NCBI GenBank assembly: GCA_024207135.1
Contig: CP042428.1
Coordinates: 124,001 to 188,000, forward strand
From: Arthrobacter sp. C2
GTDB lineage: Bacteria; Actinomycetota; Actinomycetes; Actinomycetales; Micrococcaceae
DNA: 64,000 nucleotides
Direction of reading: 5' to 3'
Shown: in pieces, positions 1 to 64,000 of the stretch
Position numbering within the stretch: the stretch's first letter is position 1
Layout of the letters: each line of letters opens with the position of its first letter
Notes under the pieces: model-generated
Told to the model about the DNA's origin: nothing
The model's database searches: none
The model's input: only the letters and a program-made list of their open reading frames with translations
Translations under genes and position numbers: made by a program

Positions 1-1054
1 CGTCCTCGGCCGAGGGGTCCTCGGCACCCCCGGAAGCGGACGGCAACGCCATGGTCGCGCCGGCGCCGTTGGCGGCCCGCCCGGCCGCGGCGGAATCGCG
101 GTACTCCTGGGCCTGGGCCAGGGCCTCGTGCACCGAGGTGTGCGCGGAGGTCGCCGGGGGGATCAGGTCCTTGAGCCCGCCGAGGGTCTCGGATCCCAGG
201 TCCAACTGCCCGGGGGAGAGCGAGTCGTGGATCTGCTTGAGGTCGCTGAGCAGGAACGAGGCGTTCTGCGGCCGGTCCTCGGGGTCCTTGTTGGTGCAGT
301 AGGCGACCAGCTCGTCGAGCTCGCCCGACAGGCCGGGCACGAGTGCCGAGGGCGGCGGGACGTCGTCGTTGATGTGCTTGAACGCCAGCCCGTAGGCGCT
401 GTCCGAGGTGAAGGGCTGGCGGCCGGTGAGCAGCTCGTAGGCGATGATGCCCACGGCGTAGATGTCGCTGCGTTCGTCGGCCGGTTCGCCCTTGGCCAGC
501 TCGGGGGAGATGTAGGCGGCGGTGCCGAGGAAGTTGGTGGCGTTGGTGTGCGCGGTGGCTGCCCGGGCCAGCCCGAAGTCGGCGACCTTGATGCGCCCCT
601 CGTCGGAAATCAACACGTTGGCCGGCTTCATGTCGCGGTGCACGATGCCTTCCTCGTGCGCCACCGACAGCCCGGTGCAGATCGCCTGCAACACCACCAG
701 CGCCTGGCGCGGGGTGTAGCGGCCACGGGATTTCAGCGACTGGCTCAGGTTCAGCCCGCGCACGAATTCCATGACCAGGTACGCGGTGGACCCGGAGACG
801 TGGTGGTCGCGGATGCCCACGATGTTGTCGTGGGTCAGCCCTGCTGCGATGATCGCCTCGGCCTCGAAGCGTTCCAAGATGACCGGATCGGAGGCCAGGT
901 GGGCGTGCAGGACCTTCACGGCAACCGTGCGGTGCAGCCGCAGGTCCGTGGCTCGGTAGACGGTGGACATGCCGCCGTCGGCAATGCGGGCATCGAGTCG
1001 ATAGCGTTCATCGAGGATCGTGCCTAGGCGGGGGTCGGAGTGTGGCGCTGTCAC
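1..1054 (-). CDS. Serine/threonine protein kinase, Hanks type (3' end outside window)
   Basis: Membrane-type eukaryotic-like kinase that should phosphorylate Ser/Thr on cell-wall, division or regulatory proteins. The visible 351 residues hold a full kinase domain: glycine-rich loop around residues 24-33 (ADGGMSTVYRA), the VAVKV lysine at about 47, catalytic HRDMKPAN at about 139-146 and DFG at about 159-161. The APE-like region reads SPE. After about residue 290 the chain turns into an Ala/Gly-rich linker; a transmembrane segment and PASTA repeats, usual for PknB/PknL relatives, would lie beyond the left edge and are not seen. The start is a GTG at 1054, chosen because the protein then begins just before the kinase fold; no good Shine-Dalgarno is visible. 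A strong hairpin separates it from whiB1 upstream. Confidence 0.9.
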   Translation of the reverse strand, partial: MTAPHSDPRLGTILDERYRLDARIADGGMSTVYRATDLRLHRTVAVKVLHAHLASDPVILERFEAEAIIAAGLTHDNIVGIRDHHVSGSTAYLVMEFVRGLNLSQSLKSRGRYTPRQALVVLQAICTGLSVAHEEGIVHRDMKPANVLISDEGRIKVADFGLARAATAHTNATNFLGTAAYISPELAKGEPADERSDIYAVGIIAYELLTGRQPFTSDSAYGLAFKHINDDVPPPSALVPGLSGELDELVAYCTNKDPEDRPQNASFLLSDLKQIHDSLSPGQLDLGSETLGGLKDLIPPATSAHTSVHEALAQAQEYRDSAAAGRAANGAGATMALPSASGGAEDPSAED

Positions 1055-1155
1055 TTATCGATCGTAACCAGTGGTTGGGGACTTGGGGGAGTGTGCCACA
1101 CGGGCGGCACGTGGTTCTTGCCCGGCCGGTGCGGCGGGCATCGGGGCCCAGATGC

Positions 1156-1194
1156 AGGTGAGGGGTCGGTTCCAGTGGAACCGACCCCTCACCT
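1156..1194 (-). terminator. Rho-independent-like terminator after whiB1
   Basis: Perfect 18-bp inverted repeat (1156-1173 with 1177-1194) and a 3-nt spacer, 27 bases downstream of the whiB1 stop. No long T run follows on the minus strand, so it may act as a hairpin-only terminator, as is common in high-G+C actinobacteria. Confidence 0.7.
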
Positions 1195-1220
1195 TGGTGT
1201 GCTGTGGAGCACCAATCGAC

Positions 1221-1469
1221 CTAGGAGGCTCGACGGGCCCGTGCTGCCCGGCGCTTCAGCGCCCGGCGCTCGTCTTCGCTCATTCCGCCCCAGACCCCGG
1301 CATCCTGGCCTGACTCGATGGCCCATGCCAAGCAGGTGTCCACCACGGGGCACCGTCGGCAGACACTCTTGGCTTCTTCAATCTGGAGCAGGGCCGGTCC
1401 GGTGTTCCCGACGGGGAAAAAGAGTTCCGGGTCCTTGTCCAGACAGGCCGCGCGGCTACGCCAATCCAT
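1221..1469 (-). CDS. whiB1: WhiB-family iron-sulfur transcription factor, WhiB1 type
   Basis: An 82-residue [4Fe-4S] protein that partners the principal sigma factor and controls transcription, in mycobacteria in response to nitric oxide. Four cluster cysteines are visible at residues 9, 37, 40 and 46 (C-x27-C-x2-C-x5-C), followed by the GVWGG turn at about 58-62 and a basic RRALKRR tail for DNA contact. The N-terminus MDWR and the segment DPELFFPVGN match WhiB1 rather than other Wbl paralogues. The ATG at 1469 is chosen over an upstream ATG at 1535 because AAGGAG lies about 9 nt before it and WhiB1 normally starts MDW. It is monocistronic: a hairpin follows it and about 330 bp of promoter DNA precede it. 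Confidence 0.93.
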   Translation of the reverse strand: MDWRSRAACLDKDPELFFPVGNTGPALLQIEEAKSVCRRCPVVDTCLAWAIESGQDAGVWGGMSEDERRALKRRAARARRAS

Positions 1470-1797
1470 GCTTGTTGATGCTCCTTGGGGGTAGGAAAAG
1501 TGAGGGGGATCGTCCTGGGCCGTGAGGCCGGACAAAAGCAGTGCGGCGGGAAAATTGCCATACCCGAACGACTGCCTAACAAGGTTTTCATGTTACGTTC
1601 ACGTAAACAAGGGTCCCGTGTTGCAAATACCTTTGCTTCCTTGAGTGCTTGGTCACAAGCACCCGTTTTGCGGCTCCCGCTAACAGGTTTGTTCCGTCGT
1701 GACAAGGGTGTTTTTTGGCCCGTTGCGGGGTCTTTGTCACACGAGGACCCTGCTTCCGCTTTGGCTTCGCCGGTGGTGGCCGTACTAGATTTGAGGC
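1470..1797. promoter_or_regulatory. Divergent intergenic region with two palindromes upstream of whiB1
   Basis: No gene is seen in these 328 bases. Two palindromic elements stand out. At 1593-1606 the arms TTACGT and ACGTAA are separated by 2 nt. At 1645-1662 the arms GTGCTTG and CAAGCAC are separated by GTCA. Both could be operators for whiB1 or for the divergent membrane-protein gene. The assignment to a particular regulator is not possible from sequence alone. Confidence 0.4.
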
Positions 1798-2247
1798 GTG
1801 ATGAACCAGCCAGTGCCCCAGTCCAGCCGCCCCGCGATCCCACGCCGCCCGATCTCGGTGCTGGTGATTTCGGCGCTTCTGGTCCTCGAGGGGCTCGCGG
1901 TGCTGGCCTACGCACTGACCTATGCCCTGTCCCTGGGCCAGACGGGCGAGCTGGGCATGGGGGCACGGATCTTCATGCTGGTGCTGATCATTGCGGCCGG
2001 TGCCTGGCAGCTGCTGGTGGCCCACCACTTCTTCCGGGCCCGGGCCTGGACGCGTGCGGCCGTCCTGGTCTGGCAGGTCTTCCAGATCATCCTGGCCTTG
2101 CAGATCGCCATGCCGGTCGACGTGTTGGTGGCGTGGCTGTGGCTGGTGCCTGCGGCGGTGGTCGTGGTGCTGCTCTTTGACCCGCGCACCACCGCGTTCC
2201 TGGGCGACCGGCCCACGGCGCACCCCGGAACCGACAACCAACCCTGA
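1798..2247 (+). CDS. Small four-helix integral membrane protein, function unknown
   Basis: A 149-residue protein with four hydrophobic stretches (about residues 18-44, 53-75, 82-104 and 107-127), so mostly membrane embedded, and short polar ends. I do not recognise a catalytic motif; the fold resembles the generic small actinobacterial membrane proteins annotated as hypothetical. GTG at 1798 and ATG at 1801 are adjacent start choices, both just after GAGG. It converges with the large FtsK-like gene, whose stop lies only 32 bases away, so there is no room for a long 3' region. Confidence 0.7.
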   Translation: MMNQPVPQSSRPAIPRRPISVLVISALLVLEGLAVLAYALTYALSLGQTGELGMGARIFMLVLIIAAGAWQLLVAHHFFRARAWTRAAVLVWQVFQIILALQIAMPVDVLVAWLWLVPAAVVVVLLFDPRTTAFLGDRPTAHPGTDNQP

Positions 2248-2279
2248 TTCTCCTGTTCCGCGCCGCGGGGACGGATGGC

Positions 2280-5200
2280 TCACGGAACCCGATTCACGCA
2301 TTGGACCTGGCGGATCGTTCCCCGGTCCGCGACCATGGCACGGCCGCGCACGCTCACGGTGGCCGGCGGCAACCTGAAGCCGCTGGGATCGGCGTCCGCA
2401 CCGAACTGCGGATCAAGCACGAGGAACGAACGCGCATCGCGCACCACCGCCGAGAGCCCCAACTCGAACAGCAACCGTGAACCGGGTTCGGCGCTGAGCA
2501 CCAGTTGGAGCCCGGCACCCAGCAGCACCTCGGCGGCCCGCGCAGCCCGGGCCACACGCAAGTCCGCGCGATCAACCAGCACCCGCGCCGCTTTCGGGTG
2601 GACTTGCATGAATTCCTCGGCCTGCACCGGCAGCTCGTCCCCAAGGCCCAGGTGCACGGTGTGGCCGGTATCCGCATCGCCCAGCGAGGCCAGGTGCCTC
2701 AGCAACGTGGACTTGCCCGAACCCTCGTGCCCGATGACCAGCCCGCAGGGGCCCGGCGCCCACACGAAGGCGCGGTTGTCCGGACCGCAGAGTCCGATGG
2801 CCAGTTCCGGAGCCGCCTGTGGCCCCGGAGGCAGCGCCGGCAGCTGGTCGGCGGCCAGGGATTCGGGCAAGGGCACGGAACGCAGCCACGCGCCGGGCAC
2901 CTCCCCGCCGGGCAGCGGCAGGCTCGCCGCGTCGTCGAGCAATTGGAATGCCGTGCCGCGCTGCGGTTCATCGGGCCCCAGCAGCACGCCCCGGCCCACC
3001 CGCGGGGCCACCTTGCGCAGCTGCGGCCATCCCATGAGGACCTCTGGTCCGGCGCCGCGCGGGAAATACCAACGGGTCTCGCACAGCGATGCAGCCCGCG
3101 AACCGGCCAGATCCCTGTCCCCGCTCACCACCAGGGCGCGGCCCAGCTCGGGGGCGGTGCGGGCGAACGCCGCCAGCTGCGCCTCGAGGCGCATGAACGC
3201 GCTTCCCTCCAGTGCCTGGGCCCAACCGCCGAGCCCGCACACCAGCAGCAGCATCGGCTCCACGCACGCGGGAACACCCAGCTGCAGGAGCAACTCGTTG
3301 ATGCGCCACGAGTCGCCGGGGCCGAAGTAGCCGCCCACCGCCGGGTGGCCGTGCAGCGCGCCGTGGGTCCCGTTGCCGTCGAGCAGCAGCGTCGGCATGC
3401 GCCAGGACTGGCGGTTCACCGCGTGCAGCAACAGGCCGGGGACCTTCTCGATGCCCGAGGCCGGCAGCCCGCACACCATCAGCCGGGCCGTGGTGCGCGG
3501 GTCAAAGACCAGGGGACCTGGCTGGGGCAGCTTCGGGCGATCAACCAGCCCGATGGCTCCGGCTCCACCTGGCACCTGCCGCAGCACCGCACGGCCGATC
3601 GCGGGCAGCGACGCCGGAAGCGCGGCGGAAAACGGGTTCGGCGCGGGCTCGATATCCCGGTGCCCCCGCACGATGCGCCGCACCGCCTCCGCCAGCTCCG
3701 CGTCGGAACCTTGGGATGCTTCGGCCTCCGGCGCCCCGGTGGCGGCGGGCCCCGGCCCGGATCCGGCACGCGGCAGCTGCTCGGAGAACAGCGTTTCGCC
3801 CAGGTCGGCCCCGAAGGCCCGCAGCCGGGCCGGGACGCTGGGGCGGGCGTTCACACGGGCCCGGAAGCCCACCGGGGCACCGCCACCGCGTCGGAAATAC
3901 GCCAGGCCCGGGGCGGAGGGATCCAGCCGGGCCGCCACCGGAGAGCCGACCAGGTCGATGGATTCGGCCTCGCCGATGGTGCGCAACGCGATGACCGAGC
4001 CGATGTTGGCCCGCAGCGGCGCGCTGACGGTCCCTGCAGGCCGCTGCGTGCTCAGCACCAGGTGGATCCCCAGCGACCGTCCAACGGTGGCGATGTGGAT
4101 GACCCGCTCCAGGGCCTCGGGCAGCTCTGTGGCAAAGACGCGGAATTCGTCGATGAGCACCACCAGCCGGGGCAGCGGGAGATCGCCCGGAGGGCGCGAG
4201 CGCAGGTAGTCCCTGTGGTCGGTGGCCGCATGCGCCGCCAGGAAGGCCTCGCGGCGGTGCAGCTCGTTGCCGAGCAGTTCCAGGATCCGTTCGGCCTCGG
4301 CGGCGTCCAGGTCGGAGACGAAAAGCTGCACGTGCGGCAATCCGCGCAGCGGCGCCAATGTCGCCCCGCCCTTGAAATCCACGAGCATGAAGGCCAGTTC
4401 ATCGGGCCCCGAAGCCGCGGCAAGGCCCAGCACCAGGGTGCGCAACAGCTCGGACTTGCCCGACCCGGTGGTCCCGGCGACCAGGAGGTGCGGCCCGTCG
4501 GCATCCAGGTCCACGCGCAGCGGACCGGCATCGGTGTCCCCGACGATGGCACCGGGCCCGGAACCCGTGCCGCTTTCCCCGTCGGCCTCCGAGCCTGCCT
4601 CGACCCAGGACAGCATGCGTGAGACCGCGCGGGCCAGGACGGGCAACCCGATGCCTTCGGTGAGCACGTGCAGGGACGGCTCCCGGGTGCCGTGCGGCGG
4701 CGCCCCGGTCTCCGGGGACCGCCGGCTTCGCGAGTGGCGTGTGCGGACGCCGGGGAAGCGGCGGGACTTCCGGATCCCTGCCGGGGGTGCGGAGAGCAGC
4801 CAGGGGTTCAGTTCGCTGCCCGGCCCTTGCAACAGGATCCGGCCGGTGGAGCAGTCGATGTGGACCTCCGCCCCGGGCACGGGTGCCGGGCCACCGCAGT
4901 GGATAGAGGCGGGCGCGCCGGGGCCTGCGGCACCCTGTGACTGCCCGGGCGCTGCGACCGCGCCGACCGCTGCCGGGTACGTCCCGGGCGTGGTCAGCAG
5001 CACGATCGTGGGCCTCGGATCCGGGGCAATCGGCGCGTCGGCCCCGCCGACCTGGACACCGGGCAGCATCGCGAATTCCGAGGGAAGGAAGCCGGCGGGT
5101 CCCCGCACCACCACGCGCAGGGACCCGGAGGCGAGCAACGGAAGCCAGCGCACCAGCACCGCGCGCAGCACCGGACCCCACGCCGATTCGGGGCCCTGGA

Positions 5201-6365
5201 ACCACACGGCCGAACCCGCCTGCAGGGCCAGCGGCACCGGGGAATCGGACAAGATGCCGGGATCCACCACCGGTTCGTTGTCCGCGTCGCCCGCCGCCCC
5301 GCTCGAGTTCCCGGGTCTGGATCGCGGCTTCCCGCGCGCACGCCCCCGCGACCCCCGGCCCCGCTCCCGATGCCCGCGGCCGGGTCGCGGATCCGGAGGG
5401 GCAGTCCCCGAGGCGGTGCACAACCAGGCGGCCAGCCGTCCGTGCCCCAGCACGATTGCGGGGAATCCGTCGTCATCCACCGCACTCCCGGCGGCCAGCC
5501 CGGCCGCAACCGCTCCCAGCGCAGGGGCCAGGTCCTCGCGGCGCTTCGCATCGGCAGCGGTGGCCCGGGCCCAGGCGCGCCGGAAGCCGGCCTTCCCACG
5601 GAGCACCAGCAACGCCGGAAACCCGCCGGTCACCAGGGAAATCGCGGAGAAGGCCAGGAAAAACACGCTGCGGGTCATCAGGAACAGGCCCACGCCCAGC
5701 CCCAGCGGTGCCAACGCCCCAAGCAGCATCATCGCCAACCGGCTGCCCGGTTCCTCCGCGGCGATGGGCACCGGCTGCAGCGGCCATCGGGAGGACCCGG
5801 CCGACAGCCCGCCGGGCGGCAGCACCCCGAAGCTGCTGTCGCCCGCGCTGAAGGTGTCCCCGATCAACAGGCGCCGCTCCAGGATCGGGGTCTGGGCGAA
5901 CCAGACCCCGTTGGCCGATCCCTCGTCGCTGAGCACGATGGAGGTGTCGGTCACCCGGACCAGCGCATGGCGGCGCGAGAGCCGAAGGTCCCCGATCGGC
6001 AAGTCGACCTCCCCGCGGCCCAGGGCCCACAGGCCGCGACGCAGCGGCAGCGTCCCGCCGGGATCCGGACCGCGCAACACCACCAGCACCGCCGGCTCGA
6101 TCCCGCCGGCCGCGCCCTGCCATCTGCGGGGAGCAAGGCCCGCGGGTGCAGCGGGCACATCGCACAGCAGCAACCGCCCCTGGCTGGGCAGCTGCGCGAT
6201 CTGCTCCAGCGGCCTCCCGCCGGCATGCCAGCGCAGCTGTGGCCAGCGCCTGGCCAGGGCAGCGGCCAGCACCGGTCCGCCGAGAGGCTCCGCGGCTTCC
6301 AGCTCCACCAGCACCGGCCGGCCCAGGGCCGCCGAGACGAGCCTGATGAACAGTTTCCCTCCCAT
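2280..6365 (-). CDS. FHA-domain FtsK/SpoIIIE-type ATPase (EccC-like, multi-domain)
   Basis: A 1361-residue AAA+ translocase-like protein. Order: an N-terminal region of about 90 residues, an FHA phosphothreonine-binding domain at about 100-170 (GRGEVDLPIGD, SRRHALV, SANGVW), two transmembrane helices at about 205-255, and then FtsK/SpoIIIE ATPase modules. The best one has Walker A GTTGSGKSELL near residue 630 and Walker B LVVLIDEF. A second, C-terminal module has Walker A GHEGSGKSTLL near 1210. This order is that of EccC-type VII secretion motors, but no EsxA/B, EccB, EccD or MycP genes lie alongside. The ATG at 6365 is chosen because upstream in-frame codons are out of character; AAGGCTC is only a weak ribosome site. 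The FHA domain suggests control by a Ser/Thr kinase. Confidence 0.82.
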   Translation of the reverse strand: MGGKLFIRLVSAALGRPVLVELEAAEPLGGPVLAAALARRWPQLRWHAGGRPLEQIAQLPSQGRLLLCDVPAAPAGLAPRRWQGAAGGIEPAVLVVLRGPDPGGTLPLRRGLWALGRGEVDLPIGDLRLSRRHALVRVTDTSIVLSDEGSANGVWFAQTPILERRLLIGDTFSAGDSSFGVLPPGGLSAGSSRWPLQPVPIAAEEPGSRLAMMLLGALAPLGLGVGLFLMTRSVFFLAFSAISLVTGGFPALLVLRGKAGFRRAWARATAADAKRREDLAPALGAVAAGLAAGSAVDDDGFPAIVLGHGRLAAWLCTASGTAPPDPRPGRGHRERGRGSRGRARGKPRSRPGNSSGAAGDADNEPVVDPGILSDSPVPLALQAGSAVWFQGPESAWGPVLRAVLVRWLPLLASGSLRVVVRGPAGFLPSEFAMLPGVQVGGADAPIAPDPRPTIVLLTTPGTYPAAVGAVAAPGQSQGAAGPGAPASIHCGGPAPVPGAEVHIDCSTGRILLQGPGSELNPWLLSAPPAGIRKSRRFPGVRTRHSRSRRSPETGAPPHGTREPSLHVLTEGIGLPVLARAVSRMLSWVEAGSEADGESGTGSGPGAIVGDTDAGPLRVDLDADGPHLLVAGTTGSGKSELLRTLVLGLAAASGPDELAFMLVDFKGGATLAPLRGLPHVQLFVSDLDAAEAERILELLGNELHRREAFLAAHAATDHRDYLRSRPPGDLPLPRLVVLIDEFRVFATELPEALERVIHIATVGRSLGIHLVLSTQRPAGTVSAPLRANIGSVIALRTIGEAESIDLVGSPVAARLDPSAPGLAYFRRGGGAPVGFRARVNARPSVPARLRAFGADLGETLFSEQLPRAGSGPGPAATGAPEAEASQGSDAELAEAVRRIVRGHRDIEPAPNPFSAALPASLPAIGRAVLRQVPGGAGAIGLVDRPKLPQPGPLVFDPRTTARLMVCGLPASGIEKVPGLLLHAVNRQSWRMPTLLLDGNGTHGALHGHPAVGGYFGPGDSWRINELLLQLGVPACVEPMLLLVCGLGGWAQALEGSAFMRLEAQLAAFARTAPELGRALVVSGDRDLAGSRAASLCETRWYFPRGAGPEVLMGWPQLRKVAPRVGRGVLLGPDEPQRGTAFQLLDDAASLPLPGGEVPGAWLRSVPLPESLAADQLPALPPGPQAAPELAIGLCGPDNRAFVWAPGPCGLVIGHEGSGKSTLLRHLASLGDADTGHTVHLGLGDELPVQAEEFMQVHPKAARVLVDRADLRVARAARAAEVLLGAGLQLVLSAEPGSRLLFELGLSAVVRDARSFLVLDPQFGADADPSGFRLPPATVSVRGRAMVADRGTIRQVQCVNRVP

Positions 6366-6713
6366 GAGCCTTGTGCCCACCCGCCTTTCGCCGCGTGTTG
6401 CCGAACCGCGGTCCCGATTCCCCTTCCCCCACAGTAGGACCGCCCGGCGCCCGTCCCGCGGAAACGCAGCACCCCCTGTGGACGGAACCCGCTGCGCCCC
6501 GGGAGTTTCTCCACAGATCCGGCCGGAGCCTTGTAGCCGCCCCGGCACCCGGGTATGGTCGCGGTATTGCGTCATGAAACTAACTGGATATTGCCGCTCA
6601 CCAGCACTCCGGGGTGCCTCGCGAGGCCATCCCAAGCACCGGCCCCCGCACGCCTTGGCGAACGGCATGGCTCCCGGCCACCGGCCGGGAGCCGGTCACG
6701 GCAGGGATGCACG
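6366..6713. promoter_or_regulatory. Divergent promoter region between FHA-FtsK gene and tad operon
   Basis: A 348-base non-coding gap between two divergently read genes; it must carry the tad operon promoter and that of the FtsK-like gene. I could not pick out convincing -35/-10 pairs and saw no tRNA or small RNA fold. Confidence 0.35.
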
Positions 6714-7943
6714 ATGGCGGACGGACTGGCGATAGTTGAGGATGAGGTACGCGAACTCATCCGCAGGAACGGGCTTGACCCCTCCACCCAGGTGGGGGAG
6801 GTCCGCCGGTTGGTGGACGACGTGGTTCGCGACTACGACGAACGCTCCTTGCTGGGGGTGCTCCCGGCGCTGGGGGAACTGGGCCTGGCCCGGCGCCGCA
6901 TCATGGACGCGGTGGCCGGGCTCGGCGCCCTCCAGCCCCTGCTGGATGATCCCGACGTCGAGGAAATCTGGCTCAACGGACCCCACGAGGTCTTCTGCGC
7001 GCGCGGGGGAACCTCCGAGCTGACCTCCATCCGGCTTTCCGAGGCCGAGGTCCCGGCACTGGTGGAGCGCATGCTCAAGTCCTCGGGCCGCCGCCTGGAC
7101 CTGTCCCAGCCGTTCGTGGACTGCCAGCTGGCCGACGGCTCCCGCCTGCACGTGGTCATCCCGGACATCACCCGCAAGCACTGGGCAGTGAACATCCGCA
7201 AGTTCATCGCCCGGGCCAGCAGGCTCGAGCACCTGGTCGAACTCGGTTCGCTGTCCCGGCAGGCCGCACACTACCTGGATGTCGCCGTCGGGGCGGGGCT
7301 GAACGTGCTGGTCTCCGGGGCCACGCAGGCGGGAAAGACCACGATGCTCAACTGCCTGGCCTCCTCGATCGGCAGCCGCGAGCGCGTGGTCACCATCGAG
7401 GAGATCTTCGAGCTGAAGATCAACCTGCGCGACGTGGTGGCCCTGCAGACCAGGCAGCAAAACCTGGAGGGAAACGGGGAAATCAACATGCGCCGCCTGG
7501 TCAAGGAGGCGCTGCGGATGCGCCCGGACCGGCTGGTCATCGGCGAGGTCCGCGAGGCGGAATCGCTGGACATGCTCATCGCCCTGAATTCAGGGCTGCC
7601 CGGGCTTTCGACGATCCACGCGAACTCCGCCCACGACGCGCTGACAAAGATCTGCACGCTGCCGCTGCTGGCCGGGGAGAATATTTCCTCGGACTTTGTC
7701 GTTCCCACGGTCGCTGCATGCCTGGACCTGGTGGTGCACTGCCGCCGGGACGCGGCGGGCAGGCGCTTCGTCGGGGAAATCATGGCCTTGGGCCGCCGCG
7801 TGGAAAACGGGGCCATCGAGACCACCACGCTGTTCGAACACCTCGACGGGCAGCTGACCCTGGCCCCGACGGCGGACCTGGCCCACCAAAAGCTCATCGA
7901 CGCGGGGATCGACGTGGCCGAACTGGGACGGATCGTGGCATGA
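6714..7943 (+). CDS. tadA: Tad/CpaF-family type IV pilus secretion ATPase
   Basis: A 409-residue cytoplasmic hexameric ATPase that powers Flp-type pilus assembly. Walker A GATQAGKTT is near residue 202, the Walker B/Asp-box region RLVIGEVREAESLDML near 263-278, and a GLSTIHANSAHDA His-box follows, the pattern of CpaF/TadA proteins. The ATG at 6714 is used because upstream in-frame sequence looks non-coding, although only a weak AGGGAT precedes it. It begins an operon: its TGA overlaps the tadB ATG. The divergent FHA-FtsK gene is the nearest neighbour on the left. Confidence 0.92.
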   Translation: MADGLAIVEDEVRELIRRNGLDPSTQVGEVRRLVDDVVRDYDERSLLGVLPALGELGLARRRIMDAVAGLGALQPLLDDPDVEEIWLNGPHEVFCARGGTSELTSIRLSEAEVPALVERMLKSSGRRLDLSQPFVDCQLADGSRLHVVIPDITRKHWAVNIRKFIARASRLEHLVELGSLSRQAAHYLDVAVGAGLNVLVSGATQAGKTTMLNCLASSIGSRERVVTIEEIFELKINLRDVVALQTRQQNLEGNGEINMRRLVKEALRMRPDRLVIGEVREAESLDMLIALNSGLPGLSTIHANSAHDALTKICTLPLLAGENISSDFVVPTVAACLDLVVHCRRDAAGRRFVGEIMALGRRVENGAIETTTLFEHLDGQLTLAPTADLAHQKLIDAGIDVAELGRIVA

Positions 7944-8791
7944 GCGTCTTCCTGGGACTGACCCTCGGGTTCGGGCTGCTGCTGGTCTTCCGTTCCTTCA
8001 CCGCCGCGGCGCACCCCGGCGCGAGGGTCGGCAACGGGCGCATCGAGACCCTGCTGCTGCATGCGGGGCTGGACAAGGTCACCCGCGGCGGCTTCATCTC
8101 CGCCTCGATCACCGCCGCGGTCATCGTCGGGCTCATCGTGCTGATCCTCACCGGTGCCCCGCTGATCGCGCTGACCTTCGCCGGGTTCGGGGCCGGCGCG
8201 CCCTGGGCGCTGGTGCGCCGCCAGGGGGCCAAGCGCGCGGCAAACCTGCGCGAGCAATGGCCCGACGTGGTGGACCACCTGCGCTCGGCGATCCGGGCAG
8301 GGATGTCGCTGCCCGAGGCGCTGACGCAACTGGGATCGCAGGGGCCCGAAGCGCTGCGCCCGGCCTTCACCGACTTCGGCCTGGACTACCGGGCCACGGC
8401 CCGCTTCAACGACTCCCTCGAGGCCCTCGCCGCGCGCCTGGCCGACCCGGTGGCCGACAAGATCGTCGAGGCCCTGCGCATCACCCGCGAGGTCGGCGGC
8501 ACCGACCTGGGCGAGATGCTCGGCACCCTCAGCTCCTTCCTGCGCGACTCGGCCCGCACCCGCGGGGAACTCGAGGCCAGACAGTCCTGGACGGTGTCCG
8601 CGGCCCGCCTGGCCATCGCCGCCCCCTGGGTCATCCTCCTGCTGCTGGCCGGACAGCCGGCGGCGGTCATCGCCTACTCCTCGGTCACCGGAATACTCGT
8701 GCTCATCGGAGGGCTTGTCGTCTCGTTCATTTGCTACCGGACGATGATGCGCATCGGCCGGCTGCCCGAGGAAGAACGGGTGTTCCGATGA
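7940..8791 (+). CDS. tadB: Tad pilus inner-membrane platform protein TadB (type II secretion F-domain)
   Basis: 283 residues with a T2SSF domain. Hydrophobic segments lie at the N-terminus (about 1-16) and at about 50-80, and a pair at about 225-265, with the cytoplasmic helical F domain between them (about 100-220, including RSAIRAGMSLPEAL and a RITREVGGTDLGEMLGTL segment). It should anchor TadA at the membrane together with TadC. ATGA overlaps at both ends (tadA stop and tadC start) indicate translational coupling. Confidence 0.9.
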   Translation: MSVFLGLTLGFGLLLVFRSFTAAAHPGARVGNGRIETLLLHAGLDKVTRGGFISASITAAVIVGLIVLILTGAPLIALTFAGFGAGAPWALVRRQGAKRAANLREQWPDVVDHLRSAIRAGMSLPEALTQLGSQGPEALRPAFTDFGLDYRATARFNDSLEALAARLADPVADKIVEALRITREVGGTDLGEMLGTLSSFLRDSARTRGELEARQSWTVSAARLAIAAPWVILLLLAGQPAAVIAYSSVTGILVLIGGLVVSFICYRTMMRIGRLPEEERVFR

Positions 8792-9729
8792 GCACCGCCA
8801 TGATCCTGTCGCTGGTCCTCGGGCTGTCCCTGGGCAGCGGGCTGTGGCTGGTGCTGGTGCGGATCCCGGCGATGCGCCCGGTCACCTTCGCCCAACGCGT
8901 GGCCCCGCACCTGCGTGCCGGGCGCAGCGGATCGCGGATGCTCAACGAGTCCTTCGCGGCGCAGACGCCCTTCGGCCCGCTGGGCCGCATCCTTGGTCCC
9001 ATGCTGGCCGACGTGGCCAGGATGTCCCAACGCCTGAACCCCAGCAACGAGGCCATGGCCCGGAGGCTGGCCCGGGCCGGGCTGGGTATCAGCGTGCTGG
9101 ATTTCCGCGCCCAGCAGCTGCTGTGGTCCGCCGGGCTGACCCTGGCCGGTGCCGCGATGCTGGCCGCGAACCTCGTGGCCGGGCGCTTCAACCCGATGTT
9201 TGCGTTCCTCGTGCTGGTCTTTTGCGCCGTCGGAGGCTACCTGCTGCGCGACTGGTACCTGGGGGAGCAGACCACCCGGCGCAGCAGGCGGATCCTGGCC
9301 CAGTTCCCCACGATCGCCGAACTCATGGCGTTGGCCGTGGCCGCGGGGGAGAGCACCGTGGGATCCATCGAACGGGTGGCCCGCACCTCAAGGGGGGCGC
9401 TCAGCGAGGAATTCGCGCTGACGCTGGCCCACGTCCGCGCCGGGGCAACCCTGGCCGATGCACTGGCGGAGATGTCGGACCGGATCCAGTTGACGGCCAT
9501 GACCCGATTCGTCGACGCGATCACCGTGGCGGCCGAACGCGGGACCCCGATCGCCGCGGTGATGCGGGCCCAGGCCCAGGACGTGCGCGACGCGGCCAAG
9601 CGCGAGCTGATGGAATCGGCGGGGAAGAAGGAAATCGGCATGATGGTGCCCATAGTTTTCGGCGTGCTGCCGCTGACCATCGTTTTTGCGGTGTTCCCGG
9701 GGCTCGCGCTGATCGACATGAACTACTGA
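8788..9729 (+). CDS. tadC: Tad pilus inner-membrane platform protein TadC (type II secretion F-domain)
   Basis: 313 residues, second T2SSF platform subunit. An N-terminal helix, a central helix pair at about 115-155 and a C-terminal helix near 285-310 flank a cytoplasmic F domain (about 170-285, with FPTIAELMALAVAAGES and the motif RGTPIAAVMRAQAQDVRD). It starts in an ATGA overlap with tadB. In related loci the pilin gene follows directly; here that gene begins 226 bp downstream and is interrupted by the mobile element. Confidence 0.9.
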   Translation: MSTAMILSLVLGLSLGSGLWLVLVRIPAMRPVTFAQRVAPHLRAGRSGSRMLNESFAAQTPFGPLGRILGPMLADVARMSQRLNPSNEAMARRLARAGLGISVLDFRAQQLLWSAGLTLAGAAMLAANLVAGRFNPMFAFLVLVFCAVGGYLLRDWYLGEQTTRRSRRILAQFPTIAELMALAVAAGESTVGSIERVARTSRGALSEEFALTLAHVRAGATLADALAEMSDRIQLTAMTRFVDAITVAAERGTPIAAVMRAQAQDVRDAAKRELMESAGKKEIGMMVPIVFGVLPLTIVFAVFPGLALIDMNY

Positions 9730-9955
9730 CAGGAGGAATCACACCGCAAACCGCCCACCGGAAGGCGGCAAGGCCACACAGGCCGGGGCACCGACGAAGC
9801 TGCCCGGGAACCGATGGCCATCGCCGCGTCCCTCGGGTCGGCGACGTGCCCCCGGGAGGGGAGGGACCGGAGACACGTGGCAAGACATCGCATCATGTAG
9901 CACCAGGCTCCCGCGGCAGTGAAGGCCGCGGGGCAATCCAGCAAGGAGAAGGAAC

Positions 9956-10096
9956 ATGAGGATCGCAGACAGGATCGGGTTGATGGTCATCGGCATGGGA
10001 CTGTGGGTCGGCACCCACACCATGGACCTGGCCGGAAGCATCAAGCGCAACGAACGCGGGGATGTCCCGGGTTGGGTCATGATCTTGAAAGACTGA
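9956..10096 (+). pseudogene. 5' fragment of Tad-locus pilin-like gene, cut by element insertion
   Basis: An intact start region (AAGGAGAAGGAAC then ATG at 9956) encodes 43 residues of the original protein, ending in GDVPGWVMI inside the 16-bp att core. It then reads three element-derived codons (L-K-D) and stops at 10094-10096. The hydrophobic helix that completes the protein is found 9.6 kb away at 19699-19803. Joining the two across the core gives a continuous 77-codon frame. The position between tadC and tadE and the small size with a single hydrophobic helix suggest a Flp-type pilin or pseudopilin; the textbook G/xxxxE cleavage motif is not clear, so the role is inferred from context. Confidence 0.8.
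10069..10084. repeat. attL core (16 bp)
   Basis: GGGTTGGGTCATGATC, identical to 19683-19698. The bases on either side differ between the two copies, so the shared core is exactly 16 bp. It lies within codons 38-43 of the pilin-like gene. Confidence 0.9.
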
Positions 10097-10137
10097 TGTT
10101 GAAACTTAGAACACAATGACTTGACTAGCATGTATCC

Positions 10138-10782
10138 ATGACAGACATCGATGCACCTGTGCAAGCTCCTACTCCAGAAACAAACGATACAGGCCGAGAC
10201 AGTAGCCCGAGTGAACCCCCTCATGCCATTTTCGATGACAAGGTGTACGGCAAAAAGCTGGCTAAGGTCTTGCACGCCGACAATAGCTTCGACGGGCAGG
10301 CCGTGAAAGCCTTCCAACTGGCGGACTCGGCTATGCGTATTAGAATTCTTGCAAAGGTTCGAGCGAGTGGATATACCCATATGCAGAAACACTTGCCTGT
10401 AGTAACCGCACTCCTGATTTTCATACTCGGCTTTGTAGGAGTCTCACTCAAGGAAAACTTCTCCAGCCTCAGCGTCTCGCTGGCACAACTTGAAGAACTG
10501 GTTGCCAGCAATACACCGCTTGTCGAGATCACTGATTTGCTTGCGCGGACTACCGGCAACCAGAATCTGGTTTCAATAATAACGGGAGCGGTGCTGATCT
10601 TCCTGGTGCTCGCCGTCGGACGCGAGGGACGCTCGGACGCAAAAAAAGAAGCCAATCATATTGCGTGGCTCAAGGCGCTTGAGACGGCTGACGCGATAGC
10701 TACCAAATGTGAAGACGAGGAAGGCGAGGGGAAATCGAAGGCGTCAGGGACTACTGGTACCGTACCGGGCGCTGCCGGGTAG
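10138..10782 (+). CDS. Two-helix membrane protein at the attL end of the element, unknown function
   Basis: 214 residues: a polar, Pro/Thr/Ser-rich N-terminus (1-30), an amphipathic helical region (32-84), a transmembrane helix at about 86-104, an external loop of about 40 residues, a second helix at about 144-161 and a charged cytoplasmic tail. No enzyme motif is visible. It is the only plus-strand gene of the element and sits 53 bp inside attL, the position where integrated elements often carry host-altering cargo. No Shine-Dalgarno precedes the ATG, so it may be translated from a leaderless or nearly leaderless message. I do not recognise a family. Confidence 0.7.
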   Translation: MTDIDAPVQAPTPETNDTGRDSSPSEPPHAIFDDKVYGKKLAKVLHADNSFDGQAVKAFQLADSAMRIRILAKVRASGYTHMQKHLPVVTALLIFILGFVGVSLKENFSSLSVSLAQLEELVASNTPLVEITDLLARTTGNQNLVSIITGAVLIFLVLAVGREGRSDAKKEANHIAWLKALETADAIATKCEDEEGEGKSKASGTTGTVPGAAG

Positions 10783-10876
10783 TAACATTCGACCGAGTCA
10801 GGCGGTCTCGACTTCGAAATGGAGTGGGGGACCGTTTGTCCCGTGATCTTGAAGCTCTCATGTAAGGATAAGGAAA

Positions 10877-10910
10877 AGGCCCCAGCCTTCGTAAGTGAAG
10901 ACTGGGGCCT
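10877..10910 (-). terminator. Terminator of the YjzC-like operon
   Basis: Nine-bp arms AGGCCCCAG and CTGGGGCCT enclose an inner CTTC/GAAG pair. On the minus strand a TTTTCC tract follows, just after the stop of the 46-residue gene. It could also end the plus-strand message of the gene at 10138, but the plus-strand tail lacks T residues. Confidence 0.75.
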
Positions 10911-10921
10911 ATCCTGGCTAA

Positions 10922-11062
10922 CTAATTGCTGCGAACCCATTCCTTGCGGTTAGCGTCATACGTGGCCCAGTAGCCCTTGGGAGAGTCCAGGGACCCGTCG
11001 AAGAACCGACGGTCGCCATGCTCTGGGCCGTCAGCGAGCGAGCGCTCGTTGTAGGCCGTCAC
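10922..11062 (-). CDS. 46-residue protein coupled to the YjzC-like gene
   Basis: A short GTG-initiated frame whose start overlaps the upstream stop (GTGA), a normal sign of translational coupling. The sequence is acidic and aromatic, with RRFFDGSLDSPKGYWATYD and a terminal KEWVRSN; no membrane helix or cysteine pair. The FDGS..SPKGYW pattern looks like a small folded domain rather than chance coding. Function unknown; context suggests that it works with the YjzC-like partner. Confidence 0.6.
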   Translation of the reverse strand: MTAYNERSLADGPEHGDRRFFDGSLDSPKGYWATYDANRKEWVRSN

Positions 11063-11253
11063 TTGCCACGCCCGGCGTTGTTCCTCGTACGGTCAGCAAT
11101 GACGTAGGACTGGCCGGGTTTCGGCGTTGGAGGAAGAGTGGTTCCCCTCGGAACTGTCCTCTCCTGGCCGGTGTGGCCTCCGCGGGAGCCAATGATTTCG
11201 TACTGTGCGGATGCGGGAGCAGGCTGTCCCGGCTTGAGCGGCGATGATGCCAT
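11059..11253 (-). CDS. YjzC-like small protein
   Basis: 64 residues resembling the YjzC family: KPGQPAPASAQYEIIGSRGG near the N-terminus, TGQERTV, then LPPTPKPGQSY. Family members are about 55-65 residues, cytoplasmic and of unknown function, and are often carried by mobile DNA in actinobacteria. GAAGGGAC lies about 10 nt before the ATG. Its TGA overlaps the GTG of the 46-residue gene, making a two-gene unit closed by a hairpin terminator. Confidence 0.75.
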   Translation of the reverse strand: MASSPLKPGQPAPASAQYEIIGSRGGHTGQERTVPRGTTLPPTPKPGQSYVIADRTRNNAGRGK

Positions 11254-11701
11254 GGTCTTAGTCCCTTCAGACTAATTGGGTACGAAAACCAAGTCCTTCA
11301 GCGACTTCGACACGCCGTAAAAGTTGCGGTCCGAGATGGATAACCACTACTCTCGAAACATTCCCCTGCAAAGGAAACAACTCAATACCGAATCTCAGCC
11401 CCAGCGGCCTAGCCGCTTGGGGCTAGATTCCTTTGGTCTTGCTTTCTCGTTAAAGCCTACATCTAGTGGGGCCTCAAGGGTTAGACCCCAATATGATGTA
11501 TTACACCGCTGTCATTCCACCTGCCGACTGCCCACAAGCCCTGTGGATAAACTGCCGACGTTAAGCCGCGAGAATTCAATGAATTCGAATATTTGTCCAC
11601 AGGGTGAGGGCTGGTCGACAGAAAAATAAATCTCTGGCGTGTCGTTCGGCACGGCGTGTCGGAAAGTGTCCTCTGGCCGATTGCTGTAGGTGCATGTGGA
11701 A
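11254..11701. other. 448-bp non-coding region with an inverted pair of DnaA-box-like sites
   Basis: No convincing gene. TGTGGATAA at 11542-11550 is a perfect reverse complement of the DnaA box TTATCCACA. TTGTCCACA at 11593-11601 matches the box preferred by high-G+C actinobacteria. The two face each other across an AT-rich 42-bp spacer that contains the palindrome GAATTCAATGAATTC. A hairpin with arms like AGCCCCAGCGG/CCGCTTGGGGCT lies at about 11398-11425. This may be a secondary origin, a DnaA-controlled promoter or a partition-type site. Confidence 0.45.
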
Positions 11702-12241
11702 TTACGGTCCCGGATTCCACCAATGCTTGAGGCCTAGATCTCGCTGTGCCTGGTCTATGAATTTGCTCCACGCCTTCTTTTGCTGAGAGCGTTCTTCATT
11801 CTTAGTATTGCCGTCGAACGACGCGCCAACCCAAGTGATCAAAAGATCCAGATAGGTGTTATACAGCTTCTGAGCCTTAGTCGATCCGATTATTTCCAGA
11901 TCGTAGCGAAACTTGTATGATCCCTTTATCCTTTTTGACAGCTTACGTGACGTATTATTTATATGTTCAACAGAATGCATGTAAGCGTAATTATCCGAGC
12001 TGTAGTCATTTTCCTGTGGATAATTATTGTAATGAGATTTCTGCTGTTCTAGATAGTTTTTTATGTCTAATACAAGACTTCTCTCATATTTCGTTATCTC
12101 ACGATAAAGTGCGATCCTTTGTTGTCTCTGCCAGCGCTTACTTTCATTGAATCCAGCTATCATGTATCCGGTTGCGCCTACCAAGAGTGCTACTAGGACG
12201 CTCACCGCCCCCGGTGCAATGGATTCGATAAATTCATTCAT
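11702..12241 (-). CDS. Single-pass membrane protein with long cytoplasmic helical domain, unknown
   Basis: 179 residues with one transmembrane helix at about 9-30, followed by a basic, charged and probably helical domain beginning SKRWQRQQRIALYREITKYE. It is notably rich in Asn, Lys, Tyr and Ile and its DNA is the most AT-rich coding stretch of the window, indicating acquisition from a different background. The N-out, C-in layout is typical of small phage- or island-encoded proteins, for example some immunity or exclusion proteins, but no specific family is recognised. Confidence 0.65.
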   Translation of the reverse strand: MNEFIESIAPGAVSVLVALLVGATGYMIAGFNESKRWQRQQRIALYREITKYERSLVLDIKNYLEQQKSHYNNYPQENDYSSDNYAYMHSVEHINNTSRKLSKRIKGSYKFRYDLEIIGSTKAQKLYNTYLDLLITWVGASFDGNTKNEERSQQKKAWSKFIDQAQRDLGLKHWWNPGP

Positions 12242-12406
12242 GTACTGATCATAGAAGGTGCCCGAGATCGCGTGAATTTAGTGCGCGTTGGGGTCTGGGA
12301 TATTTGGGTGCAATTGGTGCGATATGGCGGATCGGGGAACATCTGGCGAGCTGGAAAAAGACGGTCTTGCGCGGGGCTTCCTTGGATGATGCACCATCAA
12401 GAAACG

Positions 12407-12649
12407 TTAGCGCATGGCATCGATCTTAACCAAGGCCCGGTAGGTGGCACCAATGAGCAGGATTATTCCCACGATAGCTAGTAGTCCACCTATGGAAGCT
12501 ATGACAAGGAATGGGAGGTCTAGCTCCGTGGAGCCATTGTCGAAAGCCATCCGAGTGCCGAACGCAAATCCGATGAAGGTTATTAGCGGACTTGCGAGAA
12601 TCAAGCTAATACCACCTACGAAAAGCCCTGCCGAGTTTTTGTACTGCAT
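12407..12649 (-). CDS. 80-residue two-helix membrane protein, unknown
   Basis: Two hydrophobic helices (about 8-30 and 46-68) separated by a short acidic loop (DNGSTELD). The ATG at 12649 is chosen because AGGGGGAA lies about 5 nt upstream; the longer frame starting at 12718 would add a segment with no ribosome site that overlaps the recombinase gene. It lies directly downstream of the small serine recombinase on the same strand and is probably cotranscribed. A holin-like size and topology are noted, but no lysis partner is present. Confidence 0.6.
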   Translation of the reverse strand: MQYKNSAGLFVGGISLILASPLITFIGFAFGTRMAFDNGSTELDLPFLVIASIGGLLAIVGIILLIGATYRALVKIDAMR

Positions 12650-12696
12650 GGTTCCCCCTGTGAATGAAACTGATATTGGTAGATTACATGGCCCGG

Positions 12697-13362
12697 CTAA
12701 TACTTCACATGTGCCCATGCCTCAGAGTTAAGGATCTTCTTGATCGTGGCAGGATACCAACGCGCTCCGCCCTGTGCTGTGGGGATCTGCTCGTCAGTGA
12801 GACCGTTGGCAATGGCCGTGAGTGTCGCACCCTCGGAGCGTTCCGCCTTGATACGTGCCACAACTTCCACGGGTAGGCCTGTGCGTCGTCCTAGGACGAC
12901 ACCCTGCCTCTTGAGTTCTGCGAGCGCTTCACGTGTTCGGTCGCCGATAAGACGGCGTTCATACTGAGCCACTGAGATCTGCACGTTGGCCATGAACTCA
13001 CCCTGTGATGTGGTGGTGTCGAGATCCATCTCGGATAGGACCATGGCCCATCCCTGTTTGCGGGACAGTGTCATGAGGCGGGAGAACTCTTCCACGTTCC
13101 TTGAGATCCGATCAATGCGGATAGCCAAGAGGTACTGTGCCTGTCCTGCCTTGAGGAGATCCAGTGCTTCATTCAGCAGTGGCCTAGCCTTCCGGGTCAT
13201 GCTCTTACCGGATGCCTGTTCCCGGATGACGATGACGTTCCATCCACGAGACTCTGCTACCTGCATTAGCACCTGCACTTGACCGTCAAGGCTTGCCCCG
13301 GACTTGGCCTGTTCCTCGGTCGAGACTCGGGCGTAAACGATGGCGGTCTGTGTGGTTTCCAT
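12697..13362 (-). CDS. Small serine recombinase (resolvase/invertase family)
   Basis: 221 residues. The catalytic domain has YARVSTEEQ with nucleophile Ser14, the LDGQ...AESRGW segment, AIRIDRISRN (active-site arginines) and a GEFMANVQISVAQYERRLIGDRTREAL helix, followed by a C-terminal helix-turn-helix-like part (EGATLTAIANGLTDEQIPT...GARWYPATIKKIL). This size fits resolvases that reduce multimers, or invertases, rather than large integrases. A TATAAA box lies 8 nt before the start, with an inverted repeat upstream, suggesting autoregulation. A second recombinase besides the integrase implies that the element has a circular replicating state needing multimer resolution. Confidence 0.88.
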   Translation of the reverse strand: METTQTAIVYARVSTEEQAKSGASLDGQVQVLMQVAESRGWNVIVIREQASGKSMTRKARPLLNEALDLLKAGQAQYLLAIRIDRISRNVEEFSRLMTLSRKQGWAMVLSEMDLDTTTSQGEFMANVQISVAQYERRLIGDRTREALAELKRQGVVLGRRTGLPVEVVARIKAERSEGATLTAIANGLTDEQIPTAQGGARWYPATIKKILNSEAWAHVKY

Positions 13363-13396
13363 GCTCTCAGTTTATACCAAACGGTCCTTTGGTTTA
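13363..13396 (-). promoter_or_regulatory. Recombinase promoter with operator-like inverted repeat
   Basis: On the minus strand TATAAA lies 8 nt before the ATG, and a 17-nt spacer contains the inverted repeat ACCAAA-N6-TTTGGT (13376-13393). The repeat fills the spacer between the putative -10 and a weak TTTAAA -35, an arrangement typical of an operator or of a res subsite bound by the recombinase. Confidence 0.45.
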
Positions 13397-13458
13397 AATA
13401 TATGCGTGACGTGGTGTGATTTCAAGGGTCGGCAGAACGCCTTAGGACAACAAGAAGA

Positions 13459-13480
13459 GCCCCTGTCAGAAACAGAGGCC
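13459..13480 (-). terminator. Terminator after the 131-residue membrane protein gene
   Basis: On the minus strand GGCCTCTGT and ACAGGGGC pair over eight positions (one G-U) around TTCTG, followed by TCTTCTTGTT. It lies about 70 nt past the stop at 13549 and before the recombinase promoter. Confidence 0.5.
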
Positions 13481-13548
13481 CTTCGTTGCTGGGAAACCCA
13501 ACATATTCAGTTCAGTTACTTACGGAGACAATCAGCGTGTCCGCTAGA

Positions 13549-13944
13549 TCAACCCGCGCTAGGCGAGCAGGCCTCAGACAAGCCTCGAATCACTTCCTTG
13601 CTGGTGCCATATTCCTGGGAGAAGGTGATTGCAGCTTCGTTGTATCGTTCTGCGATGTCGCCTTCAAGTGGATCTTGAATCTTTGACGTGCTGGCATCGA
13701 TGGTGTCTTCCAACATCGTGATGAAATCTCCAGTGAAAGTCACGTACTCAGTGCAGAGTGATCTATGAGTCTGCGCTGCCGCTAGCTCACTGTCTACGGC
13801 CGTCTGGGTTGCTTGCGCGCTCGCCACTTGAGCTTCGAGGGCTTGGATGGTTTTATCAGCTTTCTGATCTGCAATGACAAATCCGAGTCCACCCCCAACC
13901 ACTAGTGCGATAGCTGCGCTTCCGATGATTAGCTTGTTTTTCAT
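13549..13944 (-). CDS. 131-residue membrane-anchored coiled-coil protein, unknown
   Basis: An N-terminal hydrophobic segment (about 4-24, KNKLIIGSAAIALVVGGG) acts as signal anchor; the rest is an external helical region (ADKTIQALEAQVASAQATQ) with two cysteines far apart. No lipobox. Two start choices exist: ATG 13962 within the duplicated leader and ATG 13944, which follows GGGGAAT; the latter gives the more natural signal anchor. It shares its 5' leader with the zinc-ribbon gene upstream, so the two are probably co-regulated. Family not recognised. Confidence 0.6.
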   Translation of the reverse strand: MKNKLIIGSAAIALVVGGGLGFVIADQKADKTIQALEAQVASAQATQTAVDSELAAAQTHRSLCTEYVTFTGDFITMLEDTIDASTSKIQDPLEGDIAERYNEAAITFSQEYGTSKEVIRGLSEACSPSAG

Positions 13945-13952
13945 ATTCCCCG

Positions 13953-13996
13953 TGTTCCCCATCGAGTGTGATCAGAGTGATTTTCAGATCCTACAG
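13953..13996. repeat. Duplicated promoter/leader module, copy A
   Basis: Near-identical to 14623-14667. Read on the minus strand it carries CTGTAGGATC (TAGGAT as a -10 candidate), then AATCACTCTGATCACACT and the ATGGGGAACA start region. It precedes the 131-residue membrane protein gene. Confidence 0.75.
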
Positions 13997-14065
13997 TTCA
14001 TAGGAGTCACTCGGAGCATTCGGCCCATCTGATGACTTATCGTCGGCACCGAGGACACTTGCTTG

Positions 14066-14623
14066 CTACTCCTTGGGCTTGGTGAAGGCGGTCCATTCCT
14101 TCCCATCCCACCAACGTAGTTGGGAAGGATCTGGCTTGGGGTCTGAATAGAATCCAGGAGGTGGCAACACTTTCTCGAGGGTCTCGGGATCGGCAGTCGT
14201 GGCCACAGGTTTGGGGGTGGTGCCCTTTCTAGCCCTTGCTGACGCGCGAGCCAACATTTCATTGATCTCCCGAACTTCGTCACTGATGGGCGTAGGGACA
14301 GCCACCGCTGGTGCAATCTGCGTCTGGGCGAGTTTGGCTTCTCGGAAGGTGGCTTGGGCGTCGGCCCTTCGCCTTGCCAAGTCGTCAGCCTCTTCCTGTC
14401 GTTTACTTGCTCCCTCTTGCCAGCGCTGAGCGGCGGTTTGTCGGTGAAGGGAAGTCTGGTGTCCGCAAGCTCCGCAAGTTCCGGCCAGCGACATTGCCGC
14501 CTCAGAGCCAAACGCGGTAGTGGCAGCAACCATTACTCGCGTGAAGTTTCGTACGCCCTTTTCGACTCTTGACGCATTGCACTTCACGCAATCCCTACAG
14601 CCTGTCAATACTCTCCGCGCCAT
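14066..14623 (-). CDS. Zinc-ribbon and DUF2510 protein, unknown function
   Basis: 185 residues. The N-terminal part has paired cysteines (C9, C12, C15 and C50, C53 with a following His), suggesting a zinc ribbon; a charged helical segment (about 60-105) follows, and the C-terminus is a clear DUF2510 domain at about 150-183 (PPGFYSDP...LRWWDGKEWT). DUF2510 is widespread in actinobacterial membrane-associated proteins and its role is unknown. ATG 14632 and ATG 14623 are alternative starts inside the duplicated leader. Downstream on the same strand is the 131-residue membrane gene under its own copy of that leader. Confidence 0.7.
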   Translation of the reverse strand: MARRVLTGCRDCVKCNASRVEKGVRNFTRVMVAATTAFGSEAAMSLAGTCGACGHQTSLHRQTAAQRWQEGASKRQEEADDLARRRADAQATFREAKLAQTQIAPAVAVPTPISDEVREINEMLARASARARKGTTPKPVATTADPETLEKVLPPPGFYSDPKPDPSQLRWWDGKEWTAFTKPKE

Positions 14624-14667
14624 GTTCCCCATCCAGTGTGATCAGAGTGATTTCCTTGATCCTACAG
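14623..14667. repeat. Duplicated promoter/leader module, copy B
   Basis: Matches copy A (13953-13996) over almost its whole length with a one-base length difference. It contains the same TAGGAT, the same GATCAGAGTGATTT block on the plus strand, and the same ATGGGGAAC start region of the DUF2510 gene. Confidence 0.75.
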
Positions 14668-15215
14668 AGTGCGCATGGTGCTCTCGTGGTTCTATTCATT
14701 AGATGACTCATCGTCACTCTTGATAGCTGTCGCTGGTTTGACCTCCCCGCAACTCTGATTGACTCTGATTGACGCTCCGGTATGTTTACTCCCCGAATCG
14801 TGAATTTCCCAAGCACCCTGCCCAGCGTTCCTGAGAGGCACCGGCCAAAGTTTCGGGAATGACGACCGCATCCAGGAATTAACTCTTCCTTGCAAACATT
14901 GGGGGGTGGAGCAAGCCCGTTCCCCCCGTTGATCCCTGCTTTACCCATCAACAGGCCTAGTATCTCTCCACGTGATTTCTGGATGGGCTTCCATGCATCC
15001 GATTGGGAGAATGGCCTGTGTGATCCGCTGAGACTTCCCGCCAACGAATGCCCGCAAATATCCTGCAATGCCCCCAGAGTCGATGCTATTGCTTTTGGCA
15101 CCTCCATGGGCGACACCTCCAAGAGTGAGACTGTCAGTGTAGAGATAATGCGTAGAGATAATGGGTTCCATGCAAGCGAGGTTCCATGGAACTGGCAATG
15201 GGGCACGATGGGGTG
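14668..15215. other. Region without a convincing gene; tandem ACTCTGATTG repeat
   Basis: About 550 bases between the primase and the DUF2510 gene. Open minus-strand frames exist, but none has a ribosome site, conserved motif or gene-like composition; short stretches in different frames look mildly protein-like, so a decayed gene is possible. A 10-bp tandem repeat ACTCTGATTG is at 14752-14771; on the minus strand it gives AATCAGAGT twice, echoing the ATCAGAGT core of the two leader modules. Confidence 0.45.
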
Positions 15216-15495
15216 ACGAAGGGGTGGCGACTCCTTACCCCTTTGCCCAACTTCCTTACAAACAAAGGGATGTAAGAGAGGGGCAACGGGGATGAAGGGG
15301 ATGAAGGGGTAAAACGTGAAACTCCGTCCCACTTGCTACAGCACAGGAGACGATGCCCTCTTTTTCCATACAATAAAGATTATAGAACTTTACCCCTTCA
15401 TCCCCTTTGTGGCCTCTGATTCCCTTGCAAACAAAGGGATGCGGGCGAAGGGGTAGCGACTTTTTACCCCTTCGCTACCCCTTCGCTACCCCTTC
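15216..15495. other. Candidate replication origin: two iteron clusters around an AT-rich core
   Basis: The 9-mer GAAGGGGTA or a one-base variant occurs at 15218, 15236 (inverted), 15294, 15303, 15391 (inverted), 15447, and then three times at 15465, 15476 and 15487 (inverted), these last at an exact 11-bp spacing. Two longer modules repeat on each side: CGAAGGGGTRGCGACTYYTT at 15217 and 15446, and CTTRCAAACAAAGGGATG at 15255 and 15424. Between the clusters, 15361-15390 has only 6 G/C in 30 bases. It ends 22 bp past the stop of the primase gene. Iterons flanking an AT-rich core 3' of a primase-helicase gene is the known layout of SaPI-type origins. Confidence 0.72.
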
Positions 15496-15517
15496 GCTCC
15501 CCATTTGCCGTGGTCAA

Positions 15518-17209
15518 TTATGCGCGAATCAGCTCAAATCCGACTACGCGAGACACTCCACCGGATGGCTTGGTTTCCATTTTGAGGTCCTTATCCCATT
15601 GGTAGCCTTTCACTCGCTTGCCGAACTGAGCATGGGCCATGGGAGTTCGTCGGTGCTTCCCACAAAGATCCATGTATCCGTCATAGAGTTCGGAGACCTT
15701 GACCGACTTGTTGATTGGGGTACCGGGGTTGTAGGTGAGGTTCGCATACTCCCGGAGGTATAGCCCGAGCAAATCTGATTCTTCGGCGGCTTCCCGTAGC
15801 CTGGCTTCCATTGGCTCAGTCTTGGGGAGCTTATTGTCGCAGTGGACCATGGCACCTTGATATGCCTGAATGAGCCTGACTGAAATGCCCTCGGCCTCGG
15901 CGTCCATCTTGCCGGGAAGGTCACTGTCCATTGGCTTACAGATTTGCCCGTCTTCACCACGCGAGTACGGCCCGGAGATGTTCACGTCATCCTTGGCCCA
16001 CTGGTCCGGGTGCGTTTCAGGGATGCGACGGTAGGGCATGAGCACTGGATAAAGCCTGTCTCGCAACTGGCTCTTGTTGGCGTCTGCTTTCAGCGGGTCA
16101 TTGGAGGTGATGACCATAATTCCTTGAGGCTCCACGCGTTCGGGCTGTGTCTGCATCCTGCGCACGATGTACTTACCGTTACCGGCGTAGTCCAGTAGGA
16201 AATTCTCGTCTACTTCATTGATGCACTCGGAGGCGACGACAACGCGAGAGTTTCGCATTTCATCCCTGAGGCGGGCTTGTTCGGTTCCATCTCGCATCTT
16301 CATCACGATGCGTTGGTCGTGCCGGGATACGTGGTCAGGATAGATGCGTTCCAGTAGCTCAGTGATCACGCCCTTGCCGCTGTTGGTTGCCCCGTAAAGG
16401 GAGACAAGGTGCTTCGAGTAGTGCCGGACCTGCCCCGAAAGTCCGATGCCCAAGAGCTGTTCGAGGATGCGTGCCTCTGAGCTGTCGTGGAAAGAGTCCG
16501 CACTGAGCATGTGACACCAGTTCGGAGCAACGGCCTTAGGGTTCCAGTTGTGCGGGATAGCTCGCCACACCAAACGGTCAGGCGAGGGTTCCAGTAGCTC
16601 CGGTTCCGGGTACTGCCATGCCCCGGTCGAATCTCGGAATGCTTTTTCGATGCTATGCATGTCGAGCACTCCGTTAGTGAAGACAAGATACTGCTTATCG
16701 TCGGCATCACGCGCGGTCGTATCCAACGGGAGCTTTCGTTGCAACATGGCGGCAACGGCCATTTGCCCCGCGTTGGAGTTCATCCGCTTCTGGATGATCT
16801 TAAGACCTCTAACAGCCGCTTTGATTCGTCCGTTGCTGTCGTTGATATCGGTCCCAGCTTTTGCGTTGGTCTCCTCCGTGACTTTCTGCTCCGGATTCCT
16901 CAACAGGAAATCATTCAGGAGCTTGTCGAGGAAGTAGAGGCCAAGGCCTGCGGTGATATCCACGGCGGCTCCATCCTCAACAGGCTTGTGCAACTGCCCG
17001 TCCCAGAGATACCACTGTTTTTGTGATGCGTCATAGCTGGCGAGGTCTTGCAGTTCCCCGGCGATTGCATCCGCGAGAGTTGCCTCACTCCACGGGACAG
17101 CATCCCGGAACTGCTCAGGCTCGAAAGAGGAAACCTCTTCGATGGTTTCATCCAGCCCGATAGTTTTGATTAGTTCATTGCGTAGTTCGTTCTGATTCTT
17201 TGTACTCAT
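15518..17209 (-). CDS. D5/P4-family primase-helicase (SF3 ATPase), element replication protein
   Basis: 563 residues. An N-terminal D5_N-type region (about 60-250, including the substrate segment TNGVLDMHS) precedes an SF3 helicase core: Walker A LYGATNSGKGVITELL near 270-280, Walker B-like RVVVASE near 325, and a sensor-type ITSNDPLKAD segment near 365. A winged-helix-like C-terminus with KRVKGYQWDKD closes it. The Walker A ends GKG where GKS or GKT is expected, which may weaken or alter nucleotide use. AAGGA lies about 10 nt before the ATG. The iteron region follows it directly, as expected if this protein binds and opens its own origin. No separate prim-pol gene is seen. Confidence 0.82.
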   Translation of the reverse strand: MSTKNQNELRNELIKTIGLDETIEEVSSFEPEQFRDAVPWSEATLADAIAGELQDLASYDASQKQWYLWDGQLHKPVEDGAAVDITAGLGLYFLDKLLNDFLLRNPEQKVTEETNAKAGTDINDSNGRIKAAVRGLKIIQKRMNSNAGQMAVAAMLQRKLPLDTTARDADDKQYLVFTNGVLDMHSIEKAFRDSTGAWQYPEPELLEPSPDRLVWRAIPHNWNPKAVAPNWCHMLSADSFHDSSEARILEQLLGIGLSGQVRHYSKHLVSLYGATNSGKGVITELLERIYPDHVSRHDQRIVMKMRDGTEQARLRDEMRNSRVVVASECINEVDENFLLDYAGNGKYIVRRMQTQPERVEPQGIMVITSNDPLKADANKSQLRDRLYPVLMPYRRIPETHPDQWAKDDVNISGPYSRGEDGQICKPMDSDLPGKMDAEAEGISVRLIQAYQGAMVHCDNKLPKTEPMEARLREAAEESDLLGLYLREYANLTYNPGTPINKSVKVSELYDGYMDLCGKHRRTPMAHAQFGKRVKGYQWDKDLKMETKPSGGVSRVVGFELIRA

Positions 17210-17298
17210 TGATTGTTGTCCTTACTGACATTGTTTACCTCCAAGAGGGTTTTGGGTTTGGTGCTGCATATATGCGTTCCGGCGAGCCGGTGCGGGTG

Positions 17299-17499
17299 TC
17301 ATCCTGTGACGTGGCTTTGGGCTAGTTCCTGCTCTTGCTGTGCAAGCTCCAGGAGCAACACGTTATTGGCGTGAGTCTCGTCCGCTAGCTTCATCTGGCG
17401 ACGATTCGCGTGATAGAGACGGAGACGTACCTTGTTCAGCTCCGAGCGGTCATGTAGACCCCTGAGGCTTTGGCGGGTGTTCTGGTTCGCGTGAGGCAT
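17299..17499 (-). CDS. 66-residue charged helical protein upstream of the primase
   Basis: Highly basic N-terminal half (NTRQSLRGLHDRSELNKVRL) and a Gln/Glu-rich helical end (LLELAQQEQELAQ). ATG 17499 has AAGGA about 10 nt upstream and is preferred over the longer frame beginning at 17601, which runs through a hairpin. It lies 90 bp before the primase on the same strand and is probably in one transcript with it. Its size and charge would suit a replication accessory protein, regulator or excision factor, but no helix-turn-helix is evident. Confidence 0.6.
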   Translation of the reverse strand: MPHANQNTRQSLRGLHDRSELNKVRLRLYHANRRQMKLADETHANNVLLLELAQQEQELAQSHVTG

Positions 17500-17597
17500 G
17501 AATGGATATTCCTTACTATGAGTTATTATGCACAGTTTCGGATTAAAGAGGGACTGTGCGTAGAGGCAAAAAAATGGTCGCCCGATTGGATGCATTG

Positions 17598-17630
17598 GCA
17601 CGGCCTGTTGATATGGTCAACAGGCCGTGC
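17598..17630. promoter_or_regulatory. Perfect 14-bp inverted repeat upstream of the replication genes
   Basis: Arms GCACGGCCTGTTGA and TCAACAGGCCGTGC separated by TATGG. No T run follows on either strand, which argues against a simple terminator. As DNA it is a good dimer-binding operator; as RNA it would form a stable hairpin in the 5' leader of the 66-residue protein and primase transcript. Confidence 0.5.
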
Positions 17631-17838
17631 AATTCAATGTCAGGCTGGACAGGCCTTGAGATAAGGATTCGGAATACCTTACTCGAATAGTATACCACAT
17701 GTTTATAACGATTTCAAGCGTGGCTTGCTTTTGGTTAACATGGTGTGCTAATGACTCGTACCCCACCCCCAAATAAGTCTAGGTATGTACTCCATACCCA
17801 CCGACCCCCAAGTAAGTACCCTTTTGGGCATCAAAAAA

Positions 17839-17858
17839 GGAGCCGTGTGGACAGCTCC
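17839..17858 (-). terminator. Second terminator behind the integrase gene
   Basis: On the minus strand GGAGC and GCTCC flank a 10-nt loop, with TTTTTT directly after. The stem is short, but the T run is the best in the element. Confidence 0.5.
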
Positions 17859-17965
17859 TGTGCGCGCGTACTTCGAGCATGGGTCTGGGTCCGGTGTTCG
17901 TGTCCTTTGGGTTGAAACGGAAAATTGAGCAGCCTCCATTCTACCTAAGAATGGTTCGCAAAGGA

Positions 17966-17992
17966 AGGCCCCTACCAAAAGGCAAGGGGCCT
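17966..17992 (-). terminator. Terminator of the integrase gene
   Basis: Perfect 8-bp arms AGGCCCCT and AGGGGCCT, loop of 11, with TCCTTTG after it on the minus strand, 39 bp beyond the integrase stop. Confidence 0.6.
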
Positions 17993-18030
17993 GCGTCCTA
18001 CGGCGCGCGATCGCCGGTTACTCATGTGGT

Positions 18031-19644
18031 TCATCCAGGATTCTGGGCGGATGGCTCCCAAAGCTGTTTGCCCACCTCGGAAATCTCGAACTCAATGTCA
18101 TCGGTGAAAGTTGGACCCGTGAGGTTCTTGGGCTTCTTGGGCAACTTGGGCTTTTCCCAGAGTGGCTCAGGAGTGGATGATGCCCTGCTCGGCAGTTCGG
18201 GGAGTTCCCACGGGTGCAGTGATTCCAACAGGGTCGCAACGTGAGCGTCCCGGAGCTTCTCGCCCAACGGCGTATAGGCGTAGTCGATGACATCCTCGGA
18301 GAACCGTTTGCCCTGACCGCCTCGGCTGATCTTGATTTCCGCAAACACGGAGGCCAGGAGATCCCGCCTAAGCTCTATCGGTGCGGCCTTCCATCCGGAC
18401 AGCTCGAAGCCCTCGAAGATGCTCACGGTCTTGTCTTGGTTGAGGTTGAACAACTCTGCATCCAGCCCGGATATCTTCTCGGCGTGCTTGGCTTCTTTGT
18501 CGGCAATGAGTGACGGGCGTAGACCTGCCTCAATCGCTTCTGAGAGCCACTCGTCATGTTCCATGGAGATCCGGAGCTTCTCTCCCTGCGCCTCGGCGAG
18601 GCGGCGTGCTGTGCCCTCCTGTTGTGCCCTGACCTCATTGTGTTGGGACAGGAGATCAAGTGCGCGGATGCTGACGGCATCTTCCAGTGGTTCGGCTGTG
18701 ATCGTGACATGTTTCGTCGTGGGGCACCGGTAGGTTCTGGGGGAGCCCGTGCCGCCTCGTTGTCCAGCGTTCATCCCACGGTCGCAAACTACGCACTGAA
18801 TGATGTTGGTCAGCAATCGGACGTCGTGCCGTGTGATCGTACTGTCACGCTTCCCTGTGCGCTTGGATTCGATCCGGAGCTGAATAGCATCGAACTGATC
18901 CTTGGTGAGAAGGGGCTTCCAGTCTTTGAGTACATACAGTGTTCCTTGGTAGTCCTGCATCCCGTAGAGTCGCGGCCTCGTGAAGTAGTTCCGAACGGTT
19001 CCGGAGGTCCACGCCTTGCCGCCTTGTTTGCCGGTCTGTGGAGTCTTGAGGCCTTGAAGGTTCCACAACTCGGAGACCTTGAAGAATGACCATTCACCGG
19101 AGGCCAGCTTCTCTGCGGCCTCAACGACTGCCTGAGCTTCCGCTTTGACCCAAGAGCCGTCCCGCTCTTGACCGAATGGGCGGATCGAACCGCGATACTT
19201 CCCCGTCTCAGCAATGCGTTGGTTTGCCAGCTTTTGACGCTCGGATTTCTTCTCACCCTCGGCGGCGTCGATTGCCGAACGGATGATGGAAATCATGCCA
19301 GCATCGGAGGTAGCAAAATCCAACTTGCCGCCGTCGCACATGTAGCCCGTGATCCCGGCTCCCTTGATGCGGAGGGTGTCCAGCACGTCTCGGCTGAGTC
19401 TGTCTTGCTTGTAGGCAACCACCACAGCGGGGGCATCCAGTAGGAGCCGTTCGAAGTCTGGGCGCTCTGCTCCATTGGTGGCAGAGATCGAGTTGTCTTG
19501 GTAGATCTCGCCCAAGGTCCAGCCCTTGGCCGTGATGAATTCCTTACAGGCCTTGATCTGGGAGGAAACGCTCGCGCCCTCGTCTTCGGTTCCCTGCTTC
19601 TTGTCCCGCGAGATTCGGGCGTAAATCGCCGCTGTAGTTGTCAT
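18031..19644 (-). CDS. int: Large serine recombinase (site-specific integrase)
   Basis: 537 residues. N-terminal resolvase domain with YARISRDKK and nucleophile Ser12, the VVAYKQDRLSRD segment (active-site Arg) and EKKSERQKLANQRIAE helix, followed by a recombinase domain (about 150-250, GSIRPFGQERDG), a zinc-ribbon region with CVVC near 285 and a later YRC, and a coiled-coil segment near 345-400, the order of phiC31/Bxb1-type integrases. Such enzymes act on attP x attB without host factors. Only 38 bp separate its start codon from the attR core. No recombination directionality factor is recognised nearby. The start ATG 19644 lacks a clear Shine-Dalgarno; GATAAT 8 nt upstream suggests a leaderless message. 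Confidence 0.93.
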   Translation of the reverse strand: MTTTAAIYARISRDKKQGTEDEGASVSSQIKACKEFITAKGWTLGEIYQDNSISATNGAERPDFERLLLDAPAVVVAYKQDRLSRDVLDTLRIKGAGITGYMCDGGKLDFATSDAGMISIIRSAIDAAEGEKKSERQKLANQRIAETGKYRGSIRPFGQERDGSWVKAEAQAVVEAAEKLASGEWSFFKVSELWNLQGLKTPQTGKQGGKAWTSGTVRNYFTRPRLYGMQDYQGTLYVLKDWKPLLTKDQFDAIQLRIESKRTGKRDSTITRHDVRLLTNIIQCVVCDRGMNAGQRGGTGSPRTYRCPTTKHVTITAEPLEDAVSIRALDLLSQHNEVRAQQEGTARRLAEAQGEKLRISMEHDEWLSEAIEAGLRPSLIADKEAKHAEKISGLDAELFNLNQDKTVSIFEGFELSGWKAAPIELRRDLLASVFAEIKISRGGQGKRFSEDVIDYAYTPLGEKLRDAHVATLLESLHPWELPELPSRASSTPEPLWEKPKLPKKPKNLTGPTFTDDIEFEISEVGKQLWEPSAQNPG

Positions 19645-19652
19645 GGAGCAAG

Positions 19653-19682
19653 ATTATCTCAACATAGGTACTTTGTGGTCAT
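19653..19682 (-). promoter_or_regulatory. Putative integrase promoter abutting attR
   Basis: On the minus strand ATGACC (19677-19682) directly adjoins the att core, with an 18-bp spacer to GATAAT (19653-19658), which lies 8 nt before the integrase ATG. The promoter would therefore be on the element arm and stay with int after excision, while sequence upstream of -35 changes with attachment state. Confidence 0.4.
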
Positions 19683-19803
19683 GGGTTGGGTCATGATCAC
19701 TTTAATGAGCGCGTTGCTTGTTGCGGCGCTCCTGGCCATCGCCGGCCCGCGCCTGGAAGAGCTGTTCAACCAAGCGATCGACCGGGTTGCGGGGATGGGC
19801 TAG
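19681..19803 (+). pseudogene. 3' fragment of Tad-locus pilin-like gene, with a new ATG supplied by the element
   Basis: Codons from 19684 onward continue the frame of the 5' fragment: GWVMI from the core, then TLMSALLVAALLAIAGPRLEELF, a hydrophobic helix followed by a charged tail, stop at 19801-19803. Two element bases (AT at 19681-19682) plus the core G make an in-frame ATG, so a 40-residue version lacking the polar leader could be translated if transcribed. No ribosome site is visible before it. In the unoccupied chromosome the full protein would have 77 residues. Confidence 0.75.
19683..19698. repeat. attR core (16 bp)
   Basis: GGGTTGGGTCATGATC, identical to the attL core. In the rebuilt attB the core is flanked by inverted AACGCG (10053-10058) and CGCGTT (19710-19715), placed almost symmetrically about its centre, as expected for a serine-integrase attB of about 40-60 bp. 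Confidence 0.9.
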
Positions 19804-19813
19804 CGACGCGCGC

Positions 19814-20221
19814 ATGCCACGGCCCATCGAATCCCGGAAGCACGGCACGCAGGAGAACCAGCAAGGTTCGGCGGTCGCCGAATTCGTGATGGTCTCCGCG
19901 CTGCTGATCGCGGTGTTCATGGGCATCTTGCAGCTGACTTTTGCGCTGCATGTGCGCAACACGCTCATGGATGCCGCGGCGGCCGGCGCCAGATACGGAA
20001 CCCTGGCCGACCGCGGGCCCGGCGACGGGGTGCGCCGCACCCAGGAACTGATCCGCGGGGCGCTCAGCGACCGGTTCGCTTCCAATGTGCACGCCACCCC
20101 CATCGACATCGGCGGCACACCGGGCGTGCGGATCACCGTGCGGGCAGGAATCCCGCTCTTCGGTATGGTCCCCTTCATGGGCGAGTTCGTGGTCCGGGGG
20201 GAGTCGGTGCGCTATGGATAG
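19814..20221 (+). CDS. tadE: TadE-like pseudopilin
   Basis: 135 residues. A polar leader of about 25 residues ends in QQGSAVAEFVMVSALLIAVFM, the TadE signature in which a prepilin peptidase would cut before the hydrophobic helix and a glutamate follows at about +5. The rest is a periplasm-facing domain ending GEFVVRGESVRYG. TadE/TadF proteins are minor pilins needed for Flp pilus assembly. The gene starts 10 bp after the pilin-like fragment and its stop overlaps the next start, so in the unoccupied site it is the continuation of the tadABC operon. Confidence 0.85.
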   Translation: MPRPIESRKHGTQENQQGSAVAEFVMVSALLIAVFMGILQLTFALHVRNTLMDAAAAGARYGTLADRGPGDGVRRTQELIRGALSDRFASNVHATPIDIGGTPGVRITVRAGIPLFGMVPFMGEFVVRGESVRYG

Positions 20222-20765
20222 GGCACGAGGGCACGCCGTTCCCCGGGAGGTCGGTTCCCGGCACCGGCGACCGGGTAACGCATGCCGTCCCGCCGCCGCG
20301 ATCCGGGCCACAACCGCGGCCGGCCCCGCAGCAACCTGCCTGCGTCGTCGGGCCTCCCGCGGCGCACAGGACGGCTCGTCCATCATCGAATTCATCTTCC
20401 TGGTGGTGCTGCTGCTGGTGCCGCTGGTCTATCTGGTGGTGGGCGCCGCGCACGTCCAGGCGGCCAGCTACGCCGCGGTGGGAGCGGCGGACCACGCCGC
20501 CAAGGTCTTCGTCACCGCCCAAACCGAAGGCCAAGGCCGTGCAAGGGCGGCCGATGCCGTGCAACGCGCCGCGGCCAACATGGAGGTCGGGCCCGGCCGC
20601 ACGCATTTCACCTACAGCTGCCGGGGCACCTGCCTGAGTGCGGGAAGCACCGTGACGGTCCATGTGTCCATTGAAACGGTCCTCCCGCTGCTCCCCGAGG
20701 GCTGGAGTTGGCGCACCGGCAGCGTCCAATCCGACGCAACCCAGCGGGTCGATCGATATGGGTAG
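20214..20765 (+). CDS. TadE/TadF-like pseudopilin
   Basis: 183 residues with a long, basic leader, then GAQDGSSIIEFIFLVVLLLVPLVYLV, the prepilin-like junction (glycine, then E at +5 region) and hydrophobic helix, and an external domain with a CRGTC cysteine pair. The start ATG 20214 lies within the tadE 3' end; the leader is unusually long (about 55 residues) and Arg-rich, so a later start is possible. It is the second pseudopilin of the locus and is coupled to the third gene by an 8-bp overlap. Confidence 0.75.
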   Translation: MDRARGHAVPREVGSRHRRPGNACRPAAAIRATTAAGPAATCLRRRASRGAQDGSSIIEFIFLVVLLLVPLVYLVVGAAHVQAASYAAVGAADHAAKVFVTAQTEGQGRARAADAVQRAAANMEVGPGRTHFTYSCRGTCLSAGSTVTVHVSIETVLPLLPEGWSWRTGSVQSDATQRVDRYG

Positions 20766-21291
20766 CCGCACGGGAATACGCGCGAAGCCCCGCCCGGGGG
20801 ATACTCTCGCACCCTGGCCAGCCTCCGGGGGCCACCGGAGCACGGTGCGAACCATGATTCCTCCGGGGCGCGAAGCGGGCCAGTCCATGGTGCTGATCAT
20901 CGGAATGGTAGCGATCGCCCTGCTAGCCATCAGCGTCGTGCTCGCCGCCACGGCGGTCAACGTCCAGGCGCACAAGCTCCTGTCGGTGGCCGACGGTGCG
21001 GTCGCTGCGGCGGCCGACAACTTCGAGCTCACCGCCGGGGGCGAGGACATCGCCACGCTCCGCCTGCAGCCATCCGAGGTCCGGCACGCTGCGGAAAAAT
21101 ACCTCGGTGACGTCAACGCCGGGGCGGGCTTTTCCAACCTGCACATCGTTGCCGCCGGGGTTGAACCGGATGCAGTCACCGCACATGTGCGGCTCGGTGC
21201 GGTCGTGCATCCGCCGATCATCGGCTGGGTGGTCCCGGGCGGCGTGAATATCCGGGTGGACGCCTACGCCCGGACGCTGCTTTCGCGCTGA
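20758..21291 (+). CDS. TadG-related pilus assembly protein / secretion-neighbourhood TadE-like protein
   Basis: 177 residues. After a polar N-terminus the segment REAGQSMVLIIGMVAIALLAISVVLAATAV is a signal anchor of the putative Flp-pilus assembly TadE/G-like type (Rv3660c-neighbourhood proteins), followed by an external domain with a helix (LLSVADGAVAAAADNFEL) and a beta-rich end. ATG 20758 overlaps the previous stop; ATG 20854, giving MIPPGREAGQS, is an alternative. It is the last gene of the tad operon. Confidence 0.75.
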   Translation: MGSRTGIRAKPRPGDTLAPWPASGGHRSTVRTMIPPGREAGQSMVLIIGMVAIALLAISVVLAATAVNVQAHKLLSVADGAVAAAADNFELTAGGEDIATLRLQPSEVRHAAEKYLGDVNAGAGFSNLHIVAAGVEPDAVTAHVRLGAVVHPPIIGWVVPGGVNIRVDAYARTLLSR

Positions 21292-21495
21292 ATCGCTGCT
21301 CCGCGGGCACTGGGCTGTGGGTGCGGGGCTGTGGGTACTGGGCCAGCCGGCTGGACCTGGGCCACGGCGCTCGCCGGGATCGCCAGCAGGCCGTATCCGA
21401 ACCGCGGCACAGCTCCGGCGTTCCCGGACGCATTGGCCACAATCGCCGGCCGGGGCAATGCCTGGCCCCGCAAATGTCGTAGGCTGGAAACTACC

Positions 21496-22611
21496 ATGGC
21501 TTCAACTGACTTTTCTGCCGAAATCAAATCACTGCGCTCCACCTATGCCTCCATTGAAGAGGTCTCCGATGTGCCGCGCATCCGTGCGGACATTGAAATG
21601 CTCTCCGAGGAAGCCGGCGTTCCCGATCTTTGGGACAACCCGGCCGCCGCGCAGGTCGTCACCTCCAAGCTTTCGCACCGCCAATCCGAGCTTGAGCGAC
21701 TGACCGTCATCCACAACCGCATCGAGGATCTGGAAGTGCTCGTCGAACTCGCGGAAATGGAAGGTGACGCCGACACCTTGCAGGAGGCCGAGACCGAATT
21801 CAAGTCGGTGCGCAAGGCATTGGCCGACTTGGAAGTGGTGACCCTGCTCTCCGGCGAATTTGATTCGCGCGAGGCCGTCGTCACCATCCGTGCCGGGGCC
21901 GGAGGCGTGGACGCAGCCGATTTCGCCGAGATGCTGATGCGCATGTACCTGCGTTGGGCGGAAAAGCACGGCTACTCCACCCGGGTCATGGACACCTCAT
22001 ACGCCGAAGAGGCCGGCCTGAAGTCAGCGACCTTCGAGGTCAACGCCCCGTACGCATTCGGCACGCTGTCGGTCGAGGCCGGAACCCACCGCCTGGTGCG
22101 CATCTCGCCTTTCGACAACCAGGGCCGCCGCCAGACATCCTTCGCCGCGGTCGAGGTCATCCCGCTGATCGAGCAAAACGACTCCATCGAGATCCCGGAA
22201 AATGAGATCCGCGTCGATGTGTACCGTTCCTCGGGCCCCGGCGGGCAGTCCGTGAACACCACCGACTCCGCGGTGCGCATGACCCACATCCCCACGGGCA
22301 TCGTGGTGTCGATGCAGAACGAAAAGTCGCAGATCCAGAACCGCGCGGCCGCGCTGCGCGTTCTGCAGTCGCGACTGTTGCTCGTGAAGAAGGCCGAACA
22401 GGACGCACAAAAGAAGCAGATGGCCGGCGACGTGAAGGCTTCGTGGGGCGACCAGATGCGCTCCTACGTGCTCAACCCCTACCAAATGGTCAAGGACCTG
22501 CGCACCGAGCACGAGGTTGGAAACACCTCTTCGGTGCTCGATGGCGAAATCGACGACTTCATCGACGCCGGGATCCGCTGGCGCGCCGCGCAGCGCCGCC
22601 CGGGGGCCTAA
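21496..22611 (+). CDS. prfB: Peptide chain release factor 2
   Basis: 371-residue RF2 that reads UGA and UAA in the ribosomal A site. The catalytic GGQ lies near residue 248 ([17 protein letters not shown]) and the decoding SPF tripeptide near 200 ([14 protein letters not shown]). [18 protein letters not shown] marks domain 2. There is no in-frame TGA near codon 25, so the autoregulatory programmed frameshift known in E. coli is absent. A strong hairpin follows the gene, so it is separated from the downstream CoA-transferase pair. Confidence 0.97.
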
Positions 22612-22625
22612 ACACGCACCAACGC

Positions 22626-22676
22626 GAAGGAGGTCCCGCAGGCACATTTTGACCATGTGCCTGTGGGACCTCCTTC
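22626..22676 (+). terminator. Terminator of prfB
   Basis: A 22-nt arm on each side (22626-22647 and 22655-22676) pairs with one G-U, around a 7-nt loop. It starts 14 bp after the prfB stop. No other feature was found in the 309-bp gap to the next gene, which should also hold the CoA-transferase promoter. Confidence 0.8.
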
Positions 22677-22920
22677 GTTGTCTGCCTGGAGGCAGGAACA
22701 TGGGCGCATGGGCGAAAGCCTGGCCGCAATCTCGGGAGGCCGGCCGACCCGTTCGGCGGCCCATTGGGCCCTATGGGTGAATTTCCCGCTTGGACGTCCT
22801 ACGATGTGGCTAAGGAACCACACGCAGGTCATGCGATGCCAAGCACCAAGCAGGGGTGCTTCGCGCCAACCGGTATGTGGTCTCCGGGTATCGTCCATCC
22901 GCAATCCCAGGAGTGCAGGA

Positions 22921-23727
22921 ATGTTAGACAAGACCTATGAATCTGCCGGCGCCGCAGTAGCGGACATTCCCGAATCTGCCTCCATCGCGGTGGGAGGCTT
23001 TGGACTCTCGGGAAACCCCAACGCACTGATCCGTGCGGTACTGGAAAGCGGGGTGGGAGACCTCAAGGTCGTCTCGAACAATTGCGGAACCGACGAGCAC
23101 GGTCTGGGGATTTTGCTGGGTGCCGGCCGGATTTCGAAGATGACGTCCTCCTACGTCGGGGAGAACAAGGAATTTGCGCGCCGCTACCTCAAGGGCGAAC
23201 TGGAGCTCGAGCTGACCCCGCAGGGAACGCTCGCCGAGAAACTGCGCGCGGGCGGAGCCGGAATTGCGGCCTTCTACACACGCACCGGCGTCGGCACCCA
23301 GGTGGCCGAGGGCGGGCTGCCCCAGCGATACGGGCCAGACGGAGAAATCGTCCAGGCCTCCCAACCCAAGGACCAGCGTGACTTTGCGCCGGGCGGGGAA
23401 ACCAAGACATTTGTCCTTGAAGAATCCATCGTCACCGATTATGCCCTGGTGCATGCGGCCTACGGAGACCGTCATGGAAACCTCGTGTTCAACAAGGCCG
23501 CCCGGCAATTTTCGCCCGTAGCGGCGATGGCAGGGAAGATCTGCATTGCCGAGGTGGAGCACCTGGTCGAGCCTGGCGAACTCGATCCCGATGCAATCCA
23601 CCTGCCCGGGGTCTTCGTCCACCGCGTGGTCGAGGTCGGAACCGACATCGAAAAGCCAATTGAAAAACGCACCGTGCAGGCAGCAAGCGCTGCATCGGGC
23701 GACCGGCCGCTGACGAAGGAGGCCTAG
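22921..23727 (+). CDS. scoA: 3-oxoacid CoA-transferase, subunit A
   Basis: 268 residues of the class I CoA-transferase alpha subunit, which with subunit B moves CoA from succinyl-CoA (or a related donor) to a 3-oxoacid such as acetoacetate. Motifs: GGFGLSGNPNALI in the N-terminal CoA-binding loop, NNCGTDEHGLG, and the AAYGDRHGNLVFNKAARQFSP segment near 180-200. CAGGA precedes the ATG. Subunit B follows 3 bp later. The pair sits between prfB and ftsE, where most relatives have no such genes. Confidence 0.9.
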   Translation: MLDKTYESAGAAVADIPESASIAVGGFGLSGNPNALIRAVLESGVGDLKVVSNNCGTDEHGLGILLGAGRISKMTSSYVGENKEFARRYLKGELELELTPQGTLAEKLRAGGAGIAAFYTRTGVGTQVAEGGLPQRYGPDGEIVQASQPKDQRDFAPGGETKTFVLEESIVTDYALVHAAYGDRHGNLVFNKAARQFSPVAAMAGKICIAEVEHLVEPGELDPDAIHLPGVFVHRVVEVGTDIEKPIEKRTVQAASAASGDRPLTKEA

Positions 23728-23730
23728 GCA

Positions 23731-24363
23731 ATGTCTTGGTCACGCAATGAAATGGCGGCACGCGCCGCGCTTGAACTGCCGGACGGTGCATACGTGAACC
23801 TGGGGATCGGGCTGCCCACGCTCGTGCCGAACTATGTTCCGGCCGACCGCACGTTGGTGCTCCAATCGGAAAATGGGATCCTTGGCGTTGGCCCTTATCC
23901 CGCCGAGGCAGATGTCGATCCCGACCTGATCAATGCCGGGAAGGAAACCGTGACGGTGCTTCCCGGCGCCAGCTACTTCGATTCGGCCACCAGCTTCGCG
24001 ATGATCCGCGGCGGCAAGATCGATGCAGCAATCCTCGGTGCCATGCAGGTTTCCGCCGCCGGAGACCTGGCCAACTGGATGATTCCGGGCAAGATGGTCA
24101 AGGGCCCAGGAGGAGCCATGGACCTGGTCCACGGTGCCAAGCGCGTGATTGTCCTGATGGAGCATGTGGCCAAGGACGGTAGCGCGAAGATCGTCAACGA
24201 ATGCTCCCTGCCGCTGACCGGCCGTGCGGTGGTGCAACGCATCATCACAGATCTCGCCGTCATCGACATCACGGATGCAGGGCTTCGGTTGATCGAATGC
24301 GCTCCCGGTGTCACCCCCGAACAGGTCCAGTCCGCGACGGAAGCGCCGTTGTTGCTGGGATAG
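23731..24363 (+). CDS. scoB: 3-oxoacid CoA-transferase, subunit B
   Basis: 210 residues. The catalytic glutamate is in [12 protein letters not shown] near residue 51, the [11 protein letters not shown] loop near the N-terminus forms part of the CoA site, and VDLVHGAKR-like sequence ([16 protein letters not shown]) follows near 140. It completes a heteromeric class I CoA-transferase with scoA. Substrate cannot be fixed from sequence; succinyl-CoA:acetoacetate transfer is most usual. Confidence 0.9.
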
Positions 24364-24654
24364 CGCCGGTTCCCGGTCGTTCACGAGGTCATCGATCCCT
24401 GCGCCGGGCGCGGGCACGTCGTTGCGTTAGCGGGAGACTTGCCAGCGCGGTGGTGAGCCCGCTGTCCGCGGTTGACCGTCACGGATCGGATACGCAGCGC
24501 GCGCCCATCGGACTCACAGTTTCGTGACACACCCGCTTTTAGTCCCGGATGTGTGCCGCCGGGACGGATAGAGTTCAAGGGCTGGCTTTGCAACTTCCTT
24601 CAACCAAGTCCCGTGCCTGGATCATGCGCCGGCGATCCCGCGGGCAGAGCTGCG

Positions 24655-25482
24655 ATGATTAGATTCGAAAACGTCACGATGGTCTATGACCAAAAGTCAC
24701 GCCTTGGTTCGGAGAATGCGCGCCCTGGCCTCGACGACGTAACCATTGAGATTGACCGCGGTGACTTCGCGTTTCTTGTGGGGGCCTCTGGCTCCGGCAA
24801 GTCCACATTCCTCCGCCTGATCCTTCGCGAAATCGTTGCAACCGGTGGTTCGGTGCACGTTGCCGGGCAGAACGTTGCACGTATCCCCTCGTGGCGCGTG
24901 CCCAAGCTGCGCCGAGGCATCGGCGTCGTGTTCCAGGACTTCCGCCTGTTGCCGCAGAAAAACGTGTTTGAGAACGTCGCCTTTGCGATGCAGGTGGTCG
25001 GGGAAAGCCGAAGCGCCATTCGCGACCACGTGCCCGAGGTCTTGAAACTTGTAGGCCTCGAAGGCAAGGAAAAGCGCCAGCCCGACGAACTTTCCGGCGG
25101 TGAACAACAGCGCGTGGCCATAGCCCGCGCCATTGCCAACAAACCACAGATCCTGCTCGCTGACGAGCCCACGGGAAACCTGGACCCAGCAACGAGCGTC
25201 GGGATCATGAACGTGCTGGACCGGATCAACCAAAACGGCACCACGGTGATCATGGCCACGCACGATGACGGCATCGTCAACTCAATGCGTCGCCGGGTCG
25301 TCGAGCTTTCACTCGGCAAGATCATGCGCGATGAAAGCGCCGGCGAATACACCTCGATGATCCCGGTGATCAACCAGGACGGCACGCGCGAATTGCGGCA
25401 GGCCGATCACAGCACATGGCAAAAACCGTCGACAGGTAACCAGGCCTTTGCACCGTTCGACACTGAGGACGACATGCCATGA
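24655..25482 (+). CDS. ftsE: Cell division ATP-binding protein FtsE
   Basis: 275-residue ABC ATPase of the FtsEX complex, which transmits ATP-driven changes to a peptidoglycan hydrolase at the septum. Walker [13 protein letters not shown] near residue 42, Q-loop VFQDFRLLP near 90, signature [14 protein letters not shown] near 145, Walker [14 protein letters not shown] near 168, H-loop ATHD near 200. A C-terminal extension of about 45 residues after the core is typical of actinobacterial FtsE. Coupled to ftsX by ATGA overlap. No terminator separates it from the preceding CoA-transferase, but the 291-bp gap suggests its own promoter. Confidence 0.95.
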
Positions 25483-26393
25483 AACTCGGATTCATTCTTG
25501 GCGAAGTAGGCTCAGGCCTCCGCCGCAACCTTTCCATGGTCGTATCCGTCGTCTTGGTCACCTTCATTTCGTTGACGTTCGTGGGCACCGCTGCCTTGAT
25601 GCAGATGCAGATCACGCAGATGAAGGGCTACTGGTACGACAAGGTCCAGGTGGCCATCTACCTCTGCGGTGAACACAACGAAGGTACCAACTGCGCCGAG
25701 GGCGCGGTCACGGAAGGCCAGCGCGGCGAAATCGAGTCCATGCTGGGCTCGGCGGCCGTCAAGCCATACGTGGAGAACTTCGAGTACGAATCGAAGGAGC
25801 AGGCGCTCACCCACTTCCGCGAACAGTTCGAGAACTCCTCGATGAGCGAAACGGTCACGGCGGACCAACTGCCCGAGTCGTTCCGCGTTTCGCTGGTCGA
25901 TCCGGAGAAATACCAGATCATCAAGGAACTCTTCTCGTCGATGGACGGCGTGGACGTGGTCGTAGACCAACGGGAGTTACTGGAAAAGATCTTCTCCATC
26001 ATCAATATCGCTTCCTTCGTCGCCATCGGCATTGCCGGGGTGATGATCCTGTGTGCCGTGCTGCTTGTGGGCACGACGATTCGCCTATCGGCCTACCTGC
26101 GCCGCCGTGAAACCGGCATCATGCGCTTGGTTGGCGCCTCGAAATCCTCACTCCAACTACCCTTTGTCCTGGAAGGTGTTATCTCCGCGCTGATTGGTGC
26201 GCTGCTGGCCTCCGGGGTCTTGTGGGCTGCGGTGAGATTCCTTATCGACGACAAGCTGGCACTGGACTACAAGGACACGGCGTTCATTTCCACCGGCGAG
26301 GTATTCATGGTCGCGCCATGGCTGATCCTGCTGGGTGTGGTTCTGGCTGGTGTATCGTCGTTGGTAACCTTGCGACGCTACTTGAAGGTTTAG
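25479..26393 (+). CDS. ftsX: Cell division membrane protein FtsX
   Basis: 304 residues, four transmembrane helices: one at about 22-44, then a large extracellular domain (about 50-170), and three at about 178-200, 228-250 and 275-298. The extracellular domain is where FtsX contacts its hydrolase. Starts inside ftsE. The secreted coiled-coil M23 protein immediately downstream is the obvious partner candidate. Confidence 0.95.
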
Positions 26394-26445
26394 TGCGTCG
26401 CTTCCTCATGTCAGACTCGCTTCCCATAGGACTCAAAGGACATTT

Positions 26446-27900
26446 ATGTTAGCCAAAGCAGTATGGTGCCGGATTGCGCGTTCAGGGGCCGTGGGTGCGC
26501 TTTCAATCGCACTCCTGGTTTCCGGAGGCGTAGGCGCCCACGCCGATGAGCTAGATGACCGCAAGGTCCAGGTAGAGCAGAACATTGACAATCTCTCCGA
26601 GGATCTTGAAGTCCTTGACGGTGATATCAAGGCCACCGACGCAAAACTCCGTGGATTGCAGGCGCAGCTTCCCGCTGCCGAGCAAGCCTTGGCCGATGCC
26701 CAGGGCAGGGTGCGCCGAGCTTCCGACGAAGCGGCGGACCTCGCCCGTCGGGTGCAGGCTGCCCGCGAAACCCGCGACCAGCTGAACGTGAAGATTGCCG
26801 AGGGCAAGGCGAAGCTGGAGGACTCCAAGCAAATCATTGGCCAGATCGCCACTGAGGCCTACAAACGTGGAGGGGTCTCGTCCGACCTGTCCTTGCTGTT
26901 GAACGCGACGTCCGACGGCAACCTGGCAGCAGGGATGGACTTGGCCGACCAAGCCATGCGTTCGCAGAACGCGGCGCTTGATGCCCTCTCCGAGCAATCC
27001 GCCACCGACGCGAACGCCAAGTTGCGGTTGGCGGCGGTTGAAGCCGAAATCACCGACCTCAAGTCCGCCGCCGACGCTGCGCTGGCGCGTGAACAAGTTG
27101 CCCGAGACGATGCGGAATCGAAGAAGCAGTCGCTCGACGGCATCATCACCCAGACCGACGCCTTGAGTGCCGAGCTCTTGGCCCAGCGTCCGCGAATCCA
27201 GCAAAGACTGCGCGCCGAGGAAGTCGAAAAGGCACAGGTAAATGCGGACATCAAGGAGCGGCAGGAACGGCTGATCCGTGAGGAAGCCGAACGCAAGCGC
27301 AAGGCCGCGGAGGCCGAACGCAAGCGCATCGCCGAGGCAAAGGCCAAGTGGGAGCGCGAGGAAGCAGCGAGAGCCAAGAAGGCCAAGGAAGAAGCTGCGC
27401 GGCAGAAAAAGAAGGACACCTACGTCAAGCCACAATACGTGGCCCCGAAGCCGCAAGCCGTTCCCCAGGAACGTAGCTCGTGGGGCCTGATCAAGCCGGT
27501 CTCCGGTGGACGCCAGACCTCGGGCTTTGGCTGGCGACCCACTCCGTCCGGAACGATCGACTACGGGGGCCGTGGCGGCTACGTGCACGCCGGCGTCGAC
27601 TGGGGCTTCGGCGGCCAGTGTGGTTCTCCGGTGCATGCCGCTGCTGACGGCGAAGTGTGGATGGCTGGCTGGGGTGGAACCTCCGGAAACAAGGTCACCA
27701 TCAGCCATGGCGTGGTCAAGGGCAGGGCCCTGGCGACAAACTACCACCACATGCAGCGCGTGGTTGTGAGCGTGGGGCAGAACGTCAGGCAGGGCCAGCT
27801 CATCGGCTACGTCGGCACCACGGGCAATTCCACCGGCTGCCACATGCACTTTGAGACCATCGTCAACGGTACAGCCGTAAACCCATTGGGACTTCTCTAG
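26446..27900 (+). CDS. Secreted coiled-coil M23-family peptidoglycan endopeptidase (EnvC-like)
   Basis: 484 residues: signal peptide (about 1-32, ending GVGAHA), a long coiled-coil region (about 35-310) and a Lys/Glu/Ala-rich helix (about 280-325), then an M23 LytM domain (about 355-484). Zinc ligands are visible as H and D in VHAGVDWG near 383-388 and in CHMHFE near 465, with a further His in NYHHM, so the enzyme looks catalytically intact, unlike degenerate EnvC. Coiled coil plus LytM next to ftsEX indicates a hydrolase or activator gated by FtsEX. AGGAC precedes the ATG. Confidence 0.9.
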   Translation: MLAKAVWCRIARSGAVGALSIALLVSGGVGAHADELDDRKVQVEQNIDNLSEDLEVLDGDIKATDAKLRGLQAQLPAAEQALADAQGRVRRASDEAADLARRVQAARETRDQLNVKIAEGKAKLEDSKQIIGQIATEAYKRGGVSSDLSLLLNATSDGNLAAGMDLADQAMRSQNAALDALSEQSATDANAKLRLAAVEAEITDLKSAADAALAREQVARDDAESKKQSLDGIITQTDALSAELLAQRPRIQQRLRAEEVEKAQVNADIKERQERLIREEAERKRKAAEAERKRIAEAKAKWEREEAARAKKAKEEAARQKKKDTYVKPQYVAPKPQAVPQERSSWGLIKPVSGGRQTSGFGWRPTPSGTIDYGGRGGYVHAGVDWGFGGQCGSPVHAAADGEVWMAGWGGTSGNKVTISHGVVKGRALATNYHHMQRVVVSVGQNVRQGQLIGYVGTTGNSTGCHMHFETIVNGTAVNPLGLL

Positions 27901-27956
27901 CGGTAAGCTATAAGCTCGCCAAGTGAAGAAACCACTCGCGGAGAGGAGAAGCCAAC

Positions 27957-28439
27957 GTGTCTAAGAAAGACCCGCAAGAACGGATCATTGCAAGCAACCG
28001 CAAGGCCCGACACGACTTCGAGATTCTCGATACCTACGAGGCTGGCATGGTACTCAGCGGGACCGAGGTCAAGTCGCTGCGTGAGGGCAAGGCATCGCTG
28101 GTCGACGGGTTTGGGCAGTTCTATCGCAACGAGTTGTACATCGAGAACGTCTACATTCCGGAGTACCTCAACGGTTCGTGGACGAACCACGCCGCACGGC
28201 GGCGACGCAAGCTGCTGCTGCACCGCATGGAGCTCCTGAAGATCGAGCGGAAGATCAACGAGGCCGGTCTGACGATCGTGCCGCTGAGCCTGTACTTCAA
28301 GAACGGGCGCGCGAAGATCGAAATCGGTGTGGCCAGGGGCAAGAAGGAATACGACAAACGCCAATCCTTGCGTGAGAAACAGGACAACCGCGAAGCGCTG
28401 CGCACCATGCGGGAACGAAACCGCGGGGTGCGCGACTAG
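27957..28439 (+). CDS. smpB: tmRNA-binding protein SmpB
   Basis: 160 residues. SmpB binds tmRNA and takes it to stalled ribosomes for trans-translation. Motifs: NRKARHDFEILDTYEAGMVLSGTEVKSLR at the N-terminus, the beta-barrel core and the C-terminal basic tail (KKEYDKRQSLREKQDNREALRT) that enters the mRNA channel. GTG start at 27957 preceded by GGAGAGGAG. Its RNA partner ssrA lies 110 bp downstream on the same strand. Confidence 0.97.
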   Translation: MSKKDPQERIIASNRKARHDFEILDTYEAGMVLSGTEVKSLREGKASLVDGFGQFYRNELYIENVYIPEYLNGSWTNHAARRRRKLLLHRMELLKIERKINEAGLTIVPLSLYFKNGRAKIEIGVARGKKEYDKRQSLREKQDNREALRTMRERNRGVRD

Positions 28440-28549
28440 GCCTGGCCGTGCCAAAGGAATAGACCTGACGCGAATGTGCGTTAGACTAGATATGCACGGT
28501 TGATCCGTGTGGTTGGGGCAGCGCAAGCTGCTCATTGACAACAAAATAC

Positions 28550-28916
28550 GGGGATGATCGGTTTCGACGGTGTGAGTCGCGACATGTGAAGCGGGCCGAG
28601 GATGCAAAGTTATCTCGTTAACGATCTTTGCAAAACAATAAGTGCCGACTCAAAGCGCACTGACTTCGCTCTCGCTGCCTAAGCAGCCAGACAGTCCGTA
28701 AGCCAGGGGATGCTATCGCCCCTGTTCCTTACGTCATTTAGATAGCCACTGCGGGAAGTTAGTGTTACCGGAACGGCCCGCATAATTTAGGTAACTGTGC
28801 CCGGACCAGCCGCTTGTTTGCAAGACGACTGGGGCAGAGAAAATCCAACGCAAACTGCGCCCGGAGAAGACCTGGCAACACCACATCGGACGGGAGTTCA
28901 ATTCTCCCCATCTCCA
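28550..28916 (+). ncRNA. ssrA: Transfer-messenger RNA (tmRNA)
   Basis: Begins GGGGATGATCGG and ends GGGAGTTCAATTCTCCC then CATCTCCA: the terminal GGGGAUG and CAUCUCC pair as the acceptor stem, and the TTCAATTC arm is the T-loop. The resume codon is GCC at 28644 and the tag reads ADSKRTDFALAA with TAA at 28680-28682. The 3' CCA is not encoded, so it must be added by nucleotidyltransferase. Sequences after the tag form the pseudoknots. CTGACG and TAGATA, about 60 bp upstream, are a possible promoter. Confidence 0.96.
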
Positions 28917-28923
28917 CAACGAA

Positions 28924-28953
28924 GGCCCTGCAGATCCACGGATCCGCAGGGCC
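28924..28953 (+). terminator. Terminator of ssrA
   Basis: GGCCCTGC and GCAGGGCC arms, with an inner GATCC/GGATC pair, followed by TTTCTTG, directly after the tmRNA 3' end. Confidence 0.85.
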
Positions 28954-29020
28954 TTTCTTGCGCCTGAACGATTTTCCGAATCTTGGCACCCAATCGAGGC
29001 GGTGGCATGCAGGACCGCGG

Positions 29021-30838
29021 CTAGAAGAGCAGGGAGTTGGTTTGCCTCCGGTGTTGCCAGTAGTCGTTGCGACGCGGGACCTGTTCCGGATCGAGGTACT
29101 TGGGCAACAAAACCGCGGGCAAGCCATCGCTGTCCCGGACCAGTTGAATCTTCCCGGAGTGGAAATCATGGTGGTGCGAGCTGCAACCGGGGCCGATATT
29201 TTCCACACTCGTCACCCCGCCGTCTTCCCACGAGTCGATATGGCACATTTCGCAGTGCTCCGGCGGCACCGCACAACCCGGAACCAGGCATCCGCCGTCC
29301 CTGGCGAGGATGCCCTCCCGCATGTAATCCGGGACGAACCGCTGTTCCCGGCCCAGATCCAGGATCTGGCTCTCGCCGTTGAACGTGGCTGGCAATACGC
29401 CTGCGTCGCACAACACCCGTCTGAGTTCCCCGGGGCTGATGTCCAGCCCGTGGGCGCTGATGCCGGCTCGTTCGGCCAGCCCAAGAAGTGTTTCGAGTTG
29501 GCAGTGGACCACCAAAGTCGCCCTGGCCCGGCCCTTGCCGCCCGTGGCGGAACCACCGACGCTTTGCAGCGCGTTGAGGATTGATTGGAGGTGGCGACGT
29601 GCCGGTGTCAATCCGTCAAGGCGGGAAGCATCTTCCTGCCATTGCCCTGTCGGGGCCTCTTCGGGAATCCCTAGGGCAGGCGCGTCCTGCTCTTCGCCAA
29701 TGGTGGTCTTGGTGGCTTCGTTGGCCTTGTCGTCCTTGGTGACGGCGAACCCTGGGTCCGTGTCGGCGGCCTGGGAGCGATCGTTTGTCGGGGCATCCGG
29801 GGCAACCGCCCAGGCGGGAATCGGACGCGCGTCGTTCAGATCCGTCGCGCTGCCGTCCTGGCCTACGGGGCCTTGGGCCCGGGCCGCGGCATCGCGGGCA
29901 AGACCGTCCCTGTTGCCCGCAGCGGTGCGCGCGTTGTCCGCATTGGCGAAGTGCGACAGGAAGATCTCCGCGTCCACGTTAAGCATGCATAGGTTGAAGT
30001 ACGAGAAGTGCTCGGTGCGGCGGGTCAGGAAGATTCCGGTCTTGGCGTCGATCTCTTCGTCGCTGGGCTCGCTGGGGGCAGATTCCTCCAGGTGACGCTG
30101 CCAGGCGGTGACGAGCTTGCCGGTCGCCTGGGGACCCTGGGTGCGCAACGACTCCAGGACCTTGTCCTCCAAGGTGGTGGCGAGTTCCTCGGCCTTGGGT
30201 TGCTTTTTGATGACGGGTGCAACCTTGTCCATCTTCTTCGCCAGCTGGATCGCGTGCCTGGGATCAACCGTCCCCGACTGGGCGTCCTCGGAGAGCTTGG
30301 GGTAGCGGGCCGGGCGGCTGATCCCGTTGACGTCCACGTGGGGTGCCAGCGCGGTGGCGGCATTGATCCGGTCACGGACCTCGAAGTATGCGGTCCCCAA
30401 CAGGTGCTGCAGGAAGTCCGCAGTGTCCTTGTGGGGCCGCCGCCCGATCGGCGCCGTCAGCGGGTCGGCGGGCAGGGAGCTCTTCCCCGCCAGGAACGGT
30501 GCGGGGTCGGCCACGATGGCGGAGAGCTGCTCCATGGTTTCGAGCGGCAACTCGTGGGCCAGAGTGCGCTGGGCGGATTGTGCGGCGAGGATCTGGGTGT
30601 AGGTTGTGCGCCGGTGGGCACGTTCGACGATCAGTGCGACCATGGCGGCCTCAGTGGGAGAGGTTGACCCGGTGGCCAGTTCGGTGGCGGTGGCAACGAA
30701 GAATTCCTCGGCGGCGAGCAGCAGGCGCAAGCGATCGGCCCGGGACACGGGTTGGCCGGGCGTGGAGCCCTGGCCGGTGTGTCCGCGGCCTTGGCCCAGG
30801 AGCTGGGTGAACTGCTCGGTGTTCATGCCTTTGAGCAT
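29021..30838 (-). CDS. DUF222/13E12-repeat HNH endonuclease-domain protein
   Basis: 605 residues. A large DUF222 region (about 50-420) is followed by an acidic, low-complexity linker and a C-terminal HNH motif (CEMCHIDSWEDGGVTSVEN...CSSHHHDFHSG) with zinc-binding cysteines. 13E12 family proteins are abundant multi-copy genes in actinobacteria; the function is unknown, with a nuclease role inferred from HNH. The N-terminal start ATG 30838 gives MLKGMNTEQF; ATG 30826 is an alternative and the upstream frame to 31018 looks non-coding. It converges on ssrA. Confidence 0.8.
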   Translation of the reverse strand: MLKGMNTEQFTQLLGQGRGHTGQGSTPGQPVSRADRLRLLLAAEEFFVATATELATGSTSPTEAAMVALIVERAHRRTTYTQILAAQSAQRTLAHELPLETMEQLSAIVADPAPFLAGKSSLPADPLTAPIGRRPHKDTADFLQHLLGTAYFEVRDRINAATALAPHVDVNGISRPARYPKLSEDAQSGTVDPRHAIQLAKKMDKVAPVIKKQPKAEELATTLEDKVLESLRTQGPQATGKLVTAWQRHLEESAPSEPSDEEIDAKTGIFLTRRTEHFSYFNLCMLNVDAEIFLSHFANADNARTAAGNRDGLARDAAARAQGPVGQDGSATDLNDARPIPAWAVAPDAPTNDRSQAADTDPGFAVTKDDKANEATKTTIGEEQDAPALGIPEEAPTGQWQEDASRLDGLTPARRHLQSILNALQSVGGSATGGKGRARATLVVHCQLETLLGLAERAGISAHGLDISPGELRRVLCDAGVLPATFNGESQILDLGREQRFVPDYMREGILARDGGCLVPGCAVPPEHCEMCHIDSWEDGGVTSVENIGPGCSSHHHDFHSGKIQLVRDSDGLPAVLLPKYLDPEQVPRRNDYWQHRRQTNSLLF

Positions 30839-30969
30839 GCCCGATCCGCCGGGTTCGTATCCAGAGGGTTTGCAATTCTGTGGATAACCGAAAAATGAAT
30901 GCGGGATCGTGGCCGGTGAGGGCAGGGGGGCGCGGTCGGGGCTCCCGGGCCGGGTGTGCGGCGGGACGG

Positions 30970-31038
30970 CAAAAGGACGGGCGAGGGCCCTGCGAACCGG
31001 AATCATCCCGGTGTGCAAGGCACCCGTCCGTCCTTTTG
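30970..31038 (-). terminator. Terminator of the TPM-PspA operon
   Basis: Arms CAAAAGGACGG (30970-30980) and CCGTCCTTTTG (31028-31038) with an internal CCGG-type fold; it lies 45 bp beyond the pspA stop and is symmetric, so it could serve both strands. Confidence 0.5.
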
Positions 31039-31082
31039 GCCGGCGGACACGGGGCCGCCGCGGCGCGTGGGTGCGGGGTTGG

Positions 31083-31829
31083 TTACTCGTCCGCGCCGGT
31101 GGTGATCGAAGGCGCGGTCTTCGGCGCCTTCAGCGCGGCCAGGCGTGCCTCGATCTCGGTCTGCTCGCCCATGTCCTCCAGCGAGTTGAACTGCGCGTCC
31201 AGCGACGAGGAGGCAAGCTCGGCGGCGCCGCGCACGCGGGCCTCTTCGCGACGGATCTTTTCCTCGAAGCGGCCCACCTCGCTGGAAGGATCCATGATGT
31301 CGATGGACTTCACGGCCTCCTGCACCTGGTTCTGCGCCTGGGCGGACTTGGCGCGGGCCACAAGCTCGTCGCGCTTGGAAACCAGTTCCTGGCGCTTGGA
31401 CTTCATGGCATCCAGGCCGGACTTGAGCTTCTCCACAATTTCGCGCTGCGAGGTGATGGTCGGCTCCGAGGACTTCGCCTCGGACTCGGCCTGCATCTGG
31501 CGCTGGATGGCGACCTTGGCCAGCGAATCGAACTTGTCGGCGTTGGCGGTGTCGCCGGCGGAGCGGAAATCGTCGGCCTTGCCCGAGGCGGCCAGGGCCT
31601 TGCTGCCCCAGTCGGAGGACGCCTGGACATCCTCGTTGTAGTCTTCCTCGATCATGCGCAGGTTGCCGATGGTCTGGGCGACGGCGGTTTCGGCCTCAGC
31701 GATGTTGTCGGTGTAGTCGCGGACCATCTGGTCGAGCATCTTCTGGGGATCCTCGGCCGAGTCGAGCATGGCGTTGATGTTGGCCTTGGCCAGCTGGGCG
31801 ACTCGACCAAAAATAGACTGCTTTGCCAC
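31083..31829 (-). CDS. pspA: PspA/IM30-family membrane-stress protein
   Basis: 248 residues, almost entirely alpha-helical coiled coil, beginning AKQSIFGRVAQLAKANINAMLD with the amphipathic helix and DSAEDPQKMLDQM pattern of PspA/Vipp1 (ESCRT-III-like). Such proteins bind and shield damaged membrane from the cytoplasmic side. GTG start 31829 is chosen: AAAGG lies 8 nt upstream and family members begin at this point. It follows the TPM protein gene on the same strand with a 147-bp gap, so they are probably cotranscribed. Confidence 0.9.
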   Translation of the reverse strand: MAKQSIFGRVAQLAKANINAMLDSAEDPQKMLDQMVRDYTDNIAEAETAVAQTIGNLRMIEEDYNEDVQASSDWGSKALAASGKADDFRSAGDTANADKFDSLAKVAIQRQMQAESEAKSSEPTITSQREIVEKLKSGLDAMKSKRQELVSKRDELVARAKSAQAQNQVQEAVKSIDIMDPSSEVGRFEEKIRREEARVRGAAELASSSLDAQFNSLEDMGEQTEIEARLAALKAPKTAPSITTGADE

Positions 31830-31976
31830 GGTGAGACCTTTCGTTGACTGACTGGTTGATTTCTGTCGCGCTTCCGGTGCCGGAAACGCAGTACTGCAAT
31901 CTGTGGGGTCCCGGTCGGTAGCCGGGATCCGTGGCACCGACCGGGGCGGTCGGTTCCGGTGCTGGGGTGCTGCCGC

Positions 31977-34028
31977 CTAGAAGTTTCCTCCCGCGCCATC
32001 GCCGAATCCGCCGCCGAAGCCACCGCCGCCGCCGAATCCGCCGAACCCGCCGCCGCCGAAGATGCCGCCGCCGGAATCACCGGAGTGCGAGCCGCCGCGC
32101 AGGATGGAATCGATGAGGATGCCGCCGAGGATGGCTCCGCCCAGGCCGTTGCTTCCGCCCCGGCCGCCGCCGAACCCGCCGCCGAAGCCGTTGACGTCGT
32201 TCTCCGCCTCGCGGGCGGCCTGGTCGGCCAGCGCCGAGGCGTGCTCGGCGTAGGACAGGGCATTGACCGGGTCGGAGGAGGCCAGGCGCAGCGCTTCCTC
32301 GAGGTTTCGCTGGGCTTCTGCCAGCCGGGTGCGGGCCGTGGCCCCGACGCCGCCGCGACGGGCGCGGATGAAGTCGTCGGTGCCGGTGATCTTCATTTGC
32401 GCGGAGCGGATGGCCGCCTGCAGCTGGTCGGCCGCACGGCGGTTGCGTTCCTGCGCATCGCGGATCTGGTTCAGCTGCTCGTTCAGCGGGCGAAGCCCGG
32501 CGTCGACTTCGGCCAGCAAGGCGACCGGGTCCACCCGTCCGGTGCCGACCTGCGCCTGGACCGAGGACAGCGCGGATTCCAGGGCGGCGACGGATCCGGC
32601 CAGCTCCGGGTTGGAACCGTTGGCGACCAGGGCGCGTCCCTGGGCCAGGTCCTGGGCGGCGGTGGAGACCAGGGACTCGAGGTCGGTGCGGGCCTTGTCC
32701 AGGTCGTCCCCGGCGTGCGCAACGGCGTCGAGCAGCACGGTGGCCTGGTGCACGGCGTCCTCCCCGGCGCGGACCGCAACGGCGGCCTCGGCGGTTTCGG
32801 CCGCGGCGATCTTCGCCTCGGCGGTGGACACCGCGGTGTCGGCGAAGTCCAGCCGTTCGGTGGCCTCGGCGATATTGGTGTGGACCTGGTTCAGCGCGCT
32901 GTCGGTGTAGCGGGCTGCGAACTCGGTGAGCTGGGACTGGACCGAGCCGACGCGCTGGCGCAGCGGCACGATCCGGGCCTTGAGCGAGGCGGCGGCCTCC
33001 GGTGCGTTCTTTTCCAGCTCGCGCAGCGAGGCGAATTCCTCGGTGTGCTGCTCGAGGGTCTCGTTGACGGCCTCGCAGCGGCGGATGATCTCACCGAGCC
33101 AGGAACGCTGTTCTTCCTCGGTGTCGGGGATCTCGTCGTCCAATTGCTGCTGCAGCTTGAAGGACTCGGACATGTGGGTCTTGGCCGTCTCGATGTCCTC
33201 CGCGAAGGGCTTGATGGCGGCCTCGCCGAATTGCGCCTGGGCGAAGCCGACCTCCTGCTCGGAGGAGCGGATGGCGTCGTCGGCGGCAATGAGCAGGCTG
33301 CCGGCCTTGGTGCGCAATTCCGGGATGCCCAGCGACGCCAGGGGGTCCAGCGGCTTGCCGTCGGGACCGGTGGCCACCTGCGGGAGCTGCGCGGGGAGCT
33401 TCTTGCGGCGCGTCAGCGCCCAGGCGGTCGCGCCGCCGACCACCACGACGCCGCCGACCAGCAGCCAGCCGGCGGTGCCGCCGCCGGATCCGCCGTTGGA
33501 GCCCGAACCGTTCGAGCCGGTGGCTGCTTCGTCGCCGTCGGGGGTCTTGCCGTTGGAGACGTTTTCGATGCCGGTGACCGCGCCCAGGGCAGCTGCTGCC
33601 CACTCATCGTCGGACAACTCCGGCTTGACCATCTGGTTGAAGATGTCCTGCTGGAATTCGTGCAGTTCGCTGCGGTCGTTGGTGACCAACGTGCCGAAGC
33701 GCTGCTGCGTTGCGACGGCCAGCACCATGTCGCTGGTGCCCATGTTCTTGGACTCGGCAACCTTTTCGATCCAGGCCGCGGGGTCGTCCGGGTTGCTGAA
33801 GGTGTCGACGTAGATGACGTAGAGCGACTGGCCGGTGTCCCGTTGCAGCTGCTTCACCGCGTTCTCGACCTCGGAGGCGTCCGAACCCAGGACGTTGGCC
33901 TGGTCCACGACGAACTGCCCCGGGGGGATCTGCACGGGGGAGTCGGCCAGGGCCGGGGGTGCAAGCATGAACAGGGACAAGATTCCTGCGGAGGCAACAA
34001 GTGCCATCCGCCGGGGGAGCGATTTCAT
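31977..34028 (-). CDS. Secreted TPM-domain protein with coiled coil and Gly-rich tail
   Basis: 683 residues: signal peptide 1-29 (PPALADS), TPM domain about 35-155 (a beta-alpha fold found in phosphatase-like and photosystem-repair proteins), a linker, a transmembrane helix at about 190-212, long helical region about 260-560, and a Gly/Phe-rich tail from about 590 (GGGFGGFGGGGGFGGG). The TPM domain faces outside and the helices and tail are cytoplasmic. Upstream of and collinear with pspA, a pairing common in actinobacteria, so probably a membrane partner of PspA. Exact activity unknown. Confidence 0.85.
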   Translation of the reverse strand: MKSLPRRMALVASAGILSLFMLAPPALADSPVQIPPGQFVVDQANVLGSDASEVENAVKQLQRDTGQSLYVIYVDTFSNPDDPAAWIEKVAESKNMGTSDMVLAVATQQRFGTLVTNDRSELHEFQQDIFNQMVKPELSDDEWAAAALGAVTGIENVSNGKTPDGDEAATGSNGSGSNGGSGGGTAGWLLVGGVVVVGGATAWALTRRKKLPAQLPQVATGPDGKPLDPLASLGIPELRTKAGSLLIAADDAIRSSEQEVGFAQAQFGEAAIKPFAEDIETAKTHMSESFKLQQQLDDEIPDTEEEQRSWLGEIIRRCEAVNETLEQHTEEFASLRELEKNAPEAAASLKARIVPLRQRVGSVQSQLTEFAARYTDSALNQVHTNIAEATERLDFADTAVSTAEAKIAAAETAEAAVAVRAGEDAVHQATVLLDAVAHAGDDLDKARTDLESLVSTAAQDLAQGRALVANGSNPELAGSVAALESALSSVQAQVGTGRVDPVALLAEVDAGLRPLNEQLNQIRDAQERNRRAADQLQAAIRSAQMKITGTDDFIRARRGGVGATARTRLAEAQRNLEEALRLASSDPVNALSYAEHASALADQAAREAENDVNGFGGGFGGGRGGSNGLGGAILGGILIDSILRGGSHSGDSGGGIFGGGGFGGFGGGGGFGGGFGDGAGGNF

Positions 34029-34301
34029 GGTTTTCCTTCACCCTTGCATGGTCGGCCGCAGAAAATGCGCGTATCGTTGCATGATTCCATGCAACTCTCC
34101 GGTTTCTGCTGTCGATGTTGATTCTAGGTGGGTGAATCGCGCGAGTCCACAGAATCGCCGGTGCACGGGGCAGGCGGTTTCCGAATCACACCTTCTCACA
34201 GCCGACACTCAGGTTCTCCTTTTCGCCGCCACAGCCCTTGCGGGCATAGTTGTAACCAGGAAACGCAGAGGAATCCACCGTCAGGGATGGGAAGAACAGT
34301 C
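34029..34301. promoter_or_regulatory. Divergent promoter region of the TPM-PspA operon and htrA
   Basis: A 273-bp gap between two envelope-stress-related genes read in opposite directions. It is somewhat less G+C rich than the genes. No confident promoter elements were assigned; shared control of both sides is plausible. Confidence 0.35.
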
Positions 34302-35951
34302 ATGAGCGAGAACCAGTTTGAGCAGCCGGGCACCGGCCGAGATCCGGAACGGCAGCCGGAATCCGGTGCCGTGCCGCCGCGGCCCGCGACCCCGCCGAGC
34401 ACCCCCGCCAACGGATTGGGCGACGCGTCCGCGGGCACCGAGGGCACGCAGCCGGTCTCCCGCATCGAGGGGGCCGCGGATCCGACGCAGGCACTGCCGC
34501 GCCACTCGGGCAACCCGGGCCAGGACGCATCGGCACCGGACGCATCGGCCCAGGGTCCGGCAGCCGGCGCGCAGCCGCAGCATCACTACGGGGCCCCGGC
34601 CGCGGCGCAGCAGCCGGCGCATGCCTGGAACTCCGCGCCGCAGGGCGGTTCGCCCTACGGCACCCCGACCGCCGAGGAACACGCCTCCGCCTTCGGTGCA
34701 CCGCTGCCCCCGGCCCGGAACAACGCGCCGAAGAAGTTCACCTCCGGTGCCCTGATCGTGGGCATGGTCGCCGCCGCCTTCATCGGCGCGGGCGGCGCAG
34801 TGGGCGCCAACTACGTGATGAATTCCAATCCCACGGCAGCGGCCTCGTCGAGCACCACCCCGCAGGGCGACGTGGTCATCAACAACCCGAAGAACGTCAC
34901 AGCGGTCACCGCCGCGGCCGCCAAGGCCAGCCCCAGCGTCGTGACCATCGACGTCGCCGGCAGCTCCGAGGCTGGCTCGGGCTCGGGCATCATCCTGGAC
35001 AAGGCCGGGCACATCCTGACCAACACCCACGTGGTGACCCTGGGCGGGACCACCAACAGCCCGAAGATCGCGGTGCGCACCTCCGACGGGAAGGTCCACG
35101 ACGCCACCGTGGTGGGCACCGACCCGCTCTCGGATTTGGCAGTGATCAAGATCGAGGCGCAGGACCTGGTCCCGGCCGAGCTGGGCACCTCCGGGAGCCT
35201 GAACGTGGGCGACACCGCCATCGCGATCGGCGCCCCGCTGGGCCTGAGCGGCACCGTCACCGACGGCATCATTTCCACGCTGAACCGCACCATCTCCGTC
35301 GCCTCCTCCGCGGTGCCCAAGCAGTCCGAGGGCAACGACTCGAACGACAACGGCAACCAGTTCAACTTCCAGTTCCCCGGCGCCCCGGAGCAGCAGCAAC
35401 AGCCATCCAGCTCCGAGGGCTCGATCTTCATCAACGTGATCCAGACCGACGCGGCCATCAACCACGGCAACTCCGGCGGCGCGCTGGTGGACGTGAACGG
35501 GAACATCATCGGGGTGAACGTCGCGATTGCCTCCTCCGGCTCCAGCGCCAGCTCCTCGGGCGACAGCGGATCGATCGGCGTCGGGTTCGCCATCCCGATC
35601 GACTACGCCAAGCGCATCGCCAACGACATCATCGACAACGGCTCGGCCACCCACGGGCTGCTCGGGGTCACGGTGCAGGCCAAGGCCGCCAGCGCCAACG
35701 GCTCGAACGCGTCCTCGTTCAGCGTCGGCGCCGAGGTCAAGGAGGTCGTCGCCGACAGCCCGGCGGCCAAGGCGGGATTGAAGGCGGGCGACGTGATCAC
35801 CGGCGTGGATGCACGCAGCATCTCCGACAGCACCTCGCTGACCGCCGCGATCCGCGAGATCCCGGCCGGCGGCACCACGGTGGTCCACTACTCCCGCGGC
35901 GGCGCCGCGGAGTCGACCACCGTGACGGTGGGCAAGACCCCGGCGCAGTAG
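34302..35951 (+). CDS. HtrA/DegP-like membrane-anchored serine protease with PDZ domain
   Basis: 549 residues. Pro/Ala-rich cytoplasmic N-terminus (1-145), transmembrane helix about 147-170, chymotrypsin-fold protease about 205-440 and PDZ about 455-545. Catalytic triad: His near 241 (THVV), Asp near 277 (SDLAVI), Ser near 390 (GNSGGAL). It degrades or refolds misfolded envelope proteins. ATG 34302 follows GAACAGTC; no better Shine-Dalgarno. The long low-complexity insert with Gln/Asn (about 340-370) in the protease is typical of these Micrococcaceae enzymes. Monocistronic, divergent from the TPM-PspA operon. Confidence 0.92.
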   Translation: MSENQFEQPGTGRDPERQPESGAVPPRPATPPSTPANGLGDASAGTEGTQPVSRIEGAADPTQALPRHSGNPGQDASAPDASAQGPAAGAQPQHHYGAPAAAQQPAHAWNSAPQGGSPYGTPTAEEHASAFGAPLPPARNNAPKKFTSGALIVGMVAAAFIGAGGAVGANYVMNSNPTAAASSSTTPQGDVVINNPKNVTAVTAAAAKASPSVVTIDVAGSSEAGSGSGIILDKAGHILTNTHVVTLGGTTNSPKIAVRTSDGKVHDATVVGTDPLSDLAVIKIEAQDLVPAELGTSGSLNVGDTAIAIGAPLGLSGTVTDGIISTLNRTISVASSAVPKQSEGNDSNDNGNQFNFQFPGAPEQQQQPSSSEGSIFINVIQTDAAINHGNSGGALVDVNGNIIGVNVAIASSGSSASSSGDSGSIGVGFAIPIDYAKRIANDIIDNGSATHGLLGVTVQAKAASANGSNASSFSVGAEVKEVVADSPAAKAGLKAGDVITGVDARSISDSTSLTAAIREIPAGGTTVVHYSRGGAAESTTVTVGKTPAQ

Positions 35952-36293
35952 CGGCGCACCCTGGCGACACACGGCGCAACATGGCCGGTGCCGCCGGGGG
36001 TCACACCGCGCAACGCGGGGCAATGCGGTGAAACATTGACGGACGCGGCGTGCCGGCGGCCAGGGCCATCCCCGGCGCCCGGTGCGCCGCGTTTGCCGCA
36101 TGCGCGCGCGCTTGCCGCGCCGGTGCACCCGCCCCGCCCCGCCGTCCGCCCGGGGCCGGGCCAGCGGGCGCCTCCGGGCACCGATACGATGGACCCTGGG
36201 AGATCGGCCGGTCCCGCCCGCCATCGGCGGCGCCCGGTGCGCACCGGACGCCCTCTCCCACGCAGATCTGTCCAAGTTTCCAGAAAGGCAGCA
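35952..36293. other. 342-bp GC-rich gap before etfB
   Basis: No gene seen. TACGAT near 36184 may be the -10 of etfB. CAGAAAGGCAGCA precedes the etfB ATG and gives its ribosome site. No strong terminator for htrA was recognised. Confidence 0.3.
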
Positions 36294-37115
36294 ATGAGCC
36301 AGAACACCGGCACGCCCCTGAACATTCTCGTGTTGGTCAAACACGTGCCAGATGTCCAATTCGAGCGGCACCTGACCTCACCGGGGCAACGCCTGGACCG
36401 CTCCGACTCGGTCCTGTCGGAACTCGACGAGTACGCCATCGAGGCGGCCCTGGCCCTGTCCGAGTCCCGCGGCGGCGAGAAGGCGGGGAACACCGTCACG
36501 GCCATGACCATGGGTCCCGACGCAGCGGCGAACGCCGTGAAGAAGTCCCTGCAGATGGGGGCGGCCGCGGGCGTGCACATTTGTGATCCCGCGCTGGCGG
36601 GTTCCGACGCCGGGGCGACCTCCCTGGTGCTGGCCACCGCCATCAAGCAGCTGGGCGGCTTCGACGTGGTACTCACCGGCATGGCCTCCACCGACGCGGA
36701 GACCTCGCTGGTCCCCGCACAGCTGGCCGAACGCCTGGGCCTGGCGCAGCTGACCAACCTCTCGAAGCTGGAAATCGCGCCCGGAACCACCACGGTCACC
36801 GGGCTGCGCGTCGGCGAGGACGGGGTCCAGTCACTGGAAGCCGCGCTGCCGGTGCTGGTCTCGGTCACCGACCAGGCCAACGAGCCGCGCTACCCGAACT
36901 TCCGCGGGATCCTGGCGGCGAAGAAGAAGAAGATCACCACGCTGACGCTCGCCGAACTGGGCCTGGCCGAGGGGGCCGTGGGCGCCGCGGGGTCCGCGAC
37001 CCGCGTGCTCTCCGCCGCACCGCGCCCGCCGCGCGCCGCGGGGCAGGTCATCACCGATTCCGGCGAGGCCGGCATCGCGCTGGTGGACTTCCTGGCCGAC
37101 GCCAAGCTGATCTAG
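36294..37115 (+). CDS. etfB: Electron transfer flavoprotein, beta subunit
   Basis: 273 residues; binds AMP and, with EtfA, takes electrons from acyl-CoA and other dehydrogenases to the quinone pool through ETF:QO. The N-terminal ILVLVKHVPDVQ, DEYAIEAALAL and the GMASTDAETSLVPAQLAERLGL adenine-binding segment (about 125-147) identify the family, and PNFRGILAAKKKKI is the beta-subunit signature. AGAAAGG is upstream of the ATG. etfA follows 22 bp later. Confidence 0.95.
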   Translation: MSQNTGTPLNILVLVKHVPDVQFERHLTSPGQRLDRSDSVLSELDEYAIEAALALSESRGGEKAGNTVTAMTMGPDAAANAVKKSLQMGAAAGVHICDPALAGSDAGATSLVLATAIKQLGGFDVVLTGMASTDAETSLVPAQLAERLGLAQLTNLSKLEIAPGTTTVTGLRVGEDGVQSLEAALPVLVSVTDQANEPRYPNFRGILAAKKKKITTLTLAELGLAEGAVGAAGSATRVLSAAPRPPRAAGQVITDSGEAGIALVDFLADAKLI

Positions 37116-37137
37116 CACCACTTTCAAGGGGAACAAC

Positions 37138-38091
37138 ATGTCGAACATCCTGGTATACATCCACGCCCCCGCCGGCGCGCCGACCAAGGGGCAGCGCGAG
37201 CTGCTGGCCCTGGCCGCCCGCCTGGGCGAGGCCAGCGCGGTGCTGGGCGGCCCGGCCGACGCCGCCGCACTGTCAGGGCTCGCCTCCGCGGGCGCCACCG
37301 GCTTCTACGCCGCGGCCGGCGGCCTGGACGCCACCGGGCTCATCGCCCCGGCGGTCTCGCTGCTGGAGGCCGCGGTGCGCGCATCGGGCGCCACCGCGGT
37401 GCTGCTGCCCAACACCGTCGAGGGACGTGAAATCGCCGCACGCGCCGCCGTGCGGCTGGACGCCGGGGTCATCACCGACGCCATCGACGTCGACGCGGAT
37501 TTCACCGTGACCAAGCCGGTGCTCGCCGGCAGCTACACCGTCAAGGCGCAGGCGACCCGCGGCCCGGCGTTGATCACGCTCAAGGCCAACAGCGTCGAGC
37601 TGCGCGAGGCGGCCCCCGCCGCCGGCGCGGCAGCCCCGGTGCACGAGCTCGAACTCGGTGAGGCCGGCCCGGCGGCCCGCATCACCGCCACCGCCGAGCA
37701 CACCGCCACCGGCCGCCCGGAACTTTCCGAGGCCCGCTTTGTGGTGGCCGGCGGACGCGGCGTGGACGGGGACTTCGGCCCCGTCGAGGATCTTGCCGAC
37801 GCGCTGGGCGCGGCGGTGGGCGCCTCGCGCGCCGCCACCGACGCCGGGTGGATCGACCACTCCGCGCAGGTCGGGCAGACCGGCACGACGGTCTCCCCGC
37901 AGCTGTACATCTCCGCCGGGATCTCCGGGGCGATCCAGCAGAAGGCCGGCATGCAGACCGCCAAGACCATCATCGCGATCAACAAGGACCCCGACGCACC
38001 GGTGTTCGAGATCGCGGACCTGGGCATCGTGGGCGATTTGGCCCAGGTGCTGCCGCAGGCCGCCGCCGAGATCCGCCGGCGCAAGGGCTAG
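37138..38091 (+). CDS. etfA: Electron transfer flavoprotein, alpha subunit
   Basis: 317 residues. The FAD-binding C-terminal half carries VVAGGRGV, GASRAATDAGW, QVGQTGTTVSPQLYISAGISGAIQ and INKDPDAPVFEIADLGIVGD, the ETF-alpha signature. AAGGGGAAC is upstream. Forms a heterodimer with EtfB; the two genes are one operon with the PIG-L gene starting 4 bp downstream. Confidence 0.95.
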   Translation: MSNILVYIHAPAGAPTKGQRELLALAARLGEASAVLGGPADAAALSGLASAGATGFYAAAGGLDATGLIAPAVSLLEAAVRASGATAVLLPNTVEGREIAARAAVRLDAGVITDAIDVDADFTVTKPVLAGSYTVKAQATRGPALITLKANSVELREAAPAAGAAAPVHELELGEAGPAARITATAEHTATGRPELSEARFVVAGGRGVDGDFGPVEDLADALGAAVGASRAATDAGWIDHSAQVGQTGTTVSPQLYISAGISGAIQQKAGMQTAKTIIAINKDPDAPVFEIADLGIVGDLAQVLPQAAAEIRRRKG

Positions 38092-38095
38092 TCGC

Positions 38096-38851
38096 GTGGG
38101 CATCTTCGATCCGGCCGTGCAGCAGGTGCGCCGGGTGCTGTGCTTCGGCGCGCACCCCGACGACCTGGACTTCGGGGCCTCGGGCACCGTGGCGGCCTGG
38201 ACCGCCGCGGGCGTGCAGGTCGAGTACTGCATCATGACCGACGGCGACGCCGGGGGCTTCGACGCGCGCACCGCCGAGGCGATCACCGCCACCCGGCATG
38301 CCGAGCAGCGTGCCGCCGCGGCCCTGGTGGGCGTTGACACCGTGCACTTCCTGGGGGAGGCCGACGGGTTCCTGGAGCCCAACCACCGCGTCATGAAGCA
38401 GGTGGTCGCGCTGATCCGCGCGCTGCGCCCCGACGTCGTGCTGGCCATGCACCCGGAACGCAACTGGGAGCGGATCCAGCGCTCGCACCCCGACCACCTG
38501 GCCTGCGGGGAAGCGGTCACCCGGGCCATCTACCCGGCGGTGGAGAACCCGTTCTCCTACCCGGAACTGCTCGAGGCGGGACTGGAAGCGTACAAGCTGC
38601 CGTGGCTGTGGCTCTACGGGGCCCCGGCCGAACGCGAAAACCACCGGGTGGATGTCACCGCGGTGTTCGAGCTCAAGCTCGAGGCGCTGCGCCAACACCT
38701 GAGCCAGCACCCCGACGTGCCGGCCATGGAACGCTACGTGCGCGCCCAGTCCGAGGCGCAGGGCGCCGCGGCGGGGTTCGGGCCCGGTGCTGTGGCCGAG
38801 TCCTTCCACGTGGTCGCGGTCAACGCGGCGGACACCATCGCCGGCTTCTAG
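38096..38851 (+). CDS. PIG-L (LmbE-like) family metal-dependent deacetylase
   Basis: 251 residues. The zinc motif AHPDD near 18-22 with downstream SHPDH near 129 marks N-acetylglucosaminyl deacetylases of the MshB/Mca/BshB type. It may deacetylate a mycothiol precursor or conjugate, but the specific substrate is not clear. Starts at GTG 38096, 4 bp after etfA, so translationally linked to the etf operon. A strong terminator follows. Confidence 0.85.
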   Translation: MGIFDPAVQQVRRVLCFGAHPDDLDFGASGTVAAWTAAGVQVEYCIMTDGDAGGFDARTAEAITATRHAEQRAAAALVGVDTVHFLGEADGFLEPNHRVMKQVVALIRALRPDVVLAMHPERNWERIQRSHPDHLACGEAVTRAIYPAVENPFSYPELLEAGLEAYKLPWLWLYGAPAERENHRVDVTAVFELKLEALRQHLSQHPDVPAMERYVRAQSEAQGAAAGFGPGAVAESFHVVAVNAADTIAGF

Positions 38852-38905
38852 CCCGGGCGCTTCCGGCCCCGGCGCTTCCAGCCGCAGGCCGGCGGCGCCT
38901 TAAAC

Positions 38906-38949
38906 ACGAGTGGGCCGCCTCCCTGTCGCAGGGGAGGCGGCCCACTCGT
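38906..38949. terminator. Bidirectional terminator between converging genes
   Basis: Perfect 18-bp arms (38906-38923 and 38932-38949) with an 8-nt loop, between the PIG-L gene and the oppositely oriented RskA-like gene. Confidence 0.8.
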
Positions 38950-38990
38950 CGTGGGCGGCGCGGGTGCCGCGCCGGGACCGCAATCGTGCG

Positions 38991-39548
38991 CTACTTGGCC
39001 TCGGGCAAATCCAGCACGGCCAACGGCTCGGTGCTCGGGGCGGTGCTGCTTCCGTCGCCCGGTTCCACCGAGACCATGACGGAGGCGAGCTGGTCCACCC
39101 CGTTGAACCCCTCCTTGACGGGCTTGTCCGACGGGGCGATGGTGGCCAGCAGGGTGGGCCGGTCGGTGGAGGCCTCGATGAGCCACACCACGTAGTCCTC
39201 GGTGGGGTCGATGGCCGGCAAGCCGGTCAGCTCGATCATCCCGGCGTCGGCCTTCGCGGAGGTCTTGAGCACCGCATGCCCGCCGCCCTCGAGATCGGCC
39301 TGGGCGACGACCTGGTCGGAGGCACGTTCGACCTTGGAAACGTAGTTGGTCGGAATCAGGTTCACCAGCCCGGCGACCAGGCCGATGACGACCACCGCCA
39401 GGGCCGCGACCACGAACATCCACCTCTTGAGCGGGCGCCGTGCGGGGGACTCGGCGTCCGTGGACACCGCATCGACAAGATCCATGCCGAGGTCGTCGTC
39501 GTTCTCGTCGCCGCGGTGCGCAGGGTATGCGGGATCGGTGCCGGTCAT
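38991..39548 (-). CDS. Single-pass protein with anti-sigma-K (RskA) C-terminal domain
   Basis: 185 residues: acidic cytoplasmic N-terminus (1-45), transmembrane helix about 47-67, extracellular RskA-like domain about 75-185 (EDYVVWLIEASTDRPTLLATI). True RskA carries a zinc-binding anti-sigma domain at its N-terminus; none is visible here and no sigma gene is adjacent, so it may not be an anti-sigma factor. ATG 39548 with AAAGGATGG upstream is chosen over 39596. Confidence 0.75.
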   Translation of the reverse strand: MTGTDPAYPAHRGDENDDDLGMDLVDAVSTDAESPARRPLKRWMFVVAALAVVVIGLVAGLVNLIPTNYVSKVERASDQVVAQADLEGGGHAVLKTSAKADAGMIELTGLPAIDPTEDYVVWLIEASTDRPTLLATIAPSDKPVKEGFNGVDQLASVMVSVEPGDGSSTAPSTEPLAVLDLPEAK

Positions 39549-39625
39549 GATGTTGCCATCCTTTTCAAAGAGCGGGGGGTGGCCGGTGATTGCCACGTGT
39601 AAGCATAGGGCAGAAGGCTAGGTAT

Positions 39626-40096
39626 TCAGTGTGTGCCGCCGGGGACGAAGCCGTGCTGGCGCCAGGCTTCGTAGAGCGCGATCGATGCGGAATTTGCGAG
39701 GTTCAGCGAGCGGCGGGCCTCGAGCATCGGCAACCTGACGGTGGCGGTGATGTGCGCATCGTTCTTCAATTCCGCCGGCAGCCCGACGGACTCGGGGCCG
39801 AAGAGCAGCACGTCGCCCGGTTCGTAGGACACTTCCGTGTAGAGCGTGCTGCCCTCGGAGGTGAAGGCGAAGACGCGGGCGGGGGCCAGGGCCGCCCAGG
39901 CGGATTCGATGTCCGGGTGCACGGTGACCACGGCCAGGTCGTGGTAGTCCAGGCCGGCTCGGCGCAGCTTGGAGTCCTCGAAGTCGAAGCCCAGCGGCTC
40001 GACGAGGTGCAGTTCGGCGCCGGTCACCGCGGCCAGGCGGATGGCGTTGCCGGTATTGCCGGGAATTTCGGGAGTGTAAAAAAGGATTCGGAACAC
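39626..40096 (-). CDS. trmL: tRNA (cytidine(34)/uridine-2'-O)-methyltransferase
   Basis: 156-residue SPOUT methyltransferase that 2'-O-methylates the wobble base of tRNA-Leu. It shows ILFYTPEIPGNTGNAIRLAA near the N-terminus, FGPESVGLP near 100 and the knot segment RSLNLANSASIALYEAW near 130-146. The GTG at 40096 is chosen because the family starts this way (V/M-FRILFYTPEIP). Single gene; the RskA-like gene is downstream. Confidence 0.93.
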   Translation of the reverse strand: MFRILFYTPEIPGNTGNAIRLAAVTGAELHLVEPLGFDFEDSKLRRAGLDYHDLAVVTVHPDIESAWAALAPARVFAFTSEGSTLYTEVSYEPGDVLLFGPESVGLPAELKNDAHITATVRLPMLEARRSLNLANSASIALYEAWRQHGFVPGGTH

Positions 40097-40203
40097 GCAC
40101 CCCAGTTTACGGTGCGCCGGGCCCGCGCATGGTGCCGGGCGCTCCGGCGGCGGTTCACCGGAGGGTCCGGGGAGGACCTGCGGACGCCGGGGAGCGCACG
40201 TGG

Positions 40204-41151
40204 TTAGTACATTCCGCCGATGAGCCGGGCCAAAATGGTGCGATCCACCACATGCGGGGTGGGCCCGGTGCCCAGGAACATCTTCATTTCCCGCACCAGG
40301 TTCACGGCGTTGACCACGTTGAGCACGTTCATCGGCCCGGGTTCGGCGCCGCGCGCATAGTCGATGACCGGTTCGTGCAGGTTCCCGTCGGGGGACAGGA
40401 TCACCGTCCACCCGGTCACGTTCAGCTCCGGGAAGAGGCCCTGCATCTGGTGCACCACCGGCCCGAGGCGCGGCGGGTCGATGTGCTTGCCGTCGCGCAA
40501 CAGGGTCGAGCCGTCCCAGCGGTAGACACCCCGGGGCAGCAGCATCGAATGCACCAGGGCCAGGCGGTAGCCGCCGAGCAGGGCGTGGTCGATGTACCCG
40601 CCGCCGGGGGCGTGCAGCCCGTTGACGAGCCGGGCCGAGGGCAGGGCGGTGAGCACCTGGCGTGAAAGCAGCTGCACCGAGCGGTTCTCGCGGGCCAGGC
40701 GGGCCTGGGCGCCGAAGATGCCGCGCTTGCGCGGTGCACCGTGGACCTGGCGGATGGAGGTGTCCCGGTCGATGGCCCCGGGCTCCTCGAGCCCCGGCAC
40801 GTAGATCGTCGCGTCGGTGGCCGAGGGGCGGGGACCGGCGGCGCCAAAGCGCATGGACCCGCCGGCCCCCGTGCCCGACGGGTGCCCCGGGTCGGCGCCG
40901 TGGGCACCTGGCGCGGGGGCACCCCCGCGCAGGTAGCTGGACTCGGTGCCGTAGCTGCGGTCGTAGCGGGTGCGGGCGGCCGGGTCGATGAGGGTTTCGT
41001 AGGCGAGCGTGGCGCGGGCAAAGTCCTGGGCGTCGCCGCCGTGGTCGGGGTGCGTGAGCCGGGCCGCCTTGCGGTAGGCGGACTTGATCTCCCGGGGACT
41101 GGCGGTGGGGGCAATGCCCAAGACTTCATAATGGGTTTGCCGCTGGGCCAC
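40204..41151 (-). CDS. J-domain protein of unknown specificity
   Basis: 315 residues. An N-terminal J domain (HYEVLGIAPTASPREIKSAYRKAARLTHPDHGG, with HPD near residue 35) should stimulate an Hsp70 partner. The rest lacks the Gly/Phe and zinc-finger regions of DnaJ and looks like a separate nuclease-related or scaffold domain of unknown function (GNLHEPVIDYARG near the end). ATG 41151 is preceded by GGCGGCC, a weak ribosome site. Common in Arthrobacter genomes as a hypothetical J protein. Confidence 0.8.
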   Translation of the reverse strand: MAQRQTHYEVLGIAPTASPREIKSAYRKAARLTHPDHGGDAQDFARATLAYETLIDPAARTRYDRSYGTESSYLRGGAPAPGAHGADPGHPSGTGAGGSMRFGAAGPRPSATDATIYVPGLEEPGAIDRDTSIRQVHGAPRKRGIFGAQARLARENRSVQLLSRQVLTALPSARLVNGLHAPGGGYIDHALLGGYRLALVHSMLLPRGVYRWDGSTLLRDGKHIDPPRLGPVVHQMQGLFPELNVTGWTVILSPDGNLHEPVIDYARGAEPGPMNVLNVVNAVNLVREMKMFLGTGPTPHVVDRTILARLIGGMY

Positions 41152-41333
41152 GTGGCCGCCTTTCGGTTCGGGGGTGCGTCGAGGACGGGACGTGCGGGTC
41201 CCTGGCCCCTGGGGTGCGCCGGGTCCGAAGCCCGGTATCGCTCCAGCGATCCTACCGGTTCCGGGTGCCGGTTTGCTGGGTGGATGTCCCCCCCCGCCCG
41301 ATCCCCGCGGCCGTGGCCCGGGGGGTGCGGCCC

Positions 41334-42077
41334 CTAGCGTCGGCGGTATTCGGCCAGCAGGGTGCCGTCCTCCTCCAGCAGCAGGTGCAGCCCCAGGTGC
41401 CGGGGTTCATCGCCCTGCCGGCCCCGGGCGATCCGGGGCCCGTCGCCGCCGGCCAGCACGGGGGAGTAGGTCACGCACAGGCTGTCGAGCGCGTCCGCGC
41501 GCTGGAAATCGGCCAGCAGCGTGGGTCCGCCCTCGGAGTGGAGCACGCGCAGGCCGCGGGCGTGCAGGGTCTCGATGATCCAGCGCGGGTCGATGACGGG
41601 TCCCGGAGCCGGGGCCGAGACGACCTCGGCCACCGCGCCCAGGGCCGCGGCGCGCCCTCGATCGGCCGAGCCGGAGGCCAGCACCAGGATCTTCCCGGGG
41701 TTCCGGGTGAACAGTTCGCTGTGCGGATCCAGGTCCAGGCGGCCGGAGACCACCACGAGCAGCGGTCGCTCGGGCATCCCGTGCGCCAGGCGCCAGGCGC
41801 GCGAGGCGTCATCGAGCAGCTCGCCCTCGTAGCCCTCGGCGCGGACGGTCCCGGCCCCGACGACGATGGCATCGGCCAACCGGCGCAGCAGCATGAACAC
41901 GCGCTTGTCCGCAGCGGTGCCCAGCGCCCCGGAGAGCCCCCCGATGCTTGCGGCCCCGTCGGTCGAGCTGACGAAGTTGAAGCGGACGAAGGGCCCGGTG
42001 CCGCCTCCGGGCGCGTACCAGTCGAGCAGCTGCCCGTCGTCCGGGTCCGCTGCGGGGCCGGGAACCAGCCCGCGCAT
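41334..42077 (-). CDS. RibD C-terminal-domain pyrimidine/dihydrofolate-type reductase
   Basis: 247 residues of the RibD reductase fold: VRFNFVSSTDGAAS near 32-45 (NADPH site), a VVGAGTVRAEGY near 70 and SEGGPTLLADF near 170-180. It lacks the deaminase domain, so it is a stand-alone reductase with an unassigned substrate, possibly in pterin or flavin metabolism given the coupling to folP. Its ATG shares one base with the folP stop (TGATG), indicating translational coupling. Confidence 0.85.
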   Translation of the reverse strand: MRGLVPGPAADPDDGQLLDWYAPGGGTGPFVRFNFVSSTDGAASIGGLSGALGTAADKRVFMLLRRLADAIVVGAGTVRAEGYEGELLDDASRAWRLAHGMPERPLLVVVSGRLDLDPHSELFTRNPGKILVLASGSADRGRAAALGAVAEVVSAPAPGPVIDPRWIIETLHARGLRVLHSEGGPTLLADFQRADALDSLCVTYSPVLAGGDGPRIARGRQGDEPRHLGLHLLLEEDGTLLAEYRRR

Positions 42078-43045
42078 CAGGCGTCCTCCCGGGCCGCTGC
42101 GCGCGCCCCGTTGCCGGCGGCTGGCAGGGCCCCGGGGTGGGCCGGGGCGTTGACAGCTCCCATGTTGTGCGCCAGGTATGCCGGTTCGCGCCATCCCATG
42201 GCAGCCTCCAGCATCCGGATGGTGGAAACCGATTCGGGGACGTTGTGCATGCGGATGATCCGCGCCCCGTTCATGATGCACATCGTGGCCGCGGCCATCG
42301 ACCCGGCGGTGCGTCCGGCCTTCGGGGCATCGAGGGTCTCGCCGATGAAGTCCTTGTTGGAGACCGCCGCGAGGCTCGGGTAGCCCAGCGCGGCGATGGC
42401 CTCGAACCCGGCGGTGATTTCCAGGGTGTGGCGGGTGTTCTTGTTCAGGTCGTGCCCGGGGTCCACAATGATCTTGTCCTCCCCGATCCCCAGGGACCTG
42501 GCGAAGCCGACCTTCTCGCGCAGGTACTCGGCGACCTCTCCCACCACGTCCTTGTAGCGCGGGCGCGGGTAGACGGTCCGCGGGGCAGCCAGCGAGTGGG
42601 TGATGACCAGGTGCGCCCCGGCCCCGGCAACCACCCGCCCGAGCTCCGGGTTGCTCAGCCCGGTGGTGTCGTTGATGACATCGGCGCCGGCGGCCAGGGC
42701 CGCGGCGGCAACCTCGGGGTTGAACGTGTCGGCGGAGATGATCACGTCGCTGTGGGCGCGAACCGCTTCGATGACCGGCACGATCCGCTGGGCCTCCTCC
42801 TGCCAGGACAGGGCGGGCCCGGGGGAGAAGGGCACCCCGCCGATGTCGATCCAGTCGGCGCCCGCGTGCACCGCATCCAGGGCGGCGTCCACCGCGGAGG
42901 CCAGGGCAAAGGTCGCCCCGGAATCGTAGAAGCTGTCGGGGGTGCGGTTGATGATGGCCATCAGCGCGATCCGCGAGCTGAAATCGATGCTTCGGTGCGC
43001 AAAGCGGTGGACCGGGTGGCGGAGGGCTGGAAGGTACATGCTCAT
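42077..43045 (-). CDS. folP: Dihydropteroate synthase
   Basis: 322 residues. DHPS condenses p-aminobenzoate with 6-hydroxymethyl-dihydropterin pyrophosphate in folate synthesis. Signature MAIINRTPDSFYDSG near 28-43, DIGG near 68, a DTFNPEV and INDTTG near 103-130, and VDPGHDLNKNT near 193. The sequence is FolP2-like, with a C-terminal HNVPESVSTIRMLEAAMG segment, so it may be a paralogue rather than the main folate enzyme. ATG 43045 with AAGGAG 5 nt upstream. Confidence 0.9.
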   Translation of the reverse strand: MSMYLPALRHPVHRFAHRSIDFSSRIALMAIINRTPDSFYDSGATFALASAVDAALDAVHAGADWIDIGGVPFSPGPALSWQEEAQRIVPVIEAVRAHSDVIISADTFNPEVAAAALAAGADVINDTTGLSNPELGRVVAGAGAHLVITHSLAAPRTVYPRPRYKDVVGEVAEYLREKVGFARSLGIGEDKIIVDPGHDLNKNTRHTLEITAGFEAIAALGYPSLAAVSNKDFIGETLDAPKAGRTAGSMAAATMCIMNGARIIRMHNVPESVSTIRMLEAAMGWREPAYLAHNMGAVNAPAHPGALPAAGNGARAAAREDA

Positions 43046-43180
43046 GCGGGCTCCTTGCGGGGATCTGTTATACCATTCTTACCAGTTTTAGAAGGATTTG
43101 CGTGGATTGGGCCGGCCCCGGGTGCCACCCGGCCGGGTGTTCGGCGGGCGGCGGGCCCCGCACATGGGTACCCTGAATGA

Positions 43181-44092
43181 ATGACTTTGAACTTCACGGC
43201 CCCGGATGCCGGTGCCTGGATCGTGGCGGCACTGCAGGAACAAGGACGGGATGCGGATACCGCAAACCTGGTCGCCGGGCAGGTCCCGCGCGGCTACGAG
43301 GCCTACGCGAGGATCTTCCACCCGGCGATGGGCCCGGACGGGCAGCCTGTGCGCTGGGGGCAGATCGCCGCACGGCGCGGCACCACCATGCACGCCCTGG
43401 CGCAATTCGCCGCACTCTCCGGCATTGGCGAGGACGGGGTGCCGCTGGCCGAGGACTCCTGGGAAGGCGAGGCCCCGGGCTGGGACGGACTGGGCGCCGC
43501 CGAGCTGCGGGCCATGGCCCCTCTGTTGGTCGCACACACCACCACGCCGGAGCAGATCCACCTGGCCCTGTGGAACGGGCTCGCGTTCATCCACGGCGGG
43601 GACCAGGTCGAGGTCGTCATCGCGGACGACCCGGCACTCGATGCGCAGCAAAACGCCCAGCGCGCCGCCGAGCTTGCCGCGAAGGCCAAGGCCCCGGCAT
43701 TCTCCGATGCGGTGCGCAACGCCCCGACGCTGCAGATCGGCTCCGGCTACCGCTCCTTCTACCTCTTCACCGGGGACGGGCAGGACCTCGCCAGCCCGCT
43801 GTGGGCACGGACCTCGCTGGGGGAGCAGCGCCAGTCGCCCAACCTCGCCTGGCCCCAGGACCGCAACTGGCTGATGAGCACCGAACTCTACGAGGACTCC
43901 ACCATCGTCGGGGGCACCCGCGCGCTCATCGACGCACTGCTGGGCTGCGCGGCACTGGAAGCCTGGGAGGTCCAGGCCGACTCCCGGCTCGATGCCGCCG
44001 GGGACACCCGCAACGAACTGCCCGAGGCCGACACCGATCCCTTCGACCCGGAAGAACTGGCCGGGGAATACTTCGGCGGGGAACAAAACTAG
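43181..44092 (+). CDS. Conserved hypothetical protein
   Basis: 303 soluble residues with no membrane helix and no motif I recognise. Recurrent landmarks are AYARIFHPAMGPDGQPVRWGQIA near 45-67 and GSGYRSFYLFTGD near 185-197, which suggests a family conserved across Arthrobacter. A polar C-terminus (ADTDPFDPEELAGEYFGG) follows. ATG at 43181 preceded by GAATGAATG with a weak Shine-Dalgarno. Separate from the divergent folP-ribD unit. Confidence 0.7.
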   Translation: MTLNFTAPDAGAWIVAALQEQGRDADTANLVAGQVPRGYEAYARIFHPAMGPDGQPVRWGQIAARRGTTMHALAQFAALSGIGEDGVPLAEDSWEGEAPGWDGLGAAELRAMAPLLVAHTTTPEQIHLALWNGLAFIHGGDQVEVVIADDPALDAQQNAQRAAELAAKAKAPAFSDAVRNAPTLQIGSGYRSFYLFTGDGQDLASPLWARTSLGEQRQSPNLAWPQDRNWLMSTELYEDSTIVGGTRALIDALLGCAALEAWEVQADSRLDAAGDTRNELPEADTDPFDPEELAGEYFGGEQN

Positions 44093-44212
44093 GGGGACAC
44101 GGCGCCCCGCCGGCTGTTGCCGCGGGGCCCGTGCAGTCCCCGGGCCGGGGCCCGGCCAGGCTGTGAGCAATCACTCCGCCCCGGAATCCGGCAACACGGC
44201 TAGAATTGTTCG

Positions 44213-45448
44213 GTGTCCACGAGCCCCATTTACCTAGACCACGCAGCAACGACACCCATGTCGGACGCGGCGCTCGCCGCCATGACCCGCGAACTGGCCC
44301 AGACCGGCAACCCGTCCTCGCTGCACGGCGCCGGCCGCCGCGCCCACCGCGTCATGGAGGAATCCCGCGAACGCCTCGCCGCCGCGGCCGGGGCCCACGC
44401 CTCGGAAGTCATCTTCACCTCCGGCGGCACCGAATCGGACAACCTCGCGCTCAAGGGCCTGTACTGGGCCCGCAACGGCGCCGATGCACGCCGCACCCGC
44501 ATCCTGGTCCCGGTCATCGAGCACCACGCGGTGCTCGACACCGCCGAATGGCTCGAGGCCCACGAAGGGGCAACCATCACCTGGCTGCCGGTAACCTCCG
44601 ACGGGGTCGTCGACCTCGAGGTGCTCGCCGCCGAAATCTCCCGCGACCCCGCATCCATCGCGCTGCTCACCTGCATGTGGGCCAACAACGAGGTCGGCAG
44701 CGTCCAGCCGATCGACAAGGTCGTCGCGCTCGCCGGGCCCCACGGCATCCCGGTGCACTCCGACGCGGTCCAGGCCTTCACCGCGCTGCCCATCTCCTTC
44801 GCCGATTCCGGGCTGGCCACCATGGCCGTGTCCGGGCACAAGATCGGCGGACCCGTTGGCATCGGCGCCCTCTTCGTGCGCCGGGATACGGTGCTCACCC
44901 CCATCCAGCACGGCGGCGGGCACGAACGGGCGCTGCGCTCCGGCACCCTGAACTCGGCCGCGGCGGCGGGATTCGCCGCGGCGGCCACGCAGGCCGCGGC
45001 CAACCTGGCGGCCGAAACCGAACGCCTGGCCGCCCTGCGCGACGCACTGGTCGCCGGGGTGCACGAGCACATCCCCGAAGCGGTCTTCAACGGCACCGCG
45101 GATCCGGCCCACGCCGGGACCAGGCTGCCGGGCAACGCGCACTTCACCTTCCCGGGCTGCGAGGGCGACTCGCTGCTCTTCGTGCTGGACATGCTCGGGG
45201 TGCACTCCTCCACGGGCTCGGCCTGCACCGCCGGGGTGCCGCGCCCGTCCCACGTGTTGCTGGCCATGGGCCGCGACGAGGAAACCGCCCGCGGGGCCCA
45301 GCGCTTCACGCTCGGGCATACATCGAGCGCCGCCGACGTTGGGAAACTTGTGGCGGCATTGCCCGAGGCCTACGCGCGCGCCAAAAAGGCCGGCATGGCC
45401 GCACAAGTCAGCAGCATCCAAACAGCAGGGACAGGGTTCACACGATGA
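44213..45448 (+). CDS. iscS: Cysteine desulfurase (IscS/NifS class)
   Basis: 411-residue PLP enzyme that takes sulfur from L-cysteine for Fe-S clusters and tRNA thiolation. The PLP lysine is in [11 protein letters not shown] near 209; the substrate-binding [13 protein letters not shown] is near 237; the catalytic cysteine lies in [10 protein letters not shown] near 335-340. GTG 44213 is used, starting [14 protein letters not shown]. Its TGA overlaps the mnmA ATG (ATGA), so sulfur is delivered to the downstream thiolase from the same transcript. Confidence 0.95.
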
Positions 45449-46581
45449 AGGTTTTGGCAGCAATGAGCGGCGGGGTCGACTCGGCCGTTGCGGCGGCGCG
45501 GGCGGTCGAGGCCGGCCACGAGGTCGTCGGCGTGCACCTGGCCCTGTCCCGCATGCCCGGCACCCTGCGCACCGGATCGCGCGGCTGTTGCACCGTGGAG
45601 GACTCCAACGACGCCTGGCGCGCCTGCGACGTGCTGGGCATCCCGTACTACGTGTGGGACTTCTCCGAGCGCTTCAAGGAGGACGTGGTCGACGACTTCA
45701 TCGCCGAGTACGAGGCCGGGCGCACCCCGAACCCCTGCATGCGCTGCAACGAGCGCATCAAGTTCGCCGCGCTGCTGGAAAAGGCCATCGCGCTGGGCTT
45801 CGACGCGGTCTGCACCGGGCACTACGCCAAGGTCATCCGCGACACCGACGGCAACCCGGAGCTGCACCGCGCCGCCGACTGGGCCAAGGACCAGTCCTAC
45901 GTGCTGGGCGTGCTCACCCACGAACAGCTGGAGCACTGCATCTTCCCGCTGGCCGACACCCCGTCCAAGGCCGAGGTCCGCGCCGAGGCCGAGGCCCGCG
46001 GGCTCTCGGTGGCCAACAAGCCCGACAGCCACGACATCTGCTTCATCCCCGACGGGGACACCCGCGGCTGGCTGGCCGAGCGCATCGACATGGAACCGGG
46101 CGCGATCGTCGACCAGGAGGGCAAGCCGTTGGGGGAGCACGAGGGCGCCCACGCCTTCACCGTCGGGCAGCGCAAGGGCCTGAAGCTGGGCACCCCGGCG
46201 GCCGACGGCAAGCCCCGCTTCGTGCTGGAGATCCGGCCCAAGGAAAACAAGGTCATCGTCGGCCCCGAGGCCCTGCTGGCGGTCGACGAGCTGCGCGGCA
46301 TCCGGATCTCCTGGGCCGGGCTGCCCATCGCCGACGCGTCCGCCGGCATCGAGTTCGACTGCATGGTCCAGGTGCGCGCGCACGGGGACCCGGTCGATGC
46401 CCGTGCCCGCGTCGAGGCGCAGGAAGACGGGTCCAATGTCCTGGTGGCCACGCTCATCGAGCCGATGCGCGGGGTCGCCCCGGGCCAGACCATGGTCATC
46501 TACCAGGGCACCCGCGTGCTGGGCCAGGCCACCATCGACTCGGCCCGCTCCACCGCCTGGGACCCGACGCTCGTTTCCTGA
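45445..46581 (+). CDS. mnmA: tRNA-specific 2-thiouridylase MnmA
   Basis: 378 residues. N-terminal PP-loop [10 protein letters not shown] near 8-17 activates U34 with ATP; the first catalytic cysteine lies in NPCMRCNE near 97-102 and the second in HDICFIPDG near 197-200. The gene overlaps iscS by ATGA. It makes the 2-thio group of xm5s2U34 in tRNA-Lys, -Glu and -Gln. A strong hairpin lies behind it. Confidence 0.95.
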
Positions 46582-46596
46582 TCCGCCACGCCTCCG

Positions 46597-46634
46597 AAGG
46601 CCCCGCCGGGTGCTTGCTGCACCGGCGGGGCCTT
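46597..46634 (+). terminator. Terminator of iscS-mnmA
   Basis: AGGCCCCGCCGGG and CCGGCGGGGCCT arms with a short loop, 15 bp after the mnmA stop. Confidence 0.8.
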
Positions 46635-46694
46635 CGCCATTTCGGGTGCACCTCAGCTGTTCCGTGGTCGGGCCCGAACGGCTATCGTGTGGCC

Positions 46695-47075
46695 ATGACC
46701 AGTCGACTAGCCGCCATTGCCATCGATGCGATCCGTCCGCGGGTCGTGGCCGACTTCTGGTGCGCCGTGCTTGACTGGTGCATTGTTGAGGAAGACAGCG
46801 AAGGAATCAGCATCGCGCCGCACGACAAAAGATGGCCTCACATCGACGTGTTCGCGGTGCCCGAGGGCAAGAACGTGAAAAACCGGTTGCACTTCGACCT
46901 GCGTGCCGACGGAGTGTCGACCGACCAGGAGCTGGAGCGCCTGCTCGCCTTGGGGGCGCGGCGCACCGACGTCGGGCAGGGCCCGGACGTCAGCTGGGTG
47001 GTCCTGGCCGATCCCGAGGGGAACGAGTTCTGCCTGCTCTCACGAACCGTCCAGGACCTCCACAACCAGGGATGA
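46695..47075 (+). CDS. Glyoxalase/VOC-superfamily protein
   Basis: 126 residues of a single betaalphabetabetabeta VOC-type module: RPRVVADFWCAVLDW near 13-27 (first strand and helix) and WVVLADPEGNEFCLLSR near 105-121, a hallmark segment of glyoxalase-like dioxygenase domains. A metal ligand set is only partly visible. No substrate can be assigned. ATG 46695; no clear ribosome site. Confidence 0.8.
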   Translation: MTSRLAAIAIDAIRPRVVADFWCAVLDWCIVEEDSEGISIAPHDKRWPHIDVFAVPEGKNVKNRLHFDLRADGVSTDQELERLLALGARRTDVGQGPDVSWVVLADPEGNEFCLLSRTVQDLHNQG

Positions 47076-47103
47076 GCCCGGCCCGGGGAGTCGTGTGCCG
47101 GAA

Positions 47104-47607
47104 TCACCTGGGCGGCATCGGTGTCGGCCTGGGGTGGTTGCGCACCAGGAAGAGCACCAGGAGAAGCAACGCCGCGGCGCTGGCCAGGTAAAGAACACTC
47201 CCCCACGGGGCGTGGTCACCGCCGGAGATGCCGAAGGTGTCGGCCAGGCCCATGCCCGAGGGGAACGACGCGACCATCATCGAGGGGGCGCCGAGCACGA
47301 AGAGCAGCAGGGACAGCACCGTGGCGCCGGCAGCGGACAGCTTCCGCAGCAGCACCGCGACCAGCATTCCAACGCCCAAAAGGATTCCGGTGACAGCCCG
47401 CGCCACCACCAGCGGTGTCCCCGCATGCTCGCCGGCCCCGGCCATCTGGGCGCGGATCTCGGCTAGCGTGGCACCCGGAACCGCGGCCAGGGGGTTCCAG
47501 ACCAGGATCTGCAACGCGCCAAGGACCGCGTAGCCGGCAACCATCCCGAATCCCGCCAGGGCGGCCCGCACCGCGCGGGAACGAGCAAGCTCCGGTTCTG
47601 CCATCAT
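47104..47607 (-). CDS. Four-helix membrane protein, unknown function
   Basis: 167 residues with four hydrophobic segments (about 18-38, 70-88, 93-115 and 133-157) and a basic C-terminus. No catalytic motif. ATG 47607 or 47604. It stands between the VOC gene and the TPR gene with opposite transcription to the former. Confidence 0.7.
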   Translation of the reverse strand: MMAEPELARSRAVRAALAGFGMVAGYAVLGALQILVWNPLAAVPGATLAEIRAQMAGAGEHAGTPLVVARAVTGILLGVGMLVAVLLRKLSAAGATVLSLLLFVLGAPSMMVASFPSGMGLADTFGISGGDHAPWGSVLYLASAAALLLLVLFLVRNHPRPTPMPPR

Positions 47608-47676
47608 GCCGCCAGCCTAACCGTTCACCCCGGGGCGTGGTGGCCCCGTGGCCGGATCCCGCCACAGGTGGCGCAG

Positions 47677-48201
47677 TCATCGGGCGTCGGGCCGGCGGGC
47701 AGACGGGCGGGCGTCCGCCAAGGACCGGATGTGGGCGGCGTTGCCGAGGATGGCGGGCTTGTACCGCTCCAGGTCCGGGGACCTGATGCCGGTGGCGACC
47801 ACGTCGAGCAAGGCGGCGACGGCCTCGTCGAGCCGGCCGCACGCATGGAGGGAGATCGCCTCGAAGACTGCCAGCGACGGCGAAACCGGAAACCGTGCCC
47901 GGGCGCGCTCGAAGACTTCTGCCGACCGGGCGAATTCGCCGAGGTTCCGCAAGGTGGATCCGTACTGCAGGTAGCATCGGCGCAACAGGTCTCCCGACAG
48001 CCCTGCATCAAGGGCCCGCTCGTAGAACGACGCCGCGGTGTTTTCCTCTCCCGCCGTGTCGTAGGCGCCGCCCACCTCGTACAAGACCCGCGGGTTGGCC
48101 GGGTGCCGCTCCAGGATCGGCAACAGCGCATCGATGGTGGGCTGCATGTTGTTCCGGTCGCGGGCCTCGAAGATCCCCTCGAGCCGATCATCCAATGTCA
48201 T
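47677..48201 (-). CDS. Tetratricopeptide-repeat protein
   Basis: 174 residues with four TPR-like helix pairs (NPRVLYEVGGAYDTAGE, AASFYERALDAGL, LQYGSTLRNLGEFARSAEVFERA and EAISLHACGRLDEAVAALL). Proteins of this short TPR_5 type bind partner peptides. ATG 48201 is chosen, with TGGAGCG just upstream; ATG 48219 is the longer option. Divergent from the MFS gene. Confidence 0.85.
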   Translation of the reverse strand: MTLDDRLEGIFEARDRNNMQPTIDALLPILERHPANPRVLYEVGGAYDTAGEENTAASFYERALDAGLSGDLLRRCYLQYGSTLRNLGEFARSAEVFERARARFPVSPSLAVFEAISLHACGRLDEAVAALLDVVATGIRSPDLERYKPAILGNAAHIRSLADARPSARRPDAR

Positions 48202-48281
48202 CGCTCCAGTATCCAGCAACCGCCGACCAGCGGGACCATTCCCTGCGCCGGGCGGCGGAACCGCCTGTAGGATCGGAGACC

Positions 48282-49490
48282 ATGTCGCTGGGGCGGGGAT
48301 ACGGACGGTTGTGGGCGGGCAATGCCGCCTCGAACTTCGGCGACGGCATCAGCTACGTCGCGATTCCGCTGTTGGCGACGGCGCTGACGACGAACCCGTT
48401 GCTGGTCGCGGGGCTGTCCATGGTGTACTCGGCCGCCAAGATCCTGGTGGTCCTGCCCGTTGGCGCCATCGTCGACCGGATGGACCGACGAAGCATCCTC
48501 TGGCTCTCCAACCTGGGCAGGTGCGCCCTGATGGCGGCGCTGGCCGCGCTGGTGGCCACCGGAACGGAGTCGATGCCCGCCCTGTACGTGGCCTTTGCCC
48601 TGATCGGGCTCCTGGAAACGGCAGCGGACAACACGGCACTGTCCATCCTCCCGTCGCTGGTGGGCGGCAGGGACCTGGACCGGGCCAACAGCCGGATTTC
48701 CGCCACCCAACTGGTCGCCGACGAGTTCGTCGGTCCGCCGCTTGGCGGGTTGATGTTCGCCGCGGCGATGGCCTTGCCCCTCGCCGCCACCGCCGGGGCG
48801 TACGCGGCGGCGGCGCTGCTCTTCCTTGGCCTGGCGGGCAGCTTCCGTCCCGCGCGGCGGCCCGGCCGCCGGACGACGCTGCACCGGGACGTCCTCGAGG
48901 GTGCTACATGGCTGGCCCGGCACCCGCTGCTGCGCTCGCTGGCGGTCGTCGGCGGGTTGGCGAGCGTCGCGTACATGATGCCGTTCTCGATCCTTGTCCT
49001 TTTCGCGCGGGACGTCCTGGGCCTGGGCTCCGCCGGCTACGGGATCCTGCTCTCGGTGTCGGCGCTCGGCGGGCTCGCGGGGGCGGCCATGGTGGCGCCG
49101 CTGCGGCGGAGGATCGGGTATGCCGCCACCACAGCCGGCAGCCTGCTGGTGGGCGCGGCCAGCCTGCTGGCGATCTTCCTGGCCGATGTCCCGTGGGTGG
49201 CGGGATTGTTCCTGGCCACCTACATCCTGCACGCCGTGGTCTTCAGCGTCTGCGTCGGTTCCCTGCGCCAACGCCTGGTGCCGGACCGGCTGCGCGGACG
49301 GGTCAATGCGGTGTCGAAGTTGTTCGGACTCGCCGGGCTCGCCATCGGCGCCGGTCTTGGCGGCCTGCTCGCAACGGTGTTCGATCTCGCTGTGCCGTTT
49401 CTGGCGGGATCCTTGGTGTTCGTCGGCTGCGCAGCCATCGCGTGGCCGAACCTTCGGGCGTGGGAGGCAGCTGCCGCGGTCCACTCGTGA
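48282..49490 (+). CDS. Major facilitator superfamily transporter
   Basis: 402 residues with 10-12 hydrophobic helices. NFGDGISYVAIPLLA in helix 1 and VGAIVDRMDRRSILW between helices 2 and 3 (the MFS motif A pattern D-R-x-x-R-R) mark a drug/proton antiporter-type protein, and LVPDRLRGRVNA in the second half is typical of enterobactin-exporter-like MFS proteins. Substrate unknown. ATG 48282. The next gene converges on it and a terminator lies between the two. Confidence 0.87.
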   Translation: MSLGRGYGRLWAGNAASNFGDGISYVAIPLLATALTTNPLLVAGLSMVYSAAKILVVLPVGAIVDRMDRRSILWLSNLGRCALMAALAALVATGTESMPALYVAFALIGLLETAADNTALSILPSLVGGRDLDRANSRISATQLVADEFVGPPLGGLMFAAAMALPLAATAGAYAAAALLFLGLAGSFRPARRPGRRTTLHRDVLEGATWLARHPLLRSLAVVGGLASVAYMMPFSILVLFARDVLGLGSAGYGILLSVSALGGLAGAAMVAPLRRRIGYAATTAGSLLVGAASLLAIFLADVPWVAGLFLATYILHAVVFSVCVGSLRQRLVPDRLRGRVNAVSKLFGLAGLAIGAGLGGLLATVFDLAVPFLAGSLVFVGCAAIAWPNLRAWEAAAAVHS

Positions 49491-49567
49491 CCCGGGACCG
49501 ATGCCCGCGAGGCGCCCGGGTCGGATGGAGGCATGTCCATCGGAGTTCGGGCCGCTCACACGCAAAA

Positions 49568-49608
49568 ATCCCGCCTGCCGGCCGCGGAATGCGGGCGACA
49601 GGCGGGAT
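49568..49608 (-). terminator. Terminator of the DUF gene at 49632
   Basis: Arms ATCCCGCCTG and CAGGCGGGAT with a 21-nt loop, followed on the minus strand by TTTTT. Confidence 0.7.
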
Positions 49609-49631
49609 CGCGGGCCGGGCGGGCCGGTTCG

Positions 49632-49997
49632 CTACGCCTTGGCTTCGTCGACGATGCCGTACATGCGCGTGGAAATGTCCAGGTACTCGAGGCGGGTCTT
49701 GCCTTCCTCGAGCCGCGGCAGCTGTGCCGGGCCGTGCTCCACGCAATGCACGAAGTCGAATTCCGGCCACCACTTCTTGGGCCGCTCGGCCTCGGTGAAT
49801 CCGCACACGGCGCAGGTCAGCTGGACCCATACGGGGCGCTTGCCGGTCCGGTTGGCGCGCGACTGGATCAGCCAGGCCGGGGGATTGGCGTTCAGTTCGG
49901 CAAATTCGGCTTCGCTCATCCGCGCCGGGATGCCGTGGCGCTTGGCCATTTCCATGGGGATATCCAACGCAATCGCTGCGTCTCTACGTGTCATCAT
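49632..49997 (-). CDS. Conserved hypothetical protein (DUF5997-like), possible zinc site
   Basis: 121 residues (counted from ATG 49997) with TRRDAAIALDIPMEMAKRHG near the N-terminus, a SEAEFAELNANPPAWLIQSRANR segment that resembles the conserved NPPxWL motif of short actinobacterial DUF proteins, and CAVC together with HCVEH as a possible metal site. The assignment to DUF5997 is weak. Longer start options at 50090 look non-coding. Function unknown. Confidence 0.6.
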   Translation of the reverse strand: MMTRRDAAIALDIPMEMAKRHGIPARMSEAEFAELNANPPAWLIQSRANRTGKRPVWVQLTCAVCGFTEAERPKKWWPEFDFVHCVEHGPAQLPRLEEGKTRLEYLDISTRMYGIVDEAKA

Positions 49998-50133
49998 CGT
50001 GCTTAACCCTAGGCCACTTGTGCCTGCGGTGCCGACGTAGGGCGGGCGCCGCCTGGCCGGGCTGCGGCATTGACGGAGGCCAAGGATCACATTTGCATTC
50101 CAATGTGCGCCGAATCACTCGATAGTGGCATTC

Positions 50134-50180
50134 GGTGACGGGGATCACCTAGGCTGTATGGCGTGTGGGTTCACTCACAC
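50134..50180 (+). promoter_or_regulatory. Putative CRP/GlxR-like site and second palindrome upstream of the peptide ABC operon
   Basis: GGTGA-N6-TCACC at 50134-50149 follows the CRP/GlxR pattern TGTGA-N6-TCACA. A second palindrome, GTGTGGGT-TC-ACTCACAC, is at 50163-50180. They lie about 35-80 bp before the start codon, where an activator or repressor could act. TAAGGA just upstream of the ATG is the ribosome site. Confidence 0.45.
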
Positions 50181-50213
50181 ATCATGTGCTCGCAGACAGA
50201 TTAAGGATTGCTC

Positions 50214-51851
50214 ATGGCCCGCAAGAAGAACGGGATGCGGCTCGCCGCTGCCGTTATCGGCATCTCCGCCCTGGCCCTGACCGGTTGCACCGGTCCGGCC
50301 GCCACCCCCGGGGGCAGTGAAGGGGGCGAGACGGGCACCACAAGTGCTCCGATCACCCTGGGTACCACCGACAAGGTCACCTCCCTTGACCCGGCAGCCT
50401 CGTATGACAATGGCTCGTTCATGGTCATGAACCAGATCTACCCGTTCCTGCTCAACTCCAAGCCCGGATCCGCCGAGCCGGAGAACGACATGGCCGTATC
50501 GGCCGAGTTCACCACGCCCACTGACTACACCGTCAAGCTCAAGCCGGGTCTCAAGTGGGCCAACGGCTCCGATCTTGACTCCAAGGACGTCAAAGCCAGC
50601 TTCGACCGCCAGGTGAAGATCGCGGACCCGAACGGCCCCTCCTCGCTGCTGGGCAACCTGGCCAGCGTGGAGGCCCCGGACGCCACCACCGTGGTCTTCA
50701 AGCTCAAGAGCGGCAACGACCAGACCTTCCCGCAGGTGCTCACCAGCCCCGTCGGCCCGATCGTCGACGACGAGCTGTTCCCCGCCGACAAGGTGCTTGA
50801 CGACGACGCGATCATCAAGGGCAAGGCCTTCGCCGGCCAGTACACCATCGAGTCCTATGCCAAGAACTCACTGGTCTCCTTCAAGGCCTTTGACGGATAC
50901 CAGGGCCTGCTGGGCAAGCCGGCCAACTCCGCAGCCAACATCAAGTACTACGCAGACTCCAACAACCTGAAGCTGGACGTGCAGCAGGGGAACATCGATG
51001 TCGCCTGGCGCTCGCTTTCGCCCACCGACGTCGAGGACCTGTCCAAGGACTCGAAGGTGGCCGTGCACAAGGGTGCCGGCGGCGAGCTGCGCTACATCGT
51101 ATTCAACTTCGACATCATGCCCTTCGGCGCCAAGACCTCCGATGCGGATGCGAAGAAGTCGCAGGCCGTTCGCCAGGCCGCGGCCAACCTGCTGGACCGC
51201 CAGGCCATCGCCACCCAGGTCTACAAGGACACCTACATTCCGGCGTACTCCTACGTGCCGCAGGGCTTCACCGGAGCCATCGAACCCCTGAAGGACATGT
51301 ACGGCCAGGACGGCGGCCCGTCGCTGGACAAGGCCAAGGCAGTGCTCGAGGCGGCGGGCGTCTCCACCCCGATCAACCTGAAGCTGCAGTACAACCCGGA
51401 CCACTACGGCCCGAGCTCCGGCGACGAGTACGCGATGGTGAAGAACCAGCTGGAAAAGGGCGGCCTGTTCAAGGTCGACCTGCAATCCACCGAATGGGTC
51501 ACCTACCAGAAGTCCCGCGTCACCGATTACCCGGCGTACCAGCTGGGCTGGTTCCCGGACTACTCGGATGCCGACAACTTCCTCTCGCCCTTCTTCGCCA
51601 AGGACAACTTCCTGGGCAACGGATATGACAATGCGGAGGTCGGCAAGCTGATCAACGAACAGCGCGTGGAAACAGACCGCGCCAAGCGCACCGCGCTGAT
51701 CGAGGAAATCCAGACCAAGGTCGCCGGCGACCTCTCCACGCTGCCGCTGCTGCAGGGTGCCCAGGTGGCCGTGGCCGGTGCTGACGTCAAGGGCGTGGAA
51801 TCCACGCTGGATGCCTCGTTCAAGTTCCGCCTGGGTGTCGTGTCGAAGTAG
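50214..51851 (+). CDS. ABC transporter solute-binding lipoprotein (peptide/nickel type)
   Basis: 545 residues. A lipobox LALTGC at about 19-24 shows export and lipid attachment. The rest is the SBP_bac_5 fold that captures peptides or other solutes (PYTFTLKPGLKWANGSDLDSKDVKASFDR-like segment near 95-125). It begins the operon of permeases and ATPases downstream. ATG 50214, preceded by AAGGA. Substrate class inferred from family: oligopeptide, dipeptide or nickel. Confidence 0.92.
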   Translation: MARKKNGMRLAAAVIGISALALTGCTGPAATPGGSEGGETGTTSAPITLGTTDKVTSLDPAASYDNGSFMVMNQIYPFLLNSKPGSAEPENDMAVSAEFTTPTDYTVKLKPGLKWANGSDLDSKDVKASFDRQVKIADPNGPSSLLGNLASVEAPDATTVVFKLKSGNDQTFPQVLTSPVGPIVDDELFPADKVLDDDAIIKGKAFAGQYTIESYAKNSLVSFKAFDGYQGLLGKPANSAANIKYYADSNNLKLDVQQGNIDVAWRSLSPTDVEDLSKDSKVAVHKGAGGELRYIVFNFDIMPFGAKTSDADAKKSQAVRQAAANLLDRQAIATQVYKDTYIPAYSYVPQGFTGAIEPLKDMYGQDGGPSLDKAKAVLEAAGVSTPINLKLQYNPDHYGPSSGDEYAMVKNQLEKGGLFKVDLQSTEWVTYQKSRVTDYPAYQLGWFPDYSDADNFLSPFFAKDNFLGNGYDNAEVGKLINEQRVETDRAKRTALIEEIQTKVAGDLSTLPLLQGAQVAVAGADVKGVESTLDASFKFRLGVVSK

Positions 51852-51891
51852 GCACCACCCCCGCGGGACACCGCACCACCCGGCGCGTCCA

Positions 51892-51941
51892 GGCCTGCGG
51901 GAGCACCCTTCGCCATCCGGCGGATCGTGCTCCCGCAGGCC
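51892..51941 (+). terminator. Hairpin between binding-protein and permease genes
   Basis: Perfect 15-bp arms (51892-51906 and 51927-51941) with a 20-nt loop. No T run. It may dampen transcription into the permeases or protect the binding-protein mRNA, giving an excess of binding protein. Confidence 0.55.
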
Positions 51942-51990
51942 TGCGGCCGCCACGGAAAATTGATTTCTCCAGCTAGGACTCCACCATCCC

Positions 51991-53085
51991 ATGGTCATCA
52001 CCACCGAACCAGCCGATGAACCCTCGGCACCACTGTCGCCGATCACGGCGCCCACCAAGGCAGGGGGCAGCTTTGCACGCTACCTCGTCACCCGCTTCCT
52101 GCTGATCTTCCCCACCATCTTCATCCTGGTCACGCTCGTCTTCTTCCTGATGCGCGTCACCGGAGACCCGATCACCGCGGCCCTCGGCGGCCGCCTCACC
52201 CCGGACCAGCTGGCCGAGCGCATCGCCGCGGCCGGCTACGACCGCCCGGTCCTGGTGCAGTACCTCGAATACCTCGGGCAGGTCTTCACCGGCAACTTCG
52301 GACGCACCCTTTCCGACAACAGGGCAGTGTCCGAGGTGCTGACCACCTACGGTTCGGCCACCGCGGAACTGGCCTTCAATTCGCTGGTCATCGCACTGCT
52401 CATCGGCATTCCCTTCGGCCTGGTCTCGGCCAAGCTGCGCGACCGCTGGCCCGATGCGATCCTGCGCGTCTTCGCGATCCTCTGCTATGCGACCCCGGTG
52501 TTCTTCGCCGGCCTGCTGCTCAAGCTCATCTTCGGGGTCTGGCTCGGCTGGCTGCCGATTGCCGGGCGCGCCGGCATCAACGCCGAGCTGGCCCTGACGT
52601 CCCTGCAGAACCCCAGCGGCATCTTCCTGCTCGACGCACTGCGCTCCGGGAACATGGCCGCCGCTTCCGACGTCATCGAGCACGCGGTCCTCCCGGCCGT
52701 CGCACTGGGCCTGCTCACCGCCGGGGTCTTCCTGCGGCTGGTGCGCACCAACGTCATCGGCACCCTGGGACGGGACTACGTGGAAGCGGGGCGCTCGCGC
52801 GGCGTCTCCGAGTACCGGCTGCTGACCAAGCACGCCTACCGCCCGGCGCTGATCCCGATCATCACGGTGATGGGCCTGCAGATCGCGCTGCTGCTCGGAG
52901 GCGCGGTGCTCACCGAGACCACCTTCGAGTGGAAGGGCCTGGGCTTCATGCTCGCGCAGTACCTGACGGCACGCGACTTCGTCGCGGTGCAGGGCATCGT
53001 GGTGCTGCTGGCGGTCATCGTCGCGGTCACCAACTTCATCGTGGACATCATTGCCGCGCTCATCGACCCGCGAGTGAGGTTCTAG
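51991..53085 (+). CDS. ABC transporter permease (DppB/OppB type)
   Basis: 364 residues with six transmembrane helices (first at about 33-55). The EAA loop (GRDYVEAGRSRGVSEYRLLTKHAYRPALIPI, near 258-288) contacts the ATPase. The N-terminal part ITAALGGRLTPDQLAERIAAAGYDRP is the usual OppB feature. Together with the next permease it forms the transport channel. Stops 2 bp before the second permease. Confidence 0.92.
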   Translation: MVITTEPADEPSAPLSPITAPTKAGGSFARYLVTRFLLIFPTIFILVTLVFFLMRVTGDPITAALGGRLTPDQLAERIAAAGYDRPVLVQYLEYLGQVFTGNFGRTLSDNRAVSEVLTTYGSATAELAFNSLVIALLIGIPFGLVSAKLRDRWPDAILRVFAILCYATPVFFAGLLLKLIFGVWLGWLPIAGRAGINAELALTSLQNPSGIFLLDALRSGNMAAASDVIEHAVLPAVALGLLTAGVFLRLVRTNVIGTLGRDYVEAGRSRGVSEYRLLTKHAYRPALIPIITVMGLQIALLLGGAVLTETTFEWKGLGFMLAQYLTARDFVAVQGIVVLLAVIVAVTNFIVDIIAALIDPRVRF

Positions 53086-53087
53086 CC

Positions 53088-54062
53088 ATGGGTGCAACAA
53101 CCGTGACGGCCCTCGGGGCCAAGAAGCCGCTGTGGACACGGCTGCCGATCATTTCCCATTACCGGATGAGCGCCGGGCTGCAGCGCGGCATGCTCGTGGC
53201 GGGACTGGTGCTCTCCGTGGTGTTCGTGCTGGCCGCGGCGCTCGCGCCGGTGCTTGCGCCCTTCGGGTTCGCCCAGATCTCCGACGCAGACGGCCAATTC
53301 CCCACCCAGGCCGCCCCGGGCGGAAAGTTCATCTGGGGCACCACCGTGGGCGGCTTCGACGTCTTCTCGCGCACCCTGTGGGGAGCGCAGACCGCCCTGC
53401 TGGTCATCATCATCGCGGTGATCGCCTCAATCTTCCTGGGCGTCTTCCTGGGCCTGGTCTCCGGCTACCTCGGCGGCTGGCTGGACCGCATCCTGGTGGT
53501 GCTGGCCGACGCCATCTATGCCTTCCCGTCGCTGCTGCTGGCCATCGTCATGTCGATCGTGATCACCGGAGGGCAGTCCGACCTCTGGGGCGGCATCCTG
53601 GCCGCGGCGATCTCGATCACCGTGGTCTTCATCCCGCAGTACTTCCGGGTGATCCGCGCCGAAACGGTGCGACTGAAGGCCGAGCCCTTCGTCGAATCGG
53701 CGAAGGTGGTCGGCGCCTCGACCTGGCGGATCATGTTCAAGCACGTGTTCAGGAACGCCACGCGCACGCTGCCGCTGATCTTCACGCTCAACGCCTCCGA
53801 GGCGCTGCTGACGCTGGCGGGCCTGGGCTTCCTGGGCTTCGGCATCGAGCCGACCAAGGCCGCCGAATGGGGCTACGACCTGAACCGCGCGCTGAGCGAT
53901 GCGACCAGCGGCATCTGGTGGACCGGGGTCTTCCCGGGTGCGGCCATCGTGCTCACGGTGCTCGGGCTGACCCTGGTCGGCGAATCCATGAACGACCTGG
54001 CGGACCCGCGGTTGCGGATGCGCCGAAAATCAAGGCGTCGCGGCGGAAAGGCCACAGCATGA
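53088..54062 (+). CDS. ABC transporter permease (DppC/OppC type)
   Basis: 324 residues, six transmembrane helices, EAA loop RLKAEPFVESAKVVGASTWRIMFKH near 192-216. OppC_N-type N-terminus (about 20-70). Its TGA overlaps the ATG of the ATPase gene, so translation is coupled. Confidence 0.92.
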   Translation: MGATTVTALGAKKPLWTRLPIISHYRMSAGLQRGMLVAGLVLSVVFVLAAALAPVLAPFGFAQISDADGQFPTQAAPGGKFIWGTTVGGFDVFSRTLWGAQTALLVIIIAVIASIFLGVFLGLVSGYLGGWLDRILVVLADAIYAFPSLLLAIVMSIVITGGQSDLWGGILAAAISITVVFIPQYFRVIRAETVRLKAEPFVESAKVVGASTWRIMFKHVFRNATRTLPLIFTLNASEALLTLAGLGFLGFGIEPTKAAEWGYDLNRALSDATSGIWWTGVFPGAAIVLTVLGLTLVGESMNDLADPRLRMRRKSRRRGGKATA

Positions 54063-55741
54063 ATGCGCACCGCAAGGACGTGATCGGCCGCGCCGACGGC
54101 ACGGTCCTGGAAATCAGGGACCTCGAGGTCACCTTCACCACCGACGCCGGCCAGGTCCCCGCGGTGCGCGGGGTCGGCTTCGATGTCGCCGCCGGGGAGG
54201 TCGTCGCGGTGGTGGGCGAATCCGGGTCCGGCAAGTCCGTGACCGCCCGCACCATCCTGGGCCTGCTGGCCGAGACCGCGGTGGCCCGCGGGGCCGTGGT
54301 GCTCAAGGGCAACAACATGCTGACCCTGGGGGCACGCGAGCTGCGTGCGGTGCGCGGTGACGACGTGGCGATGGTCTTCCAGGAGCCCTCCACCGCGCTG
54401 AACCCCGTGTACACCGTGGGCTGGCAGATCGCCGAGGGCATCCGCGCCCACGGCAAGGTCTCCAGGAAGGAGGCCAAGGCCCGCGCCATCGAGGTGCTGC
54501 GCAAGGTCGGCATCCCGGAACCGGAGAAGCGGGTGAACCACTATCCGCACCAATTCTCTGGCGGGCAGAAGCAGCGCGTCATCATCGCCGCCGCGCTCGC
54601 GCTGAACCCGGCGCTGATCGTCGCCGACGAGCCGACCACGGCGCTGGATGTCACGGTGCAGGCCGAGATCTTGGAGCTGCTGCGCGAGGTGCGCGACGAC
54701 TTCAACACCGGGATCGTGCTGATCACCCACAACATGGGTGTCGTCGCGGACCTGGCGGACCGGGTGGTGGTGATGTACCAGGGCAAGATCGTGGAGAGTG
54801 CGCCGAGCTCCGAGCTCTTCGCCGCCCCGCGCGAGGACTACACCAAGGCGCTGCTGGCCGCGGTGCCGCATCTGGGCCGCAACTCCGCCTCCGCGGGCAT
54901 GGTCTCGCGGTCCGGGCAGGAGAAGGAGGTGCTGGTGCAGGCCACCAACCTGAACATCACCTATCCCGGGCGCCTCGGGTCCCCGTCGTTCACCGCGGTG
55001 GACGACGTGTCGCTGCAGATCTGCGCCGGGGAAGTCTACGGGCTGGTGGGGGAGTCCGGGTCCGGGAAGACCACCATCGGCCGGGCCATTGCCGGGCTGA
55101 ACAAGGTCAGCGGCGGATCGCTGAAGGTGCTGGGGCACGAGATGCTCGGGTTCAAGGAGCGCAGCTTCAAGAAGGTCCGCCAGGACATCGGGTTCGTGTT
55201 CCAGGACCCCGCGGCCAGCTTCAACCCGCAGCTGTCAATCGGCGAGTGCGTGGCCGAGCCGCTGATCGTGCACCGCTCCCTTGATGCCCGTGCCGCGCGC
55301 AAGCGCGTCGACGAGCTGCTCGAGGCGGTGCAGCTGCCGGCGGCCTTTGCCGCGCGCTTCCCGCACGAGCTCTCCGGCGGCCAGCGCCAGCGCGCCTCGC
55401 TGGCCCGGGCCCTGGCGCTGGACCCGAAGTTGCTGATTGCCGACGAGCCGACCAGCGCGCTGGATGTCTCGGTGCAGGCCAAGGTGCTGGAGCTGTTCAA
55501 GGAGCTGCAGGCCGAACTGGGCTTCGCGGCCCTGTTCATCTCCCACGACCTGGCCGTCGTGGACATGCTCTCCACCTGGGTGGGGGTGCTCTACCGCGGC
55601 AAGCTCGTCGAGGAGGGCATCGGCAACCAGGTCATGGGCGACCCGCAGCATCCCTACACCCGGCGGCTGATCGCCTCGCTGCCGGTGCCGGACCCGGTGG
55701 AGCAGGCCATTCGCCGCGAGGCGTTCCTCAAGGCCGTCTAG
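54059..55741 (+). CDS. Fused tandem ABC ATPase (DppD-DppF type)
   Basis: 560 residues joining two ATP-binding modules in one chain. Module 1: Walker A GESGSGKSVTARTI near 57, signature FSGGQKQRVIIAAALA near 163, Walker B ALIVADEPTTALD. Module 2: Walker A GESGSGKTTIGRAI near 333, signature LSGGQRQRASLARALA near 440, Walker B LLIADEPTSALD. Both halves look complete, so the transporter should work with one ATPase polypeptide. Each module ends in the usual oligopeptide-transporter C-terminal extension. Confidence 0.93.
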   Translation: MNAHRKDVIGRADGTVLEIRDLEVTFTTDAGQVPAVRGVGFDVAAGEVVAVVGESGSGKSVTARTILGLLAETAVARGAVVLKGNNMLTLGARELRAVRGDDVAMVFQEPSTALNPVYTVGWQIAEGIRAHGKVSRKEAKARAIEVLRKVGIPEPEKRVNHYPHQFSGGQKQRVIIAAALALNPALIVADEPTTALDVTVQAEILELLREVRDDFNTGIVLITHNMGVVADLADRVVVMYQGKIVESAPSSELFAAPREDYTKALLAAVPHLGRNSASAGMVSRSGQEKEVLVQATNLNITYPGRLGSPSFTAVDDVSLQICAGEVYGLVGESGSGKTTIGRAIAGLNKVSGGSLKVLGHEMLGFKERSFKKVRQDIGFVFQDPAASFNPQLSIGECVAEPLIVHRSLDARAARKRVDELLEAVQLPAAFAARFPHELSGGQRQRASLARALALDPKLLIADEPTSALDVSVQAKVLELFKELQAELGFAALFISHDLAVVDMLSTWVGVLYRGKLVEEGIGNQVMGDPQHPYTRRLIASLPVPDPVEQAIRREAFLKAV

Positions 55742-55791
55742 GCCAAGCGGTTTCGCCCCGCGGGTTCCCGCTCCGGCGGGTGCGCGGCACT

Positions 55792-55819
55792 GGGGCGGTC
55801 CACCACGGTGGGCCGCCCC
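55792..55819 (+). terminator. Terminator of the ABC operon
   Basis: GGGGCGGTCCACC pairs with GGTGGGCCGCCCC (one G-U), followed by CTTTGCC. Confidence 0.6.
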
Positions 55820-55922
55820 CTTTGCCGTCCCCGCCGAGGTCCCGCGCCGTGCAATCGTTGCCGTCCGCGGCGCGCGTGTCACGGTTGGGTGCATTCAAGC
55901 GCGCAACCCTAGACTTGGGTTC

Positions 55923-56315
55923 ATGAGCCAACAGAACAACGCACAGGTGCCAGACAACGCCGAAACCGGCGCCTACGACCCCGCCGCCAGTTCCCTGGCC
56001 GACACCGTCGAAAAAGAGGTCATGGAGGAGTTGTTGTCCATCCGCAGCAGCATCGACAATTTCGACGCGACGCTGGTCTACCTGCTGGCCGAACGCTTCA
56101 AGGCGACCCAGCGGGTCGGCCACCTCAAGGCCGTGCATGCGCTGCCGCCGAGCGACCCGGGCCGGGAGAAGGCGCAGATAGAGCGCCTGCGCCGCCTCGC
56201 CCAGGAGGCGCACCTGGACCCGGAATTCGCCGAGAAGTTCATGAACTTCATCATTTCCGAGGTCATCAGGCACCACCAGACGATCTCGGCGACGCACGCG
56301 GAGAACGGCAACTAG
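55923..56315 (+). CDS. Chorismate mutase, AroQ type
   Basis: 130 residues with an all-helical AroQ fold: EEVRKEIDxID-like EELLSIRSSIDNFDATLVYLLAERFKATQRVGHLKA with the catalytic R and K positions near 40-65. It converts chorismate to prephenate for Phe and Tyr. A polar N-terminal extension of about 30 residues precedes the domain. ATG 55923; one base pair separates its stop from the next start. Confidence 0.88.
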   Translation: MSQQNNAQVPDNAETGAYDPAASSLADTVEKEVMEELLSIRSSIDNFDATLVYLLAERFKATQRVGHLKAVHALPPSDPGREKAQIERLRRLAQEAHLDPEFAEKFMNFIISEVIRHHQTISATHAENGN

Positions 56316-56316
56316 C

Positions 56317-57408
56317 GTGCAACCCGACATCCGCCCCGGCACCCACCCCGATCAGGAACCCGAATCCGGCACGCGGGCAGCGGCACTCCAGGTCCAGGCC
56401 AGCGCGCACGGGCCGATGCCCGGCACCGACCCGATGGAATCGGTGCTGGTGATCCGCGGCGAGATCGGCGCGCCGAACCTGCCGCACCTGCACCAGCTTC
56501 CGGACCGCGGCGTCGGCTCCGATGCGATCGGCCGCGGCGCGCAGCTGCTCGAGGAAATGGTCGTGGACCTGCAGCCATACGGCTGGCGGCTGGCCCCGGC
56601 CGCCGGCATCGATGCCCGGCGGGCCGCCTCGGCGCTGCGCACCGACCTGAACGTGCTGGCCGATGCCATCGGCGCCGAGGAATCCGGCGGCAGCGAGCTG
56701 AAGATCCAGTTCCCGGGTCCCGCCACGCTGGCGGCAAACCTGCACCTGCACCACGGCGAACGCGCCGTCTCCGACCACGGGGCGCGCCGCGACCTGGCCC
56801 AGTCCCTGGCGCTGGGGGCCGCCCGGCACCTCGAGGCGGTCTCCCGGATGACCGGCGGGCAGAGGATCACCGTGTACATCGACGAACCCGACGCCGGGGC
56901 GGTGCTCAACGGGACGCTGCCGACCTCCAGCGGCTACCGCACGCTGCGCTCGGTGCCCGCCGCCGAGTTGCGCGGCTGGTGGAGCGAGCTGGTCGAGGCC
57001 CTGCAGGGCGCCGGCGCGGCGGAGGTCGTCATCGGCGCCGAGGCCGAACCCGGAACCTGGACGAGCCTTGCGGCCACCGCGCTCGAGGCGGGTGCCGATG
57101 CGCTGGGCGCCAACGCCGCCTCGTTGACCGTGCCCGGGTGGGAGCTGATTGCCGGGGCGGTGGAATCCGGCACGCGCCTGTGGCTCGGCACCGTTGACGC
57201 CGGAGCGAAGCTTCCCGGCGTCGTGGAGGCCGTCAGCGCCATCCGCCGCCCGTGGCGCCAGCTCGGGCTGCCCGATGCGGCGCTCGGCGCCCTGGTGCTG
57301 ATGCCTTCGGCCGGCCTGGCCGAGCTGCCCCCGGCGCAGGCGACTGCGGTGCTCGGGCGCCTGGCGTCCTACGCCGAGGCGCTGAACCAGGTTCGCGTCG
57401 ACGGCTAG
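56317..57408 (+). CDS. MetE/UROD-superfamily protein, methionine-synthase-like
   Basis: 363 residues resembling the Rv3015c-type proteins called vitamin B12-independent methionine synthase family, which keep the C-terminal barrel of MetE only. KIQFPGPATLAANL near 128-142 (the conserved GPxT segment) and RITVYIDEPDAGAVL near 182-197 support this, but the Cys/His zinc set of real MetE is not evident, so methyltransferase activity is doubtful. GTG 56317 is used, adjoining the chorismate mutase stop. Confidence 0.8.
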   Translation: MQPDIRPGTHPDQEPESGTRAAALQVQASAHGPMPGTDPMESVLVIRGEIGAPNLPHLHQLPDRGVGSDAIGRGAQLLEEMVVDLQPYGWRLAPAAGIDARRAASALRTDLNVLADAIGAEESGGSELKIQFPGPATLAANLHLHHGERAVSDHGARRDLAQSLALGAARHLEAVSRMTGGQRITVYIDEPDAGAVLNGTLPTSSGYRTLRSVPAAELRGWWSELVEALQGAGAAEVVIGAEAEPGTWTSLAATALEAGADALGANAASLTVPGWELIAGAVESGTRLWLGTVDAGAKLPGVVEAVSAIRRPWRQLGLPDAALGALVLMPSAGLAELPPAQATAVLGRLASYAEALNQVRVDG

Positions 57409-57439
57409 CTCCCCGGGCCCCGGCCTACCGGGCCCCGGC

Positions 57440-58555
57440 CTACCGGGGCTGCCGGACGGGGCGTGCCCCGTGCCCGGGGATCGGGTGCGCGGGAGCTGTG
57501 CGGGATTCGGCCTCCAGCACCAGGTCCAGGCGCTCGTGCCTGATCCGCGCGTCGACATGCAGCAGCGTGACCATGACCTGGCCCAGCACCATGGACAAGG
57601 CGCCCACGACCGCCTGGGCGGCAACTCCGACCCCCACGCCGAGGGCCGTGTTGGAGCCGGAGACGAACTGGCCCGTGGCCACATCCAGGATCTGGACCAC
57701 GAGCCCCGAGAGCAGCCCTAGGACGATGGCGACCACCAAAAGGATCCCCAGGATCCGCCACCAGGATCCGCACACCAGCCTCCACGAGGAGGCGATCGCC
57801 GAGCCGATGCCCATGGACCTGGCCACCAGCTCGACCGGCCCGAAGCAGAGCTTGATGGCCAGCCACACATACAGCGGCAACAACGCCACAAGCCAGAGGG
57901 CCAGCAGGATTCCCGCGACGGCCGGCCCCAGCGGGCGTGCCAGGGCCGCGGCGCCGGCCACCGAGAGTGCCAGCACCAGCAGCACCGCGGCGCCGGCCAG
58001 CAGGTTCCAGGCCACCAGCCGGAGCATGGCCTGCGAGCTCAACGCCAGCGATGCTCCCCATCCGGTGCGCAGCCCCAGGGTGGCGCGCATCGCGGCGACG
58101 GTGCTCGGCCCGATGACCAGCACCCCGGCCAGCAGCTGCACCGCCAGGTAGCCGCCGAGCCCCGCGGCCAGTGACGGCCAGGTCCGTTCGAGCCCCTGCA
58201 CCACCTCGGCGGGGGAGGACTGGCCCGGGTCAAAAGACACCTCGAAGCCGGTGAACCAGGGAAGCAACAGCCACAGGGCGAGCAGCGCCGGCAGCAGCTG
58301 GACCAGCACCGCGTTGAGCAACGTGGGGATCGGCGCGAGCCGGATGACGGCGAATGTCGCATCGAGCAGGTCCCCGAACCCCAGCGGCCGCAGCTCGAGG
58401 ACCCCGGGCTTCGCCGGCGGCCCGAAGCGGTGCGCGGGGTCCGGGCCGGTGCCGGATGCCGCTGCCGGCTGCCCGTCCCACCCGGACGGGGGCGGGCCCC
58501 AGGCCGGGTGCGGATCGGGCTGCCCCGGTTCGGGGACCTGGGAATCGGCTGGCAT
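57440..58555 (-). CDS. Membrane protein with glycerophosphodiester-phosphodiesterase-type membrane domain
   Basis: 371 residues: a Pro-rich cytoplasmic N-terminus (about 1-50), then eight or so hydrophobic stretches, including LLNAVLVQLLPALLALWLLLPWF near 78-100 and VVAIVLGLLSGLVVQILDV near 280. Similar proteins are annotated DUF7847 or glycerophosphoryl diester phosphodiesterase membrane domain, without a proven role. Divergent from mtrA in the same position as in many Arthrobacter genomes. Confidence 0.75.
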   Translation of the reverse strand: MPADSQVPEPGQPDPHPAWGPPPSGWDGQPAAASGTGPDPAHRFGPPAKPGVLELRPLGFGDLLDATFAVIRLAPIPTLLNAVLVQLLPALLALWLLLPWFTGFEVSFDPGQSSPAEVVQGLERTWPSLAAGLGGYLAVQLLAGVLVIGPSTVAAMRATLGLRTGWGASLALSSQAMLRLVAWNLLAGAAVLLVLALSVAGAAALARPLGPAVAGILLALWLVALLPLYVWLAIKLCFGPVELVARSMGIGSAIASSWRLVCGSWWRILGILLVVAIVLGLLSGLVVQILDVATGQFVSGSNTALGVGVGVAAQAVVGALSMVLGQVMVTLLHVDARIRHERLDLVLEAESRTAPAHPIPGHGARPVRQPR

Positions 58556-58777
58556 CGGGAAACGACCTCAATCCTTGGCGGGGCTCCGGGGCGGCGAACG
58601 GTGCGGGCCGTTGCGCTCCGCCCTCATGCGGCCAGTCTAGCCGCGCCGGAATGCGAGACAAACGATGTGGTGGATTGCCGTTTCCGCGGCGATTTGCCCG
58701 GTGTGCTCATGTACTCTTGAGGTATCCGGGCGCATGCTTATCGCGGCGCCCAGCGCAAGGCTACGGAAGGGCAGATT

Positions 58778-59455
58778 ATGAAGGCACGCATCCTGGTTGT
58801 CGACGACGACGAGGCGCTGGCCGAAATGATCGGCATCGTGTTGCAGAACGACGGCTTCGAGGCCGTGTTCTGCTACGACGGTGCCAAGGCATTGGGTGTT
58901 TTTCGCGAGGTCAAGCCCGATCTGGTGCTGCTTGACCTGATGCTTCCGGGACTGGACGGCATCGAGGTCTGCAAGCTCATCCGCGCCGAGGACGATGTCC
59001 CGATCGTCATGCTCACCGCCAAGTCCGACACCGCCGACGTGGTCCGCGGCCTGGAATCCGGCGCCGACGACTACGTCCCGAAGCCCTTCAAGCCCGCGGA
59101 ACTGGTGGCGCGCGTGCGCGCCCGGCTGCGCCCCGGCGAACAGCACGCCCCCGAAACCCTGAAGATCGGGGACCTGAGCATCGACGTCGCCGGCCACCGG
59201 GTGACCCGCGAGGGCGAGCCGATCGGCCTGACCCCGCTGGAATTCGACCTCCTGGTCGCCCTGGCCCGCAAGCCGTGGCAGGTCTTCACCCGCGAGCAGC
59301 TGCTCGAGCAGGTCTGGGGCTACCGCCACGCCGCCGACACGCGGCTGGTCAATGTCCACGTCCAGCGCCTGCGTTCCAAGGTTGAGATGGATCCGGAAAG
59401 CCCCGAGGTCGTGCTGACCGTGCGCGGCGTGGGATACAAGGCGGGCCAGGCCTGA
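58778..59455 (+). CDS. mtrA: Response regulator MtrA (OmpR family)
   Basis: 225 residues. Receiver domain 1-118 with acidic DDD near 9-11, phosphoacceptor Asp in LLDLMLPG near 53 and the conserved KPF near 102; winged-helix DNA-binding domain about 130-225 ending VVLTVRGVGYKAG. MtrA controls cell-wall, division and osmotic-stress genes. Starts at ATG 58778 with GGAAGGGCAG upstream. The sensor gene follows on the same strand. Confidence 0.95.
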   Translation: MKARILVVDDDEALAEMIGIVLQNDGFEAVFCYDGAKALGVFREVKPDLVLLDLMLPGLDGIEVCKLIRAEDDVPIVMLTAKSDTADVVRGLESGADDYVPKPFKPAELVARVRARLRPGEQHAPETLKIGDLSIDVAGHRVTREGEPIGLTPLEFDLLVALARKPWQVFTREQLLEQVWGYRHAADTRLVNVHVQRLRSKVEMDPESPEVVLTVRGVGYKAGQA

Positions 59456-59475
59456 GCCTGGAGGTGACGGGCAGC

Positions 59476-61278
59476 ATGAACACCGTCGAACCGGCCCCGG
59501 ACGAAACCCGGGTCCCGGAGCCGGAGCACCAGCGGCCCTGGCACCGCCGCGCCTTGGCCTGGCTGGTGCGTGCGCGCAACACCGTGCGCTCGCGCTGGAC
59601 CCGTTCGCTGCTCTTCCGCACCGTGACCTCCGCGGTGCTGCTCACCGCCCTGGCCCTGCTGGGCGCCGGCGCGTTCCTGTCCAACCAGATTGCCACGGGC
59701 CTGTTCCAGGAGCGCTTCAACCAGGTGGAGTCCGAGTCCCTGCGCGGGCTGAACCAGGTGCGCGCCATCTTCGACTCCGCGGCCACCACCGACCGCACCA
59801 GCACCCGCTCGCTGGTGACCAGCACGCTGAAGATCCTCGAGGGCGACACCGCCCTGGTGCCTCGCGACTTCGTGCTGGTCCCGCTTTCCGGGGACGACAA
59901 CCTCTACGTGGGGCCCACCGCCAGCGGCAACCTGACCTCCCGCATCGTGCCGGAGGCCCTGACCGCCCAGGTCCAGGAGTCCAACGCCACCTACTGGCAG
60001 TCCATCGAGGTCAACGCCGGGGCCAGCGCCGGCCCGGGCCTGATCTTCGGCACCAAGGTGACGCTGCCGCCGGGCCGCGAATACGGCCTGTACCTGGTCT
60101 ACGACCTCTCCAGCGTGCAAAAGACCCTGGACTTCATCAACCGGGCCATGGGCCTGGTCGGCGGGCTGCTGCTGCTGGTGGTCGGCGGCATCACCTGGTA
60201 CGTCACCCGCCTGGTGGTCCGCCCCGTGGCCGCCGCCGCGCAGGTTTCCGAGAAGCTTGCCGCCGGGCAGCTGGAGGAACGCATGGTCGTTTCGGGCGAG
60301 GACGAGATCGCGCGGCTGGGCAACTCCTTCAACCACATGGCCGCCTCGCTGCAGGACCAGATCAACCAGCTGGCCATGCTTTCGCAGATGCAGCAGCGCT
60401 TCGTCTCGGACGTGTCCCACGAGCTGCGCACCCCGCTGACCACCGTGCGGATGGCCGCCGAGGTGCTGCACGACGCCCGCGAGGACTTCGACCCGATCAA
60501 CAAGCGCTCCGCGGAGCTGCTCTACAACCAGGTCGAGCGCTTCCAGATCCTGCTCAACGACCTCTTGGAGGTCTCCCGCTTCGACGCCGGGGTCGCGGTG
60601 CTCGACGCCGAGCCCACCGACCTGGTCTCCGTGGCCCGGCGCGTGATCGACACCGCCACACCGCATGCCGAGGCCATGGGCTCGGTGCTGCGCCTGGGCA
60701 CCCCCGCCGGCGGCGCGGTGGCCGAGATGGATGCGCGGCGCATCGAGCGGGTGGTGCGCAACCTGGTGCTCAACGCGGTGGAGCACGGCGAGGGCAACCC
60801 CATCGACATCACCGTGGCCGGCAACCAGAACGCGGTGGCGATCACGGTGCGCGACCGCGGCATCGGCATGAGCCCCGAGGCCAGCACCCGCGTCTTCGAC
60901 AGGTTCTGGCGCGCCGACCCGGCCCGGGCGCGGACCACCGGCGGCTCCGGCCTGGGGCTGTCCATCGCCATGGAGGACACCCGGCTGCACTCCGGCCGGC
61001 TGGAGGCCTGGGGGGAGCGCGGCGTGGGTTCGTGCTTCCGGCTGACCCTGCCGCGGATCCTGGGCGACACCATCATCGCCTCCCCGCTGCCGCTGGAGCC
61101 CATCGTGCTGGCCGACGCGGTGTTCGACCGCGGCATGGTCGTCTCCTTCCCGCTGACCGGGGAGATCCCCGCGATCGGCTTCAAGCCCGCCCCGCCGCTG
61201 ATCCCCGAGGAGCACCCGGACACCGCGGCTCCGGGCACCGGCGGCCACACCCCAGGAAGGCACCACCCGCATGACTAG
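59476..61278 (+). CDS. mtrB: Sensor histidine kinase MtrB
   Basis: 600 residues (from ATG 59476). Two transmembrane helices (about 45-68 and 220-240) enclose an extracellular sensor domain, followed by HAMP (about 240-295), HisKA with phosphorylated His in VSDVSHELRTPLTTVR near 310, and HATPase boxes NLVLNAVEHGEG, DRGIGM and GGSGLGLSIAMEDT. ATG 59476 is preferred to GTG 59464 because GGAGG covers the latter. The 3' end overlaps lpqB by 8 bp. Confidence 0.95.
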   Translation: MNTVEPAPDETRVPEPEHQRPWHRRALAWLVRARNTVRSRWTRSLLFRTVTSAVLLTALALLGAGAFLSNQIATGLFQERFNQVESESLRGLNQVRAIFDSAATTDRTSTRSLVTSTLKILEGDTALVPRDFVLVPLSGDDNLYVGPTASGNLTSRIVPEALTAQVQESNATYWQSIEVNAGASAGPGLIFGTKVTLPPGREYGLYLVYDLSSVQKTLDFINRAMGLVGGLLLLVVGGITWYVTRLVVRPVAAAAQVSEKLAAGQLEERMVVSGEDEIARLGNSFNHMAASLQDQINQLAMLSQMQQRFVSDVSHELRTPLTTVRMAAEVLHDAREDFDPINKRSAELLYNQVERFQILLNDLLEVSRFDAGVAVLDAEPTDLVSVARRVIDTATPHAEAMGSVLRLGTPAGGAVAEMDARRIERVVRNLVLNAVEHGEGNPIDITVAGNQNAVAITVRDRGIGMSPEASTRVFDRFWRADPARARTTGGSGLGLSIAMEDTRLHSGRLEAWGERGVGSCFRLTLPRILGDTIIASPLPLEPIVLADAVFDRGMVVSFPLTGEIPAIGFKPAPPLIPEEHPDTAAPGTGGHTPGRHHPHD

Positions 61279-62986
61279 GAACCGCCCAACGCCCCGGATG
61301 CTGCTGGCAGTGCTCCTGGGCTTCGTGCTGGTGCTCACCGGGTGCTCGCAGATCCCGCGCAACTCGCCGGTCCAGTCCATTGCACTGGACGGCTCCGGCA
61401 CCGATGCCGACGGAAACGTGCAGTTCAACCTGCCCGGCCCGACCCCCGACGCCACCCCCCGGGAGATCGTCGAGGGGTTCATCGAGGCCGGCATCGCCGC
61501 CCAGGACGACTACAAGACCGCCCGCCAATTCCTGGACCCCAAGCAGGGCGGGGTCTGGAAGGGCTCGGTGCGGACCCTGGTCTACGACGCCCGCCCCTCG
61601 GTGATCCCGGGCAGCAACCCCAACACCTTCACCATCCAGATGGAGGTCGTCTCCGAGGTCGATGCCGCGGGCATCATGACGGAATTGCCCGCGCACACCA
61701 CCCGGGCGGTCGACGTGGCGCTGGAGAAGGTCGACGGCCAATGGCGCATTTCCCAGCTGCCCGACGGCATCATGCTCGACAAGGCCAGCTTCAGCCACGT
61801 CTTCGCCCCGCAGACCCTCTACTTTTACGACGTCAGCTACCACTACGCGGTGCCCGACGTGCGCTGGTTCCCCACCCGCACGGGCGTGGCAGCGGTAATG
61901 GTCGAGGCGTTGCTGGCCGGCCCGGCACCGTACCTGGAAAACGCGGTGGTTTCGGCGTTCCCGCCGGGCAGTTCTCTGGTGCGCTCCTCGGTGCCGATCG
62001 AATCGCAGCGGGCCACCGTCGACTTGAAGTCCGCCACCTTCCTGGACTCGACGGAGCTTACCCGCCAGCAGATGCAGCAGCAGCTGGAACTCAGCCTCGG
62101 CGGGCTGGGCACCGTGCGCTCGGTGGTGATGACCGACGAGCAGTCCGAGGTCAAGATCGGGCCCAAGGACCCCGACTTCCAGGTCGCCGAGGTCAACGCC
62201 CCGGTCCCCGACACCCAGATCGGCGTCCTGGACAAGGCGCTGTACTACCTCAAGGGCAAGTCGCTGCGGCTGGTCGGCGGCATCGGGGACATCTCCGGCT
62301 ACGACCCGCGCCTGCCGGCGATGAGCCCGCAGGGGAACCGCTATGCGTTCCTGAACGGCTCGCTGACCAAGCTCGTCGCCATCGACGAGGAGGGCCGCAG
62401 CTCGGTGGTCGCCACCGGGACGGACCTGGTCCGGCCCTCCATGGATGCCCATGGCTGGACCTGGACCGTCGACAATTCCTCGACCACCAGCGTCCTGGCG
62501 GTGCCGGAAGACACGGTGCTCAGCGGAAAGGTCCGACCGATCACCGCCGGTTGGCTGGAGCACGCCAAGGTCTCCTCGCTGCGCGTGTCCCGGGACGGGG
62601 CCCGCGCCCTGATCGTCTCCTCGAAGGACGGGGAAACCAGCGTGACGATCAGCGGGATCCTGCGCGATGCCGACGGCGCGCCGCGCGGCTTCGCCCCGCC
62701 CAAGAGGCTGTATCCGGAGGTTCCGGTGACCCAGGCCGTCTGGAACTCCGATGTCTCGGTCATCGTCTCAGCAACCAGCACCAACGAAAAGGTGGCGGCG
62801 GAGGAAATCGGCCTGACCGGCACCCGGGTGACGTACCTGCCACTGCTGGGCATGCTCGATTTGTCGGCCGGTCCCGGGGAACGCCGCCCGGTGTACGCCG
62901 AGACCAAGGACAAGATCTACACGCGCGTGGGCAGCTCCTGGCATGAAATGGAAATCATGGTCCGGGACCTGACCTACCCGGGCTGA
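61271..62986 (+). CDS. lpqB: MtrAB-associated lipoprotein LpqB
   Basis: 571 residues. Lipobox VLVLTGCSQ near 18-26. A GerMN-like domain (about 195-290) and a C-terminal beta-propeller-type region follow. LpqB binds the extracellular part of MtrB and modulates MtrA phosphorylation in mycobacteria. It starts inside the mtrB 3' end, so all three genes are cotranscribed. Confidence 0.93.
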   Translation: MTRNRPTPRMLLAVLLGFVLVLTGCSQIPRNSPVQSIALDGSGTDADGNVQFNLPGPTPDATPREIVEGFIEAGIAAQDDYKTARQFLDPKQGGVWKGSVRTLVYDARPSVIPGSNPNTFTIQMEVVSEVDAAGIMTELPAHTTRAVDVALEKVDGQWRISQLPDGIMLDKASFSHVFAPQTLYFYDVSYHYAVPDVRWFPTRTGVAAVMVEALLAGPAPYLENAVVSAFPPGSSLVRSSVPIESQRATVDLKSATFLDSTELTRQQMQQQLELSLGGLGTVRSVVMTDEQSEVKIGPKDPDFQVAEVNAPVPDTQIGVLDKALYYLKGKSLRLVGGIGDISGYDPRLPAMSPQGNRYAFLNGSLTKLVAIDEEGRSSVVATGTDLVRPSMDAHGWTWTVDNSSTTSVLAVPEDTVLSGKVRPITAGWLEHAKVSSLRVSRDGARALIVSSKDGETSVTISGILRDADGAPRGFAPPKRLYPEVPVTQAVWNSDVSVIVSATSTNEKVAAEEIGLTGTRVTYLPLLGMLDLSAGPGERRPVYAETKDKIYTRVGSSWHEMEIMVRDLTYPG

Positions 62987-63056
62987 GTGGCCGGTCGACG
63001 GTCGCGGTTCTCCACAGCAGGTCCGCCGGGCCTCGAACGGGCCTGGCCCGGGGAGC

Positions 63057-63950
63057 ATGCTGGAGGGCATGAAACCTTGGATCCGGCAGGACCCGGATGC
63101 CGTCTACCGCAGGCCGCCCGCTCCGCGCAGCGACCCGGCACGTTCCTGGGCCCGGCTCCTTGATGCGCTCTGGTGGCACCGCGCTGCCCGGGCCGTGCGG
63201 GCGGGCCTGCACGGCACCGCCGCACTGCTGTTCCCGGTGGACTGCGTAAGTTGCCGGCGTCCGGACGCCGTGGTGTGCGGTTCCTGCGCCCGCGCGTTGC
63301 GTGCCTCCTGCCTGCACCCGCGGAGGGTCGAACTCCGGGCCGAGGCGCTGCCGTTGGACGGGTGCCTCGGACCGATGCCGGTGGTTGCCGCGGGAGCCTA
63401 TGAGCACGAGCTGGCGGCCGTCGTCCTGGCCTTCAAGAACCACCAGATGCCGGCCCTGGGCAGGTACCTGGTGCCGCCGTTGGCCCGCGCGGTGCTGGCC
63501 GTGCTGGACACCCTGGCTGACCAGGGCCGCCCGGTGGTGCTGGTCCCGGTGCCCACGCGGCTGCGGGCCAGGACCCGGCGCGGGTACTTCCCGGTGGGAT
63601 TGCTGCTGTCCAGGTTGCGGCGGGCCCGGGTGCTGCCCGCCGGCGTGGAGGTGGCGCAGCTGGTCCGGTACCGGGTGGCCAGGCAGTTCACCTCCGCGCA
63701 AAAAGGCAAGGGCAGGCGCGCCCGGGGCGCGGTGCGCGGCACGATGCATGCACCGGTGACGCCGCAGCTGGCACGGCTCGCGGCCGCCGGCACCCAGGTG
63801 CTGTTTGTCGACGACGTGCTCACCACCGGGGCGACCTTGGCCGAGGCGAACCGCGCCCTGGCCGGGTCCGGGCTGCGGGTGTGCGGGGCGGCGGTGCTTG
63901 CGGCAACACCCGCACCGGATGAAAAAAGCCACGTTCGCGCAACGCGATGA
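63057..63950 (+). CDS. ComF-family phosphoribosyltransferase-like protein
   Basis: 297 residues. The N-terminal zinc-ribbon (CVSCRRPDAVVCGSCA near 62-77) precedes the PRTase fold with the PRPP-binding motif VLFVDDVLTTGATLAEA near 250-266 and VPVPTRLRARTRRGYFP near 160-176. ComF proteins act in competence or DNA-related steps. ATG 63057 and ATG 63069 are both possible; neither has ideal spacing. It is the last gene of the mtrA operon group. Confidence 0.88.
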   Translation: MLEGMKPWIRQDPDAVYRRPPAPRSDPARSWARLLDALWWHRAARAVRAGLHGTAALLFPVDCVSCRRPDAVVCGSCARALRASCLHPRRVELRAEALPLDGCLGPMPVVAAGAYEHELAAVVLAFKNHQMPALGRYLVPPLARAVLAVLDTLADQGRPVVLVPVPTRLRARTRRGYFPVGLLLSRLRRARVLPAGVEVAQLVRYRVARQFTSAQKGKGRRARGAVRGTMHAPVTPQLARLAAAGTQVLFVDDVLTTGATLAEANRALAGSGLRVCGAAVLAATPAPDEKSHVRATR

Positions 63951-63969
63951 AGTAATAATCCGAACATCC

Positions 63970-63997
63970 TTGATTATCGTTGCATCTGTCATAGGGT
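63970..63997 (+). promoter_or_regulatory. Putative promoter at the right edge
   Basis: TTGATT (63970-63975), a 16-bp spacer and TAGGGT (63992-63997). It would drive a gene beyond the window, expected by conserved order to be the ribosome hibernation factor hpf. That gene is not visible here. Confidence 0.4.
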
Positions 63998-64000
63998 GAG

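Follow-up and report, generated by a model that had tools for sequence, protein, structure and literature searches.

A small serine-integrase element lies within a Flp-pilin-like gene of the tad-1 locus of Arthrobacter sp. C2

The window, a stretch of 64,000 nucleotides from Arthrobacter sp. C2 (hereafter the host), contains a tad-1 locus in the order cpaF (T2SSE), tadB, tadC (T2SSF), pilin-like gene, TadE, TadF-like and TadG-like. Pfam matches to T2SSE, T2SSF and PF07811 confirmed the tad gene order that a preliminary description of this DNA had given around an insertion. On the plus strand lie the genes for the CpaF/TadA ATPase (6555..7943; PF00437, 3.9e-37), TadB (7942..8791; named by position and homology, no Pfam match), TadC (8788..9729; PF00482, 8.9e-16), TadE (19814..20221; PF07811, 9.6e-11), a TadF-like minor pilin (20214..20765; named by position, no Pfam match) and a TadG-like protein of uncertain start (20662..21291; PF13400, 0.0017, below cut-off). 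A divergent gene for an FtsK/SpoIIIE-family ATPase adjoins cpaF (2280..6668, minus strand; PF01580, 3e-30), as is also described for the tad-1 locus of Micrococcus luteus (PMC8467076). Elsewhere in the host genome, we regard as tad-2 a second CpaF-like locus (3997156), in which cpaE, cpaF, tadB and tadC are open; no canonical Flp gene was found there by a pattern search over 12 kb. A third CpaF-like match lies at 1872524. The surroundings of the genome's third weak pilin match (1280250) are free of tad genes.

Within the pilin-like gene, the 16-bp direct repeat GGGTTGGGTCATGATC occupies positions 10069-10084 and 19683-19698. These were its only two sites in the window when both strands were searched with up to two mismatches allowed, and two matches were obtained in 0/100 shuffles. 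From core start to core start the element measures 9,614 bp, and the DNA between the cores (10085..19682) has a GC content of 54%, as compared to 70% in the left flank and 63% in the right flank (to 30000). This repeat, present only at both ends, and the GC drop inside bear out the integrative element and the exact boundaries proposed earlier. The restored frame that had been noted was likewise recovered, since 9956-10084 and 19699-19803, once joined, read through 77 codons to a stop, while the left half unjoined reaches a stop after 46 codons (...GWVMILKD). The 5' half of the gene (9956..10084, plus strand, codons 1-43 of the joined frame) encodes the leader and presumed cleavage site and the 3' half (19699..19803, plus strand, codons 44-77 and stop) the hydrophobic helix and C-terminus. 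The attL core (10069..10084, plus strand) includes the predicted crossover dinucleotide TG at 10073-10074, in codon 40 (W), and the attR core (19683..19698, plus strand) has TG at 19687-19688. The exact crossover base pair is a prediction, with which two observations are consistent: the core common to the insertions in genomes G010 and G126 starts at this TG, and the centre of attP symmetry falls on it in two elements, a signal that is weak in each element singly (such symmetry was reached by 42/500 shuffles). Single-strand DNA fold z-scores at the att junctions (-1.7 and -1.9) were not used.

The protein encoded by the joined frame is short, with a single hydrophobic helix recognised by eye, and its residues 1-44 gave a match at 98% identity. 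The pilin role proposed in the preliminary description is favored by this helix and by the place of the gene between tadC and tadE. On the other hand, the protein matched neither a pilin family of Pfam nor any NCBIfam model, and the Flp processing signature G/XXXXEY is not seen: if cut after G35, the sequence would read G/DVPGWV, with W at +5 and no E. We therefore call the protein Flp-pilin-like by its position and helix only.

Nine proteins are encoded by the element. The 537-aa large serine integrase (LSR; 18031..19644, minus strand), whose gene starts 38 bp from attR, matches PF00239 (1.9e-19) and PF07508 (2.8e-10) over cut-off and phrog_95 (1.6e-75), with a Zn ribbon below cut-off; its matches among solved structures include an integrase and the TP901-1 integrase catalytic domain. 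It thus carries the catalytic and Recombinase domains expected of an LSR element, which are accompanied here by attL and attR with a common short core and by an uninterrupted attB in relatives. A second, small serine recombinase of 221 aa (12697..13362, minus strand; PF00239 2.5e-31, PF07508 5.1e-7) consists of the Resolvase domain and the beginning of the Recombinase domain, and a 71% identical copy is found in the tadC-inserted element of G043. A 563-aa protein (15518..17209, minus strand), putatively the C-terminal part of a P4-type primase/helicase, matches phrog_1156 (8.4e-30), TIGR01613 (5.1e-9) being below its cut-off, as are D5_N and DUF5906; relatives occur in the G126 and G218 loci (24% and 22%). 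Beside the 3' end of this gene, direct and inverted iteron-like GAAGGGGTA repeats (15195..15508) form a candidate replication origin. The other products are a 214-aa protein without family (10138..10782, plus strand; two hydrophobic stretches by eye) and, all on the minus strand, a 179-aa protein without convincing family (11702..12241; all matches below cut-off), a 103-aa hydrophobic protein without family (12407..12718), a 137-aa protein without convincing family (13549..13962), which has a weak match in the G010 element (29%, 4.8e-6), a 188-aa DUF2510 protein (14066..14632; PF10708, 3.6e-10) and the product of a small ORF next to the integrase (17299..17514). Two further matches were given no weight, SLATT_4 of Pfam for the 137-aa protein (0.015, below cut-off) and DpdF of PADLOC for the DUF2510 protein (0.0053). 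As none of the other elements compared has a match to the small ORF, nothing points to it as a directionality factor. No such factor was recognised in the element, and excision therefore remains a prediction.

No virion genes were recognised in the element and, among its nine proteins, neither a relaxase or FtsK/TraB transfer gene (ICE or AICE) nor packaging or capsid-remodelling genes, of which unknown families could escape recognition. A probable P4-type primase, iteron-like repeats and an extra serine recombinase, in the absence of recognised genes for virions or transfer, suggest a replicon of satellite or plasmid-like type. For satellite status, this reading relies on primase matches, some of which fall below cut-off, and on the lack of other genes. 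By sequence identity, the named-record collections contain only distant relatives of the integrase and the primase: 280 phage records match the former and 65 the latter, all at <60% identity, along with one plasmid record for the primase and three viral contigs with integrase relatives.

As a check, the preliminary description had suggested looking for an uninterrupted 77-codon gene in related genomes, and 12 of 14 same-genus genomes indeed carry it, with one match each (in G002 over residues 7-76). The gene is cut by a contig end in G011, and in G010 it is split at the identical TG dinucleotide by a different element of 17.5 kb, both halves being still open. Family-wide, the pilin-like gene is near-universal (223/240 genomes); the stretch encoded by attB, RGDVPGWVMITLMSALLVAAL, is identical across the 12 sequences compared, and the separated halves still encode conserved residues. 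In the host (G000), G010, G126, G218 and Arthrobacter bambusae, the clade A integrase lies next to the 3' half of the gene; the G126 insertion has the core TGGGT and a weakly matching 5' half (E 0.18). A separate integrase clade (G031, G034 and G103; SH-aLRT 100) cuts about 20 bp downstream, with insertions of ~39-45 kb, and G163 shows the same split with ~40 kb, its integrase not being seen. Judged from these junctions and the integrase tree, the pilin-like gene is targeted by two separate integrase clades, ~20 bp apart.

LSRs were surveyed in 110 genomes of the family. Seven of 82 rows were left out, six for short recombinase frames (G037_2973657, G022_C3, G073_418700, G086, G000_136679, G043_18834) and one for a frame broken by a stop (G028). 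Of the resulting 75 LSRs, 14 interrupt a tad-1 gene (flp-like, cpaF or tadC), where 0.1-0.3 would be expected; both gene halves were seen in 9/14 and one truncated half in 5/14, and cpaF was the most frequent tad target (8/14). In other families of the order, 11/63 LSRs lay in tad-1, with one half only within the DNA compared (10/62 when G378 is omitted). That set came from 98 rows, 12 of the own family and 86 of others; 64 of the 86 were taken, in rank order except for G355_3635075 (inside a merged region) and G378, the broken frame G355_3636432 was dropped, and G274 was counted as not tad. In a like-for-like comparison, 12/74 LSRs abutted tad DNA of the window versus 1/74, a weak case, for its other host DNA. 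The positions hit were two in the flp-like gene, two in tadC and several in cpaF, the last approximate, as taken from alignment ends. On a tree of 88 rows, the label for tad targeting has to change 12 times or more, and starred branches make 8 of these changes obligatory. Mg-chelatase/ComM genes were found at 3/75 LSR loci of the family and 2/63 of the other families, and the Mg-chelatase family was confirmed for all five comM fragments. Since no comEC match was present in the survey loci searched and a single LSR insertion was found in tad-2 (G050), competence genes are not targeted evenly. Of 122 tad alignments from 31 loci where the operon is interrupted (some genomes counted twice), 121 were without stop, and the exception runs into the element. 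LSR targets beyond tad and comM form a partial list only. Clustering of shared targets by all-vs-all tblastx of LSR flanks returned a single 87-member cluster, ascribed to antisense matches, and flanking host frames picked by GC3 were fuzzy fragments, few of them clear by eye (comM, a GTPase). Our preferred reading of the host element is as one example among the many serine-integrase elements that enter the actinobacterial Tad competence locus across the order.

Tad-pilus-dependent transformation in an actinobacterium has been demonstrated in M. luteus (PMC4322843), where the tad-1 locus is reported to be required for natural transformation (PMC4322843; PMC8467076), polar effects of the deletions being not excludable according to the authors (PMC4322843). 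ComEC is present in 15/15 same-genus genomes, including the host, and the tad-1 operon of the host is probably used for DNA uptake. Taken together, these data make it likely that a small LSR element, one of many such, has integrated in codon 40 of the tad-1 Flp-pilin-like gene, an insertion expected to abolish both the Tad pilus and transformation. The element LSR would recombine attP with attB inside this codon of the 77-codon gene, leaving attL and attR with the common 16-bp core seen in the sequence. The sequence also shows that the hydrophobic helix now lies on the far side of the element from the leader and presumed cleavage site. The pilin-like gene is lost as long as the element is present, and excision, itself predicted, would restore it exactly, as the joined frame indicates. 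Because tad-1 is required in M. luteus, orthology suggests that neither a Tad pilus nor natural transformation would be expected in the host.

It is plausible, if tentative, that Tad-1 of Micrococcales is an order-wide convergent target, distinct integrases having repeatedly evolved to cut the pilin-like gene, cpaF or tadC because blocked uptake protects the element from transformational removal. Neutral target choice, which we hold possible and somewhat doubtful, would explain the same pattern by conserved but dispensable coding sequence in which attB sites are common and harmless, the loss of transformation being a by-product without benefit to the element. The invariant attB-encoded stretch and near-universal gene agree with neutral choice, as do the lack of comEC matches at the survey loci and the lone LSR in tad-2. 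It accounts less well for the many targets hit in one small operon and additionally in Mg-chelatase/ComM genes, for the repeated label changes on the tree, and for the near absence of LSRs abutting other host DNA of the window.

Two other readings concern the fate of the insertion. In Listeria, the element inserted in comK is excised reversibly, and a similar switch, in which conditional excision restores the pilus, would fit the exact restored frame in the host, the open halves in G010, the nearly stop-free interrupted operons and the second serine recombinase. We find such a switch unlikely: exact restoration is expected from any serine-integrase insertion, intact neighbour genes may just mean that insertions are young, and neither a directionality factor nor a regulatory link was found in the element. 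The same lack of a recognised directionality factor would suit a fixed relic, with a dead integrase or dead sites and the gene a mere pseudogene. This is very unlikely, as the element has open frames for the 537-aa integrase, the primase and the recombinase, the att cores are identical and the pilin-like halves keep their conserved residues. If the order-wide breakage of the operon favored by our preferred explanation holds, it would be independent evidence for a role of this operon in the removal of mobile elements and for a wide occurrence of Tad-based DNA uptake; were convergent targeting true, Tad-dependent transformation would be common among these bacteria. The integrases collected here, whose sites are short and lie in conserved actinobacterial genes, may also be of use as integration tools.

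P4-like satellites and PICIs combine an integrase with a P4-type primase in ~10 kb, with iteron-like repeats beside the primase. The host element, with its probable P4-type primase, resembles them in these features; their integrase is a tyrosine integrase, whereas the host element has a serine integrase and no recognised packaging or helper-interference gene, and it is not classed as a member. The search of titles and abstract openings, with most subscription journals and supplements outside its scope, returned no description of integrases in tad or cpaF genes. The earlier statement that serine integrases do not usually have their attB in pilin genes did not hold in that form, since pneumococcal PPH100 phages, tabulated with a serine integrase, use the competence pilin gene comGC as their integration site (PMC8637289) and competence genes are strongly enriched among LSR targets in the work of Durrant et al. 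2022 (PMC10083194). There, 12.4% of the predicted site-specific integrases are assigned to a Mg-chelatase/ATP-dependent protease gene, which we read as ComM; the main text does not use the words "pilus", "secretion system" or "ATPase", and the supplements may list Tad genes (PMC10083194). Like the host element, prophages in comGC/comYC have a serine integrase and split the coding sequence of a DNA-uptake pilin at a short core (PMC8637289, PMC4774983). They differ in that they enter the ComG system, whereas the host element, of 9.6 kb and with no recognised virion genes, enters a Tad/Flp locus of Actinomycetota in a gene that is only pilin-like. Transformation genes reported to carry element insertions also include comM, comK and comFA (PMC4774983); Mg-chelatase/ComM genes recur among the LSR loci surveyed here, while the gene set is otherwise different and one operon is cut in at least three genes. 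If the convergent targeting proposed above is true, it would parallel, in actinobacteria, the arms race around comK/comGC/comM.

The 16-bp direct repeat of the preliminary description (attL, 10069-10084; attR, 19683-19698) proved exact, the window contained no further copy on either strand with up to 2 mismatches allowed, and two repeat matches were found in 0 of 100 shuffles. Joining of the flanks restored, as had been proposed, one frame of 77 codons (protein MRIADRIGL...IKRNERGDVPGWVMITLMSALLVAALLAIAGPRLEELFNQAIDRVAGMG); left unjoined, the left half reaches a stop after 46 codons. GC content is 54% between the repeats versus 70% in the left flank and 63% in the right one. A site-specific serine-integrase insertion is close to certain, from which it follows that the pilin-like gene is abolished.

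The search for an uninterrupted gene in relatives, suggested in the same description, was positive. Among 15 genomes of the genus, host included, 12 relatives gave one unbroken match each; in G011 the gene ends at a contig end, and it is split in the host (G000) and in G010. The G010 insertion is 17.5 kb long and carries mostly different cargo, with an integrase 66% identical to that of the window. Its 12-bp core starts at the same TG as the window insertion, as does the TGGGT common core of G126, where the 5' half of the gene is a weak match only. In G000 as in G010, the best symmetry centre of attP coincides with this TG; taken singly, both centres are weak (the G000 value was reached by 42 of 500 shuffles). 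Taken together, these positions place the predicted crossover at bases 1 and 2 of codon 40, and thus between the presumed leader/cleavage site and the hydrophobic helix. Integrases adjoining this gene were also seen in three named relatives, Arthrobacter bambusae, A. citreus and Arthrobacter sp. Soil762, which would make the family of the window Micrococcaceae.

The split gene lies in the first tad locus (tad-1), in the order FtsK/SpoIIIE gene (divergent), cpaF, tadB, tadC, pilin-like gene, tadE, tadF-like, tadG-like and a gene which, by our reading, is a prfB-like release factor gene. According to the available text of PMC8467076, tad-1 of M. luteus likewise adjoins an FtsK/SpoIIIE gene. The M. 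luteus locus has seven locus tags and the window operon seven genes, which makes the fourth gene of the M. luteus locus the probable orthologue of the one split here. The protein matched no Pfam pilin family or NCBIfam model, and residue +5 after the presumed cut is W, compared with E in Flp pilins; we call it Flp-pilin-like. A tmRNA gene was also seen in the window (28550-28917, tag ADSKRTDFALAA).

The large serine integrase occupies the right end of the element, 38 bp from attR. The other genes encode a P4-type primase, a small serine recombinase, a DUF2510 protein, four proteins without family and one small ORF. Among the element proteins, none was recognised as a virion protein, terminase or relaxase, and defence models gave a single weak match. 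Direct and inverted GAAGGGGTA repeats beside the primase (15195-15508) suggest a replication origin. The loci of G126 and G218, where the integrases adjoin the same gene, contain primase relatives (24% and 22% identity). From its gene content, we read the element as a putative satellite-type or plasmid-like integrative replicon, assigned to no satellite family. The small recombinase (12697-13362) has a 71% identical copy in the tadC-inserted element of G043 and more distant relatives in cpaF-inserted elements (about 40% in G037, 38% in G073). Four of the six small recombinases of the family survey, window included, lie within tad-inserted elements; the three outside the window are at L119 (3820-4479), L148 and L179. 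Two adjacent element genes whose products both start MGN are each preceded by a copy of the 19-bp direct repeat AGTGTGATCAGAGTGATTT (13965-13983 and 14635-14653), so that their start regions are duplicated.

A search of 110 genomes of the family with profile PF07508 gave 82 rows, of which 7 were dropped (six short recombinase frames and one frame with a stop). Of the remaining 75 large serine recombinases (LSRs), 14 lie in tad-1 genes: the flp-like gene (G000, G031, G034, G103), cpaF (G008, G018, G029, G037, G070, G073, G106, G115) and tadC (G043, G063). Both gene halves were seen in nine (G000, G008, G031, G034, G037, G043, G063, G073, G103), and one truncated half adjoins the integrase in the other five. 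Locus length predicts 0.1-0.3 cases, with locus and genome sizes assumed. As an internal control, which excludes the window's own LSR and misses that of G043, about 3 kb inside its insertion, 12 of 74 LSRs abutted window tad DNA versus 1 of 74 (G051_C89, weak) for other window host DNA. The G050 LSR cuts a DUF4244 gene (L125 4664-4760; 25.0 bits, cut-off 27), which we take to be of the canonical Flp family, in a tad-2-type locus; the second tad locus can therefore also be a target. Three family LSRs either adjoin a gene of the Mg-chelatase family or are fused to one; we read these genes as the competence-associated comM (order-wide: L169, L178, L147, L259, L261).

Outside the family but within the order, 86 rows were obtained, 64 fetched and 63 kept after one was dropped. 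Alignment showed tad-1 cut, or the tadC end abutted, in eight (G277, G287, G293, G285, G362, G355, G308, G317), the G317 junction coinciding with the extreme end of tadC and the G308 cpaF alignment covering 39 residues only. Reading of gene tails added two tadC cases, G281 and G378, and one in the flp-like gene, G330, whose integrase is 1 kb off, giving 11 of 63, or 10 of 62 without G378, fetched out of rank order; the fetched DNA holds one half per gene. Two more LSRs lie in or beside comM (G278, 264 bp off; G291). One Curtobacterium genome may add a case from another family: there a CpaF-like alignment (38%) ends at residue 181, and a serine integrase lies at a distance of 63 bp (L203 2267-2938).

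On a tree of 88 integrases, comprising the 75 survey rows and 13 extra tad-1 cases chosen for tad proximity (by integrase similarity and coordinates) and kept outside the survey counts, the tad label requires 12 changes, of which starred branches force no fewer than 8; survey rows alone require 8. A 151-row tree requires 16 changes, 12 forced, and 134 rows, with picked and unresolved rows removed, require 12. These are not counts of origins, because changes may be gains or losses. The label was also clustered, as expected of relatives keeping their site. The flp-like gene is targeted by two separate integrase clades (SH-aLRT 100 each), the cut of the second lying some 20 bp further downstream, at about codons 46-47. 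Second-clade insertions span about 39-45 kb (G031, G034, G103), which is prophage size; G163 has the same split, and no integrase was seen there.

In the available text of PMC4322843, transformation of M. luteus requires both tad loci, and tad deletions abolished it for every gene but one, for which one cassette orientation gave a >100-fold drop and the other abolition; possible polar effects were noted by the authors. By analogy with M. luteus, the window insertion would abolish transformation, and we hypothesize that elements choose tad because of this effect. Against this hypothesis, no survey locus gave a comEC match, tad-2 yielded only one LSR in the survey, and a conserved dispensable gene makes a good attB anyway. 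The proposal that elements choose tad because the insertion abolishes transformation extends to another locus the conflict hypothesis put forward by Croucher et al. 2016 (PMC4774983), and agrees, in the portions of these sources available, with a 2022 LSR survey (PMC10083194) and with 2025 work on chromosomal curing (PMC12637031).
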